Positions 1 through 64,000 of a DNA stretch of 64,000 nt are shown here, in pieces. Each line of letters begins with the position of its first letter. Position 1 is the first letter of the stretch. This DNA comes from Echinarachnius parma. Taxonomy: Eukaryota > Echinodermata > Echinoidea > Clypeasteroida > Echinarachniidae. The stretch is taken from positions 51,751 through 115,750 of the forward strand of contig JBAMJV010001303.1 of the NCBI GenBank assembly GCA_037951105.1, given 5' to 3'. Below the pieces are notes generated by a model. That model was not told the origin of the DNA. It did not search any database and was given only the letters and a program-made list of their open reading frames with translations. A program made the position numbers and the translations under genes.

Positions 1-61
1 GTAAGATTTGGTCAGATTTACGTTTAAATGTTGTCGCTATACATTTAATAAAGTAAAGTAC

Positions 62-98
<37 letters not shown>

Positions 99-204
99 AT
101 TATTATTATTATTATTATTATTTTTTTTTTTAAACTTAAAAACGGGACGTCCCGATTTTATACTTCTAAAAAATTCAAAAAACGGGACAGTTGGCAAGTA
201 TGAA

Positions 205-302
205 TACCTATTCAACTGGGGGGATGAATGAATAGATCATTCCCCCCCCCCCCCCCCCCCCCCCCCAGTTGAATGGGTATCAATGACATGTCTACGCCCG
301 TC
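205..302. repeat. TACCTATTCAACTGG repeat, copy 1, with expanded poly-C
   Basis: ATACCTATTCAACTGGG and CCAGTTGAATGGGTAT are inverted; CAATGACATGTCTACGCCCG follows. Compared with copy 2 at 14785, the loop has gained a poly-C run of about 25. Sits in the COPE intron before exon 10's downstream neighbour. Confidence 0.7.
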
Positions 303-482
303 GCTGGAGGAATATTAACATGCAATGTGATTTAGCTAAAATTTCAAACATGGCAAAAGATGTCAGCATGTCTGATGTTGGGATTCGCACTGTGTCAGTA
401 AGTTCTTTGTTGAGACGTACTCACTACTGAGCTAACAGTCGGCTGTAAAAATCAGGTGGTAGTATTAAACAAAAAACCTCAC

Positions 483-8500
<8,018 letters not shown>

Positions 8501-9200
8501 TTTTCTGTATCTTTTCCAACAATCGGCAGACACGTCACTCGGCTATGTAGAGTATGGAACGCTAAAGAAGACACGTCACTCACGATCGATTGCATTATGG
8601 AACGCCAATTAGCTAAGAATCGGATGGATTCAGTGTATACATCCCATATATAAACGTTTGATACTGCGTTATATGACAAAATATGATGATTAAAAAAAAT
8701 TGAAATAGGCCTACTTACTTTTTTGAAATTATTAAACAGTTTCTACTTTTCGAATTACTGATGATAATAACGTGAACAAAAAGCAAACCGCTCCTCTACC
8801 ATGTCTACCCCTTCGAATCATATAGTTGAAAACTAAATTGAATTAACTACTCAGCTCACATATATTTTTTCAAACACGGTGCTACATAACTTGATGATTT
8901 TTTTGTATGTCAAACAGATTCAATACTTTCAGTTTCGAAATCATGATATAGTATCAAACAGTTTATATTTTCGAAGTAATTTATTCGAGTGAAACAACAA
9001 CCGGAAAATTATCCAAAAAGTGATCCAATAAAGACCACTCCTTTCCCCTTGTAGAACTACATAAAAGTTGATGAATAACTCACGGATATACTCTTCTTTT
9101 TTTTAACTTTCAAACTTGGCGAAACTTTTTTTTTTTAAGTTAAAGGGAACTGAAATTTAGCCAAACCATCATAGCCGGAGATAAGCACATCAGTGACATA
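8501..9200. other. Region upstream of COPE; no gene seen
   Basis: Contains the presumed 5' untranslated region and promoter of COPE. I see no clear TATA box, no CpG-dense island and no coding exon. CACGTCACTC occurs twice (8530, 8571), otherwise nothing stands out. Confidence 0.5.
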
Positions 9201-9217
9201 CGTGAATTTTGAATTGT

Positions 9218-9360
9218 AACCAATAGCTCAGTCGGTAAGAGCACCGGTCTAGCAATCCGGAGGTCTCGGGTTCGAATCCCGTTGGAATCCCATTTTCTTT
9301 GCTCATTTTTAATCACATTATATATTATATATTTCTGGTCAGTTTCTCTATATGTTTGAA
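9218..9360 (+). repeat. tRNA-derived SINE, family 1 copy 1
   Basis: A-box-like TAGCTCAGTCGGTAAGAGCA and B-box GGGTTCGAATCCC with CTAGCAA anticodon loop (AGC), followed by the tail CTTTGCTCATTTTTAATC and TTTCTGGTCAGTTTCTC. The acceptor stem does not pair, so it is a SINE head and not a tRNA gene. Confidence 0.75.
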
Positions 9361-9499
9361 TCAATTAAAATTAAAATATAAGAAGAGTCAAATAGGAAAG
9401 AAAATAGTGAATCATTTTATTCGTTTTATTGTAAGCTTGTCATTGGTTGTTCTTCTTTACATACAATTTGTTCATTGGTTTGTTTGAGGGATAGTAGCC

Positions 9500-10003
9500 T
9501 ACATTTCTGGTCTAACTGGTTTTTAGTAACCAAAACTAGTTATAACTGCACCATGCCCGAAAGGCAGACAAACTTACAAACGGCTTAGTAGGAAGCCTGT
9601 TATAATTCAAAAAGCAGCCGTTAAAACATAAGAGGGCGCTCTCTAAAAACATTTTAGTTTCAACCATTCTTTATTAAAGATATTGGATGTGATGTTTTGT
9701 TAAGATAATGATTCAATAGAGAGATCATCAAGAATTATTAAAAGTCCTCCAGTAGTAGGCTAAATATTTGAAATGGTGTAGGTATTATAGAGATTTTGTT
9801 TTCTTAAATTATCGAATAAATGTGGGTCCCACATTATATCCAATTGGATATTTCAGCTCTGTTTCCCAACCGATTTTGATCAAACAAAGTTTATTCTGCC
9901 TTTAAAATTGTTTGCTCTTTCAAATTTTATACTTCGTTTTTCATTACCCGCTCACAAAAAATATTTCTTGAAGCGCCCTCTATACCAAAACTAAACTATC
10001 CCT
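9500..10003. mobile_element. Family C copy 1, abutting copy 2
   Basis: Colinear with copy 2: TTTAGTAACCAAAACT, TAACT.CACCATGC.CGAAAGG, AGAGGGCGCTCTCTAAA and GCGCCCTCTATACCAAAACT. The left end is degraded, so the boundary at 9500 is approximate. Confidence 0.65.
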
Positions 10004-10007
10004 TTAA

Positions 10008-10512
10008 AGGGGTAGTGACTACAGTTTTGGTAAGGCTGAGCTTTAGTAACCAAAACCTGCACAATAACATTACAAACTAATAGTTATAACTCCACCATGC
10101 TCGAAAGGTATAGAAAATTACAAACGACTATAAAGTAAAAAGCCTGTTATTCAATAAGAGCCATTAAAACACAAGAGGGCGCTCTCTAAAAAAAGCATTG
10201 GTTTCAACCATGTTTCATACAAAATTATGCATGTGATGTTTTGTTGAAATAATGATTAAATAGAGAGATCATCAACAATTATTTAAAAACCTCTTTTTTG
10301 AAAAATGTAAGCATTTTTTAAAATTAAAAACAAAATATTCGAATAAATCTGGGGCCCCATTTCAGCCGTTTTTTGAACCAATTTTGATCAAATAAAGTTT
10401 ATTCTGTCATTAAAATTGTATGCTCGTTTTAAATTTTACACTCAGTTTTTCATTATCTCACACACAAACAAAATCGTGCAGCGCCCTCTATACCAAAAAC
10501 TTAACTACCCCT
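10008..10512. mobile_element. TTAA-flanked element, family C copy 2
   Basis: Starts AGGGGTAGTGACTACAGTTT and ends AACTTAACTACCCCT between TTAA at 10004-10007 and 10513-10516. It abuts copy 1 and shares that TTAA. Confidence 0.72.
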
Positions 10513-10516
10513 TTAA

Positions 10517-12938
10517 TGTATATGTTTGTTCATAATTATAGTTGCTATAGATAATTTTGGTTTCTATAAGCATGCATGATTAAGTGATTTGTTATTGGCC
10601 GACGTCGAAAATGAAGAGCCAAAGAAGCAACCCATAAAAGGTCCATTTCACTGCTGGACTTCAACTTTTCCGCTTATAATACTAATTATACTAATTGGGC
10701 AATAAAATTTAAAAAAAACAATTATCAATTTAGTGGCAACAAACGCATACAAACATAACTTCCAATTTGGGCAAGAAACTGATAATTTAAAGTGGTGCAG
10801 TTTTGTTTGGCCAAAAGTGCTAAATGTTTGTTTGTTCGTTCGGTTGTTTGTTTGTTTGTTTGATTGTGGTTTGCCAATTTTGACATCTTGTTATATCTTC
10901 ATTCAGGATTTGACCGTGATCACTTTTAAAATTGAAAGTTAAACATGAAACAACATAATCAAAATCAGCATATTTCATGATTCTGAATATATGATCAATA
11001 ATTAGGTACACTAAGATCGTAACAAAAATGAATAACTATGAATCACAAATAATTAAATGATGATTGATTCAAGTCAATCACTGTTGTAATGTTTCTGCTT
11101 TATGATTTTTGCTTCATGGGCAAATAGCTTTCACCTTAACCCCCCCCCCCCCCCCCCCCCGAAGGAAATTGGACATAAAAACGTGCCGAGAATCAGGTAT
11201 AGATTATGAAAGTAAGCGACACCGCGGAACTTTAGGATTTAGGCCCGTGCCGACTACTGCAGGTGATTCTTGGCGAGGGAGCGAAGCGACCGAGCGTGTG
11301 GATACTGTAGAAGACCGAAAAATCAGTCCATATTCCACCGGTTGTTTCACTTTATACTGCTCCATCAATTGGGTGATAAGAAAACCCCATGTAGAGTCGG
11401 TTATTTCTGACTAATGTAGGAGGGCCGCACTTTCCATGGGTAGGTTTCCCGGGGGGTTCCCCGCATTTTAAAAATATATTGTATGTGACTTGTTTTATGA
11501 GGTATATAGTTATAGTTTGAAGCACAAATAAACATCCAGTTATTATGATACAAAATAGTTATAGCGGTCGCAAGGGCGGAGCGGAGCTCCCTGAAGTTTT
11601 CGCATCTTTATTAATCGTTCTAAGATATACCTTTTTAATTGTAAAGCATCCACATAAAAAAAAAGATGAACTGCTATATTTAATAACTCTTATAAGGATT
11701 CTTTGGTAAATAAGGTAGATTTTTGTAAAGGGGTTGATGCCAACACACTTTTCTGTGAAACCGTTTTAGTCTCTCGTTTCTCTATTACCCGCGGCCAGTA
11801 GACTATTTTAGTTATTTTATCTGACTTATTACTTCTGTAATAGGGTACATTTACTTTGATATAAGTATATCAATCTCATCGAATCTATGACAATTATATA
11901 ATTGTATCAAAGTTAATTTCCTACTATCTACTACAGAAGTAATATAGGTCAGATTCATATAAACAATTTTCTATCATCTTTCCTATAGCCTACTTTTGTA
12001 ATAATTGTCTACTAATATACTTTTTATTTTAAAACGTTCAACGTTACCATCGAAGGTTGAAAACGGCGGCAAATTGACAAAAACACTAAAATATTATTAT
12101 TAAAAAAACATTGTATAGCAATTACGTCATAATGCATGATCATGAAAACGAGATTAATAATAATTATTATTGATATTTGTCATATTTGTTTAAACAAGGC
12201 AACTCATGGAATTATGAAAATATATTTGATATATGTATATAGGCCTAATATTGTATGCCTGATCGAAGCCAAATACTTATAGTTATACTCTCTGATACAC
12301 CTAATATAATCATTTTTTGTCGAATAACTGTGAGTAAACGTACTGCCCCATACATCATCGATCGGTGGCTTGCATGCATTCTAGCGATCTATTACCCAAT
12401 ACACCTGTTGAAGGCTAAAGAGGGACATTAGGGATTCGCTCCTTTGGTAACGAACCACGCTCTTTTATTACCGGTACCACGTTCAAAGTGATCACCCAAC
12501 TGGTATTAAAGCCAAACTGTATAGCGAGTGGTATCGGAGCGGTTGATTAAAAATCCTATCAACAGTTAATATATTCAGCAAATTTGTTTAACTATTTCAC
12601 AGCTATGAAACAGGGGAACACGCGTGGCCTCTATCCAAGTTTTTAACGGAACTGAAACGACAATCTGGCAGAGTTTATAAACTTTATACCGATTTGGAGC
12701 TAGCGGACGCGGACCTGGCATTATTAGCACCCCTCCGATGTGGCTCACCGCCCGCCCTTCCCCGGTAGAATGGTAAGGAGCCACCGTACAATGAGTAATC
12801 GGATTTGTTTGTTTACACACACGGGGCCTATCTATACAAGTACAGTTTAGCCTTAGGTACCGTGTTGTTGTTGATTCAACTGTACGATTTCAATGCTTTG
12901 GTAACAGTTTCAGCAACTTGCCATATGTAGTATACATG
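10517..12938. other. Intergenic, no gene seen
   Basis: AT-rich sequence with a poly-C tract at 11142 and one short inverted repeat at 11819. An open frame at 11109-11414 runs through the poly-C tract and has no recognisable motif. Confidence 0.5.
11819..11952. repeat. Inverted repeat with CTGACTTATTACTTCTGTA arms
   Basis: Arms CTGACTTATTACTTCTGTA and TACAGAAGTAATATAGGTCAG, inner arms CTTTGATATA and TATCAAAG. Non-coding; probably another short MITE. Confidence 0.6.
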
Positions 12939-12942
12939 TTAA

Positions 12943-13330
12943 AGGGACTTAGTAACATTGTCCAAATCCTCAAAATAAAATTGTAATTCTAGCGGTTCCT
13001 TTATACCTTGTTGTATTCGTATTAACAATAAAATCATGGGACAGCTTTCGGTTTTTCAAATTTCCCTTTCATTACAAAGATATGTATGATTGAAGTATTT
13101 AGATAAGAAAATCTCCGGGCGAGATTTTCATCCCTGTACAAAGTGAATGCAGTGAGTTGGTGAATATCACCCAATATCACTTTGCATTTTCGCTCATTAC
13201 TTGGCCATACATTGTCCATTTGACCTGAAATTTTCACACAATACCCTGAGGACATATGAGATAACAACAGTATACATTGCATCAACCATTCATCAGTTTT
13301 TGCACATCTCAACAAAGTTACTAGATCCCT
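12943..13330. mobile_element. TTAA-flanked AGGG-ended element, family A copy 1
   Basis: Starts AGGGACTTAGTAACATTG and ends CTAGATCCCT with TTAA on both sides. Shared blocks with the other copies include TCTAGCGGTTCC, CTTGTTGTATTCGTATTAAC and TTTTCGCTCATTACTTGGCC. The TTAA target and A/GAGG start are features of Kolobok-type elements; assignment is inference. Confidence 0.78.
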
Positions 13331-13803
13331 TTAAAATATACTTGTCTTCATGCACAAAATACTTATATTTGTAATAAAGTGATCAATATATAATTATGTC
13401 AATATATTACAGTGGATGATAAACATATATGCAAAACTATAAACTCAACAAAAATCACATACTAGTTCAGTTGTAGTAGTAGTCGCATCTACTTTGTAAA
13501 TGGTCATATACAATGGTATGACCATTTATATGCCTGATACGCAATATCATCGTGGCAAACGGTGTATACCATGGATGACGGGCGTTCTCCTACCGGGACC
13601 AGGTTTAACCGGGAATTGTGCATTATCAATGCAATGCAGAGCGCATAAATGTAGTACGGTATTGTAATGTTTATATATATGGTAGTAGTAGATCATGTAA
13701 TGTTCACAAAAGTCATATTTTTTCTTTACCGCACTTTGAAAATTATTTCAAAAACAAGATAAGTGTAAAAATGCATATATCTCTCACCCTTGCAAGCAGT
13801 AGG

Positions 13804-13938
13804 GGCATTCTCTACTAAGACGTGCCCACGGCTTGGCATGTATGACTAAAAGAACTGATGCGCAATACAAATTATATGGAGCATCCGTTCTTTTAGTCAT
13901 ACATGCCAAGCCGTGGGCACGTCTTAGTAGAGAATGCC
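13804..13938. mobile_element. 135-base palindromic element with 8-bp target duplication
   Basis: Arms GGCATTCTCTACTAAGACGT and ACGTCTTAGTAGAGAATGCC; GCAGTAGG stands at 13796-13803 and 13939-13946. An exact 8-bp duplication fits a hAT-like mechanism. Confidence 0.82.
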
Positions 13939-13993
13939 GCAGTAGGAGTAATTAAAGACGTATACTATATATTATATCTGTGTCAACTACAAT

Positions 13994-14138
13994 GGCATTC
14001 TCTACCAAAGCGTGCCCACGACATAATTATGTACATGACAAAAAGAATAGATTCTCTATGCAATTTGTATCTATAGAGCATCTGTTCTTTTCGTCATGCC
14101 TCGCAAGCTATGCTGGGCACGCTTTAGTAGAGAATGCC
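13994..14138. mobile_element. Second copy of the GGCATTCTCTAC palindrome
   Basis: Arms GGCATTCTCTACCAAAGCGT and GCTTTAGTAGAGAATGCC, same inner block TTCTTTT.GTCAT as the first copy 190 bases away. Flanking duplication is not preserved. Confidence 0.75.
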
Positions 14139-14193
14139 ACTGTGAGCAACGTTTAATTAAATGCGATAATATGCTCACGGGCATAGCGACTTA

Positions 14194-14778
14194 CCGTAAA
14201 TACCGGCATAATCGCCGCATACTTTTTCCTCGAAAAAACCCTGCAAAGTCGGGGTGCGGCGTGTACGCGGAGACAGTCAAAATGTCACTCTTGACCGGCC
14301 TCAAAACAACACATTTCAGCAGGTGTGGGACTATTGGTTGTATTGCACTGTATTGTATTGCGTGATAACACATTATATAGCCAAATTGTCTACGTTTACC
14401 CTGGCCTAGAATGGTTTCTCACCTTTTTTTGTTGATATTTGTGAAATCTGATACGTTTTTAACTTGAAAGTTACGAAACAAATGCACACTGCCAGCGCCG
14501 CGCTCGCCTAGCTGTCATCGATCTAGCTACGTGCGTTATGAATGCATTGCATTTGCACGTACGTACATCACAGTACCTGGTTCTCTGTAGTACCGTTTTT
14601 TATGCTAAAATTTGGCACATTTTCCCAGCCGATTTTCTTGCTTCCCGCCGTTATTCCCGCTTTTTTTGTCGCCAGTTTTCCTAGCGCACTTTTCTCCCAC
14701 ATTTTTTTTTTCAATTTCAATGCCCAAAGTCGGGGTGCGGCGTTTACGCGGGTACGGCGATTACGCCGGTATTTACGG
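14194..14778. mobile_element. CCGTAAATACCGGC-ended element
   Basis: Ends CCGTAAATACCGGCATAATC and GATTACGCCGGTATTTACGG with TA on both sides. Subterminal GTCGGGGTGCGGCG occurs at both ends. GC-rich, non-coding. Confidence 0.78.
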
Positions 14779-14784
14779 TACTTA

Positions 14785-14866
14785 ATACCTATTCAACTGG
14801 GGAGGATGAATGAATAGATCATCCCTCCCAGTTGAATGGGTATCAATGACATGTCTACGCCCGTGA
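14785..14866. repeat. TACCTATTCAACTGG repeat, copy 2
   Basis: Same block as copy 1 (AATGAATAGATCAT loop, then CAATGACATGTCTACGCCCG) but with a short CCCTCCC in place of the poly-C run. It starts seven bases after the CCGTAAATACCGGC element. Confidence 0.7.
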
Positions 14867-15235
14867 ATACGCTCATCGAACAAATTTAGATCGCAAGCCA
14901 TTATTCTATACAGGATCATAGTCACGTGCACGCATGCATTGCATAAAATTGAAGTTAACGGAAGCTTTATAGCCTCGGTACATGTACGCACCTAACCAAT
15001 ACTGTGCAAGCTGCAGATATACCCTCTTAGCAAAACTAATCACTAAGTTCTGCTAACTTCAGTTTTGCTGATCTAAAGTGTGATGACTATGGCGTCACAG
15101 GGTGGCGATTGGCCCCTAGTATATATATTTTAGGGAAATGCATTAATCAGAACAAGCATGGACGATTATCACTGAATCACATAGTGTTGTATGTCCTAAC
15201 TGATCAATGCCATGGGGTGGATACCCCCATGCTGT

Positions 15236-15870
15236 CCCCCCCCCCACCCCCCCCCCCCCCCCCCCGGAGCTATTCCATTACTCAGAAGCATTCATGAGTG
15301 TATCAATATAACTCCACTGCCGGCCTTTTGTTGACAAATTGTGATAGCAATATAGGGAGGATCCCTGCTAAATGATAAATCACACAGTGTTGTAAGTCTT
15401 CAGGAGTGCCTTTTTCTAAATATGGAGGGAGGAAGATGCCCCCTTGCCCCCATGGCCTTGTGCCCCACTATGCCCCCTCCCCCATCATACATGCAGCTAC
15501 GCTACTGCTCAGAAGCATTCATGAGTGTATCAATATAACTCCCACTGCATGGCGGCCTTTTGTTGACAAATTGTGATAACAATAGAGGGAGGATTCCTGC
15601 TTAGAAATGATAAATCACACAACTGTGTGGTATTTAATTAAGCCTTCAGGAGTGCCTTTTTCTAAATATGGAGGGAGGAATGTGCCCCCTTGCCCCATGG
15701 CCTTGTGCCCCACTATGCCCCCCTCCCCCATCATAGCTACGCTATACTGCTCAGAAGCATTCATGAGTGTATCAATATAACTCCTGCTGGCGGCCTTTTG
15801 TTGACAAATTGTGATAACAATAAAGGGAGGATTCCTGCTAAATGATTAATCACACAGTGTTGTATTTAAT
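15236..15870. repeat. Tandem repeat, about 235-base unit, three copies
   Basis: CTCAGAAGCATTCATGAGTG begins units at 15281, 15508 and 15750. Each continues with CGGCCTTTTGTTGACAAATT and, in the first two, a C-rich block ending GCCCCACTATGCCCC. A 30-base C-rich run precedes the first unit. Confidence 0.88.
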
Positions 15871-17789
15871 TAAGTCTGAGTGCTGGCTATCATGTTGATG
15901 TGACAATAAGGGTGTTTGCTCCTTGCCCTCTTGGATTGTTTAATCGTAGGAGATTCTTTTGTTACAGGTATGCAGTGGTTACATAACAGTGGTGTACCTT
16001 ATAGTAGCAGGGTTGGAAATACACAGGGCTGCCGAGGGCGATTTTGCCGCCTAATTTTCAAAATAGCTCACTGAAATCAGTAGGTAGCCCATACAATTAC
16101 CATCTACATTTGTAAGGGTATCATGTGAAATATTTGTGATATCCGTGAGATTAAAAAAGTAGCCCCCCAAATTAAAAATCAATTCTTTTCCTGGGCAAGT
16201 TGGAGGGGGGGGGGGGGGGGGGGGACAGGGATGTAACATTTCTGTTGGATTTTCCTCTGGTTCTACTACCCCTGCCCCTATACAGTATGTTCATACAAAC
16301 ATGATTTTTTCAGGGGGCTGAGGTGACGTTTGCACGAACAACTTATTTTTCCGTTTGATTTCCAATGAAAATAAATACTTTATTGCTGAAATGTCAGATG
16401 ATTTTGCCCGTAATTTTGTGTTTTTGCCTGAACGTGATGTGATATATTGGTGCTTTCCAATTGGGGAAGGGGAAGGGGTGCAGCCACCCTAGACCTCCCC
16501 CTACCCCACTTTATATGCCTCTGTCTCAATTTCAGCCAAAGAATAACAACAAAATACATAATACAATTTTTGTGTGGGGGGGGGGGCCGGGGGGGGGGGG
16601 GGGGGGGAGTGGGACACTAGATTGGCCCCTAGAATGATTGCCCCCTTTTGTCCCCATGTAGATTGAACCTTGCTACGCCACTGTTACGTAACAATGGTTA
16701 GTGATCAATATTCATCCCGTGGCTATCTTTCAAATGTGGTAAATGTTTCAAAATGTAATGCAAACATTCTGTGAACAGTCTTCAGATTAGCATTCTGTGT
16801 ACATAGTCTATTGGACCATTAGTGGGATTAAACAGACAGTCAACAAAAGTCGTAAGCTACACTTTACATCCGTTCTTGATATACAGGATATGGGACGTTT
16901 GCTGCACTTTTAATCATGTGTGCAGGGAATTGAGCAACTATAGGCTAGAATATAAAGGTATCTACTTTTAAAATGGTTATTTAGTTGCTGATGAGGACTG
17001 TGATATATGTCTGCTGTATTCTTTTACAAATTGGAATGACTGACCGGATTTGAAATACATTATTAAAGGTAAGACGTAATATAAAGAGATGAAGAGATAT
17101 TTGTCTCTGAATTAAAGATTATACTTTTGAACACGTAATGAGCACCAAAGTAGAAATTGGACAGATGGAATATTGCTTTATTTGATAATGTCCCGTCAAA
17201 ATTATTTATCACTTATCTGTACTTTTTTTAATCATTATAGTTTGGGAGGAATTTGTAGCCTTACTTTGCCACTATAGTTTTGGTATGTTGGTAATTTGAG
17301 AGAAGACTTACATATTCTTGTGTCAATAGTAATCATCAGCATATATGTTTATTTCACCTAGTGTAGCCTCTTCAGTGGCTCACATATCCCTCTCCAGAGG
17401 AGTATTATGTCTACTATCATTACCAGAGTCAATGGCAACTTACCACTTGATCTACTCCCATCTCGTCCAAGGCCTAGGTTAGGACTAAGGATTAGGATTA
17501 GGATTAGGGTTAGAATCGGGATTATGGTTTAGAGGTTGGGATTAGGATTAGAGGTTGGGATTAGACATAGAGTTCGCTTTATTATTTAGAGTCAATTTTG
17601 GAGTTTGGGAAATTGGAAGTATTAGGCATTAGGCATTAAGACATCTAGACCAAATGGTTCATACTGATTCATTTTGATATTATATCTGTTGGACAAGGTA
17701 TGGGTCAATGTAATCACGGTTTCCATTTCCTGTCACCTGTCGGAATTCTGCAGAAATGTGCAAGAAAGTATGCATCAATGATCATCGCC
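15871..17789. other. Intergenic, no gene seen
   Basis: Two long poly-G tracts (16206, 16577) and a degenerate TTAGG stretch. Nothing coding is recognised between the COPE and RCC1 genes. Confidence 0.5.
17460..17585. repeat. Degenerate TTAGGG/TTAGGA-rich stretch
   Basis: GGATTAGGATTAGGATTAGG and GGTTGGGATTAGGATTAG are repeated with changes. It resembles an interstitial telomere-like tract but is short and irregular. Confidence 0.6.
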
Positions 17790-18005
<216 letters not shown>

Positions 18006-18265
18006 GTCCTCACCTTCGTTGTCTTTGACCTCCTCGTCTTTGACCTCCTCGTCTTCGACCTCCTTGTCTTCATCTTGGTCATCATCTTTAAAATCAATAC
18101 TAAAATCATACAAATCTTCATCAGCATTAAACATAATCAGCATCTTTTCATTATCAGTGCCACAAGAGAGCCATTCAATAGGATAGTCTGCAAAGTTTGT
18201 ACAGGTAACTGTTCAACGATTCAAAATTAATGTCATTTATATGTTTCCCTTCCCCAACTCTCTCC

Positions 18266-18370
18266 AGATTCGTCAGGAAAGAATGAGACTTTATGACCTT
18301 GTTCCCGTCAGAAATGGATGCTGGGGGAAATTCTGCACCTTTAGAAGCAGCAGATGCTGCGAACCACAAA
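18266..18370 (+). pseudogene. Decayed copy 1 of RCC1-gene exon 1 region
   Basis: From about 18266 the sequence tracks 20730-20830: a CAGATTCGTCAGGA.AGAAT start, an AAATGGATG start-codon context, then GAAATTCTGCACC and GAAGCAGCAGATGCTG in the order seen in the intact exon. It lacks the blade-coding part and is not open in the intact frame. Confidence 0.7.
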
Positions 18371-18438
18371 TTTTGTATTTCATTTTAATATTTCACTTTA
18401 TTTTTGTCATCACCTCAAGGCCAGCTGAAATGGATGTA

Positions 18439-20621
18439 CAGTCAAACCTGTCTTAGCGGCCGCTCAAGGGAAACTTGAAAAGTGGCCGCTATAGACAGGT
18501 GGCCGCTATAGACAGGTGGCCACTATAGACAGGTTGGCGGCCATTTTTTTTAAAAGCACAAACATGATTAATAATAATTAATATCACATGTACACATGAA
18601 CATAAACAACATGTACATTTATATATGAAATAAAAAGAACAGAACCCTGGATACTTGTCTTGTTTTTTGAGTAATTTGTGTGATTAGTGATGAGAAAATA
18701 ATGAAAAGTACGTGTAAACCTTCCTAAAGAAATCTACCATCGTCTGTTTGGCCATATGTCGTTCGCTTTCATTGAAGAAACAAATCTTGATCTCCCGACC
18801 GGTGATGCAATGCGATCGTGTGAATCTTTGCCTGAACACAAATGCTGTTACGTAAAAAAAATATTTTTGATTGAAAAAAAAAAGTTCTAGAAAATACGAC
18901 GATGAAACGAAAAGTTTATAAACGCAGTAAAATATTCGTTATAACTTTATTAAGAAGTGTTTCAATTTGTATGCCTCCGCCAACGAAGTGGCCGGAGGCA
19001 TTATGTGTTTGAGTTGTCCGTCCGTCCGTCCGTCCCGTTTTCGTTCTCGCAATATCTCAAGAACCAGTTGACGGATCAATTTCAAACTTGGTATGAGTGT
19101 ACATATTGGGGTGACAATGATCTGATTAGATTTTAGGGGTCACGAGGTCAAAGGTCAAGGTCACAAGTCTCAATATATATACAAAAATGCCTCGTTCTCG
19201 TGATATCTCAAGAACTGGTTGACGGATCAAATTCAAACTTGGTATTAGTGTAGATATTGGGGTGGCAATGATCTGATTAGATTTTGGGGTTCATGAGGTC
19301 AAAGGTCAAGGTCATAGGACACAATGTATGTGCAAAAATGCCTCGTTCTTGCGATATCTCAAGAACCGGTTGACGGATCAATTTCAAACTTGGTATGAGT
19401 GTACATATCGGGGTGCCACTGATCTGATGAGATTTGGGGGGTCATGAGGTCAAAGGTCAAGGTCACAGGACTCAATATGTATGCGAAAATGGCTTGTAAT
19501 GGCAAAATTTCAAGAACTGAATGTCACATTTCAATCAAACTCGGTACCTGAATGTATCATAAAGAGTCAAAGTAGCCATAAAATGTTGGGGTCATGAGGT
19601 TGAGGTCAAGGTCACGGGACTCATTATACATGCAAAAAAGCTTGTAATGCCAAAATCTCAAGAACTAAATGTCAGATTTCAATCAAACTTGGTACCTGAA
19701 TTTTTTTTAGGGAGCCATATATGGTCAAGGTCACAGGACTCAAAATGTATAAAAAATATTTTTAAAAATTAAATCAGTGCATGTTAATTTGGGCTTGATA
19801 TTAAAATCGCGTGATAGCGGAGGCATAATTTTCGATTGCGCGCAATCGAAGATCCATCTAGTTAAAAATGTTTCGCAAAGAAAAATAAACATTTAAATGT
19901 ACGAGGCTATACAAACTGGTTTAAATCCGATCCGGTCCGATCCCCAATACGGCGAAAGTGCGTGAATTGTGTTGCATGATCAAAGCCCCTGCGCTGCCGC
20001 TGCAGTCTAGCGGCCAGCGGCCATGCCAGCTACCAGCGCTCAGCGATCGATAAACCACGGAGCTAACAATGCATGCATGAACAATAACACGGATGTTCAG
20101 CCAGCGCGCTAATCTTGGATACCCGCTAATCTCAAGAAAAGCTCGCATCACGGAAACAATGCGTGAGTAAAAATGGAGCAGTCAGCGGACGAGGTAAACA
20201 AAACAAACGGCCATTTTAGGCTTTTAAACTTGACATTCATTATTTAGGCGGCACTTTTCCAAAGCTATAAAAGGGTAGATCTACAGCCCTAGACTATGGG
20301 TATATTGTTCGATAAGCTTGGCTGCGCTGCAAGCTCGCTTTCACGGCAAAGTATACCAGCCACATGATAATCTCCATGGCTATGCATCGGAAAATAACAA
20401 ACTTGCACGCCCGCAGTTACGGGCAAACCGAAAATTGATGGCCGGTATTGCCGGTAAAAAAATGAGTTTGGGAATCCAAATCCGTGGCCGCTGGCCGCGT
20501 TAGGCAGGTGGCCTCTATAGACAGTGTTTATAACACTGTATTTTCCTCGGGGGGAATTCTATGTGGCCGCTAAGGGCAGGTGGCCGTTATAGACAGGTGG
20601 CCGCTAGTACAGGTTTGACTG
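18439..20621. mobile_element. 2.18 kb TA-flanked non-autonomous element with subterminal repeats
   Basis: Inverted ends CAGTCAAACCTGTC and GACAGGTTTGACTG, flanked by TA at 18437-18438 and 20622-20623. Both ends hold repeated copies of GTGGCCGCTATAGACAGG, at least two in each. No transposase frame is present. It splits copy 2 of the RCC1 exon 1, which proves the TA duplication. A CCTCCGCC/GGCGGAGG-type repeat lies inside it. Confidence 0.8.
18970..19862. repeat. Internal tandem-repeat element (GGAGGCAT type) inside the 2.18 kb element
   Basis: It opens with TGCCTCCGCCAACGAAGTGG and closes with GCGGAGGCATAATTTTCGAT. Between them a unit of roughly 170-190 bases recurs about four times, each with ATCTCAAGAAC, GGTTGACGGATCAA, TTCAAACTTGGTA and GAGGTCAAAGGTCAAGGTC. 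It is non-coding and includes (CCGT)n near 19020. Confidence 0.75.
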
Positions 20622-20776
20622 TATGTGAAAACTCTGCACCCTTGGAAGCAGATGCTGTTGACTACGACTCTGTTAAAGAGCCTGGCGGTCATCTTAATTG
20701 AAATTGTTCACTTTCCTATATCTTACCCAGATCCGTCAGGAGAGAATTAGTCGTCATCACCTTTGGACCATCTGAA

Positions 20777-21074
20777 ATGGAAGTTGGTGAAAACTCGGCA
20801 CTCTCGGAAGCAGATGATGCCATCTCCGACTCTGTTCCAGAGCCCGGCGGTCATCTGCTGTCCTGGGGCTGCGGCGAGTTTGGCCAGCATGGACACGGCG
20901 GGAGCGGGGACGATGTGGGTCCAGACAAGGCAGCTTTGTCTCTGGAAGGCCTCATTGGACTATACCAGGGTCAGGGCCAGGCTAATTCATTGTCCAAGAT
21001 CCCAGATACGGACTTGGGTACCCACCATATCAGATTTGTGGCCTGCGGAGCTAGCCATACTGCAGTGGTAACAG
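20777..21074 (+). CDS. RCC1-repeat gene exon 1 (start codon, residues 1-99)
   Basis: The ATG at 20777 starts an acidic leader (ENSALSEADD) and the first blade, HLLSWGCGEFGQHGHG to ACGASHTAVVT. The exon ends ACAG before GTAATC, one base into a codon. Another ATG at 20763 is in a different frame. The region 20730-20830 is the third and only intact copy of a duplicated segment, so the true 5' boundary of the exon is not fixed. Confidence 0.85.
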
Positions 21075-24000
21075 GTAATCATTATGTTTGCTGGCGGTGC
21101 TCGTAATCATGGGGGTGGTGACTGTGGTGTTGATGGTTGTGGTGGTTCTGTTGTTTAAGTGACAATGATTATATGATGATAATGATGATGGTGGTGGTGA
21201 TGGTGGCGGTGGCGGTGGCGGTGGCGGTGGCGGTGGCGGTGGCGGTGGCGGTGGCGGTGGCGGTGGCGGTGGCGGTGATGGAGATGGTGATGGTGATGGT
21301 GATGGTGGTGTAGGTAGTAATGGTGGTAGTGGTTGTGATAATAGAATAGAATGATGTTTCAAATCTTGGTTTAATTTTGTTGTTGGTGATGGTGGTGGTT
21401 GCAGTGGTGATGGTTGCTGTAATTGTTGGGGGCAATGATGGTTGGTGATGGTGGTAGTGGTGAGGTTGGTGGAGACGGTGGTGATAGTGGTGATTGAGGT
21501 AGTGGTATTTGTGGTGGTGGTGGTGGTGGTGGTGGTGGTAGATTATTGATGATAGGTTGTGTTGGTAGTGGTGGTGTTAGTGTTTGTGGTGGTAGTTGTG
21601 ATAGTGGTAGTACTAGTGATAGTGGTAAGTGTGGTGATGGCGGTGTTAATGGTAATAATGCTGGTGTTGATAGCGATAGTTGTAGTGTTAGTGATAATGG
21701 TATGATATTAGTTGTGGGAGGATAATCAAAGTGACAGCGGTGGTAGGGGTGGTAATGATAACTTAGTTGCTGTGTTGACTTTGATGGTGACATATTGGTG
21801 TGTGATGCTACCAATACTGAACTTTTCATTACACTTTTCACTACCATGGGTGAAAAACGATGTGAATTGAGCTCTTTCTTTGATGAGCACTATGAAATGT
21901 ATAAATGTAGTTTAGTAGATTACCATGCTCTTAATATATTTGTTTCTCTTTCAGATAAAGATGAGGTCTGGACATGGGGTAATGGCAACAGTGGCCAGTA
22001 AGTATATCCACACTTCGTCGGGTAAGAGTGAGAAGGGCATTAAGTCAATATTTGGGTTAATTGAGTTACACATACAATCTTGGAAGCCGGAGCCTCCTAG
22101 GACTACATGATACATGTTCAGATCATAATTATTTAAAGAACATTCCACAGATATGTGAGAGAGCTTCATTGGTTTCTACATGGCTTTCAAATTGTATACG
22201 TGATTTAAACTTGATGAGGTCAAAAAGTGAATTAATTAGCGCCCTTCTCTCAACTGGCTACTTGTCTCATCAAGATTGCAGCATCAATAATTACACTTTA
22301 AAAACTTCGTAACTAACAGAAATAATGTTTTTTTCCATACACGCCCTAAATTCTCATCAGTAGCACATGTTTGTATAATTTTAGTTGCTAATGTTTGTTT
22401 TGTGAACATTTGGAGTAACTACAGTACATGTATGTGTAGCACCCAAATCACCCAAATAAGGGTTTTCATATTTGCCTTCACTTGTTTATCATACATGTAT
22501 TTTTTTCCATTTTCAAATTGAGGTTAGAATTAAAAGGGCAAGCATTTGAAAGTTAACAATCATCCATGTTATTTGCCTGAGTTATATTTTGGGATGTACA
22601 TCACCAGCACCGGTCTAGCAATTCGGAAGTCTTGGGTTCTAATTTCAATTTCCATTTTTTGTTGCTTGTTTTTATTTAGTTTCTCATATTTGAATTGTTA
22701 AATTGTATAATTTGTTGTATCTCAGACTTGGATGTGGAGACAAATTGACGCACGCCTCCCCACAGAAGCTGCAAATAGGCCCCCACGACTCACGAGTGGC
22801 TGGTGTCGTATGCGGGAGCAGACACACGGTCGTCTGGCTTGAGAATGGACGCGCATTCAGCTGCGGGAATAACTTCTACGCTCAACTCGGCTACGACTTC
22901 CGGATTAAGAACTACAAGGAAAATCAGGTTTGTAATATTTTCCTAATGAATGACAGTTCAAACATACTGATCAAAACACTTTTTACATAATATTGTGCTC
23001 TATGATCGTTGAAATATTGTTGAAAAAACCCAACTATATCTTGCTGCTGATGGGGTTCCTAATTGGAGGTAGATACTCCACCATCTTGTGGGACAAGTGA
23101 TGTCTGGTAAAGTTGTGGCTCGGGGGCTCGGGGCCCAGGGCCCAGGAGTCCTCTTCTATCTACACCACTGGCTATGACTTTTTGTGCCAAGAAGTATGAT
23201 GTTTGTCTTCGAAGGTTTCCATGGCGATGTACATTACTTGAAGAGGGAGTTTACTGACATACACCAGATATTGTCCCATATGTTGGACAGAACATACTGA
23301 TCAATACATTGTGCAGTGAGTGAGTGGTTTATCCTCTTTAGGACCACTACTCTGCCAAGAAACTTGGCCAGGTCTATGGAGAAAGCCTGTCATACCAACA
23401 TCACATACAGGGCTCCACACCAACCTTTTTTGTCAGTGGCCCAGTCGGGCCGAGTGAAATAATTTCTTCCCTTTTTCTGGTGGCCCGAAAGAAAAATTTA
23501 CTGGCCCGAAAAGTAAACTTTTTACTATTCAAAATTCTTATTCTCTTTCCTGATCAAACCTGTGATTATAGATGAAGCATGACATGGAAGAAACCAGATT
23601 TTTCTAATTTTGTCGATGTCGGGTTGAAAATATGCTTGCCCAATCGGGCCACCAAAATATGGCTTTTATACATTTTTGCTGGCCTGAAGTGCAATTGTAC
23701 TGGCCCTGGGCCAGTGGGCCAGTGCAAGTGTCGAGCCCTGTGACATATAGACTTCAATGGGTTAAACTTCCTCCTGTAGTATTGTGTTCTGAAGTGATTC
23801 ATCTCTCTTTCATCCAATATATGCCGTCAACATTTGTGACTGGATATAGCAAAACCCTGCACTTGTCGGTCAAAAAACAAAATTAGGTCAATAATTGACA
23901 AACATATGTTTGTTTCAATGTTGAAAACATAAGTCTTTAACACACATCATGTGAACTGACTTAAAATGCCAATTTCTTAAAAACATGAATTACTGACAAG

Positions 24001-27000
24001 TGCAGGGTTTTGCTATATCCAATCACATTTGGTCACCAGATACTCATACAAAGTACATTGTAAGTTGATCATGATTTATGTGCAAAGTTCAACATATCGA
24101 TGACTTACTGACTCACCGGGCATTATTGAGATTCTCTTGTGACTATGTTGTACTTTGCCACTTCAAAGTCGAGACAAAAAAAAAAAAAACTATTCTGCTC
24201 GTCTGATTTGTATTTAAACAATGTCTGTATTTGTTTGTATTATCTCAATACTTTTTGTTTAAAAGCTCTTTAAAAAATGTATTACAAACAATTATTATCC
24301 AACTTTATAATACAATATTGAGCATCTGGCTTAACAAATACAGGACTATGCACGTTGCTATTTTGGATGAATCAAACTGGAGGATATAGCCTAAGTGTTA
24401 TCTTACACTTATTATCTTCACTCCAAATGCCATAATTTGTTTTCATTCAAATATATTATAATGTCAAAAGTTTTCTTGCAAATTATTTAACCATAAAGAA
24501 ATTAACCAGGTATATGATTGTATTGTACTTCTTGGAGGTACTTGTACTCCTGAAAACCAGGTCACCTGTAACGGTTTAATCATTCACCCATTCAAAACTG
24601 GTTTAGAATATATACTCGGGCTAAGGTCAATTGAGGATGCATGTTGAACCCAAAATCAGCTAGTCTCGAATGAGTTAAATCAACATCTTTGAGGATCAGC
24701 TCGGGTTTACATTGTATATCACAACCAATGGCACCTTTGCTCTTGTAAACAAACTTGTTCTTGCGATTAGAATTACCTGCCTGGATTTGACTATAAATAC
24801 AAGAATAGTATTACAATCTTGAGTAAATACTGATAAAGATTTAATCAATACCCTTTGATATATGATCCTCTTTAAAGGGGAAGTCCGCACTACAAATCTC
24901 TTGTTCGTTATATGAAAGAATGGCATGTTAATATACCCAAATCATTTGGTCTTATAACCCATTGACTACGGGAACAGGGTGGGCTGTGTACAAACTCTAT
25001 GGGGATTTCAGAAACTCAAAGGGAATGGGTTAAACAAGTTAATTTCATCATGATCAAATGAACTGCCACTGACATTATATGCATAAACTGTTGTCATTTA
25101 TAGGCATTGGCCTAGCCAATATTATTTTCACAAGAATTAATTTCCATGTAATATTTTGGGTGTTTCACTCTAAGGATTCAGATTTTGAACAGGTGTGGAA
25201 GGAGCGTCTCATAGACCAACTGACCGGCCGTGAGGGTTCCATCGAGGTACAGATGATGTCTTCATTCTCCTTATATGCAGCCCTGCCCCTCCCCTCCCCC
25301 TCCCGCCCGCCATCCCCATGCTTTAAACCTTAAATTAGATGGAGTATATGTATATATATACTTGTGTATGTTAGTGAGGGACTGACTAAATCTAACATAA
25401 TATATTATTTTGTTTCAAACATAGGGGAAACTGACCAGGAATATATACAGTATTTTATAAATGAAAATGAGCAAAGAAATATCCCAGAGATATCCTATTT
25501 TTTTTGCTCATTTTCATTTATATATATTATTTTGTTTATATAATCCTTTGTAAATAGGCCCCATCCCTCCTCTTGTTACCTACATGTAGCTCTACCCAAC
25601 CACTCCCAATTTATATGGTTTGTGATTATATCTGAATTATCCTGTGAAAACAAGCTCACATATGTTCCAACTACCCCCCCCCCCCCCTCCCACCTCCCTC
25701 CACCATAAGGGGGAAAAATCCATTCTAACCTGACCCCAAATATGTAACTGTTAACCCCTGGCCTATAGAACCTAATGCGCTCAGTATACCGTAAAACTTC
25801 GCCTATAGGCGCTACTATCTCACAGTATTAGCAGGTATTAATCAACAGCCCCAGCCGCGTCCACAAGGATCTAGTATAATGAATATGTATCTAGCCCTTT
25901 GTCAACGATCTTCGAGCAGGTCTTAATGAATATTCATGATAGCATAATCATGTAAAGTTGAGACAACCCTATTGAACCAGTACCGCCTATAGGCGAAGTT
26001 TTACGGTATAAGGTACCCCAATGCGCTCAATATATACCCTGTTGGAATGTAATAAAAAGATTATTAACCCCCTTGGAATGAAATACTTATTATAGAATGC
26101 ATTAGAGTCTAATTAGACTTAGCCCTTTAGAAGTAAACCCCTTGTACTCCCTTTGCCCAAAATCCCAACCCAACCCCGCAATTAAACCATATTGTAACCC
26201 TTTCAACCATGTAGCAAGAAACGAACAAGGTTATGCGCCAATTATTGCTTCTACTGGTGCAGGCATCTGGTTGGGGATGCTCTCTGTGGAATAATGATCT
26301 GTGGAATGAAAAAGTGCACTTTGTGTGCCTTATACATTGATGATTGCATCAGTTATATAACAATACAAACTTTGTGAATTTGGTGGAAAGTAAAATAACA
26401 AATAACCTTTGTTATAAAGGATGACTCATAATGTAACTTTATTAAAATGAATGACACAACTTTATGTAAAAGCCATCCATAATTCCAGTATTTATCCTAT
26501 AAAAAGCTCTTATAAATGAATGGTTGTTTCAGGTTCACTCACACTATTAACGACTGGATATTTTTCAATGTTATTATTATGGGAGTTTGTTACTATAAAG
26601 CGCTACATGTACTGCATTTAATGTTATCTATTTCCATTATTATTATTATTGCTGTTATTATGCTTTAACATTAAAGGACATTGTTAATATTCATGTAGCA
26701 ATCTTTAATCATCCACTATAGTTATTGTAGCATATATGTGACAGACAGTAATTCCCTTGCATCCCCTCCAGTCTTCCAAATGTGCAAATTCATGACGGAT
26801 AAAGAAGGAAACGGAAGAGAAGCACACCTTAAAGGGTACCACCACCCAAATATAATATTCTTATTAAAGAAAGGTAACATCTTTAGTATTCCATTCCATC
26901 AACAAGTTCACAAAAATATGTTTCCAGAAAAAGAAGAAAAAAAATTGGAAACGCATCACCATTCTAAAGCATGCGTTCATGCGGTCTGAATTGCGAAGAC

Positions 27001-30000
27001 TGCGATGTGTGCGCGTGAATTGCGATGTACGCAGAGCGAACGAATAGCCCGGGAATCTATTGTCTACAAACGTACGCGTGAATAGCATTGGCCCACTCGC
27101 AAATGGTTGGCCCGTATGGAACCAGGAAATAGTAGTGGTTCCGTAAGTGGTGGAAATTAATTGCTTTCTTTATGAATTACACAACCCTTTGCAAAATGTT
27201 GGGTATCTATTTGATATCACAAAACGGTACCAAAACATATAATAATGTGTTGTTCTTTGCCTGGTGGTCCCCTTTAATAAATCCTGCCGCCAAAAGCTTC
27301 CATATCACCAATGTTATCAGCATTCTGCTAATTTCCCTTGCTCTTAATTGAAAGAAAATTGTTATTTATTGAAGTGTCAGAGTTGAATTGTTCTGCAAAT
27401 ACATGTAGTCTTCATAGTTGAGTGTCTCATATAATCATTTAATTGAACCCCTTATCTACAAGTCTGCATGGTCATAATTTACATTGCAAAATGTATGTCG
27501 TTTGTAATAAACCTTAGCTTAGCAATGCACTTCAATAAATAATGTTATCAGCCTCGTAATGATTTAGCTGAACCCCTTATCTATCAATCTGGTCATAATT
27601 TTCATTGTAGTTTTCAATGGTTAGTAATTATAAACCGCTTATCTGAACAATTGATGCATAATATTGAAGGTCTCAATGTACATGAAGTAGTGCTCCTTTC
27701 AATCAAAGTTTAAACATCTAGAGATATTGCAGTCTCTTAAACAGTGTTCAAATTGTAATTAGTTGTTCCAAAGTAAATAGTTGTTCCAAAGTAAATAGTT
27801 GTAATTAGTTTTTATATAATATAATAAATTTTCAAAGCTAATAATTTGTATGTCTTTTATGTTGATATAACTTGAAAAGTTTAAACATCTATATATGTTG
27901 CAGTCTCTTAATAATTTCAAAAGTAAATAGTTGTAATTAGTTTTTATTATATAATGATGCAAAAATACTGCTGCAAACTGCTTATCTACTATAATAATGC
28001 CGGGTAATAAAATGAGAGTCAATATAGGGCCTAAATTTTCGATCCTAGCAGAATCTTCTTCAGAGGCTATAAAGTGACGATAATACAAACAGAAACAACA
28101 TGTATATACAAATATACATGTAGGTACACATGCTAAGAAACTGAGGAAGGGGGTGGAGACATGGAACAATGAAAGGGCTGTGAGTGGCCAATCAGACTAG
28201 GCTGGGATTGGAGGAAATGCACACAAAGAGGATGTTATGTAACAAGGAGCAAGGTGTTGTTATTATATAATGTAATAAATGTTCAAAGCCAATAATTTGT
28301 ATGTCTTTCATGTTGATATACCTTGAAAAGCCAATCAATGTTATGATTTGTATATATATCAATGACGTGTAAATAATTTGAAAAGTCAGTAATTGTAATG
28401 ACTTTGATATCATGATTTGTTTTTGTTTACCCTTTGCCTCAATGAACCAGATGTGGCATGAGTAAAGTGTATAGAAATTGTATTATTTCCGGGCTCAAAG
28501 TTTGCACTGGCCTGCTGAGACAAGGGGGCAGCTAAGGGCCCGATTACGGACCAGCAATATTTACCATGGTAATTAGCGTCATTGGCTCTAACTCATCGAT
28601 GTCAATCTTCTAGAATAACATACAAATCAACAGACCGTAGCATATAGCACACTAACGCCTTTACTCATTCAACAGTAAAGGATTACACAAGCATATCTAG
28701 AGATCAGTGGAACTAGGGCTTGGTCATGATCGTGCTCTCGGCCACAGGACACCAAAATGAGCTCTATAGGACTGTACAATGTTTTCATGCCAAATTTTGC
28801 TTGGGCAAATAAACTAAACAATGTTCTATGTTAACTTTTTCTTTGATCTCTGCCATCAATTCCTATTTTGAGTCAGTAAGACTCATGATACTGTATATCT
28901 TGCCCGACATGGCAACCATGGCAAAAATTTAGTTAAATATGAAATTATATTAATTTTTTTCTTTCTGACCAGGTACTTCCACATTTACTGCGACCCATAA
29001 TGCAGCGGAAGGTCACCCAGGTGGCGTGTGGAGAGAAGTTCTCCCTCTTCCTCTTCGACTCTGGTCATGTTGCAGGCTGCGGGTAAGATGCATGATCTGT
29101 TTAAATGTATTTTATATAGAAAAATAGGCTTCGTCAGAGTTTTCTATTATAGCTCAGCTGGTAGAGCACCATTCTAGCAATCCAGAGGTCTCGGGTTCGA
29201 TTCCCGGCGAAGCCAATTTTTCTTTGCTCATTTTCAATCTTTTAAAATGTTTCTAGTCAGTTTTTAAAAAGTATGCATAGGGAAACTGACCAGAAGTACA
29301 TAATGTACATGAACAATAGCAAAGAAAATGGGGTTTCTTCTGGATTTGAACCCGAGACCTGATTGCTAGAACGGTGCTCTACCAGCTGAGCTATAGAAAC
29401 CCCTGACGCCGTGTTTGTCCCTGAAATCCCTTGGTTGCTCGTGTTGGTAAGAAGCTATTATAAACCCAGGTTTTTATATTTCTGAGCTTAGATATAACAT
29501 AAAATATGCCTTTAAAATATGTATCAATACTATCAGAACATATAGCAAGTGAATATAAGGAAGGTGAGTAAGCTCAGTTGGGAGCGTGACTGACTTAGAC
29601 ACGGGGGATCCCGGTTCGAATCCAACCATCGGACAATGTGTCTTTTATTACGCAATCAATTTGAGCTTACTCTTGTGTGTTTTCGGCCTTCTCCGTGCTT
29701 CCTATGCAGGAAAGGACTCTGATAGGACCGATAAATGGAAGTCCTGTGTATGAGACAGTCAGACCTCATGTACGCTAAGAACCTAGTCTACTTCTCAAAA
29801 AGAGTAGTGTTAACCCGATTGACTAGTAACCCCGCACATCACCCCTGAAATACTGCTAGAATCTACAGAATTGAAGGAGGTAGTTCAATACAAAGAAGAA
29901 GAAGAACAATTTTGGATATGGATTTGGATATGGATAAGGAATCTCTTTATTAATGAAATATGTTTTTAATTTTTTTGTCTATTACAGCAAACTTACTGAT

Positions 30001-33000
30001 AGTTTCATTAGACAAGTGTAATAATTCTTCTTCTAGGGCTAACAATTTTGGGCACCTGGGCAACAGAGCGAGAACTGAGGTGGTAATCCCAAAAACTCTA
30101 GAACATCTTGAGCACATTACAAGTTATTAAAAACATTCTCCTCATTTAAGGTAGATGTCTTTGATTATTCGTCTACTAGGTCTAACAACTTTAGGCAGCT
30201 GGGCAATGGTGCAAGAGCTGATGTACTGTTCCCACCAAACTTCTGGAAGTTTGCAGATACATAACAAGTTATTGATAAGAAATGTTTGACTGATGGACAG
30301 TTTTTTAATTTAATTGCTAATTGCAGTTTCATAAGCATTGTATTCTTCTTCTACTAGGGCTAACAACTTTAGACAGCTGGGCAATGGTGCAAGAGCTGTT
30401 TTTTTCTTCTCAAAACTTATTGGAGATGCCGTACCCATTACAAATCATTGAAAACAAGTCTTTTAATTATGATATAGATGTTTTTAATTTCATTGCCTAT
30501 TGGAAAGAAATTTAACACTTTTACATAATATGAAATGCTATTCCTCTACTAGGGCTAACAATTTTGGGCAGCTGGGCAACGGGACAAGAGCTGAGGTGGT
30601 GTCCCCCAATCCTCTGGAAGATCCCGAAGACGTTGTCAGCATCGCGTGTGGATCTTGTCACTCACTCGCAGTCACAGGTATATACACTAATAATTGTTAT
30701 GAGGTAGTTTTATTTCAGATTGACACATGTGTTTAAATTTGGAATAGATTAAAATTTCATTTAGAGTTGTGGTGGTGTCCTCCAAAGACATTGACAGCAT
30801 CGAGTGCGGATCTTGTCACTCTCTCGCAGTCACAGGTATTTACACTTATAAAACTAGTCCGTTATTAAAGGGATCTAGTAACTTTGTTGACATGTGCAAA
30901 AAGTGGTGGATGGTTGATGCAATGTATATTGTTGTTATCTCATATGTGCACAGGGTATTGTGTGAAAATTTCAAGTCAAATGGACATTGTATGGCCAAGT
31001 AATGAGCGAAAATGCAAAGTGATATTCAGTAACTCACTGCACTCACTTTGTACATGGAAGAAAAACTCGCCCGGAGTTTTTCTTATCTGAATACTTCAAT
31101 CATACATATCTTTGTAACGAAAGGGAAATTTGAAAAACCGAAACCTGTCCCATGATTTTATTGTTAGTACGAATACAACAAGGTATAATGGAACCGCTAG
31201 AATTAAAAGTTTATTTTTAGGATTTGAACAATGTTACTAAGTCCCTTTAAATAGATGGTTTGGGGATTACGTTAAGATAGCTAAATTAATTTCAGATTGA
31301 TATTTAATTTTGGAACAGATTAAATTTCCATAATTATGAGCTGATGAGGTGATATCACCCAAACCTCCTGAAGATGCTGAAGACATTGTAAGCATTGTCT
31401 GCAAATCTTGTCACTTACTCAGTCACAGGTTTATACACTTATAAAATTAGTCTGTTATTAAAATAGGTAGTTCTGGGATTACTATTGACTATTGACATTG
31501 GGATTTGATTTTAGACTGATATTTAAATTTGGAGTTTTTGGATGGTCATGATGGATGATGTAAAAAAGTTATGCAATATTGTGACTGATTAATTCAGTTT
31601 TAGATTATGCGAGGATTTGCGTAATGTATGATTAGTTATTAATTATACAGAGAAGCAGGCACCTGGAGAAAAACAAAGTTATAATGTCCAATAGTTAGGC
31701 AATATTGCTGCATTCTAATTCAGTATTGAACTTGCACACTGTCATAGAGTTAGGCAAAAAAACATCTCCTCGTCCGTATTCCACAACCTTAGGAGGATTT
31801 GACCTTGGCGGCAGGTTATTAACCTTGGCCCGGAGATATTTTCCATAATGCACGGGTGATTATGCCATATCAAGTACGGCCTGGGGGACCCCTATTACCA
31901 CGTCTGTCCAACCTCGGTTAACCCCTGACAAATCGAGACAAAAACTACTCTCTGGCCTGTCAGGAATTTTTTTCCCCCTTCTAATTGATGCTGTATGTAC
32001 ATACATGTACATGTATGCAGTATTTTTTTTCTTCAAATGCCATATTTGTGGAGTATTTTTCTAATCTTCTTCTCTCCTCTCTAATGCTTTACTTGCGACA
32101 ACTCCATACCGCAGACGTTACTGCCCGCGAGTCTTGCATTCTGAAGTACGTGGCCCGGCTATTATTGCGGAAGAGAATTCATAATCGTTATTAAGCGACA
32201 ACATTAATGCATACATTATGAGTCAGGAACATTCAAGGGCTTTTAGAATGAGGCAGACACCGAGGGATATACATTATATACACTCGATGCGCGTTGGCTC
32301 GAGGTGAATACCCTCTCGACAGACACCCAATTACCATAAAAAACTGATGAAAATAATTACTTTAGCTACATTGGTAAATGTGGTAGATCTAATGAGAAGG
32401 GCTGTTCATGCAATGTATCGTCTTGCAACAACATGCCATGTACTCGTGTTCATATTAACTCTTTCAAAAACTTTGTTTGTGGAAGAACATGCATTCTTAA
32501 GTCATTGGCGAGAGTTTCTTCGGGACCAGTCATGAATGGGTTATTTTAGATATATGTAGATCTTATGAGAAGTGCTTTTCATGCAATGTATCAGCTTGCA
32601 ATAACATGCCATGTACTCATGTTCATATTAACTCTTTCAAACCATTTGGGTTTTGGAAGAACATGCATTCTTAAGTCATTGGCGAGTAGATCTTACAATA
32701 ATTTAAAAATAATATACTTGATTCATATATCGCCTTATATGATTGATAATCATCTCTAAGCGCTTTACAATGATATAGTATTACCCCGGTCATAGGATAC
32801 AATGCAAACCAGCACACATTGTGTGCACCATCTCCACTCCCTTACTGGGGAGCATTCCTTCCAAGCGGCTCATGGGCATTGAGAAGGGTTTCTTGTATCA
32901 TCTCACCAACAACATGTCATGCACCAGAAATACATATACATATATATTAACCCATACAAGACTACTTGATATCACTCTAATGCCAAGGTATCTTTGGGAC

Positions 33001-35198
33001 GGGTTCTGAATTGATTTTGCTGATTGATTTATTTATTTAGTCTTTTTTAAACAGGGTCGACCCATCTGTGATCTGGTGTTGTTTTCCAATTGGGGTCCCG
33101 GTGGGTTAATACTTATTGCAAAACAAAATATTGTCTTTTTAATATACTTGTCATTTCCAGCCCAGACGAAGAATCTGCTAGATTCGATAGCTCGGCTGCT
33201 TATGGCCCGGTCAGATATCAACGGATATCGGAAACGTATGCCCAACGAATAGACAATTGGCAAAATTAAATTATCCGGTGATGAAAGTCGTCTCCATTGC
33301 TTCATGTACAAAACATAGCACAACGTACATCACCGGACAAGGAACGGACAAGAATCGTATAGAACGGATGGAAAATTTAGTTCTCCGTTTGACATCCGTT
33401 TGCGCAATCCGTTGATATGTGACCGGGCTATTACTTTGACTCATTTTTATTACACTAATTGACTTCATAGCGGATAAGCAGTTTTCAGCATTCTTTTGAC
33501 ATTTATTATCTTTTTAATAGAAATAGTGAAATGTAATTTTCGTATAAATAATCAGGATTTGTAATCTGTCTGGGTGATCTTGGATTATGATTGTCAAAGT
33601 TTTGAAGTGAATGATAATAATCATACCATTCCGTTTGCCAAGCCTGAGTGTTCCCATGAATTGTCCTGAACAGTTTAATTATCCTTCTTTCTTTTTTTTG
33701 GTGAAACTTAGTTTCATAATTATAATATGTTCAATAAGTTGGTCTGCGTCGGTGTGGTGAAATAGACAAACAAAACGTTAATAAAAAACACTGTATGAAA
33801 ACATAGTTATGAAAACTATGTTTTCAAAACTATGTTTTCATACAGTATTTTTAATTAATGTTTTGTTTGTCTATACAGGGTGGCCCAGAAATAACGGAAC
33901 GGGGCACTTCCCAAAATAAATCAACGAAATGACTGGGTCCATCGGATAGTGTGTCTTTTCAAATGAAAATTGATACCAAGAACATTAATTTTGGTCGTGT
34001 AGTTTTTGCTTTAGAGCGCTGTGAGTGACACTATGTCAGGGTTCATTTTTCTTCAATTTTGACTGACCTATTGGCTAAAGAATGACCCGAACGGCTCGTC
34101 ATAGAATTACGGTGCTGTGGCTATTCAGTCGAATGCACACTAACAAAGGTGTCCGCATCATTGTGCATCGTAATTCTATGACGAGCCGTTCGGGTCATTC
34201 TTTAGCCAATAGGTCAGTCAAAATTGAAGAAAAATGAACCCTGACATGGTGTCACTCACAGCGCTCTAAAACAAAAACTACACGACCAAAATTAATGTTC
34301 TTGGTATCAATTTTCATTTGAAAAGACATACTATCCGATGGACTCAGTCATTTCGTTACTTTATTTTGGGAAGTGCCCCGTTCCGTTATTTCTGGGCCAC
34401 CCTGTATATAATATACATGCCTAATAAGACACATAATCATTTTGATGTCATTTTAGTTGTCAAACCTACATCTTAGAGGCCACCTGTCTATATAGCAGCC
34501 AACCTGCATGTAGTGACTACTGAAAGTGATTCCCTGCACAGAAAAACAACAACAATTTAAAGGGAACATTGTCCAAATCCTCAAAATAAAAATTTAATTC
34601 TAGCGGTTCCCTCATACCTTGTTGTATTCGTATTAACAATACAATCATGGGACCGGTTTCGGTTTTTCAAATTTCCCTTTCGTTACAAAGATATGTACGA
34701 TTGAAGTATTCAGATAAGAAAAACTCAGGTGGAGTTTTGAAACCGTGTACAAAGTGAGTGCAGTGAGTTAGTGAATATCACTTTGCATTTTCGCTCATTA
34801 CTTGGCCATGCAATGTCCATTTGACTTAAAATTTTCACAGAATACCCTGTGGACATGTGAGATAACAACAATATACATTGCATCAACCCTTCATCACTTT
34901 TTGCACATGTCAACAAAGTTACTAGATCACTTTAATGGAACATGTCTATAGATGTCACCTGTCTATAGTGCCCACTTTTCTTGTTTACCCTCTAGATGGT
35001 CACTATATACAGGTTGGACTATACTAAATAATTTACACATTTTTAAATCTCTAGCATCGGGCGAGCTGTATGTTTGGGGTCTCGGTAGGGCTTGCGGAAG
35101 TCGCCGTGACGACGTGTTGACGCCACAACGCAAGACAACCCGACATAGCAACGTTGTTGGTGTGGCAGGTGGAAGTAGCCACTCCCTAGCTTTAACAG
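20777..35198 (+). CDS. RCC1-repeat (RLD beta-propeller) protein, SERGEF-like, 7 exons, apparently incomplete at 3' end
   Basis: RCC1 repeats fold into a seven-bladed propeller used by guanine-exchange factors and by ligase or trafficking adaptors. Seven exons join in frame: 20777-21074, 21955-21997, 22726-22927, 25193-25246, 28973-29082, 30553-30677 and 35055-35198, giving 325 codons plus one base. Blade motifs in order are LLSWGCGEFGQHGHG, then VACGASHTAVVT, VWTWGNGNSGQLG, VVCGSRHTVVWLENG, SCGNNFYAQLG, VTQVACGEKFSLFLFDSG, GANNFGQLGNG, IACGSCHSLAVT, ELYVWGLGRACG and VAGGSSHSLALT. The alternation of WG..GQLG and CG..H(S/T) marks RCC1 repeats. The ASG...WG.G.A.CG.R stretch in exon 7 resembles SERGEF, but the N-terminal blade does not fit it cleanly, so no symbol is given. 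The last exon ends in a valid donor, yet no intact exon for the remaining two blades is seen to the right edge. Exons 1 and 6 have decayed duplicate copies nearby. Confidence 0.88.
21180..21760. repeat. (GGTGGC)n and GTG-rich microsatellites in RCC1 intron 1
   Basis: A perfect GGTGGC hexamer run lies at about 21200-21276, followed by GATGGT units and a long GTGGTGATG-type stretch. Together they fill most of the intron between exons 1 and 2. Confidence 0.95.
21955..21997 (+). CDS. RCC1-repeat gene exon 2 (residues 100-114)
   Basis: A 43-base exon after TCTCTTTCAG, ending CCA before GTAAGT. It encodes KDEVWTWGNGNSG and two bases of a glutamine completed by exon 3 to give SGQLG, so the RCC1 motif is split by the intron. 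It is supported by phase and motif, not by length. Confidence 0.9.
22605..22690 (+). repeat. Fragment of SINE family 1 in RCC1 intron 2
   Basis: CAGCACCGGTCTAGCAATTC and GGAAGTCTTGGGTTCTAAT match the 3' half of the tRNA-like head; the A box is lost. It lies 35 bases before RCC1 exon 3. Confidence 0.6.
22726..22927 (+). CDS. RCC1-repeat gene exon 3 (residues 114-181)
   Basis: Two hundred and two bases after TATCTCAG, ending CAG before GTTTGT. It encodes LGCGDK, RVAGVVCGSRHTVVWLENG and AFSCGNNFYAQLGYDF, completing one blade and starting the next. Confidence 0.92.
22928..25192 (+). other. RCC1 gene intron 3
   Basis: Contains the CAGGGCTCCACAC element, a pair of inverted AGTGCAGGGTTTTGCTATATCC and GGATATAGCAAAACCCTGCACT blocks (about 23843 and 24000), and a short AACCCATTC-family copy near 24587. 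No exon found. Confidence 0.6.
23406..23742. mobile_element. CAGGGCTCCACAC / GTGTCGAGCCCTG element
   Basis: Inverted ends ACAGGGCTCCACACC and AGTGTCGAGCCCTGT. Interior has GTGGCCCAGTCGGGCC and GGCCCTGGGCCAGTGGGCCA. Fragments of the same family recur at about 610-800 and 56205-56312. Confidence 0.6.
25193..25246 (+). CDS. RCC1-repeat gene exon 4 (residues 182-199)
   Basis: A 54-base phase-0 exon, VWKERLIDQLTGREGSIE, between TTTTGAACAG and GTACAG. It carries no RCC1 core motif and would form an insert between the third and fourth blades. The call rests on matching phase, higher GC than its surroundings and consensus ends, so it is less certain than its neighbours. Confidence 0.7.
25799..26006. 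mobile_element. CCGTAAAACTTC-ended short element
   Basis: Ends CCGTAAAACTTCGCCTATAG and CTATAGGCGAAGTTTTACGG between TA dinucleotides. Only 208 bases. It lies in the RCC1 gene intron between exons 4 and 5. Confidence 0.78.
26833..27273. mobile_element. TTAA-flanked element, family B copy 1
   Basis: Starts AGGGTACCACCACCCAAA and ends CTGGTGGTCCCCT between TTAA at 26829-26832 and 27274-27277. Shared interior: GGTAACATCTTTAGTATTCC, CATCACCATTCTAAAGCATG and ACAAACGTACGCGTG. Lies in the RCC1 gene intron between exons 4 and 5. Confidence 0.8.
27720..28400. repeat. Diverged direct repeats in RCC1 intron 4
   Basis: CTAATAATTTGTATGTCTTT with TGTTGATATA.CTTGAAAAG recurs at about 27838 and 28290, and AGTAAATAGTTGTAATTAGT at about 27788 and 27922. 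About 300 bases of unrelated sequence (27975-28250) lie between. AT-rich and non-coding. Confidence 0.65.
28973..29082 (+). CDS. RCC1-repeat gene exon 5 (residues 200-236)
   Basis: One hundred and ten bases after TTTCTGACCAG, ending GCTGCGG before GTAAGA. It encodes VLPHLLRPIMQRKVTQVACG and EKFSLFLFDSGHVAGCG, closing one blade and opening the next; its last two bases join the G that begins exon 6. Confidence 0.92.
29125..29270 (+). repeat. tRNA-derived SINE, family 1, plus-strand half of an inverted pair
   Basis: TATAGCTCAGCTGGTAGAGC, CTAGCAA loop, GGGTTCGATTCCC, then CTTTGCTCATTTTCAATC and TTCTAGTCAGTTTTT. GGCTTCG at 29127 pairs with CGAAGCC, but with about sixteen extra bases before the D arm. 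Confidence 0.75.
29280..29403 (-). repeat. tRNA-derived SINE, family 1, minus-strand half of an inverted pair
   Basis: On the minus strand GGGTTTC and GAAACCC pair as a 7-bp acceptor stem around TATAGCTCAGCTGGTAGAGC, CTAGCAA (AGC) and GGGTTCAAATCC. A few bases are missing from the variable region and the T stem is mismatched, so a functional tRNA is unlikely. Tail CTTTGCTATTG and TTCTGGTCAGTTTCCC follows. Confidence 0.75.
29564..29915 (+). repeat. tRNA-derived SINE, family 3
   Basis: TAAGCTCAGTTGGGAGCGTG and CCCGGTTCGAATCC are A- and B-box-like; a long unrelated body follows and ends in an (AAG)n tail near 29900-29913. Immediately upstream of the RCC1 exon 6 array. Confidence 0.7.
30037..30130 (+). 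pseudogene. Decayed copy A of RCC1-gene exon 6 (5' part)
   Basis: A TTCTAG acceptor is followed in the correct phase by ANNFGHLGNRARTEVV; the 3' half with the CGSCHS motif is gone and the frame stops at 30128. No donor is visible at the expected place. Confidence 0.82.
30180..30264 (+). pseudogene. Decayed copy B of RCC1-gene exon 6 (5' part)
   Basis: After the acceptor CTACTAG the frame reads SNNFRQLGNGARADVL, then loses similarity and stops at 30262. The conserved glycine of NNFGQLG has become arginine. Confidence 0.82.
30358..30451 (+). pseudogene. Decayed copy C of RCC1-gene exon 6 (5' part)
   Basis: After CTACTAG the frame reads ANNFRQLGNGARAVFF, sharing the glycine-to-arginine change with copy B, and stops at 30449. 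Its upstream intron (TTTCATAAGCATTGTATTC) resembles that of copy A, so the repeated unit includes intron sequence. Confidence 0.82.
30553..30677 (+). CDS. RCC1-repeat gene exon 6 (residues 236-278), intact member of a six-copy array
   Basis: One hundred and twenty-five bases after TCTACTAG, ending GTCACAG before GTATAT. It encodes ANNFGQLGNGTRAEVV and DVVSIACGSCHSLAVT. It is the only copy in its array with an acceptor, a complete open frame and a donor, and its phases fit exons 5 and 7. Confidence 0.93.
30764..30835 (+). pseudogene. Decayed copy E of RCC1-gene exon 6 (3' part, donor kept)
   Basis: Reads VVVSSKDIDSIECGSCHSLA and VTG in frame, ending CACAG before GTATTTACAC, the same donor context as the intact exon. 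The ANNFGQLG half is missing and there is a short deletion after the VVVS. Confidence 0.82.
30869..31246. mobile_element. Family A copy 2, inserted in the RCC1 exon-6 array
   Basis: Opposite orientation to copy 1. TTAA at 30865-30868 and 31247-31250. The paralogous intron after array copy F (31451-31465) has the same flanks with a single TTAA and no element, so the insertion is dated after that array unit was duplicated. Confidence 0.88.
31338..31428 (+). pseudogene. Decayed copy F of RCC1-gene exon 6 (3' part, donor kept)
   Basis: Begins at GAGCTGATGAGGTG and follows the intact exon through CCTGAAGA.GCTGAAGACATTG to TCTTGTCACTTACTC and CACAGGTTTAT. A codon-breaking deletion before the donor and a changed cysteine context disrupt the frame. 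Its downstream intron matches that of copy E. Confidence 0.8.
32383..32695. repeat. Tandem duplication of about 173 bases
   Basis: GTAGATCT at 32383 and 32556 starts two colinear units sharing TTCATGCAATGTATC, ACATGCCATGTACTC and GCATTCTTAAGTCATTGGCG. Non-coding, in the RCC1 intron between exons 6 and 7. Confidence 0.85.
33205..33429. mobile_element. GCCCGGTCA-ended inverted-repeat element
   Basis: Ends GCCCGGTCAGATATCAACGG and CCGTTGATATGTGACCGGGC. About 225 bases; non-coding. Target duplication not resolved. Confidence 0.68.
33771..33874. repeat. Palindrome immediately left of the 529-base element
   Basis: Arms TAGACAAACAAAACGTTAAT and ATTAATGTTTTGTTTGTCTA around CATAGTTATGAAAACTATG. The right arm runs directly into the TACAGGG start of the next element. 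Confidence 0.7.
33876..34404. mobile_element. Near-perfect 529-base palindromic element, copy 1
   Basis: TA-flanked; ends CAGGGTGGCCCAGAAATAAC and GTTATTTCTGGGCCACCCTG. The two halves are reverse complements for most of their length around a short centre near 34135. Tc1/mariner-type MITEs often start with CAGGGTG. A second copy is at 58027. Confidence 0.85.
34561..34931. mobile_element. Family A copy 3
   Basis: TTAA at 34557-34560 and 34932-34935. The left end lacks about ten bases (AGGGAACATTG instead of AGGGACTTAGTAACATTG). It sits inside a CAGTCAAACC-family relic spanning roughly 34456-35023. Confidence 0.75.
35055..35198 (+). CDS. RCC1-repeat gene exon 7 (residues 278-325)
   Basis: One hundred and forty-four bases after AAATCTCTAG, ending TTAACAG before GTATTT. 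It encodes ASGELYVWGLGRACGSRRDD and NVVGVAGGSSHSLALT, one full blade. The donor implies at least one further exon in the same phase (one base carried over). Confidence 0.9.
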
Positions 35199-35918
35199 GT
35201 ATTTTCTTTTGTTTTATTTCATCTATTTGCCAGTTTTCAGTGATTTACGTAATAATATAATATGCAGAGGAAATTTTTGCTTTGCATTCACATTGAACGA
35301 TAATTGGTCATAAAGAATGAATATATTAAAGCAAATTAATTCAGAAAAAGGGAATTTATTTAGAGGACTGTAATATTGTAGAAGACTGAATTATATATGA
35401 TTGCTGAGAATGTCACATAAAGCAGAATTATTGATGGCATGACCACTTTATTTAAGCAAACCACTTGTCAGATTAGCTTTAAAAGTATGATCTTATAAGA
35501 TTAAGATTCATCAATAAACCTTTTAATTACTTAACAATTTTCTGATTAGCATATACATGTATAGTGAGCAAGCCTGTATGTGTAAGAATGTGTTTGTTTG
35601 TATTTTTAATGCGAGTGTGTAATTGTCTGTACAATATGTAAGTTTGATTGTGTGTTGCGTGTAGGTTTACAGAACTGGAAACGGATTCATCTGATTGTTA
35701 TGTCACTTACTATTTTATTGTTGGCCATGCGGTTTTCTAAGATATTTCAGTTACATCAATAAAATTAGGCATACAGAATAATCTTTAGTTTTGTCTTGCT
35801 TGGAGGATGTCCCATTTCCAAACTGCGTTCATTTGTTTTTCTTGATACCTAAGTTGATTCTTATCCCTCAGGGTTTGTGTCTGATTTATCTAGCCTCTGA
35901 CTTGTATGAGGTTCTAGC

Positions 35919-36310
35919 TATAGTTGTCAGAGCACTGGCCTGGCAATCAGGTGCGTGTATCACAAAGATTGAACTTAGCTCTAAGTTGGACTTAAATATT
36001 ATGGAAAGCCATTAGTTTCTTTGAAAAATCATTGAAAATGTTCTTTTAAAAGGAATAAAATGTTGATTAAAATCATGATAATAATTTTTGTTATCAAGGA
36101 GATTCCATGTTCTTGATTTAAAATTTGTGAAAGTCTAAAATACTGGCATTCTTGCTTTTGAATATGTTTTTATTCTTAGGCTACTATTGGCTTTCCATAA
36201 TAGTTAGGTCCAACTTAGAGTTAAGTTCAACTTAGAATCTTTGTGAAACACCCCCTGGAGGTCTTGGGTTTGATTCCTGTAGAAGCCCATTTTTCTTTGC
36301 TCTTTTATAT
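35919..36310 (+). repeat. tRNA-derived SINE, family 1, interrupted by a palindromic element
   Basis: Left part CTATAGTTGTCAGAGCACTG to GGCAATCA, right part GGAGGTCTTGGGTTTGATTC, then AGAAGCCCATTTTTCTTTGC. The insertion falls in the anticodon/variable region. Confidence 0.68.
35950..36254. mobile_element. Palindromic element inserted in a tRNA-like SINE head
   Basis: Arms ATTGAACTTAGCTCTAAGTT and GAGTTAAGTTCAACTTAGAA with TCACAAAGAT near the left tip and ATCTTTGTGAAACACCCC at the right. Adjacent sequence on both sides (GGCCTGGCAATCA, then GGAGGTCTTGGGTTTGATTC) is one interrupted tRNA-like unit. Confidence 0.75.
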
Positions 36311-36513
36311 TTCATTTGTTATGGATGCCAACACAGAACCTCTTCTGGATTTTGACTTGACTTACTTAACTTGACTTAGGTGCGTAGGACGATGTGTCCC
36401 CTTGCTCCCCTATGAAAAATCTTGGATTTTGACATATAAAATATTTGTATAGTGCTCCACATAAAGCCAGCATCAACTAGTGGCACTTAAAGAAGAAGAT
36501 TTATAGTTTAGTA

Positions 36514-36934
36514 CAGTCAAACCTGTGTATATATAGTCACCACCTAAGGGAAACCATAAAAGTGGCCACTGTAGACAGTTGACCTCTAAAGACAGGTTCC
36601 ATAACACTGTTTTTTCTGTAAGGGATCATTTTTTATGGTCACTATAGACAGGTTGGCAGCAACCAAAAAAAAACTTTTTTTTTCACGAGGGCGATTTTGA
36701 AAATTTTGAGGGAGAAAAACGCCCTCGTGAAATTAGTCACGAGGGCTATTTTGGGGCTCACGGGGGCTCTTTTTTTTTTTTACATCGTTTTCACTGCTCA
36801 AGGGTCTAATAAATGATTATCATGATGTGATCTATCCGATTATGCCATGTCTGGTACGTTTCTGGCGCTTTCCGATCATGCAAAAAGATGTAAAAAAGCT
36901 ATAGCCAGATGGCCACTAAAACAGGTTTTAACTG
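36514..36934. mobile_element. CAGTCAAACC-family element
   Basis: Ends CAGTCAAACCTGTGTATATA and ACAGGTTTTAACTG between TA at 36512-36513 and 36935-36936. Same family as the 2.18 kb element (GGCCACT.TAGACAG subterminal repeats, TTCCATAACACTGTTTTTTC). Its right TA is also the left TA of the next element. Confidence 0.75.
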
Positions 36935-36936
36935 TA

Positions 36937-37634
36937 CCGTAAAACTCCGTGTATAAGACGCACTTTTTTTCCGTCGGAAAATTTTCAAAGTGGGGGGTGC
37001 GTTTTATACACAGGTACAGCCCCCCCCCCCCAAAAAAAAAAATTGTTGAATGTGTATAACACATGGTTTAGGGTATGACAAGAACTTACTGTCAGTTGTA
37101 GCATTAAGCTAAATATACCCTTTTCTCACACAAAAAATATTGGTTACAGATGTAAAAATTGCAAGTTTATTGAGCAGTAATACTGCTGCTAATGAATATT
37201 CATACATTCGTGAGCAGCAGTACTAATTAAATATGCAATTTTCTAACCAGTGGTTATAAATTTTGCTTATAATTAAAATTAGTTAGTATTAAATTTAGAA
37301 AATTGCATTATATTTAGTGAGTATTGGTGCTCATGAATATTCATGAATATGAATATTAATATTTATGAGAACCAGTGTTACTGCAAAATAAATGTGCAAT
37401 TTGTGTACTAAAAACTATTTTTATGTGAGAAAATGATGTTGATGAATGCTACATTCAACATTAAGCTTTTTTCATGCCCTACCTAGACCAGTGGTATAAG
37501 CATTCCAACAGCACTTCAGGGTTTAAAAAAAAAATACAGGGTGTCCCCCCCCCCCCCCAAAAAAAATGTTTTTGGCTGTGAAAGTTGGGGGTGCGTTTTA
37601 TACACGAGTGCGTCTTATACACGGAGTTTTACGG
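36937..37634. mobile_element. CCGTAAAACTCC-ended element, copy 1
   Basis: Ends CCGTAAAACTCCGTGTATAA and TTATACACGGAGTTTTACGG, TA at 36935-36936 and 37635-37636. Interior contains GAATATTCAT-rich palindromes and two poly-C tracts. No coding frame. Confidence 0.8.
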
Positions 37635-38420
37635 TAGTTCCCTTTGCATCTCCTAACATAAATAGTTTGTATTATTTATTGTAAGGCTAGTGGTGGCTAA
37701 CACTTAATCTTTTATAAAGAAAATCTAGAGTTAGGGTTAGGTTTAAAAACAAAGAAAACAATATATGTGTTTTTATTTGTGCATGCATCGGATGCCTGCC
37801 CCCTTATTAGCTAGAAAAATGCTCTTTCAGGTCTCACATTTACGGCCATGATGGGGTCAAGTGGCATCAAATAAAACAAAATAAAAAATTGTACATCATA
37901 CATGTACGTGCAATGGCCATGTCCCCTTATGAATTGAGAAAATGCGTTTTAGGTTTCACATTTTCTGCCATGACAGGGTCAAGTGGTATAATAGTGACAG
38001 GTGTCGTAGATATGATCACCTCCATTGCACGATATGACATTAAAACCAATGTACATGTATGTTAACCTATTCCCTACTTAATTTTGCAAACCCCAATAGA
38101 GTTTGTTACCTGACCGACAAGGTTTCCCATTGGCAATGTGTTAACCCATTTAGGATGAATACCCTAAAAGTACTCTGGCTATATGGTCCATTGAAAATGA
38201 ACGGCATACCCAAATCTGATACTAGTCTTCAATTAAAGGGTTAACCCATTCAAGACTAATAATTTTGGTATAACATGCACTCTCTATGGATCTCGATCAG
38301 CCCAAGTACTTTTCAGGAGTAGTCCTCGACGGGTTCATGAAAGAAAACCAGTATTTGTGATATGACAGAATTATAAGCTAAGAATTATATGACATCTTGG
38401 ATTACATTCTTTTTTTTCAG

Positions 38421-39600
38421 ATCATGTAGTGTGCTTGGGGAATGAATTTCTCAGGATCACCCTGAATCAATACTTAACCCTTTAAGTTAGGGATAGTTAA
38501 GTATTGGTCAAAAAGAGCCGTTACAACTCAAAGAGGGCGCTATTAAAAAAAATCACTGGTTTTAGCCATTTTTCATACAAAATAGTGCATTTAATGTTTT
38601 GTTAAAATAATGATTCAATAGAGATGTCATCAACGACTTTTTAAAAACCTATTCAGATTTTTTTTCCAAGTAGTCTTTAAGCATTTTAATTTTTTTCTTC
38701 TAAAAAGTCTAAATATCCCCCGGTGATTGCCGGTGAAGAATCTTTTTAATAAAAATATACTTATGGATATTTCAGCCATTTCTGAACTGATTTTGATCAA
38801 ATAAAGTTTATTCTGTCATTAAAATTGTATGTTCTTTCAAATTTGACAGTCAGTTTTTCATTATCTCACAAACAAATATCGGGGGGCACTTCGGGAAATA
38901 CCAATACTCAACGGTACCTTTAACTACGAAATTCTGAAATCTCCATAGACTTTGTACACAACCAACCCAGTTCCCGTAGTCAATGGGTTAACTATGATCA
39001 CAATTGTTGTAAGTGTTCAATTATTGTAACTATTTGGTCATCAGCCAATCAGCATGGAGCATTAAAGCTGTTGCCACGGTAGTTTATACAATAGTTGGAC
39101 ACTTACAACAATTGCAAGTGTTTTATGAAATGGGCTACAGGTTATAATGACAAAAAAATAGTCTTACGATATTGTGACAGCATTAAGCTAAGAGTTATCA
39201 GACATCTAGGTTTACCATCTTATTTTCAGATTATGTAGTGGGCTTGGTGGGGACAATATTTCTAAGGACCATCCCAAATCAATACTTTTATATCTCGATC
39301 GATGTTCCTCCTTTTTTCTTTCTTTTTTCCAGGAATAGTCCTGGAAGGTACATGAACAGGATTGCGATATTATGACAGTATTAAGCTAAGAATTATCCGG
39401 CATCTAAGTTTACCATCTCATTTCTGATCATGTGGTGGGCTTGGGGAATGAATTTCTATGGATTATCCCAAATCAATGTACATACTTACTATCTTGGAGT
39501 TCTGCTAAGATTTATAAGACATATTGGATTACATTCTCATTTTCAGATCATGTAGTGGGCTTGGGGAATGAACTTCTTTGGATCATCCCAAATCAATACT
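38421..39600 (+). pseudogene. Four-copy array of exon-like units with splice acceptors
   Basis: Units start at 38421, 39230, 39427 and 39547. Each has a preceding AAGCTAAGA.TTAT or similar intron-like stretch, a TTTTCAG acceptor (decayed to TTTCTG in the third) and then a shared block, ATCATGTAGTGGGCTTGGGG followed by AATGAA and CCCAAATCAATAC. Read after one carried-over base, as exon 7 would leave, the fourth gives DHVVGLGNELLWIIPNQY. This could be the ruined start of the missing next blade (D.V..WGN...), but the RCC1 pattern is not clear. Confidence 0.5.
38486..38890. mobile_element. Family C copy 3 (diverged)
   Basis: Shares AGAGGGCGCTATTAAA, TTTTGTTAAAATAATGATTC, TTTTGATCAAATAAAGTTTA and TCAGTTTTTCATTATCTCAC with copies 1 and 2. 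The right end is lost. Confidence 0.6.
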
Positions 39601-39829
39601 TGCTATCGCGATGTTTTTCTCTTTAATTTCTTTAACCCTATCCATACTGTTCTTGAAAATACATGGGCTGTGGTGTATGGGGAATGCATGTTGCACCAAC
39701 ACTTGATGGTCTCGAATGCAGTGGGTTAAAAACAAATACAGCAATCATCTGTACATGCGTGTGCTGTGTTGCGCCTTTTCGTGTTTGAGTAAAAAGTGGT
39801 CAGGTTACCCTGTGGATAAACTCATTTAA

Positions 39830-40207
39830 AGGGACTTAGTAACATTGTCCAAATCCTGAAATCCAATTGGAATTCTAGCGGTTCCCTCATACCTTGTTGT
39901 ATTCGTATTAACAATAAAAGCATGGGACGTGTTTCGGTTTTTCAAATTTCCCTTTCATTGAAAAGATATTTACGATTGAAGTGTTCAGCTGTTAAATTAT
40001 TCACTGGACCGTCAAAACCGTGTTCAAAGTGAGTGCAATAAGAATAGTAAATATCACTTTACATTTTCGCTCATTTCTTGGCCATATAACGTCCATTTAA
40101 CTTGAAATTTTCCCACAACACCCAGTGTACATATGAAATAACAACAATATACATTGTATCAACTACTCATCAATTTTTGCACTTGCCAACAAAGTTACTA
40201 GATCCCT
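39830..40207. mobile_element. Family A copy 4
   Basis: Starts AGGGACTTAGTAACATTGTC, ends AGATCCCT, TTAA at 39826-39829 and 40208-40211. Same internal blocks as copy 1. Confidence 0.78.
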
Positions 40208-40458
40208 TTAAGACTATTTGATCTTGGTATATCATGCATCCTCCATAGACTACAGCCTGAGTAATTTCAGTACATGCAGTCCTGAATGGATTAAGATAAC
40301 CCCCCCCTGGAGAAAATATGATATCAAAACCAATTTTCCAGGAAATTCTTATCCTTGTGGGATAAATTCCAGCTGGTTAAATGAGGATGTGAGGAGTCAT
40401 GTTATACTACGTTATATGAACATTTGGGAATATTGCACTCCTTTAATCCGTACACTTA

Positions 40459-40605
40459 GAGATTCGAAAATCCCCATAGACTTTGTACATAGCCCACCCG
40501 GTTCCCATAAGCAACGGGTTATTAACCTGTTGCTTATGGGAATCGGGTGGGCAATGCAATGTACAAAGTGTATGGGGATTTCGGAATCTCGAAGGGGACT
40601 GGATA
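40459..40605. repeat. Palindromic repeat with AATCCCCATAGACTTTGTAC arms
   Basis: Arms GATTCGAAAATCCCCATAGA and TATGGGGATTTCGGAATCTC with inner ACGGGTTATTAACCTGTTGC centre. Half-copies are at 24956-25034 and 38927-38992, so the family is dispersed. Confidence 0.72.
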
Positions 40606-40692
40606 GTAGGCTGCAACGGTTTTCGACAGTCAAACCTGTCCATAAAGACTATTCTATGGGGACATTTATAAACAAGTAAGACATGATGTTAA

Positions 40693-41114
40693 AGGGGACC
40701 ACCAGGCAAAGAACAACACATTATTTTATGTTTTTGTACCGTTTTGTGAGTATCAAATAGATAACCAACATTTTGGAAAAGGTTGTGTAATTCATAAACA
40801 AAGCAATTAATTTCCACCACTTATGGAACCACTACTATTTCCTGGTTCGTACGGGCCAAACATCTGCGAGTGCGTCAATGCATGCGATTCACGCGTACGT
40901 TTGTAGACAATAGAATCCCGGGCGATTCGTTCGCTCTGCACACATTAGTCTTCGCAATTCAGACCGCATGAACGCATGCTTTAGAATGGTGATGCGTTTT
41001 CCAATTATATATTTTTTTTCTGGACACATATTTTTGAGAACTTGTTGATGGAATGGAATACTAAAGATGTTACCTTTCTTTAATAAGAATATTATTTTTG
41101 GGTGGTGGTACCCT
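40693..41114. mobile_element. Family B copy 2 (opposite orientation)
   Basis: Starts AGGGGACCACCAGGCAAAG, ends GGTGGTGGTACCCT, TTAA at 40689-40692 and 41115-41118. Colinear with copy 1 on the reverse strand. Confidence 0.8.
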
Positions 41115-41414
41115 TTAAAGCAGGTGGTCTTTATAGGCAGTTCATTTACATGTGCATGTAAACAGCTTCCCATGCAGGGAAACCAGAATAATGGTCATTG
41201 TTGGTGGTATTTAAATGTGTGTACACAGTTTGTTGCATGAGCAGGGCCCCGTTGCAGAAAGAATTGCAATTGCTTTGAGGTCATTTTTGTTCATGAATCA
41301 AATATACCCATTGAATTCAATTTGATAAATGATAATAAGAAAATCATAATGACATAAAATAAGCTCTTTATTTTGCACCAATGTTATAGTTTATAAACTG
41401 ACTTTAGGACTTAA

Positions 41415-41923
41415 AGGGCAATGATACTATGGCTTTCGGTTATTATTATCGTTTAGAGGGTGAACAGACATTTGATTTGATACATAACTTGGCAATTTTG
41501 GCCTCCTGGATCCCATGAAATCCTTACGTGAACATACCCACATTTTACTAATTCTTACAGCGGCAAAAGATGATGGGAGCGGCCATGTTCTTGTAATTAC
41601 CCGACATGCTTTGCAAACTCTGACGTATGTGCTTAGGGCCGAACAAAAAACTTTTCACTGATTTCAAAGCATCTACAAGTATTCAGACAATGGTTTGAAT
41701 TGGTGCTATTGAAATGCAAATGGTGCATATCATTGACCGTAGTCCGCACAAACCTAATAATGGCGGCCTCCAGTGTTCGCGTGAATAGTGGTATACCCGA
41801 TAGAGTTTTCACATATTTCTTCCAAAGCAGAAATCTGAGTCGGGTTAATGTTACATATAATAAACAGGCATATTACGATGTACTATAAAGTAGGATAGTT
41901 CTATTCTTGAGTTGCATTGCCCT
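41415..41923. mobile_element. TTAA-flanked element, family D, single copy
   Basis: Starts AGGGCAATGATACT and ends GTTGCATTGCCCT between TTAA at 41411-41414 and 41924-41927. Same termini style as families A-C but unrelated interior. No coding frame. Confidence 0.7.
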
Positions 41924-42414
41924 TTAAGTTTCACAAGCGGAAGGGTTAACTTCAGTATACATTACTCAGCGTATGAAGACCTTGATGAAAATGATAACAC
42001 AAAAAAATAATTGTTAACCATCAATTTACGTAGTTAGACTGTACCGAGTCTGGGGCACAATGTTATTTTATTCAACAAACTAATCTAATTTACTTATTAA
42101 GAATTGTGAAATTGGCAATTCAATTTCTTGTGCGGTCATTCTTTGTTCGCCACTCTCTACATTTCCATGTATGTATTTATGTGATTGATAATGCGTCGAT
42201 CACCTCTTAGACAGGCAGGCGAACATGATGCAACGCATTCAGCCCCATTCATGTTGAGACATTCGTGTTCTCGCGCCCACGCCGAGAAACCGGATCTGCC
42301 GCCACTCAGAAATGTTATTGACATTGCGCCGCGGGGAAGGAAGGAAGTTCAATGGCCAACCGTTCTATTCACCTCTCGACAAACCGCTTCTCTTCCCCCC
42401 CCTCCCCCCAAACG

Positions 42415-42830
42415 GCAAAATCTTAACCCGTTCGGGACGCGTAATGAAAATTCTCGGGTTGGGGTTCCAAAATTAACTTCTGTTTCCACCAAACACCAGA
42501 CTCTTAACCCGTTCGGGACTGGTCACAAAATTACTCGGGTTAGGGGGTCCTATTAGTCAACTTTCCCCCCAAACAGCAAAATCTTAACCCGTTCGGGACT
42601 CATCCAGAAAATTCTCGGGTTGGGGGGTCACCAGACAATTTCTCTTTCCACCAAACACCAAACTTTTGACCCGTTCGGGACTTGACAAGAACAATTCTCA
42701 GGGTGGGGGGTGGGGGAGGGGGAAGGTCCTAAATCAACTTTTCTTTCCCCAAACACCGACCTCTTAACACATTCGTTACTCGTCACCAACAAATTATTGG
42801 GGTTTGGCATCCAAAATTATTTTGAATGAG
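42415..42830. repeat. Tandem repeat, about 81-base unit, five copies
   Basis: CCCGTTCGGGAC cores fall at about 42428, 42509, 42589 and 42671, with a decayed fifth near 42769. Each unit also has CTCGGGTT or a variant and a CCCCAAACA/CCACCAAACA block. Confidence 0.88.
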
Positions 42831-45408
42831 TTAACTTTCCTTCTATTGCTCCACTCACCTCCCCCTTCTAAGCACTGACTCTCCCCACCCCTACCTCTAT
42901 AGGTTTGGAATAATCCACCTCTACAATCAACAGTCGTACAATATTTTTAACCCGTTCAAGACAGGACCCCCAAAATACTCGGGCTGCAGTCTATAGAGAT
43001 TGATGGGCACGCATTGCAAACCAAAAATACAATTTATCGTGAAAGGATTAGAGAGGAACTGAAAATGCACTTATTCCCACATCATTGAACCTACAGCGCT
43101 TTTGAATTTTTACGATGCAATAATATGCACTATATTCATGTAAGTGCATTGATTTGATATTATCATGAAATAAATCCTCACAGATCATGTTACGGGGACA
43201 TTAACTCATGAATAGAAGGAACGAAGGTCATTGGCCGGCTGGTTAATTCACCTCTCCTTGGCTCTCTCCCCCCTCCCCAAAATACTTTTTTTTTTAAATG
43301 TATCCAAGACTGATTGCTTTTGGTATAACTTGCATTCTCCTAGTGCCCCTGCCTATGTATTTGTGGGACCAGTCTTGAATGGGTTAACTTTTTAAAATGG
43401 ACCAGTGGTAGAAAAAAAGTTTTGTAACACCTTTTAATAATATGGTCTGAATCTTGATTTTTTTTGTAGCAATGTTATCGCATCATCAGATTGTTTCATT
43501 GGTGAGGGCATGAATTTCTGATTTAGTCAGGGTTGAACTTAACTCTAAGTTGGACTTAAAAAGTATGGACAGCCATTTGCAGCCTTTTTAAATATATTAA
43601 AAATAAAAAATGCAAGTATTTTCTACTTTTCATAAATTTTACATCAAGCTCATGAAATTCTCTTGATAATAGAGAATATCAATGATTTGAATCAACATTT
43701 AATGCCTTTTAAAATAAATTTTACAAAATTGTTTCATAGAAACTAACGGCTTTCCATAGTTACTAAGTCCAACTTAGAGTTAAGTTCAACTTAGGATCTT
43801 TGTGAAAAACCCTCCTGGTCTAGTGGTAACCTACATTATCTTTGCACTAATCGGCCTGGGTTAAAACCTTGGCTGCGTCTTTCGAAATGTGGCTATGAAT
43901 GACGCTCCAAGACGTAAATAATCATAATTGATTGAACGCTTCTGTGAAAACCAAATAACCAACCAACAAACCATGAGTGATAACTATAAGATATTGAACA
44001 CAGAGGGCATCATTCTGAATGTGCTGGATTATTGAGATTGATAGAATTAGTTTAAATTTAAATTAACTTGATTTTTCCATTCCATAAAAACACTACTTAA
44101 GGTGAATAAACATGAAAGCATACGGGTGAAAAATAACAGCATTTCAAATGTGATAGAATTATACATTACAAAGAATAATAGTATAAAGGTACAAAACATG
44201 AATATGGAGATGGACAATACGTGAAAGATGGTAAAATGCCAGGTTATCAATTTTGGTTTGAGATTGCATGAAATTGAACAGAGAGGGTTGTTATATTGTA
44301 TATGGTTTCAGGTGATTTTTTCTTACATGTATGAGAGATGAACAAATGTCCTTACCATTGCTGGCTTGTAATTGTAAACAATTGAAAACAAGAGGACTAG
44401 TTTTGCGTTTCTCAGTGTATTTCTGCATCAGGGACCTGTTTTTATCAAACTTTTCAAATTACATGTTTTGTTTGTACTGCTGTGATAATTATATTGTAAA
44501 TATAAAAGATGATAGTCAATCATCACTTAGATTCTTCATGCTACTTCACCATGGTAGTTTTGTAAATGGCAAAGTTGTAATTATTAGATCTCAAGAATAA
44601 ATACGATCATTTATTTTCTCTTACCAAATCAAAGTGCAATTTCAAGTGAACGTTATTGTCCTTGTAGAAATTTGTTTCGTGTCATGTATTTTCATAGAAA
44701 TTTGCATAATTACACAATAGAATTACACTAGATTTACGCAAATATTAAATAAAACCGATTGGTTGCAAACAACAGTAACTTATTAAACTAATCAGCACAG
44801 AAAAGACTCTAATTCATTTTATAGTTTGAATAATAACGAATAGTAATATACAGTCTCCCTCGACATTTCAGTCCAGCGTTGTGTCTATATCAGTCAATTT
44901 TTTCTGGCCGGCTATCAACTCTAATCAGGAGTCAATAATGTTCCTCGTGATTTAATCTCCATTTTTCACACTCGCCCGTCTCTTTCGTTCTAGTGAAACT
45001 CCCCGTAACACACTCATTCCGGCTCAGGTATAAAGTGCTCTAATTTCAGCTAACGGGCTCTAACCAAGTTGTTTGATTAGTTCATTTAGGTTGCCACAGA
45101 AGATCACGCCTAATCGTATCCTACCGTCCGTCGGTGAACGGAAAAAGTACCACATCCTTATAGGTTTAAAGAGATAATGCTTTTCTCATGTAACAGACTT
45201 GGAATGCAAAGCAAATTATCGTCAGCATTAATTCTGCCACTATCGATCCTTGGGTGCCAAAACGACATTGTTCCAATAATTCTATTTGAATTGGATACAG
45301 GGGTGGGATTGCGAGTATATGTGACGTTCCATCCACGGTATTGATTCATTTATGCTCTGAACTGGAAATGGAGGAAGACATTGCATGCAAATATATGCAA
45401 GACAGTTT
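42831..45408. other. Repeat-rich, no gene seen
   Basis: Two AACCCATTC-family copies and the palindrome at 43528. The 44.0-45.4 kb part is AT-rich and unique in this window, with no RCC1 or other recognised motif. Confidence 0.5.
43528..43813. mobile_element. Second copy of the TCACAAAGAT/AACTTAACTC palindrome
   Basis: Arms TTGAACTTAACTCTAAGTTG and CAACTTAGAGTTAAGTTCAA, right tip GGATCTTTGTGAAAAACCC, with ATGGACAGCCATT and GGCTTTCCATAG inside as in the first copy. Confidence 0.72.
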
Positions 45409-45440
45409 TTAAAGGGATCTAGGAACTTTGTTGACATATA

Positions 45441-45974
45441 CCGTAGTTGCTGGAGAACCCGGACGGGGGGAGAACCCGGCCAAAAAATGGACAGGGCTAC
45501 CTTTGAAATTAGATTTGCCGAGAATGCACTGAACATGCGACTCGAAACTTATATCAAACGATTTATCTGCATATTGCTCATAAAATACATGTATATTGCT
45601 GTTCTGTAGTCCTCCTGGTTATCCAGAAAATCGCTTGAAAGTCAGTCTTTAAACTCCAAAATTTGTTATTTTTTATTTTATTCACGATAATTTGAGATTA
45701 CAATTTTTATAATCTTTATTCTCGCTTTTGTAAATCTACGCTCAGTAGTTCATTTCGGTAGAAACTTACACCAATTGGACCGTAATATCGCGTTGCCTTC
45801 GCTGATAAAAAATTATCGCTCAACGGCAAAGCGGGTTTCCGCACGGCGCGATTTCATGCACGAAGGTTCAATTTATCGCAGTGCAGGAGAACCCGGACAC
45901 CGCGCACGGTGCGTGTACAAAGTCAATGACGCACTGTGTTGTGTGTGACTGTCCGGGTTCTCCAGCACCCACGG
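45441..45974. mobile_element. TA-flanked CCGTA-ended element nested in family A copy 5
   Basis: Inverted ends CCGTAGTTGCTGGAGAACCC and GGTTCTCCAGCACCCACGG, flanked by TA at 45439-45440 and 45975-45976. Contains a GC-rich centre (GCACGGCGCG) and no coding frame. Confidence 0.75.
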
Positions 45975-46315
45975 TATGTGCAAAAATTGACAAAGGGTTA
46001 TCTATAAAAAGTGTATTTCTGTGATATGATATGTCCACTGATAGATGTGTGAAAATTCTACAGTAAATGAATGTTATTTACCCCCGTAATTAGCTAAAAT
46101 GCAAAGTGAATTTTGCGTACTCATTTCACTAACTTTGTAGACAGCTGAAAGACTCCCAGGGAGATTTTCAAATCTGCTCACTTCAATCATAAATATCTTT
46201 GTAACGAAAAAGAAACTCGGAAATGCAAACCTATTCCATACTTCTATTGGTAATACAGATACATGTACATGTACATCAAGGTATGTGAGAGAACTGCATG
46301 CTAGAGTTCTATTAA

Positions 46316-47813
46316 ACCGAAAACTCAATGAAGATCCTATAATATGCATATTGTACCTCTTCTGAAAGCTGAGAACATACCGAGCATGAAAAAGTTAATT
46401 TTGAAGCCCTAACACCACCCAGAAAACAATTAAAAGCAAATGTAAACTCTTATTCTAAACCCCGATTTTCGCCGTTTGACGGCGATTTGGTGCAGAGAAA
46501 TTTGATGACGTCACAGGTAGAATAGGCCCAAACCACGGCCGCCGACGGTAGAGCGGTACCCGTTGCCTCCCCCAACGATCCCCCAGTCCAGCGAGCGCGA
46601 GTTATGCTGCCTTGCTCAATTAATAGAACGCCGACCTTGTCAATATCATTTTTCTTGTTAGATTCGACCTGAAATCTGCAAAATCGGAGAATGGTGGAAA
46701 TGTCTGAAGGAAGTGAAGATTTCAGGCATGGTTTTGAGGTGGAAATCGCGAGTTCGCCAGTATCGACAAAGTTGAATTCGAGTCGCAAAGTCGGGAAAAG
46801 GTACATGGCGTATGGTAGATCGACAAATCTATCACTTTCATGCCCTCTTTGACTTTGACATTATATTGTATTTTTCTCTGTCGGCATTCTAAGCCGACAG
46901 TGAAATATAACTATAATAATGTCAAAGAGGCCATGAAAGTGATAGATTTGTCGATCTGGCGTATGACTGCGGCAATTGTATAGCGAATTGCACCATGTCC
47001 ATGCACAGTTTGTCGGGGAAGATGCTGGGGGAAAGGGCGCATTGAAACCCGCACTCCGTTGTCGGCACGCTGGCCCGCTAGCTGGCCGTGCCGCGCTCGT
47101 GAAGAGTATCCTACGAAACACAGATGTAACGTACCCAAAATCAACTAAATCTTCGAAAATTGCTCAAATTATGGTCATGATTTCAAAGTAGTTATCTTTT
47201 TTTTACCTGTTCTGTGTAACTTCTTTGAAATCATGACCATAATTTGAGCAATGGTCGAAGATTTAGTTGATTTTGGGTACGTTACATTTGTGTTTTGTAT
47301 GGTACTCTTCACGAGCGCGTCACGGGCAGCTAGCGGCGTAGCGTGCCGACACCGTGCGGGTACAATAGTGAGCTAGCGCCAAAAATCTCCCAAATCCCGT
47401 CATCATTGTCGCTGTCTGATTAATCATTCCTGTCCTCTTCTTCATCTTCTTCGGAAAATCCATTGCGAAACTCAGTTCGAGAGTATTTTCCTCCATTTTC
47501 CTCGAAATAAAACTGTCCAGCTCGATCATACATTATCAAAAAGCAATACACAACGCCGTATAATGCACGCGCATTGCTTTGCTTGATCAGCTGATCGGCC
47601 GGGCCCGTTCTACCGATGACGTCACGATTTTCAGGCCGATCGTTGAGCGAATTTCAGTCTCAGAGACTGCTCACTTTTGCCCCATTTTCGAAGACCTTTT
47701 TAGTCAAATTTCAACATTTTTATCGCGGATTAAGTTAATATCCTTAGAAAAAATAAAATTTCCTTCACAAACATACCAAATGTTGCCAATTTGAAAGTCA
47801 ACGAGGGTTCGGT
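46316..47813. mobile_element. 1.5 kb TTAA-flanked element nested in family A copy 5
   Basis: Ends ACCGAAAACTC and GAGGGTTCGGT between TTAA at 46312-46315 and 47814-47817. Inside are two strong inverted repeats, at about 46813-46956 (GATCGACAAATCTATCACTT arms) and about 47093-47311 (arms including ATCATGACCATAATTTGAGC). No transposase is seen. Confidence 0.7.
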
Positions 47814-47869
47814 TTAAAGTAAATTGTGTGGAGTTTGACAATGATTCTAGATCCCTTTAATTTTTGTCC

Positions 47870-48180
47870 AGCCACCGTAGGTGAAGGGAGACTAAGGGAT
47901 CCAAAATGTGTCCGTCCGTCTGTCCGTCTTGATTGGTAGATGCCCTACATTGGCCTCCGTGATATTCTGGGGTCAAAGGTCACATAAGTAGGTCAAAGGT
48001 CAAATGAGGGTCAATGTGAAATTTTACCTGCAAGAGTCTATTAGGGTTGATAACTTTCCAACCCTGCATCCGTTTGTAACCAAACTTGATCGGTAGGTGC
48101 CCTATATTGGCCTCCATGATATACTGGGGTCAAAGGTCACATGAGTAGGTCAACGGTCAAATGAGGGTCAATTGCGCGCA
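47870..48180. repeat. GTCCGTCCGTCTGTCCG and GGTCAAAGGTCA repeat
   Basis: TGGTAGATGCCCTACATTGG / CGGTAGGTGCCCTATATTGG and TACTGGGGTCAAAGGTCACA recur twice at about 47933 and 48090. Similar in style, not in detail, to the internal repeat at 18970. Confidence 0.65.
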
Positions 48181-48649
48181 AGTGGGCAAGACACTTTACG
48201 GCTATTGCCTTGTATTTAGTAGAAGTTGTGGAACCCGTATTATCCAGACAAATCAAATTAGAGTTGTCTTCAATGACACCTTTAATGCCCCGCCGTAAAC
48301 TGTTCACAAGAAATGGGCGGTGACAGTGTTTACACGCCGTAATGAGCTCGTAATCAGATTTGCACAGTCTGCTAGCCGGCTGAGCTTGGGGATCGCAATA
48401 TATCTCCTCTTTTTTTATTCAATGATTGAAACGTTGATCATGATCACACTCGATCAGTTATGTATAATATGATATTGACCATATAGGGTTGTTTAAGAGC
48501 CAACTTAATTCAACCTACCGGTACCTGTAGCTCCCCCCTCCTACCGTCATCCTATCGCTTATATTATTATCCACCCTCTAGCTCTTTTCAACGTTATGTC
48601 AATATTTTTACCACCTTAATTATTTTTTTCTCCAAGGTTGTTGAATTAT

Positions 48650-49080
48650 GTTCTTCATCCCTTTCTTCTGTCTGTATACTATGTGTTCTTCATTTGAATC
48701 TTATTTTCTTCTCCTTTTTTACTGACTGTATCCAACTTGCCTCATACTTTGTCCAACCATTTTCTTATTTTGTCCGACTTGTCTCTTACATATATATTGT
48801 CCAATCTTTATCTTTATTTTATCCATTTGTCTAATATTTTGTCCAATGTTTTACTATTTTTTTCAAAATATCTCTCATTTCCTCCAATCTATAGATCTCT
48901 TTGTTGACTAACTTGTCCTTTTCCAGTCTTTATCATTGTTTCTTCTTTCGTCCAACCTTTTCTTATTTCATCCAACTTTTTTTCTTATTTCGTCCAACCT
49001 TTTTCTTACTTTGTCCAACCTTTCTATTATTTCATCCAACTTTCATCCATCTTTAATTATGTATGTCCAACATATTTTTC
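48650..49080. repeat. Degenerate TTTGTCCAAC-rich short repeat
   Basis: Units of roughly 20-30 bases ending in T.GTCCAA(C/T) or CATCCAAC recur about fifteen times. It is pyrimidine-rich and non-coding. Confidence 0.65.
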
Positions 49081-49111
49081 ATTTTCCCATCTGTTTCTTT
49101 TCTTGTAAGTA

Positions 49112-49611
49112 CCGTAAAACTCCGTGTATAAGACCCACTTTTTTTTCGTCGGAAAATTTTCAAAGTGGGGGTGCGTCTTATACACAGGTACAGCCCAAAA
49201 AAGACATTTTTTTTTTGGGACACCCGGTAGTCATGTTTAATGCATATTAAACTGGTCTAGGGCATGACAAGAGCTTGATATAAGGGGGAACATTTATCAA
49301 AATATACCTTTTTCCTACATAAATTATAGTGGTTAGCAAAACAAAAAGCAAGTTTTTAAGCAGTAACACTGCTACTAATTGAATATTCAGATATTCATGA
49401 GTAGCAGCACTCATTTAATATTCAATTTTCTAAACAGTGGTTATACATTTTTCTCAACAAAAAAGTTATTAATGAATTAATGAATTTAGTATTTTGCATA
49501 TTTAATGAGCATTGCTACCTCATGAATATATGAATATTCATGAAAAAAAAATATTCTAAAAAAAAAAAAAAAAAAAAAAAACGAGTGCGTCTTATACACG
49601 GATTTTTACGG
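49112..49611. mobile_element. CCGTAAAACTCC-ended element, copy 2
   Basis: Ends CCGTAAAACTCCGTGTATAA and TTATACACGGATTTTTACGG, TA at 49110-49111 and 49612-49613. Colinear with copy 1 including GTCGGAAAATTTTCAAAGTG near the left end. Confidence 0.8.
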
Positions 49612-49613
49612 TA

Positions 49614-52252
49614 TGTATTTTTCCTGTCTTGTCTATAACTTTTTGAAAATCAGCTTTTGCTGAAAGGGCTATCCCATCCATTTGTGGAAATAAATAAACA
49701 GATAAATAAAATTAAAATAAAATCTAGGCTTTATCTTAATTTTTTATAAACTGCCCTTTTTTCTCAAACCTTTCTTCGTTATTCTCCAACCTTTCTTTAA
49801 TTTTTCTCAACCCTGTCACGTTTATTTACATGTATTCACTTTGTCTCTCATTTCTACACCTCGACATCCATCACCATCACCATCTCCATCTCATAATCTC
49901 CGCTACTAGGTGAGAGATACAGCCTTCAAGAGATTAAGACGCTGTATCGATTCCACCACCTCAGAATTAGTCATCAAATTGGCAACTCTTTGATTCGCCT
50001 TAAACCCATTGAAAATGTGGTGTACCGTGTATTAATAAACTCTATGGGAAATGCAACAAAATCTTGTAGGCGAGGGGTTAAGAACTCCTGTCGGACTAGA
50101 TGGAGTGGGATTGGAGTGCTGTTTGCGTTTTTCTCTTAACATGGTATCTTGTTTTATGATTTTAGAGTTGTGAAGGAAGTGGTGTTTATTTTATTTTTCT
50201 TGCTTTGCAATATAGTTTCTTGTTTTCTTCAGTATAATGTGTGAAAGAAGTGTTGTGTATAGTTTCTTTCAACATTGTTCATGCTTTATGCTTCAAGGAA
50301 GTGTTGTTTGTTTCTTCTGTCAACAATGTTTCTTGTTTTGTGGTAAGCTGTGAATGAAGCGTTGAATGATTTCTGCTTAATCGTGGTATCATGTCCACTC
50401 TGAATTACTCAGTACAGCATACAAGATGTGTACATTTAAATCATCGTTTGTTGGTGTTTCAACTTCTCTGTTTCTAATCTCAATATTTCCTACCTCTAGT
50501 TTTGGTATAGTGAGCTACAGCATAAAGTAGACACTGCGATGAACATTGTATTGCACTGAAGTTTGTTAACTCTTTCACGGAGTGAGGTGCGTACTGTTCA
50601 TGCCTTTTCAATGGAAATTCAGTACTACTGACATGCCTGTAAAGAGTACAAATACTCTTTGATATAATTGTATGGATGTAAGCTTGCTAAGTGTGTTGTT
50701 ATTGTTCTTTTATGGCAATCAGTCAAAGGTTACTATTGTTGCCAATTAAATATCTCTTCATTATTAAAAAAAAAAAGAAGTCATATATTAACAAAATAAA
50801 TTACAATAGCACCGCTACGAGTATTGCAATATTTTTTTCCTTCAGCAATAAATGTCATAATTGCATTTCTACAAGAATATGGTGCAGTGGAGATTAATAC
50901 AACTTTACATAAGACAAGACAAGATAAGATGATGAGGAAAATATATAATTTCATGGAACTGTTTATGTCTTTATTTACCATCTCCCACTCCCAGTGGCAT
51001 GCGTTGCACGGCTACCTTGCCCGTTTCAATTTTAATTGGTATTGAGAGCTTCGTTTTAATCAAAATGACTAATCTGTCGGCCGGGAACTAATGAATTGTA
51101 ATCTAGAGGGGGAGTATTTTTTTTTCGAAGGCGGGAATTCTGTGTTACATTCGCATTCTTCGGTTACACTTGATCATTCTCAACATGGCTGGTTGGCAAC
51201 ATCACACGCCAACTCACTGTCCAGGAAAAATGGTAATTTGGGCAGCGATCCCTGTGGAAGGGTAATTTCAGGTGTTCGGTCATTCATATCAGTGGTGTAG
51301 CATGGTCTGCCTGATTTGGAGGGGGGGGCGCTTTCTGTATGTATTTCTTTATTACATTATTTCCTCTTTTATTGATTTTTGTCAAATTATAGAGCGGGCA
51401 TGTACCCCTTATGCCCCCCTTCCTGTAGCTATGCCACTTATCTATATGTTGGAGACACTAGCATCGGCAAGAGGATTGTTTCAAACGAGATAGGGGCATT
51501 GGTGAGTCTTGTATTTTGGATGAGGGGACACAAGTTACGTAGATATTTTAGATGTTGGGGGTCGGTATGTTAGGCACCATTGTAAGAATTATTTTTCATG
51601 AGGGACTCCTGTGGGGGTAAATATTTCCCCTCCAGGCTCAACTATGGCTACGCCGTTAGAGGGGGGTAGTGCATTGCGTGGCATTGCATGCACGGTTCTC
51701 GAACCCTGAGCCAGTGTCGCCGAGCCGCATTGAATTCCACATCGAGTAAGACAACGCATCGCCGTGACAACTACACCCGTAAACTAGCGTCAATTTAGCC
51801 ACGAGACCCTCCTCTCGCTGTCACTCTCCCCCTCTGTCGTTCCCTCTCTCTATCTCATCCCGTTTCTCCCTGTCTCTCCATTCATGCGACCAGAGTGCCG
51901 CCTGATGTATCGCGCCCGCGGCCGTAACAAACCAGCGTGTGCAACGCGATAGGTCGGCCTTTTCTCTCTCTCCCATCTCGCGCCTCGTGTTGCGCCCGGC
52001 GGAGTGAACAATGCGTCACCCCGAGAAATTTGAAGGAGTGCGGTGCTCCGGGGCTATTGATCAGGCAGCCTTGACTGTCGTGCATGACCTTGGGTGACCC
52101 CACCTTGTCACATGCTGCATTCGGTCGTCGTCTCTCTCTGTCCTTAGTTACGATCTTTCTCTTAATTTTCTTACTCTCCCCTCTCTCCTTAATCCCTTTC
52201 CTTTCTTTCTCTCTTTTTCTCTGTCCCTCTTTTTATCACTTTCTCTTTCTAA
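49614..52252. other. Intergenic or intronic, no gene seen
   Basis: The 50.1-50.4 kb part has loose GTGAAGGAAGTG.TGTTT repeats and the 51.7-52.2 kb part is GC-rich then CT-rich. The exon-like stretch at 51430-51500 has no recognised motif, so nothing is called. Confidence 0.45.
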
Positions 52253-52908
52253 AATCAGTCTCCCTCTGTCGATCGGTCTCTCTCTTTCGCTCTTTCTATC
52301 TATATCTCTATTTTACCCTCTTCTCTTTCTTTTAATCAGTCTCCCTCTGTCGATCGGTCTCTCTCTTTCGCTCTTTCTATCTATATCTCTATTTTACCCT
52401 CTTCTCTTTCTTTTAATCAGTCTTCCTCTGTCGATCGGTCTCTCTCTTTCGCTCTTTCTATCTATATCTCTATTTTACCCTCTTCTCTTTCTTTTAATCA
52501 GTCTCCCTCTGTCGATCGGTCTCTCTCTTTCGCTCTTTCTATCTATATCTCTATTTTACCCTCTTCTCTTTCTTTTAATCAGTCTCCCTCTGTCGATCGG
52601 TCTCTCTCTTTCGCTCTGTCTATCTATATCTCTATTTGACCCTCTTCTCTTTCTTTTAATCAGTCTCCCTCTGTCGATCGGTCTCTCTCTCTTTCGCTCT
52701 TTCTATCTATATCTCTATTTTACCCTCTTCTCTTTCTTTTAATCAGTCTCCCTCTGTCGATCGGTCTATCTCTTTCGCTCTTTCTATCTTTATCTCTATT
52801 TTACCCTCTTCTCTTTCTTTTAATCAGTCTCCCTCTGTCGATCGGTCTCTCTCTCTCTTTCGCTCTTTCTATCTATATCTCTATTTTACCCTCTTCTCTT
52901 TATTTTTT
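52253..52908. repeat. Tandem repeat, 81-base unit, eight copies
   Basis: AATCAGTCTCCCTCTGTCGA starts units at 52253, 52334, 52415, 52496, 52577, 52658, 52741 and 52822. Spacing is 81 bases except one of 83, where a CT dinucleotide was gained. Pyrimidine-rich on the plus strand. Confidence 0.96.
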
Positions 52909-53192
52909 AATCCACTTCTTCATCTATACTTATAAAATGGGTAGAAGAATCCCTGCATTCTGATTGGTCAATTAGCATGTAAAAGTTTTTACTGATGCAT
53001 TTTACTTATGCATTTTACTGATGCATGGCTCACTTTAGTTTGATTTTTGCATTTTTTTGCGCCCATTTTATAAAACAAATGCTGCACAGGCATATTTCGT
53101 GGATCGGTAAGAATTGTCTGCACTCTTTTAGCTTTGGAAATTGTCTAAAACCCACTCGTTGTGCTCGTGGGTTTAAACCATTCCAAAGTTAA

Positions 53193-53598
53193 AGGGTACC
53201 ACCACCCAAAACTAATATTTGTATAATAGAAAGGTAACATCTTTAGTATTCCATTCCATCAACAAGTTCACAAAAATATGCTTGCAGAAAAAAATATATA
53301 ATTGGAAACCGCATCACCATTCTAAAGCATGTGTTTATGCAGTCTGAATTGTGTAGACTACCGCGGGTGCAGCAAGCGAATCGCTCGGAATTATATTGCC
53401 TACAAACGTACGCGTGAGTAGAATTGACGCACTCGCAAACCAGGAACCAGGAAATAGTAGTGGTTCTGTAAGTGGTGGAAATTAATTGCTTTGTTTATGA
53501 ATTACTCAACCCTTTGCAAAATGTTAGGTATCTATTTGATATCACAAAACAGTACCAAAACATGTAGTAATGTGTTGTTATTTGCCCGGTGGTCCCCG
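53193..53598. mobile_element. Family B copy 3, nested in a palindromic repeat
   Basis: Starts AGGGTACCACCACCCAAA, ends CCGGTGGTCCCCG, TTAA at 53189-53192 and 53599-53602. Its flanks contain inverted GTGGATCGGTAAGAATT (53099) and AATTCTTACCGATCCAC (53613), so it entered an older palindrome. Confidence 0.78.
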
Positions 53599-54014
53599 TT
53601 AAACTCGTGCATCCAATTCTTACCGATCCACTCAAGCCTGCGCATCATTTGTATAATATCTCCCACTCTTCTTTTCCCTCTCTATTAAGCTTATTTCTAT
53701 CATTCCCCCTCTTATCCCCTCCCTCCCTCTACTGCCCCCTCCCTTCCTTTACTCCCCCCTCCCTCCCTCTCTTACCCTATCTTTATTTCTTCTTCTCTAT
53801 CTTTCTTAATTCATCTTTTTCTTACAATACCATCTAATTTTCTTTATCTTCCTTTTTGTCAAATACCACTTACCCCTTTCTTTTTTAAACCTGTAGTGAG
53901 CATTTTGACAGGGGACCTCTATAGACAGGTTCCATAACACTGTTTTTTTCTGAAGGGGATTACTTTTGTTGGCTACTATAGGCAAGTGTGATGAGCTTAG
54001 ACTTGTGGCTGCTA

Positions 54015-54473
54015 AAACCCCATCTTATCTGGGAGAAATAGTCGAGGTAACATCCTGATGTTATCCGGTTGAGATCCTACACCGTTCCAGTTAAGACGCT
54101 CCAATCGGGACGACATCAGGACGACATCGGGGTGAGTTTCACCCTAGTCGGGCCAGGGTGATATCGCGGTAACGTCCGGACGACATCCTGATAACGGCCA
54201 GTTAAGACGCCCGCGGAGCGTTACCCAGGTAAATGACGTACACAGCGCGCGCCGATACTCCCGCGTCGCGCCAGCTGATCATGATGAGGGAGGTGCGGTT
54301 GTTATGGTAACCTACCCGAGTGAGGATTTTGCGGATGGCTGGTTAAGACAGCGGCCATGAGCCTGACGAAGGCTCACCCCATGTTTTATGATCAGACCCC
54401 CAACTGTTTCTTATTCAGATATCGCTCGGGTGACATCGAGGTAAGGTCTATTTCTCCCAGTTAAGACGGGGTT
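54015..54473. mobile_element. TA-flanked AAACCCC element nested in a CAGTCAAACC-family relic
   Basis: Ends AAACCCCATCTTATCTGGGA and TCCCAGTTAAGACGGGGTTT. The host relic runs from about 53893 to 54490 (TAGACAGGTTCCATAACACT on the left, GACAGGTTTGACTG on the right). GC-rich with GACATC repeats. Confidence 0.72.
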
Positions 54474-54494
54474 TACGACAGGTTTGACTGTATA

Positions 54495-54704
54495 GAGTAC
54501 CGAAGTAGTGACGTCACATGCTTTTGTTATGGCATAGTAATGGTTCTAAACAACTTTTCCTTTCATACTGGCATTTAGTAGTGGGTCGGAGCCGGACAAT
54601 TGCCTTCTTAGCAACCGCTAGATCACCAATTCATTACTTGCCTGACATTGTTTAGAACCATCACCCATGGCAATGAATAGCTCTGACGTCACACTTCGGT
54701 ACTC
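54495..54704. mobile_element. TA-flanked GAGTACCGAAG element
   Basis: Ends GAGTACCGAAGTAGTGACGT and ACGTCACACTTCGGTACTC; internal arms TGGTTCTAAACAA and TTGTTTAGAACCA. It starts two bases after the right TA of the neighbouring CAGTCAAACC-family relic. Confidence 0.78.
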
Positions 54705-57410
54705 TATTGTGTTACTTATTGTGATCAGTTTTGAGAGTTTCATATCTAATGATGATAAAACATTGATATGGTTGAATGTTACTCAATTTGATCTTTTGTC
54801 CTTTGGAATTGAAATTGATTAAATAAGCATACTTTTTTCTATAATTTAAATGGATTAAATAAGCATACTTCAACTCTTTCTTTGCTTTGTTTGCCAATCT
54901 GCCATGTCGCTCATGTGCTTCGTTTGGCAAATGGCACAAATTCACATTATGGCATTAGAACCTTTTTTCTTTTTTGGTGTGGGGGGGGGGGGGACATAGT
55001 TATGCTTTGATGGGCTGGTCATGCTAGCTTGCTAACAAGTTGGCACCCTTTTCATTGTACATTTAAGATTACTCATTAAAACAAAGTTATTTTACCTGTA
55101 AACATACTCTAGGGGGGGGGGGGGGGGGGTATCAATATGAAGTTCTTTGAAAATTGATTGGTAAGTTTTTCAACCCCTTCAGGACTGAGCTGTCATCCCA
55201 TACACATGTCTTACCAAAATGGGATCTGTTTGCTTTGTGAGGAAGACTTTTTATTACTTCTTTGGTCAGAAAAAAAATTACATGTACACCATGCTCGTGT
55301 AAAATGTAAGCCTGAACATAAATAGAAGCATTAATCATAATTATCGTTGTATGAGCTACGAAGTAAATTTATAAATGCCTTTTCAACAATACGGGGACAT
55401 ATGGTGACCCTGAACCTATCATAATTCATCCAGGAGTAATAGAGACTGGTTCAAGAGTTCTGCTGATGGAGAATAAAGAGTAACAAGAAGTATGAAAGTG
55501 GGAAAAAAACACACAGAAATTACAGAGAATTTTTGAAAAGCATGTACCCGGGGGATCGAGGCGAATGTATACGCAACGGAGAGAAAAACGATAAGTAGAG
55601 CTCGCGGCAGAAATCGGGAGAGAGTTTCACCTGCGTTTTTCTTCATCATCTCCCTTTCGCGATAACACTGCGGAGCGCAAACTCCAAGAAGGCATTGACA
55701 TCATCATGAGACGGGGTTGAGACGACGATGCCCAGCCGTAACCTTTGCGGCTCTTGTATGCTCGCCCGTCCGCCAGCCTGCCTGCCAACAAATTTCCATT
55801 CTGTTATAGATGGTGTAAGGGTACAACTCATAGTCGTGGCACCTCACCCCCCTCTACATATCTCTTCCTTCATTCCTCTCTCTCTTATTCCCTCTCTCTT
55901 CATTCTCTTTCTTATATTTCATTTTCTTCTCTCTTTCCACCTCTCTCTCTGCTTTTCTCCCCTATCTTCTTTACCTTTCGTCCCCCATTCTCTGCCTATC
56001 CCCCTCTCCTTACATCTTCTTCTCACCATCTCCTTTGTTTATTTCCCTTTCACTCTTAACTTCTCCCCTTCTGACCAAACTTACAATATTACAATTTATA
56101 GAATTATAAAATCTTGTATTTTTATGCAAAACCTCATCCCTGATTGCAGGTTTGATCCATAAAGGAAGTGGGATTATGAGTAGTAAAGATTATGCAAGTG
56201 AAATTTTATTTTGGGGCCAGTAGATTTTCATTTAGGGCCACCAAAAATTGAGAGAAAATTATTTGACTTGCCCGACTGGGCCACTAAGAAAAAGAGTGTA
56301 GTGTCGAGCCCTGCCTTCTCTCCTTCTGTCTCCCATCTCTCTCCTCCTCTCTCCCCCTCTTTCTCCCCCCCCCCCCCCCCCCCCACCGCCTCTCCTTCTT
56401 TCCCAATTGATACCCTGTCGTCTTTCGTCCTTCGCAGAAAAAAAAAAGCAATGAAAAGAACCCTGGCCCCAATGTCAACACATCCGGTTGAGCAGCTTAA
56501 AATGACTGACTGATGTGAAATTGAAATTGATTTTGCTCAATGTTATGCCACCGAATGTTTTCTTAGACAACGAACGGCAAGGCATGGTGGCAGCAGGCCG
56601 TGTGAGTGTGAGTGAGCGAGAGGGGCGCCTTGGGCTTCTAGGGGGTTGAGAGAGGGGTGCTCGTTCGGTGCAAAGGGTTATGGCTATGCGCCCCCCCGAG
56701 GGCCACGTTCAACCACGAAGGTCAATGCCCCCGTCGTGTCATTCATGAGCTCTGAAAGCGTAGCCGGGGCGCTCTCTCCTTTGAATCCCGGCTCAGGTTT
56801 ATAATCCATATATTGAATTGAACCCTTGGATTAGGCAATTGAAATGCCCCGGGGGCGCGAAGAAACATTGACCGTGGTAGTAACAAACCCTTGCGCTCAG
56901 TCTTTAGTATAGTGAAAGTTCACAACCTCCTCGGCCTTATAATTTTGTATCTCTTATCCCCTCTTTCCCTCTCTCTCCCTGTCTTTAATTCTCTCTCTCC
57001 CTCTCCTTTTCCTTTCCTCTATCTCTCTTTCGATCTTCTTTTATTACCAGCCTCCATCACTCACTTTCAGGAAGGGTCCCAAAAATACTCTGGCTGGGGT
57101 CTATGGAGAATGCATGTTAAACCAAAATACATCAGTCTCAAATGGTTTTACCAAAGTTTACCTGTTTCTTCTTCAAATCTTTTAGTTTCTTCTCTTTCTA
57201 TGACTTTTATTCTATTTTCCTCCGCCATGTATACATTCACCATCTAATACCATCATATATTTCCTGCCCTTCCTCCTCATTTCCTCACAATTTTTTCTGT
57301 TTTCCTCTATCTGCACCATTTACCTTTTCTCAAACTGCATGCGTTTGCCTCTCTCATCGACTCTAGCTCAAGTATTAGTATGAAAGTTCATCTGTATTGG
57401 TAATTCATAA

Positions 57411-57613
57411 GATATCCATTTTAAAACTTTAGATCACAATACAAATATTTACCTCTTGAGAGAGGGGTGCGCGTTCGGTGCAAAGGGTATCATTACATCA
57501 CGAAGGTCAAGTCGGGTCACATCGCTGACCTTTGTCGGCCATAGATGACATGACAGCCAAACATTTTGGAGGTAAATATTTGTATTGTGATCTAAAGTTT
57601 TAAAATGGATATC
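57411..57613. repeat. Exact 45-base inverted repeat with a 113-base loop
   Basis: Left arm 57411-57455 and right arm 57569-57613 are exact reverse complements (starting GATATCCATTTTAAAACTTT). The loop carries GAGAGAGGGGTGCGCGTTCG and GTGCAAAGGGT, which also occur near 56648-56685. Confidence 0.88.
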
Positions 57614-58026
57614 TAGCTCAAGTGTTCGCAACAACTCTCAAGACATTTTTAAACAAACCAAAATCGCCATTTTCTCTATTCACATCATACAATATGCTTG
57701 TTCATGTATGTACATGTATTCATTCATGGCCTTGCAGGGCAAGACCAAGGGCGTGAGTGCTGTACATAAATCTTGAGACTAAATTCAAAAATACAAACGG
57801 CCAATGACTGCATACATTTTTTTACAAGTTAGATCCTAGTTTACTCATTCGATCACACATGAAACATGAACAAATGTTAGAAAAGCACATTTGTCATATC
57901 GTGAGGTGAAAAAGAGAAGGGCCTTTTAAAATCAGATTTCGGGCTCAATTAAGTTGTGCATGCCATCTTATGGGTTGGAGCCTTTTCTGTGTGATGCCAA
58001 ATTTAAAGATAATAATCATTTCTCTA

Positions 58027-58558
58027 CAGGGTGGCCCCAAAAAACAGAACGGGGCACTTCCCAAAATAAAATAATAAAATGATTATGTCCATCAGCTAGG
58101 ATGTCTTTTCCAATGAAGAACGATACCAAAAATAGTCAATTCGGTCGTGTAGTTTTTGTTTTAGGGCGCTGTGAGTGACACCATGTCAGGTTCCCTTTTT
58201 TGTCAATTTTTACCAAGTCGGTACTAGATAAATTGCACTTACTGCCCGCCATAGCATTAAAGAACGAGCGGCAACATGCGCCATTGTCAGTGTGCATTCA
58301 GCTGTGTCCTGATAGAATGGGCATAGTTGTCCAATGCTATAAGGGGCATGACGTGCGATTTATCAGGCAGTGACTCGGTAAAAAATGGCAAAAATGGCAA
58401 AAATGGGAACCTGACATGGTCTCACTTAAAACTACTCGTCCAAAATTACTGTTCTTGGTATCGTTTTTCATTGGAAAGGACACTATACGATGGACATAAT
58501 TGTTTTGTTACTATATTTTGGGAAGGGCCCTGTTCTGTTTTTTTTTTGGGCCACCCTG
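58027..58558. mobile_element. Palindromic element, copy 2 (arms diverged)
   Basis: TA-flanked; ends CAGGGTGGCCCCAAAAAACA and TTTTGGGCCACCCTG. Shares ACGGGGCACTTCCCAAAATA and AGGGCGCTGTGAGTGACACC with copy 1; its right arm has lost part of that block. Confidence 0.82.
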
Positions 58559-58705
58559 TATAGGTGAATATTTATCACACATAAAAGAGAGCTAAGTTTT
58601 TGTTTGTTCAGAACTCTCAAACTTTAAACATGATTACCTACAAAGCAGGACAAGTGACGAAGCGCCCTTCTTTTCCTCATCTGAAGATAGATGATATATT
58701 GTGGA

Positions 58706-59035
58706 CGTGGTGTGGCAAGATTGGTAGAGCGCGCGCTTTCCGATCTAGAGATCCCGATTTCGAACCTAGCCCACTCTGTTTGTCCTTGAGCAAGACAATT
58801 AATCCACATTGCTGCTCTCTACCCAGGAGTATAAATGGGTACTTGATCGGGTGTTAATTAGCCTTCAGCGCCCATTGGGTAGCTGGGCTAGTATGCTCCC
58901 CAGGGAGTTGAGACGGTGTAAAAGATTAATTGTGCGTGTTTGACCTGTACTTGATGACCAAGGGTAATAATAATGCGAATAGAAACATTGTATTAAGCGC
59001 TATATAAATGTAATATATTATTATTATTATTATAA
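58706..59035 (+). repeat. tRNA-derived SINE, family 2 copy 1
   Basis: TGGCAAGATTGGTAGAGCGC and CCGATTTCGAACC as A/B boxes, then TTGAGCAAGACAATTAATCC, CTGCTCTCTACCCAGG, ATGCTCCCCAGGGAG and a TAT/ATT-rich tail after GCGCTATATAAATG. Classical SINE layout. Confidence 0.82.
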
Positions 59036-59821
59036 TATGATATATATATGCAAGTAAATATATCTACATAATAGGTTGATCTACTAGTTCAAATATATGC
59101 ATGTTATCTAATTATTAATAGTTATATTAGTCCTCAATGTAAATGTTATTATAATGATAATTATATTATCCCAGTTCCCAAATGTTGATTCTAAAGATTG
59201 GTACATGTACATGTAATTTAAATTTCACAATTATGGTTTGTGTTTGTATGAATTACATTGTTTGTCTTGATTAAATTGAATGATTAAAGGGGAAGTTTCT
59301 TCAAGCTTTTAAGCAGATTGGGTGGAAAGGGAACATATTTAGATACCTCATAGCGAAAGCTTGAGCAGATTTTGATGATCCAATAAAGAATTATGATTTT
59401 TCAAAGTTTTGATCAAAATCTTGTTTGCTGCCCTCTTAGTCGGCTCTTTGCTAAATCTTTGAAGTCACAGAAGAACAACTCCCATTGGAACTGTACAACA
59501 AAACTATTGGGCTTCTAAAATTGTTCTCCTTTCATTCAATCTACATTAGTACTTGGGAAAACGTGCAATTCAGCATGTTTATTGCCATATTACGTGTTCA
59601 CAATAAAAACCATGAATAATAATAACTAGCAAATTACCCGTCACCAGATCTTTGAGTAAGATAAAGTTGTATGTTGTATTATTGTATTTCGTAATTTTTT
59701 TTTATCTGTCCTGTAAAAAACATTTGGTCAATTAATGGAATCTCTGTTTGTATGGTTATAATATGATTTAACTTGTATAATTAAAAATACAATCTCATGT
59801 TCACAGGCATATGCGTACACG

Positions 59822-61370
59822 ATGGGAGGGGGGGGGGGTTCAAATCCCACTTTGATGAAAAAGGGCTGTTTTGGGGGTTCCCCCCCTCAAAGACATATTC
59901 ACGGACACCCCCCCCCCCGCTTTGAAAGAATCTTCACCAGTACCCCCTCTCGAAAAAATCTTCACCGAAACCCCCTCCCCGCAAACAATTTTCACCGACA
60001 TTCCCCCCCCCCCCCCCTCAAAATCTACTCCTACACGTTGGAACCCGTTGAAACACTTGACCGACACCCGGCCCCTCAAAAATGTTGTTTGACGAAATAA
60101 CCCCCCCCCCCCTCCCCCCAAAAAAAAAATATATATATAAAAAAAAAAAAAAATATTAACGGAAACCCCCCCCCCCCCCCCCTTCGAAAGAATCTTCAGG
60201 GATGCCAGAGTTCCGGCTATAGCCGGAATTCCGGCTTTTCCGGTTTTTTTACAAAAATATATATTTTTTTAAAAATTTATTTATTTTTTATTTATTTATT
60301 TATTTTTTTATTTATTTTAAATAATTTTTTGTATTTGTTTCATTATATTTTTTTAGGGGATGTGATCCCCAAAATAGGCTCAGATTGCACCATACAGCAT
60401 CTGGAACCCCAGAGCCTCCAGGGCCCTAAAGCGGGCCCTGGACCCCGGCTAAAGAGACTTCGCGCTTCGCGCTCGTGATGTGCGCTTCGCGCGCATTATT
60501 TTGAGTCTCCACAAATTTTCAGGCCCTGGAGCCATTTGCCACTGGCATCCCTGAATCTTCACTGGTACACCCTCTCGACAAATCTTCACTGACAGCCCCC
60601 TTCAAGATTCTTCATCGACACCCCCGCCCCCTCCCCGGTGTTGATTCAATCTCATATTCACAGGCATATGCGTACCCGGGGGGGGGGGGGATAGTTCAAA
60701 TCCCCCTTTGATGAAAAAGGGTTGTTTCGGGAGTTCAAACCCCCCCCCCCCACTCAAAAAATATTCACGGACACCCACCCCCTTACAAATTCTTCACCGA
60801 CACTCTCCCTCGAAAATTATTCACCGACAACCCCCCCCCCCCCCCCCCCACTCGAAATACTTGACCGACAACCCGACCCCTCAAAAATGTTGGTTGAGGA
60901 AATAACTACCCCCCCCCCCCTAAAAAAATATTCATGGACACCCACTCCCCTCACAAATTCTTCACCGACACCGAAAAAATCTTCACTGGTACCCCCTCTC
61001 AAAAAAATCTTCACAGACACCCCCCCCCCCCTTCGAGATTCTTCACCAACATCCCTCCCCCCCCCCCACCCCCTTCGAAAGAGTCTTCACCGGTACCCCC
61101 TCTTGAAAAAATCTTCATCGACACCCCCTTCGAAAATTCTTCACCGACACCCCCCACGAAATACTTGACCGACACCCCCCTCGAAAATTCTTCACCGACA
61201 CCCCCCTCGAAATACTTGACCGACACCCCCCTAGAAAATTCTTCACCGACACCCCCCTCGAAATACTTGACCGACACCCCCTCGAAATACTTGACCGACA
61301 CCCAGCTGGAAAATTTTGGTTGACGAAATAACGCCCCCACCCCCCCCCCCCCCCCCCACTTGTAAAAACC
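59822..61370. repeat. C-rich minisatellite with CTTCACCGACACCCCC units
   Basis: Units such as TCGAAAATTCTTCACCGACA followed by a C run, and CCTCGAAATACTTGACCGAC, recur throughout; at 61110-61310 they alternate in a near-perfect higher-order pattern of about 58 bases. A larger duplication links 59815-59880 with 60660-60725 (GGCATATGCGTAC). The 355-base element at 60198 interrupts it. Confidence 0.9.
60198..60552. mobile_element. 355-base element inside the C-rich minisatellite, 8-bp target duplication
   Basis: Ends AGGGATGCCAGAG and CTGGCATCCCT; GAATCTTC precedes (60190-60197) and follows (60553-60560). Interior has TTCCGGCTATAGCCGGAATT and CGCGCTTCGCGC palindromes and an A/T-rich TTTATT tract. 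hAT-like by duplication length. Confidence 0.85.
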
Positions 61371-61389
61371 CTAGGTATGCCAGCGATCA

Positions 61390-62330
61390 CATGTGAAACA
61401 ATAAAGAGTATTAATTAAATCATTGGCAAGTAGATCAATAACCCTAATTCCTTGCTCTTCTTGTTTTCACATTATTTACCAAAAACACACATTTTTTTAT
61501 ACTTGAGTACAACAAATTATGCACTTTGAGTAAACATTTACAATTTCCTTTATACATATTTCAAATGTGAGTGCATGAACATCGTTGTGGTAGCCATTCA
61601 CGAAATTGTTTTTTCTTCTTCAAATTTTGCGAGTTTAAACAATTACACTCGACACAATTGCTCCGATCAGATCATGCAACACAGTAATAAGCGTACGCCG
61701 TGCATTAGGTATTGTAATGTACATCGAGTCGAAGGCTCGAAGCATTCCGCAAGTAAACAACGAATATTTAACAGCTATTTTTAAGTACACCAAAGAACTA
61801 TCTAAATTCAACATTATATTCGCTCAAGTCCACAATGAATATCAGTCATGTTCTGCTTCAAAATTAGAATATTACATTGCGATCGCGAGGCTTTCGCTCT
61901 CCGTATAATACCGTACTCGTCGTACACAATACATACAGATGCACGTATGGTACCATGGTACAGTGCATAAGGGTACGTAGGGTAAGATAATGCTGTCAAA
62001 TTCGTTCTATGTTTGAGGTATAACTTTGGTTGATAAAACGCACTATCGGCTTGCTTTTCGCACGCACGTAACATAACGGTAGAAGCTGCATCGCGCTATC
62101 GGCTTGGTTTTCGCACGCACGTAACACAACGGTAGAAGCTGCATCGCGATTTATTGCAAATACATGGCTTAAAAACAGCCAATTCTGGACAAATCTTGGC
62201 GACCGACAAAAACACCGTCCTCCTATTATAATATAGATAATAATAATGTTAGTACATAAATCAATCTGGTTTATAAAGACCTCCCAAGAGAGACAGCATG
62301 TAGACTACTTCCCAGGGAATCAAGATAAGT
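61390..62330. other. Intergenic, no gene seen
   Basis: Mostly unique sequence apart from the 56-base duplication. Open frames are short and motif-free. Confidence 0.45.
62040..62152. repeat. Tandem duplication of about 56 bases
   Basis: CACTATCGGCTTGCTTTTCG, CACGCACGTAAC and GGTAGAAGCTGCATCGCG occur twice in succession with few changes. Confidence 0.85.
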
Positions 62331-62334
62331 GGTC

Positions 62335-62685
62335 TTTGTGGACGTGGTGTGGCAAGATTAGTAGAGCGTGTGCCTTCCAATCGTGAGGTCCTGAGTTCGA
62401 ACCCAGAGTATATATGACCATCACGATTTTCCTTCAGCAAGAACATTTATCCACATTTGCTGCTCTCCACCCAGGTGTATAAATGGGTACCCGGAAGAAT
62501 AGAAGGTAGTTCCTTAGCATTGTGTGCGCAAACAAGGTTGTCCTTGGCTGGAATGCTCCCCAGGGAGTGGAAAACATGCACTTTGTGTGCTGGATTGATG
62601 GCACAATGCATTCGATGACCCGGGTAATAATATCATTGTAAAGCACTTAGAGATGATTATCAATCATGATAGGTGCTATATATGT
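62335..62685 (+). repeat. tRNA-derived SINE, family 2 copy 2
   Basis: TGGCAAGATTAGTAGAGCGT, TGAGTTCGAACCC, ATTTATCCACATTTGCTGCT, CTCCACCCAGGTGTATAAAT and ATGCTCCCCAGGGAG parallel copy 1; tail GGTGCTATATATGTA. Confidence 0.82.
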
Positions 62686-62809
62686 ACAGTATTGGTCAAA
62701 ATAAAGTAACACCCCCTAACGTTTGTGTGCAGTAATCCCTATTGATTTGTACACATCAATAGGGATTACTGCAGTAAAGTGGTTAGTTTATTTTGACTGA
62801 TACCGAGTA
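62686..62809. mobile_element. Short TA-flanked CAGTATTGGTCAAAAT element
   Basis: Left end CAGTATTGGTCAAAATAAAG, right end TTTATTTTGACTGATACCGAG between TA dinucleotides; centre is a palindrome CAGTAATCCCTATTGAT / ATCAATAGGGATTACTG. Tc1/mariner-like MITE by ends. Confidence 0.72.
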
Positions 62810-63540
62810 TAATTATTATTATCATTATCAACAGGTGATTGCTAGAGCAGGTTTCACTGACATACCTCTTTTACTTGACTTCAAAGGATGTTGAAACTAA
62901 CTTTGTATTATTTTTTGGAAGAATTCTAAAAACTTTGTTATACACAACTAGAAAACATGATGCTAACAATATTTGTATTCCATGTTCATGGTCAAATTTG
63001 CTGTATTTGTTTGAGTAAGGCCCTGCAGGCTTTTCTATTTTATTGTTTTGTTTTACAATTTCTGACTTTTGGAAATAGAACGCATTCCCTCCGTGAATCA
63101 GGGGTGACTTGTATTAAAGTGTACTCACATAACAATAATTCGCAGGCTGTGGGTTAAAGCTTATCCCACATTATTTTTCAAAGAATCGTTCCTTTCTTGA
63201 AGAAAAATTAGGAGGTGTGTAGTTCTGTCTACGTACATGTGTATGGAACTGGGTCATTTAGCAACAAATTGGAGGAAGGCGTGTTTCGGTAATTAAATTG
63301 CCAATGAAACTTGATCCATTATCGTTTTACCTGGGGTGGCGTTATTCAACAATTGCCGCAATTTTCCGGGAAATTCCCATGACTTTGATACAATTAGCGT
63401 CATTAATTTGGTCGTAGCCGTCTCATATTTCTCTATCCTGTTTGTCCTAATTACATGTTTAACTACCCGCCTTTAGAAACGTCTCTTCCGAATCCTTCCA
63501 AGTACTGTGACTTTCGGCAGTCTTTATTAAAGGGATCTAG

Positions 63541-63927
63541 TACCTTTGTCTGAATCGACCAAACTCACTTGCATATCTCTAGTGGTTCTTACATTCCTAG
63601 TCGAGTTTTTACTGATACATGTAGATAAGAAGTATGAAACCAGATTTTTTTCTCTTCAATTTTCAATTTTTTGTTGTTGTTATTTATGATTGAATATGAA
63701 AATCTATCTGGGATTGTTTCAACTCGGGGTACATACTTATGGCAATGGGTTAGCAAATATTACTTTATATTTGAGCTCATGACTCGGCCATGGCAGTCAT
63801 TTGACATTGAATATGTGTACTTTAATCAGTGGACATGAATGTATCATATCCCAGAAATACAAGTGCTGTTTATCAACTCGTTGTCAGTTAGTGAATACAT
63901 ACATGACTTCATCGATACAAGATCCCT
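63541..63927. mobile_element. Family A copy 6 (diverged)
   Basis: TTAA at 63537-63540 and 63928-63931, left end AGGGATCTAGTACCTTTG, right end AAGATCCCT. The interior is much diverged but keeps GAGCTCATGACTCGGCCATG at the position of the shared GCTCATTACTTGGCCAT block. Confidence 0.65.
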
Positions 63928-64000
63928 TTAAACTTGTAAGTTGGTTAATTTCTCGGAAAAATATTGCGATCATATATTTTCCCCCTGTTGACCCACATTT

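Follow-up and report, generated by a model that had tools for sequence, protein, structure and literature searches.

Partial tandem copies of one exon, apparently in two nested arrays, in an RCC1-like gene of Echinarachnius parma

The 64,000-nucleotide stretch of Echinarachnius parma DNA analysed here (the window) carries an RCC1-like gene on the plus strand, for which six exons were found with GT-AG borders and matching phases. Their joined product is 307 residues long without a stop and contains Pfam RCC1 repeats in four stretches (PF00415, E = 2.7e-45) and an RCC1-like domain (PF25390, E = 2.7e-56). The nearest solved relatives of this product by sequence are UVR8, then HERC1, HERC2, and RPGR (35 distinct sequences, E ≤ 1e-5). 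The first coding exon found (20777–21074) was placed by splice phase, open reading frame, and Pfam match, its start ATG being our own choice, and the second (21955–21997) and third (22726–22927) by splice phase and open reading frame. The latter two kinds of evidence also place the next exon (28973–29082, donor cgg/gtaaga), which precedes the array described below and was called exon 5 in a preliminary description of this DNA, as well as the exon after the array (35055–35198), which additionally has a Pfam RCC1 match. A crude pattern search found no exon beyond 35198, its one match, at 61829, being implausible. A scan of viral contigs with the protein of this gene as query returned a single distant locus, in viral-collection contig IMGVR_UViG_3300047548_000098 (L001 1823–3131), encoding an RCC1-like protein with 28% identity.

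Between these last two exons lies an intact exon of 125 nt (30553–30677, plus strand), supported by splice phase, open reading frame, and Pfam. Its frame is open from ANNFGQLGN to CGSCHSLAVT, it completes the split codon at either end, and it closes with the donor cag/gtatat; the exon borders given previously agree with these splice phases. Searching the whole window by blastn with 30541–30690 as query, in two runs whose identity and E ranges are both covered by the values given here, revealed five partial copies, all in tandem on the same strand and reaching into the adjacent intron. Numbered along the plus strand with the intact exon as c4, these are c1 (30025–30107/30118; 78%–81% identity, E = 1.6e-17 to 5.4e-17), c2 (30168–30249; 82%, 1.6e-17 to 3.9e-16), c3 (30346–30398/30431; 74%–87%, 3.5e-13 to 1.1e-12), c5 (30782–30846; 89%, 1.1e-19 to 1.5e-16), and c6 (31345–31439; 79%, 1.3e-18 to 2.8e-18). 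The count of one intact exon and five broken copies proposed earlier is thus borne out, all five matching well above chance. Other matches with E ≤ 1 were a 23-nt piece belonging to c5 (30763–30785, E = 0.025–0.061), 28 nt on the minus strand (25355–25382, E = 0.16–0.31), and, in the second run only, part of the next RCC1-repeat exon (35151–35202, E = 0.003). The same query run against the species' own genome (1.2 Gb, 14,790 contigs) gave five stretches among the matches listed, namely the intact exon, c5, c1, c2, and c3, all of them at this locus; c6 was absent from these matches, which represent the best-scoring candidates only.

The alignments also confirm that the three upstream copies hold the acceptor with the 5′ part of the exon, and the two downstream copies the 3′ part with the donor. 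The copies c1, c2, and c3 consist of acceptors ending at 30036, 30179, and 30357 followed by exon nt 1 to ~82–86, and c5 and c6 of exon nt ~34 to 125 continuing into intron 6. The pieces do lie on opposite sides of the intact exon, as had been described, but they are not halves, since they overlap, the upstream ones covering exon nt 1 to ~86 and the downstream ones ~34 to 125. Likewise, an array is present at 30037–31428, the extent first given, but its true span is larger, at ~29926–31533. Similarity is not limited to the splice site and a few codons: upstream it spans the acceptor, ~82–86 exon nt, and ~100 nt of intron 5, and downstream it reaches ~110 nt into intron 6.

The repeated unit upstream comprises intron 5 from about −110, the acceptor, and exon nt 1 to ~86, and is present four times, the last including the real exon. 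Within approximate boundaries, the unit of c1 occupies 29926–30122 (intron-5 tail, acceptor, exon start at 30037, exon nt 1 to ~86), that of c2 30123–30267 (exon start at 30180, with a 2-nt insertion in the exon part), and that of c3 30268–30443 (exon start at 30358), all on the plus strand, and alignments place the intron-5 part of the fourth, with the functional acceptor, at 30444–30552. The left flank and exon part of c1 align with the intron and exon of c4 (29930–30118 versus 30447–30634, 71% identity, E = 1e-23 and 4e-21). All three upstream junctions (c1 to c2, c2 to c3, and c3 to c4) have a common join of ~20 nt, family D6, in which exon nt ~86 is fused to intron 5. At the first junction this join reads ACATTACAAGTTATTAAAAA, and the other two are 85% and 80% identical to it. 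At these joins neither the 3′ part of the exon nor intron 6 could be accommodated. On the simplest reading, the likeness of the three junctions means that c1–c3 never held the 3′ half or a donor, and it points to copies that were already truncated when they formed.

The downstream unit comprises exon nt ~34 to 125 and ~110 nt of intron 6 and is present three times, the first being the real exon followed by the head of intron 6 (30678–30760). Sequence alignments place the remaining parts on the plus strand as follows: c5 at 30761–30835, with an internal 18-nt deletion and the donor cag/gtattt; its intron part, interrupted by an insertion and resuming at 31251–31338; c6 at 31339–31428, with a frameshifting 2-nt deletion and the donor cag/gtttat; and the intron-6 part following c6 at 31429–31533, where homology ends at TTTAAATTTGGA, ~20 nt short of the expected breakpoint. 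Both c5 and c6 start at about exon nt 34, after common intron-6 sequence, the position of the join being approximate. The downstream copies had been described as lacking acceptors; AG sites do precede c5 and c6 (at 30718 and 31295), but within intron-6 sequence. With the insertion set aside, the intron parts of c5 and c6 are identical at 80 of 99 positions, with a score of 46 against a maximum of 21.5 in 500 shuffles.

Repeat comparison identified the sequence inserted into the c5 intron part (30865–31250, plus strand) as a MITE-like element of ~386 nt that resembles TTAA-flanked (piggyBac-like) MITEs in its length, its terminal inverted repeats, the TTAA at both ends, and its four near-full copies in the window. 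The three near-full copies elsewhere are at 34550–34936, 39824–40211, and 63527–63931 (91%, 83%, and 60% identity to that in the array, respectively), and a partial copy is at 45976–46263 (72%). The wide spacing of c5 and c6 is explained by this element sitting between them.

Several other repeats were observed in the window. Intron 5 contains two tRNA-like sequences that face one another as an inverted repeat (29132–29408), one of which was called by ARAGORN (29330–29401, anticodon unclear) and neither by Rfam at the gathering score, as well as a third tRNA-like stretch recognized by eye only (~29566–29637). Beyond the array, intron 6 has a direct repeat of 131 nt with 90% identity (32383–32512 and 32556–32686). 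A satellite-like repeat of 151 nt in about four copies lies at 19041–19694, and an 81-nt unit is repeated in tandem 8.6 times with 94% matches at 52204–52906.

No relation was detected between the intron parts of the two sets of units. Nucleotide profiles built with nhmmer from the intron-5 and intron-6 spacers (three members each) recovered their own seeds at E = 1e-13 to 1e-20, by construction, and no cross-match between the two was found in either direction at E up to 100. Against the intron-5 profile, the short stretch separating c1 from c2 reached only E = 1.6, although in pairwise alignment it matches the spacer after c3. Judged from these alignments, there are two nested tandem arrays here, one upstream and one downstream, rather than one. 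A candidate intron segment common to both flanks of the exon (30447–30494 and 30719–30761), which would have favored full-length units, was rejected, its p value of 0.026 being one among 12 spacer comparisons and the segment being absent from the profile searches either way; one other of the 12 gave a low value (sp23–sp45, p = 0.042), and the remaining ten were at least 0.07.

The locus very probably arose when one exon was twice partially duplicated in tandem long ago, the duplicates later being multiplied and then decaying, and thus by ordinary partial exon duplication. Points against this reading are the likeness of the c2–c3 core described below, the poor match of the short c1–c2 spacer to the intron-5 profile, and the early end of homology in the last downstream unit. 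The founder of the upstream array would have copied the stretch from about −110 in intron 5 to exon nt ~86, and that of the downstream array the stretch from exon nt ~34 to about +110 in intron 6. Unequal exchange is the simplest means by which both would later have been multiplied, and the earlier proposal that duplication recurred within this exon and its introns is supported by the units, their junctions, and the alignments of their intron parts. The closest upstream pair is c2–c3, with 41 of 174 positions differing in sum, against 37 of 142 for c1–c2 and 44 of 143 for c1–c3. The copies would then have decayed through stops, frameshifts, and indels and are probably not used in splicing. The MITE-like element would have entered the downstream array afterwards, since it is found in no unit other than that of c5 and has diverged by 9% from its nearest copy, compared with 20% between c5 and c6.

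The placement of 5′ pieces before the intact exon and 3′ pieces after it had been regarded as striking, a judgment that our analysis does not sustain. A tandem duplication running from intron 5 to a point inside the exon necessarily leaves a first copy cut at its 3′ side and a second that continues into the intact exon, and one running from inside the exon into intron 6 leaves the intact exon first and a second copy without its 5′ side. Among enumerated random duplications with one end within the 125-nt exon, 56,901 of 57,334 (28,394 + 28,507) gave the observed layout; by the logic of the script, the remaining 433 have their end exactly at an exon edge, so that neither copy is broken. As a simple tandem duplication can produce no other arrangement, the polarity is uninformative about splicing.

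Divergence among the copies was compared between exon and intron parts. For c5–c6, differences amounted to 11 of 54 exon and 19 of 93 intron positions. For the upstream pairs, with each copy cut together with its own downstream spacer, the acceptor and 5′ core differed at 14 of 60 positions against 23 of 82 in the rest for c1–c2 (p = 0.57), and at 16 of 60 against 28 of 83 for c1–c3 (p = 0.46). For c2–c3 the figures were 7 of 60 against 34 of 114 elsewhere (p = 0.008 uncorrected; 0.05 against the spacer alone; scan p = 0.08). Exon and intron rates therefore appear similar in three of the four pairs of broken copies, with c2–c3 borderline. When the units were first phased by cutting before the intron-5 part, the acceptor and 46 exon nt, a core whose boundaries were picked after the pattern was seen, were more conserved than the flanks in five of six pairs by Fisher's test (p < 0.05, lowest 1.8e-5) and likewise in five of six by a scan test (lowest 2e-4). 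Core conservation as a sign of function was lost for c1–c2 and c1–c3 and became borderline for c2–c3 on re-cutting, which took in these three pairs; the three pairs that include the functional exon stand in the first phasing only. We read the conservation in the first phasing as mainly an effect of phase and alignment, and partly as probable constraint on the functional exon.

A different signal was obtained from the first 15 codons, where Ks exceeded Ka in all six pairs (Ka/Ks about 0.2–0.7; for example, Ks 0.62 versus Ka 0.22 for c1–c2 and 0.16 versus 0.11 for c2–c3) and the 15 variable columns fell 6, 1, and 8 at codon positions 1, 2, and 3. The excess of Ks and the scarcity of changes at the second position hint at coding constraint, and we count them against reading the copies as relics. 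The excess of Ks can be explained if the functional exon repeatedly served as template for new copies, and we suggest that some of the differences among copies arose in the functional exon between one duplication and the next, both offered purely as proposals.

The constraint signal also bears on whether c1–c3 serve as decoy or poison acceptors, into which exon 5 would be spliced so as to bring in a stop after 28–31 codons and lower the level of the RCC1-like protein. As stated in the preliminary description, each of the three upstream copies, if spliced in, brings a stop in frame (at residue 32 for c1, 29 for c2, and 32 for c3), and a stop likewise results if the acceptor of any of the three is used with the real donor. 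All three keep an AG and a pyrimidine-rich tract, and in c1 a possible donor (aag/GTAGAT) would close a pseudo-exon of 114 nt containing the stop. The excess of Ks over Ka in the 5′ codons and the somewhat high likeness of the c2–c3 core add to this side. Nevertheless, we consider such a role unlikely, as it is not unusual for short open frames to survive at this divergence (the chance of open 5′ frames in three copies was 0.23–0.59 at the divergences tried, in a model without indels, though c2 carries one) and the acceptor core shows no excess conservation in c1–c2 and c1–c3 in the second phasing. No candidate donor scored at least 3 in 30060–30540 on a rough matrix, but this hardly counts: the real donor itself scores only 2.5 (and that of c6 −2.4), so these scores do not discriminate. 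That the tandem decoys would form a dose-setting ladder, the copy number of broken pieces tuning the output of the RCC1-like gene through premature stops, is very unlikely indeed. If the upstream copies turned out to be spliced in, the locus would offer a test case for decoy acceptors.

It is also very unlikely that the array is what remains of six full-length tandem exons, once mutually exclusive, that lost their halves afterwards. The exon length of 125 nt does agree with such an origin, in that a transcript including two copies would be thrown out of frame, a feature of many mutually exclusive clusters. However, the upstream junctions are alike and fuse exon nt ~86 to intron 5 with no space for a 3′ half or intron 6, and the intron parts of the two arrays show no relation in the profile searches. 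Loss from full-length exons would have had to remove the same part in parallel from three neighbors and the other part from two, and an early deletion before amplification would be indistinguishable from partial duplication. Published criteria for mutually exclusive exons include similar length, the same frame, no in-frame stop, and both splice sites for each alternative (PMC5740500). Our locus resembles the clusters described there in its adjacent homologous exon sequences and in an exon length not divisible by three, but it has no alternative with similar length, an open frame, and both splice sites. The earlier idea of mutually exclusive splicing is not supported, as none of the five extra copies has an acceptor, a full open frame, and the exon's donor, which makes such splicing impossible with the present copies, and the shared junction points to upstream copies that were truncated from the outset. 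Nothing was found in favor of an assembly artefact or chance likeness around splice sites, and either is barely credible given copies that diverge by ~11%–35%, each with its own indels, a MITE-like element inside one unit, and copy E values of 1e-12 to 1e-19.

Partial tandem duplication, the reading we prefer, belongs to a known kind of event. Tandem exon duplications, unannotated copies included, have been surveyed genome-wide (PMC9013439). As in the cases presented in such work (PMC9013439, PMC9741552), a coding exon and flanking intron have here been copied within their own gene, and unannotated exon-like copies were sought there by a similar similarity search; in contrast to those cases, the copies here are partial, represent different overlapping parts of the exon, and carry stops and indels. 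Tandem duplication that turns coding sequence into intron likewise has breakpoints inside an exon, whereas the piece duplicated here covers parts of both exon and intron and does no more than make existing introns longer. In the literature searched, which left out most subscription journals and included passages of PMC9741552, PMC5740500, PMC2891723, and PMC5896119, no description of this layout of broken exon copies was found. We file the locus as a further case of partial tandem exon duplication. It illustrates the rule that a tandem duplication with one end inside an exon always puts its broken copy on a predictable side, upstream for a 5′ piece and downstream for a 3′ piece. Scans for exon arrays should expect this polarity, and repeat units should be compared in more than one phase before constraint is inferred.
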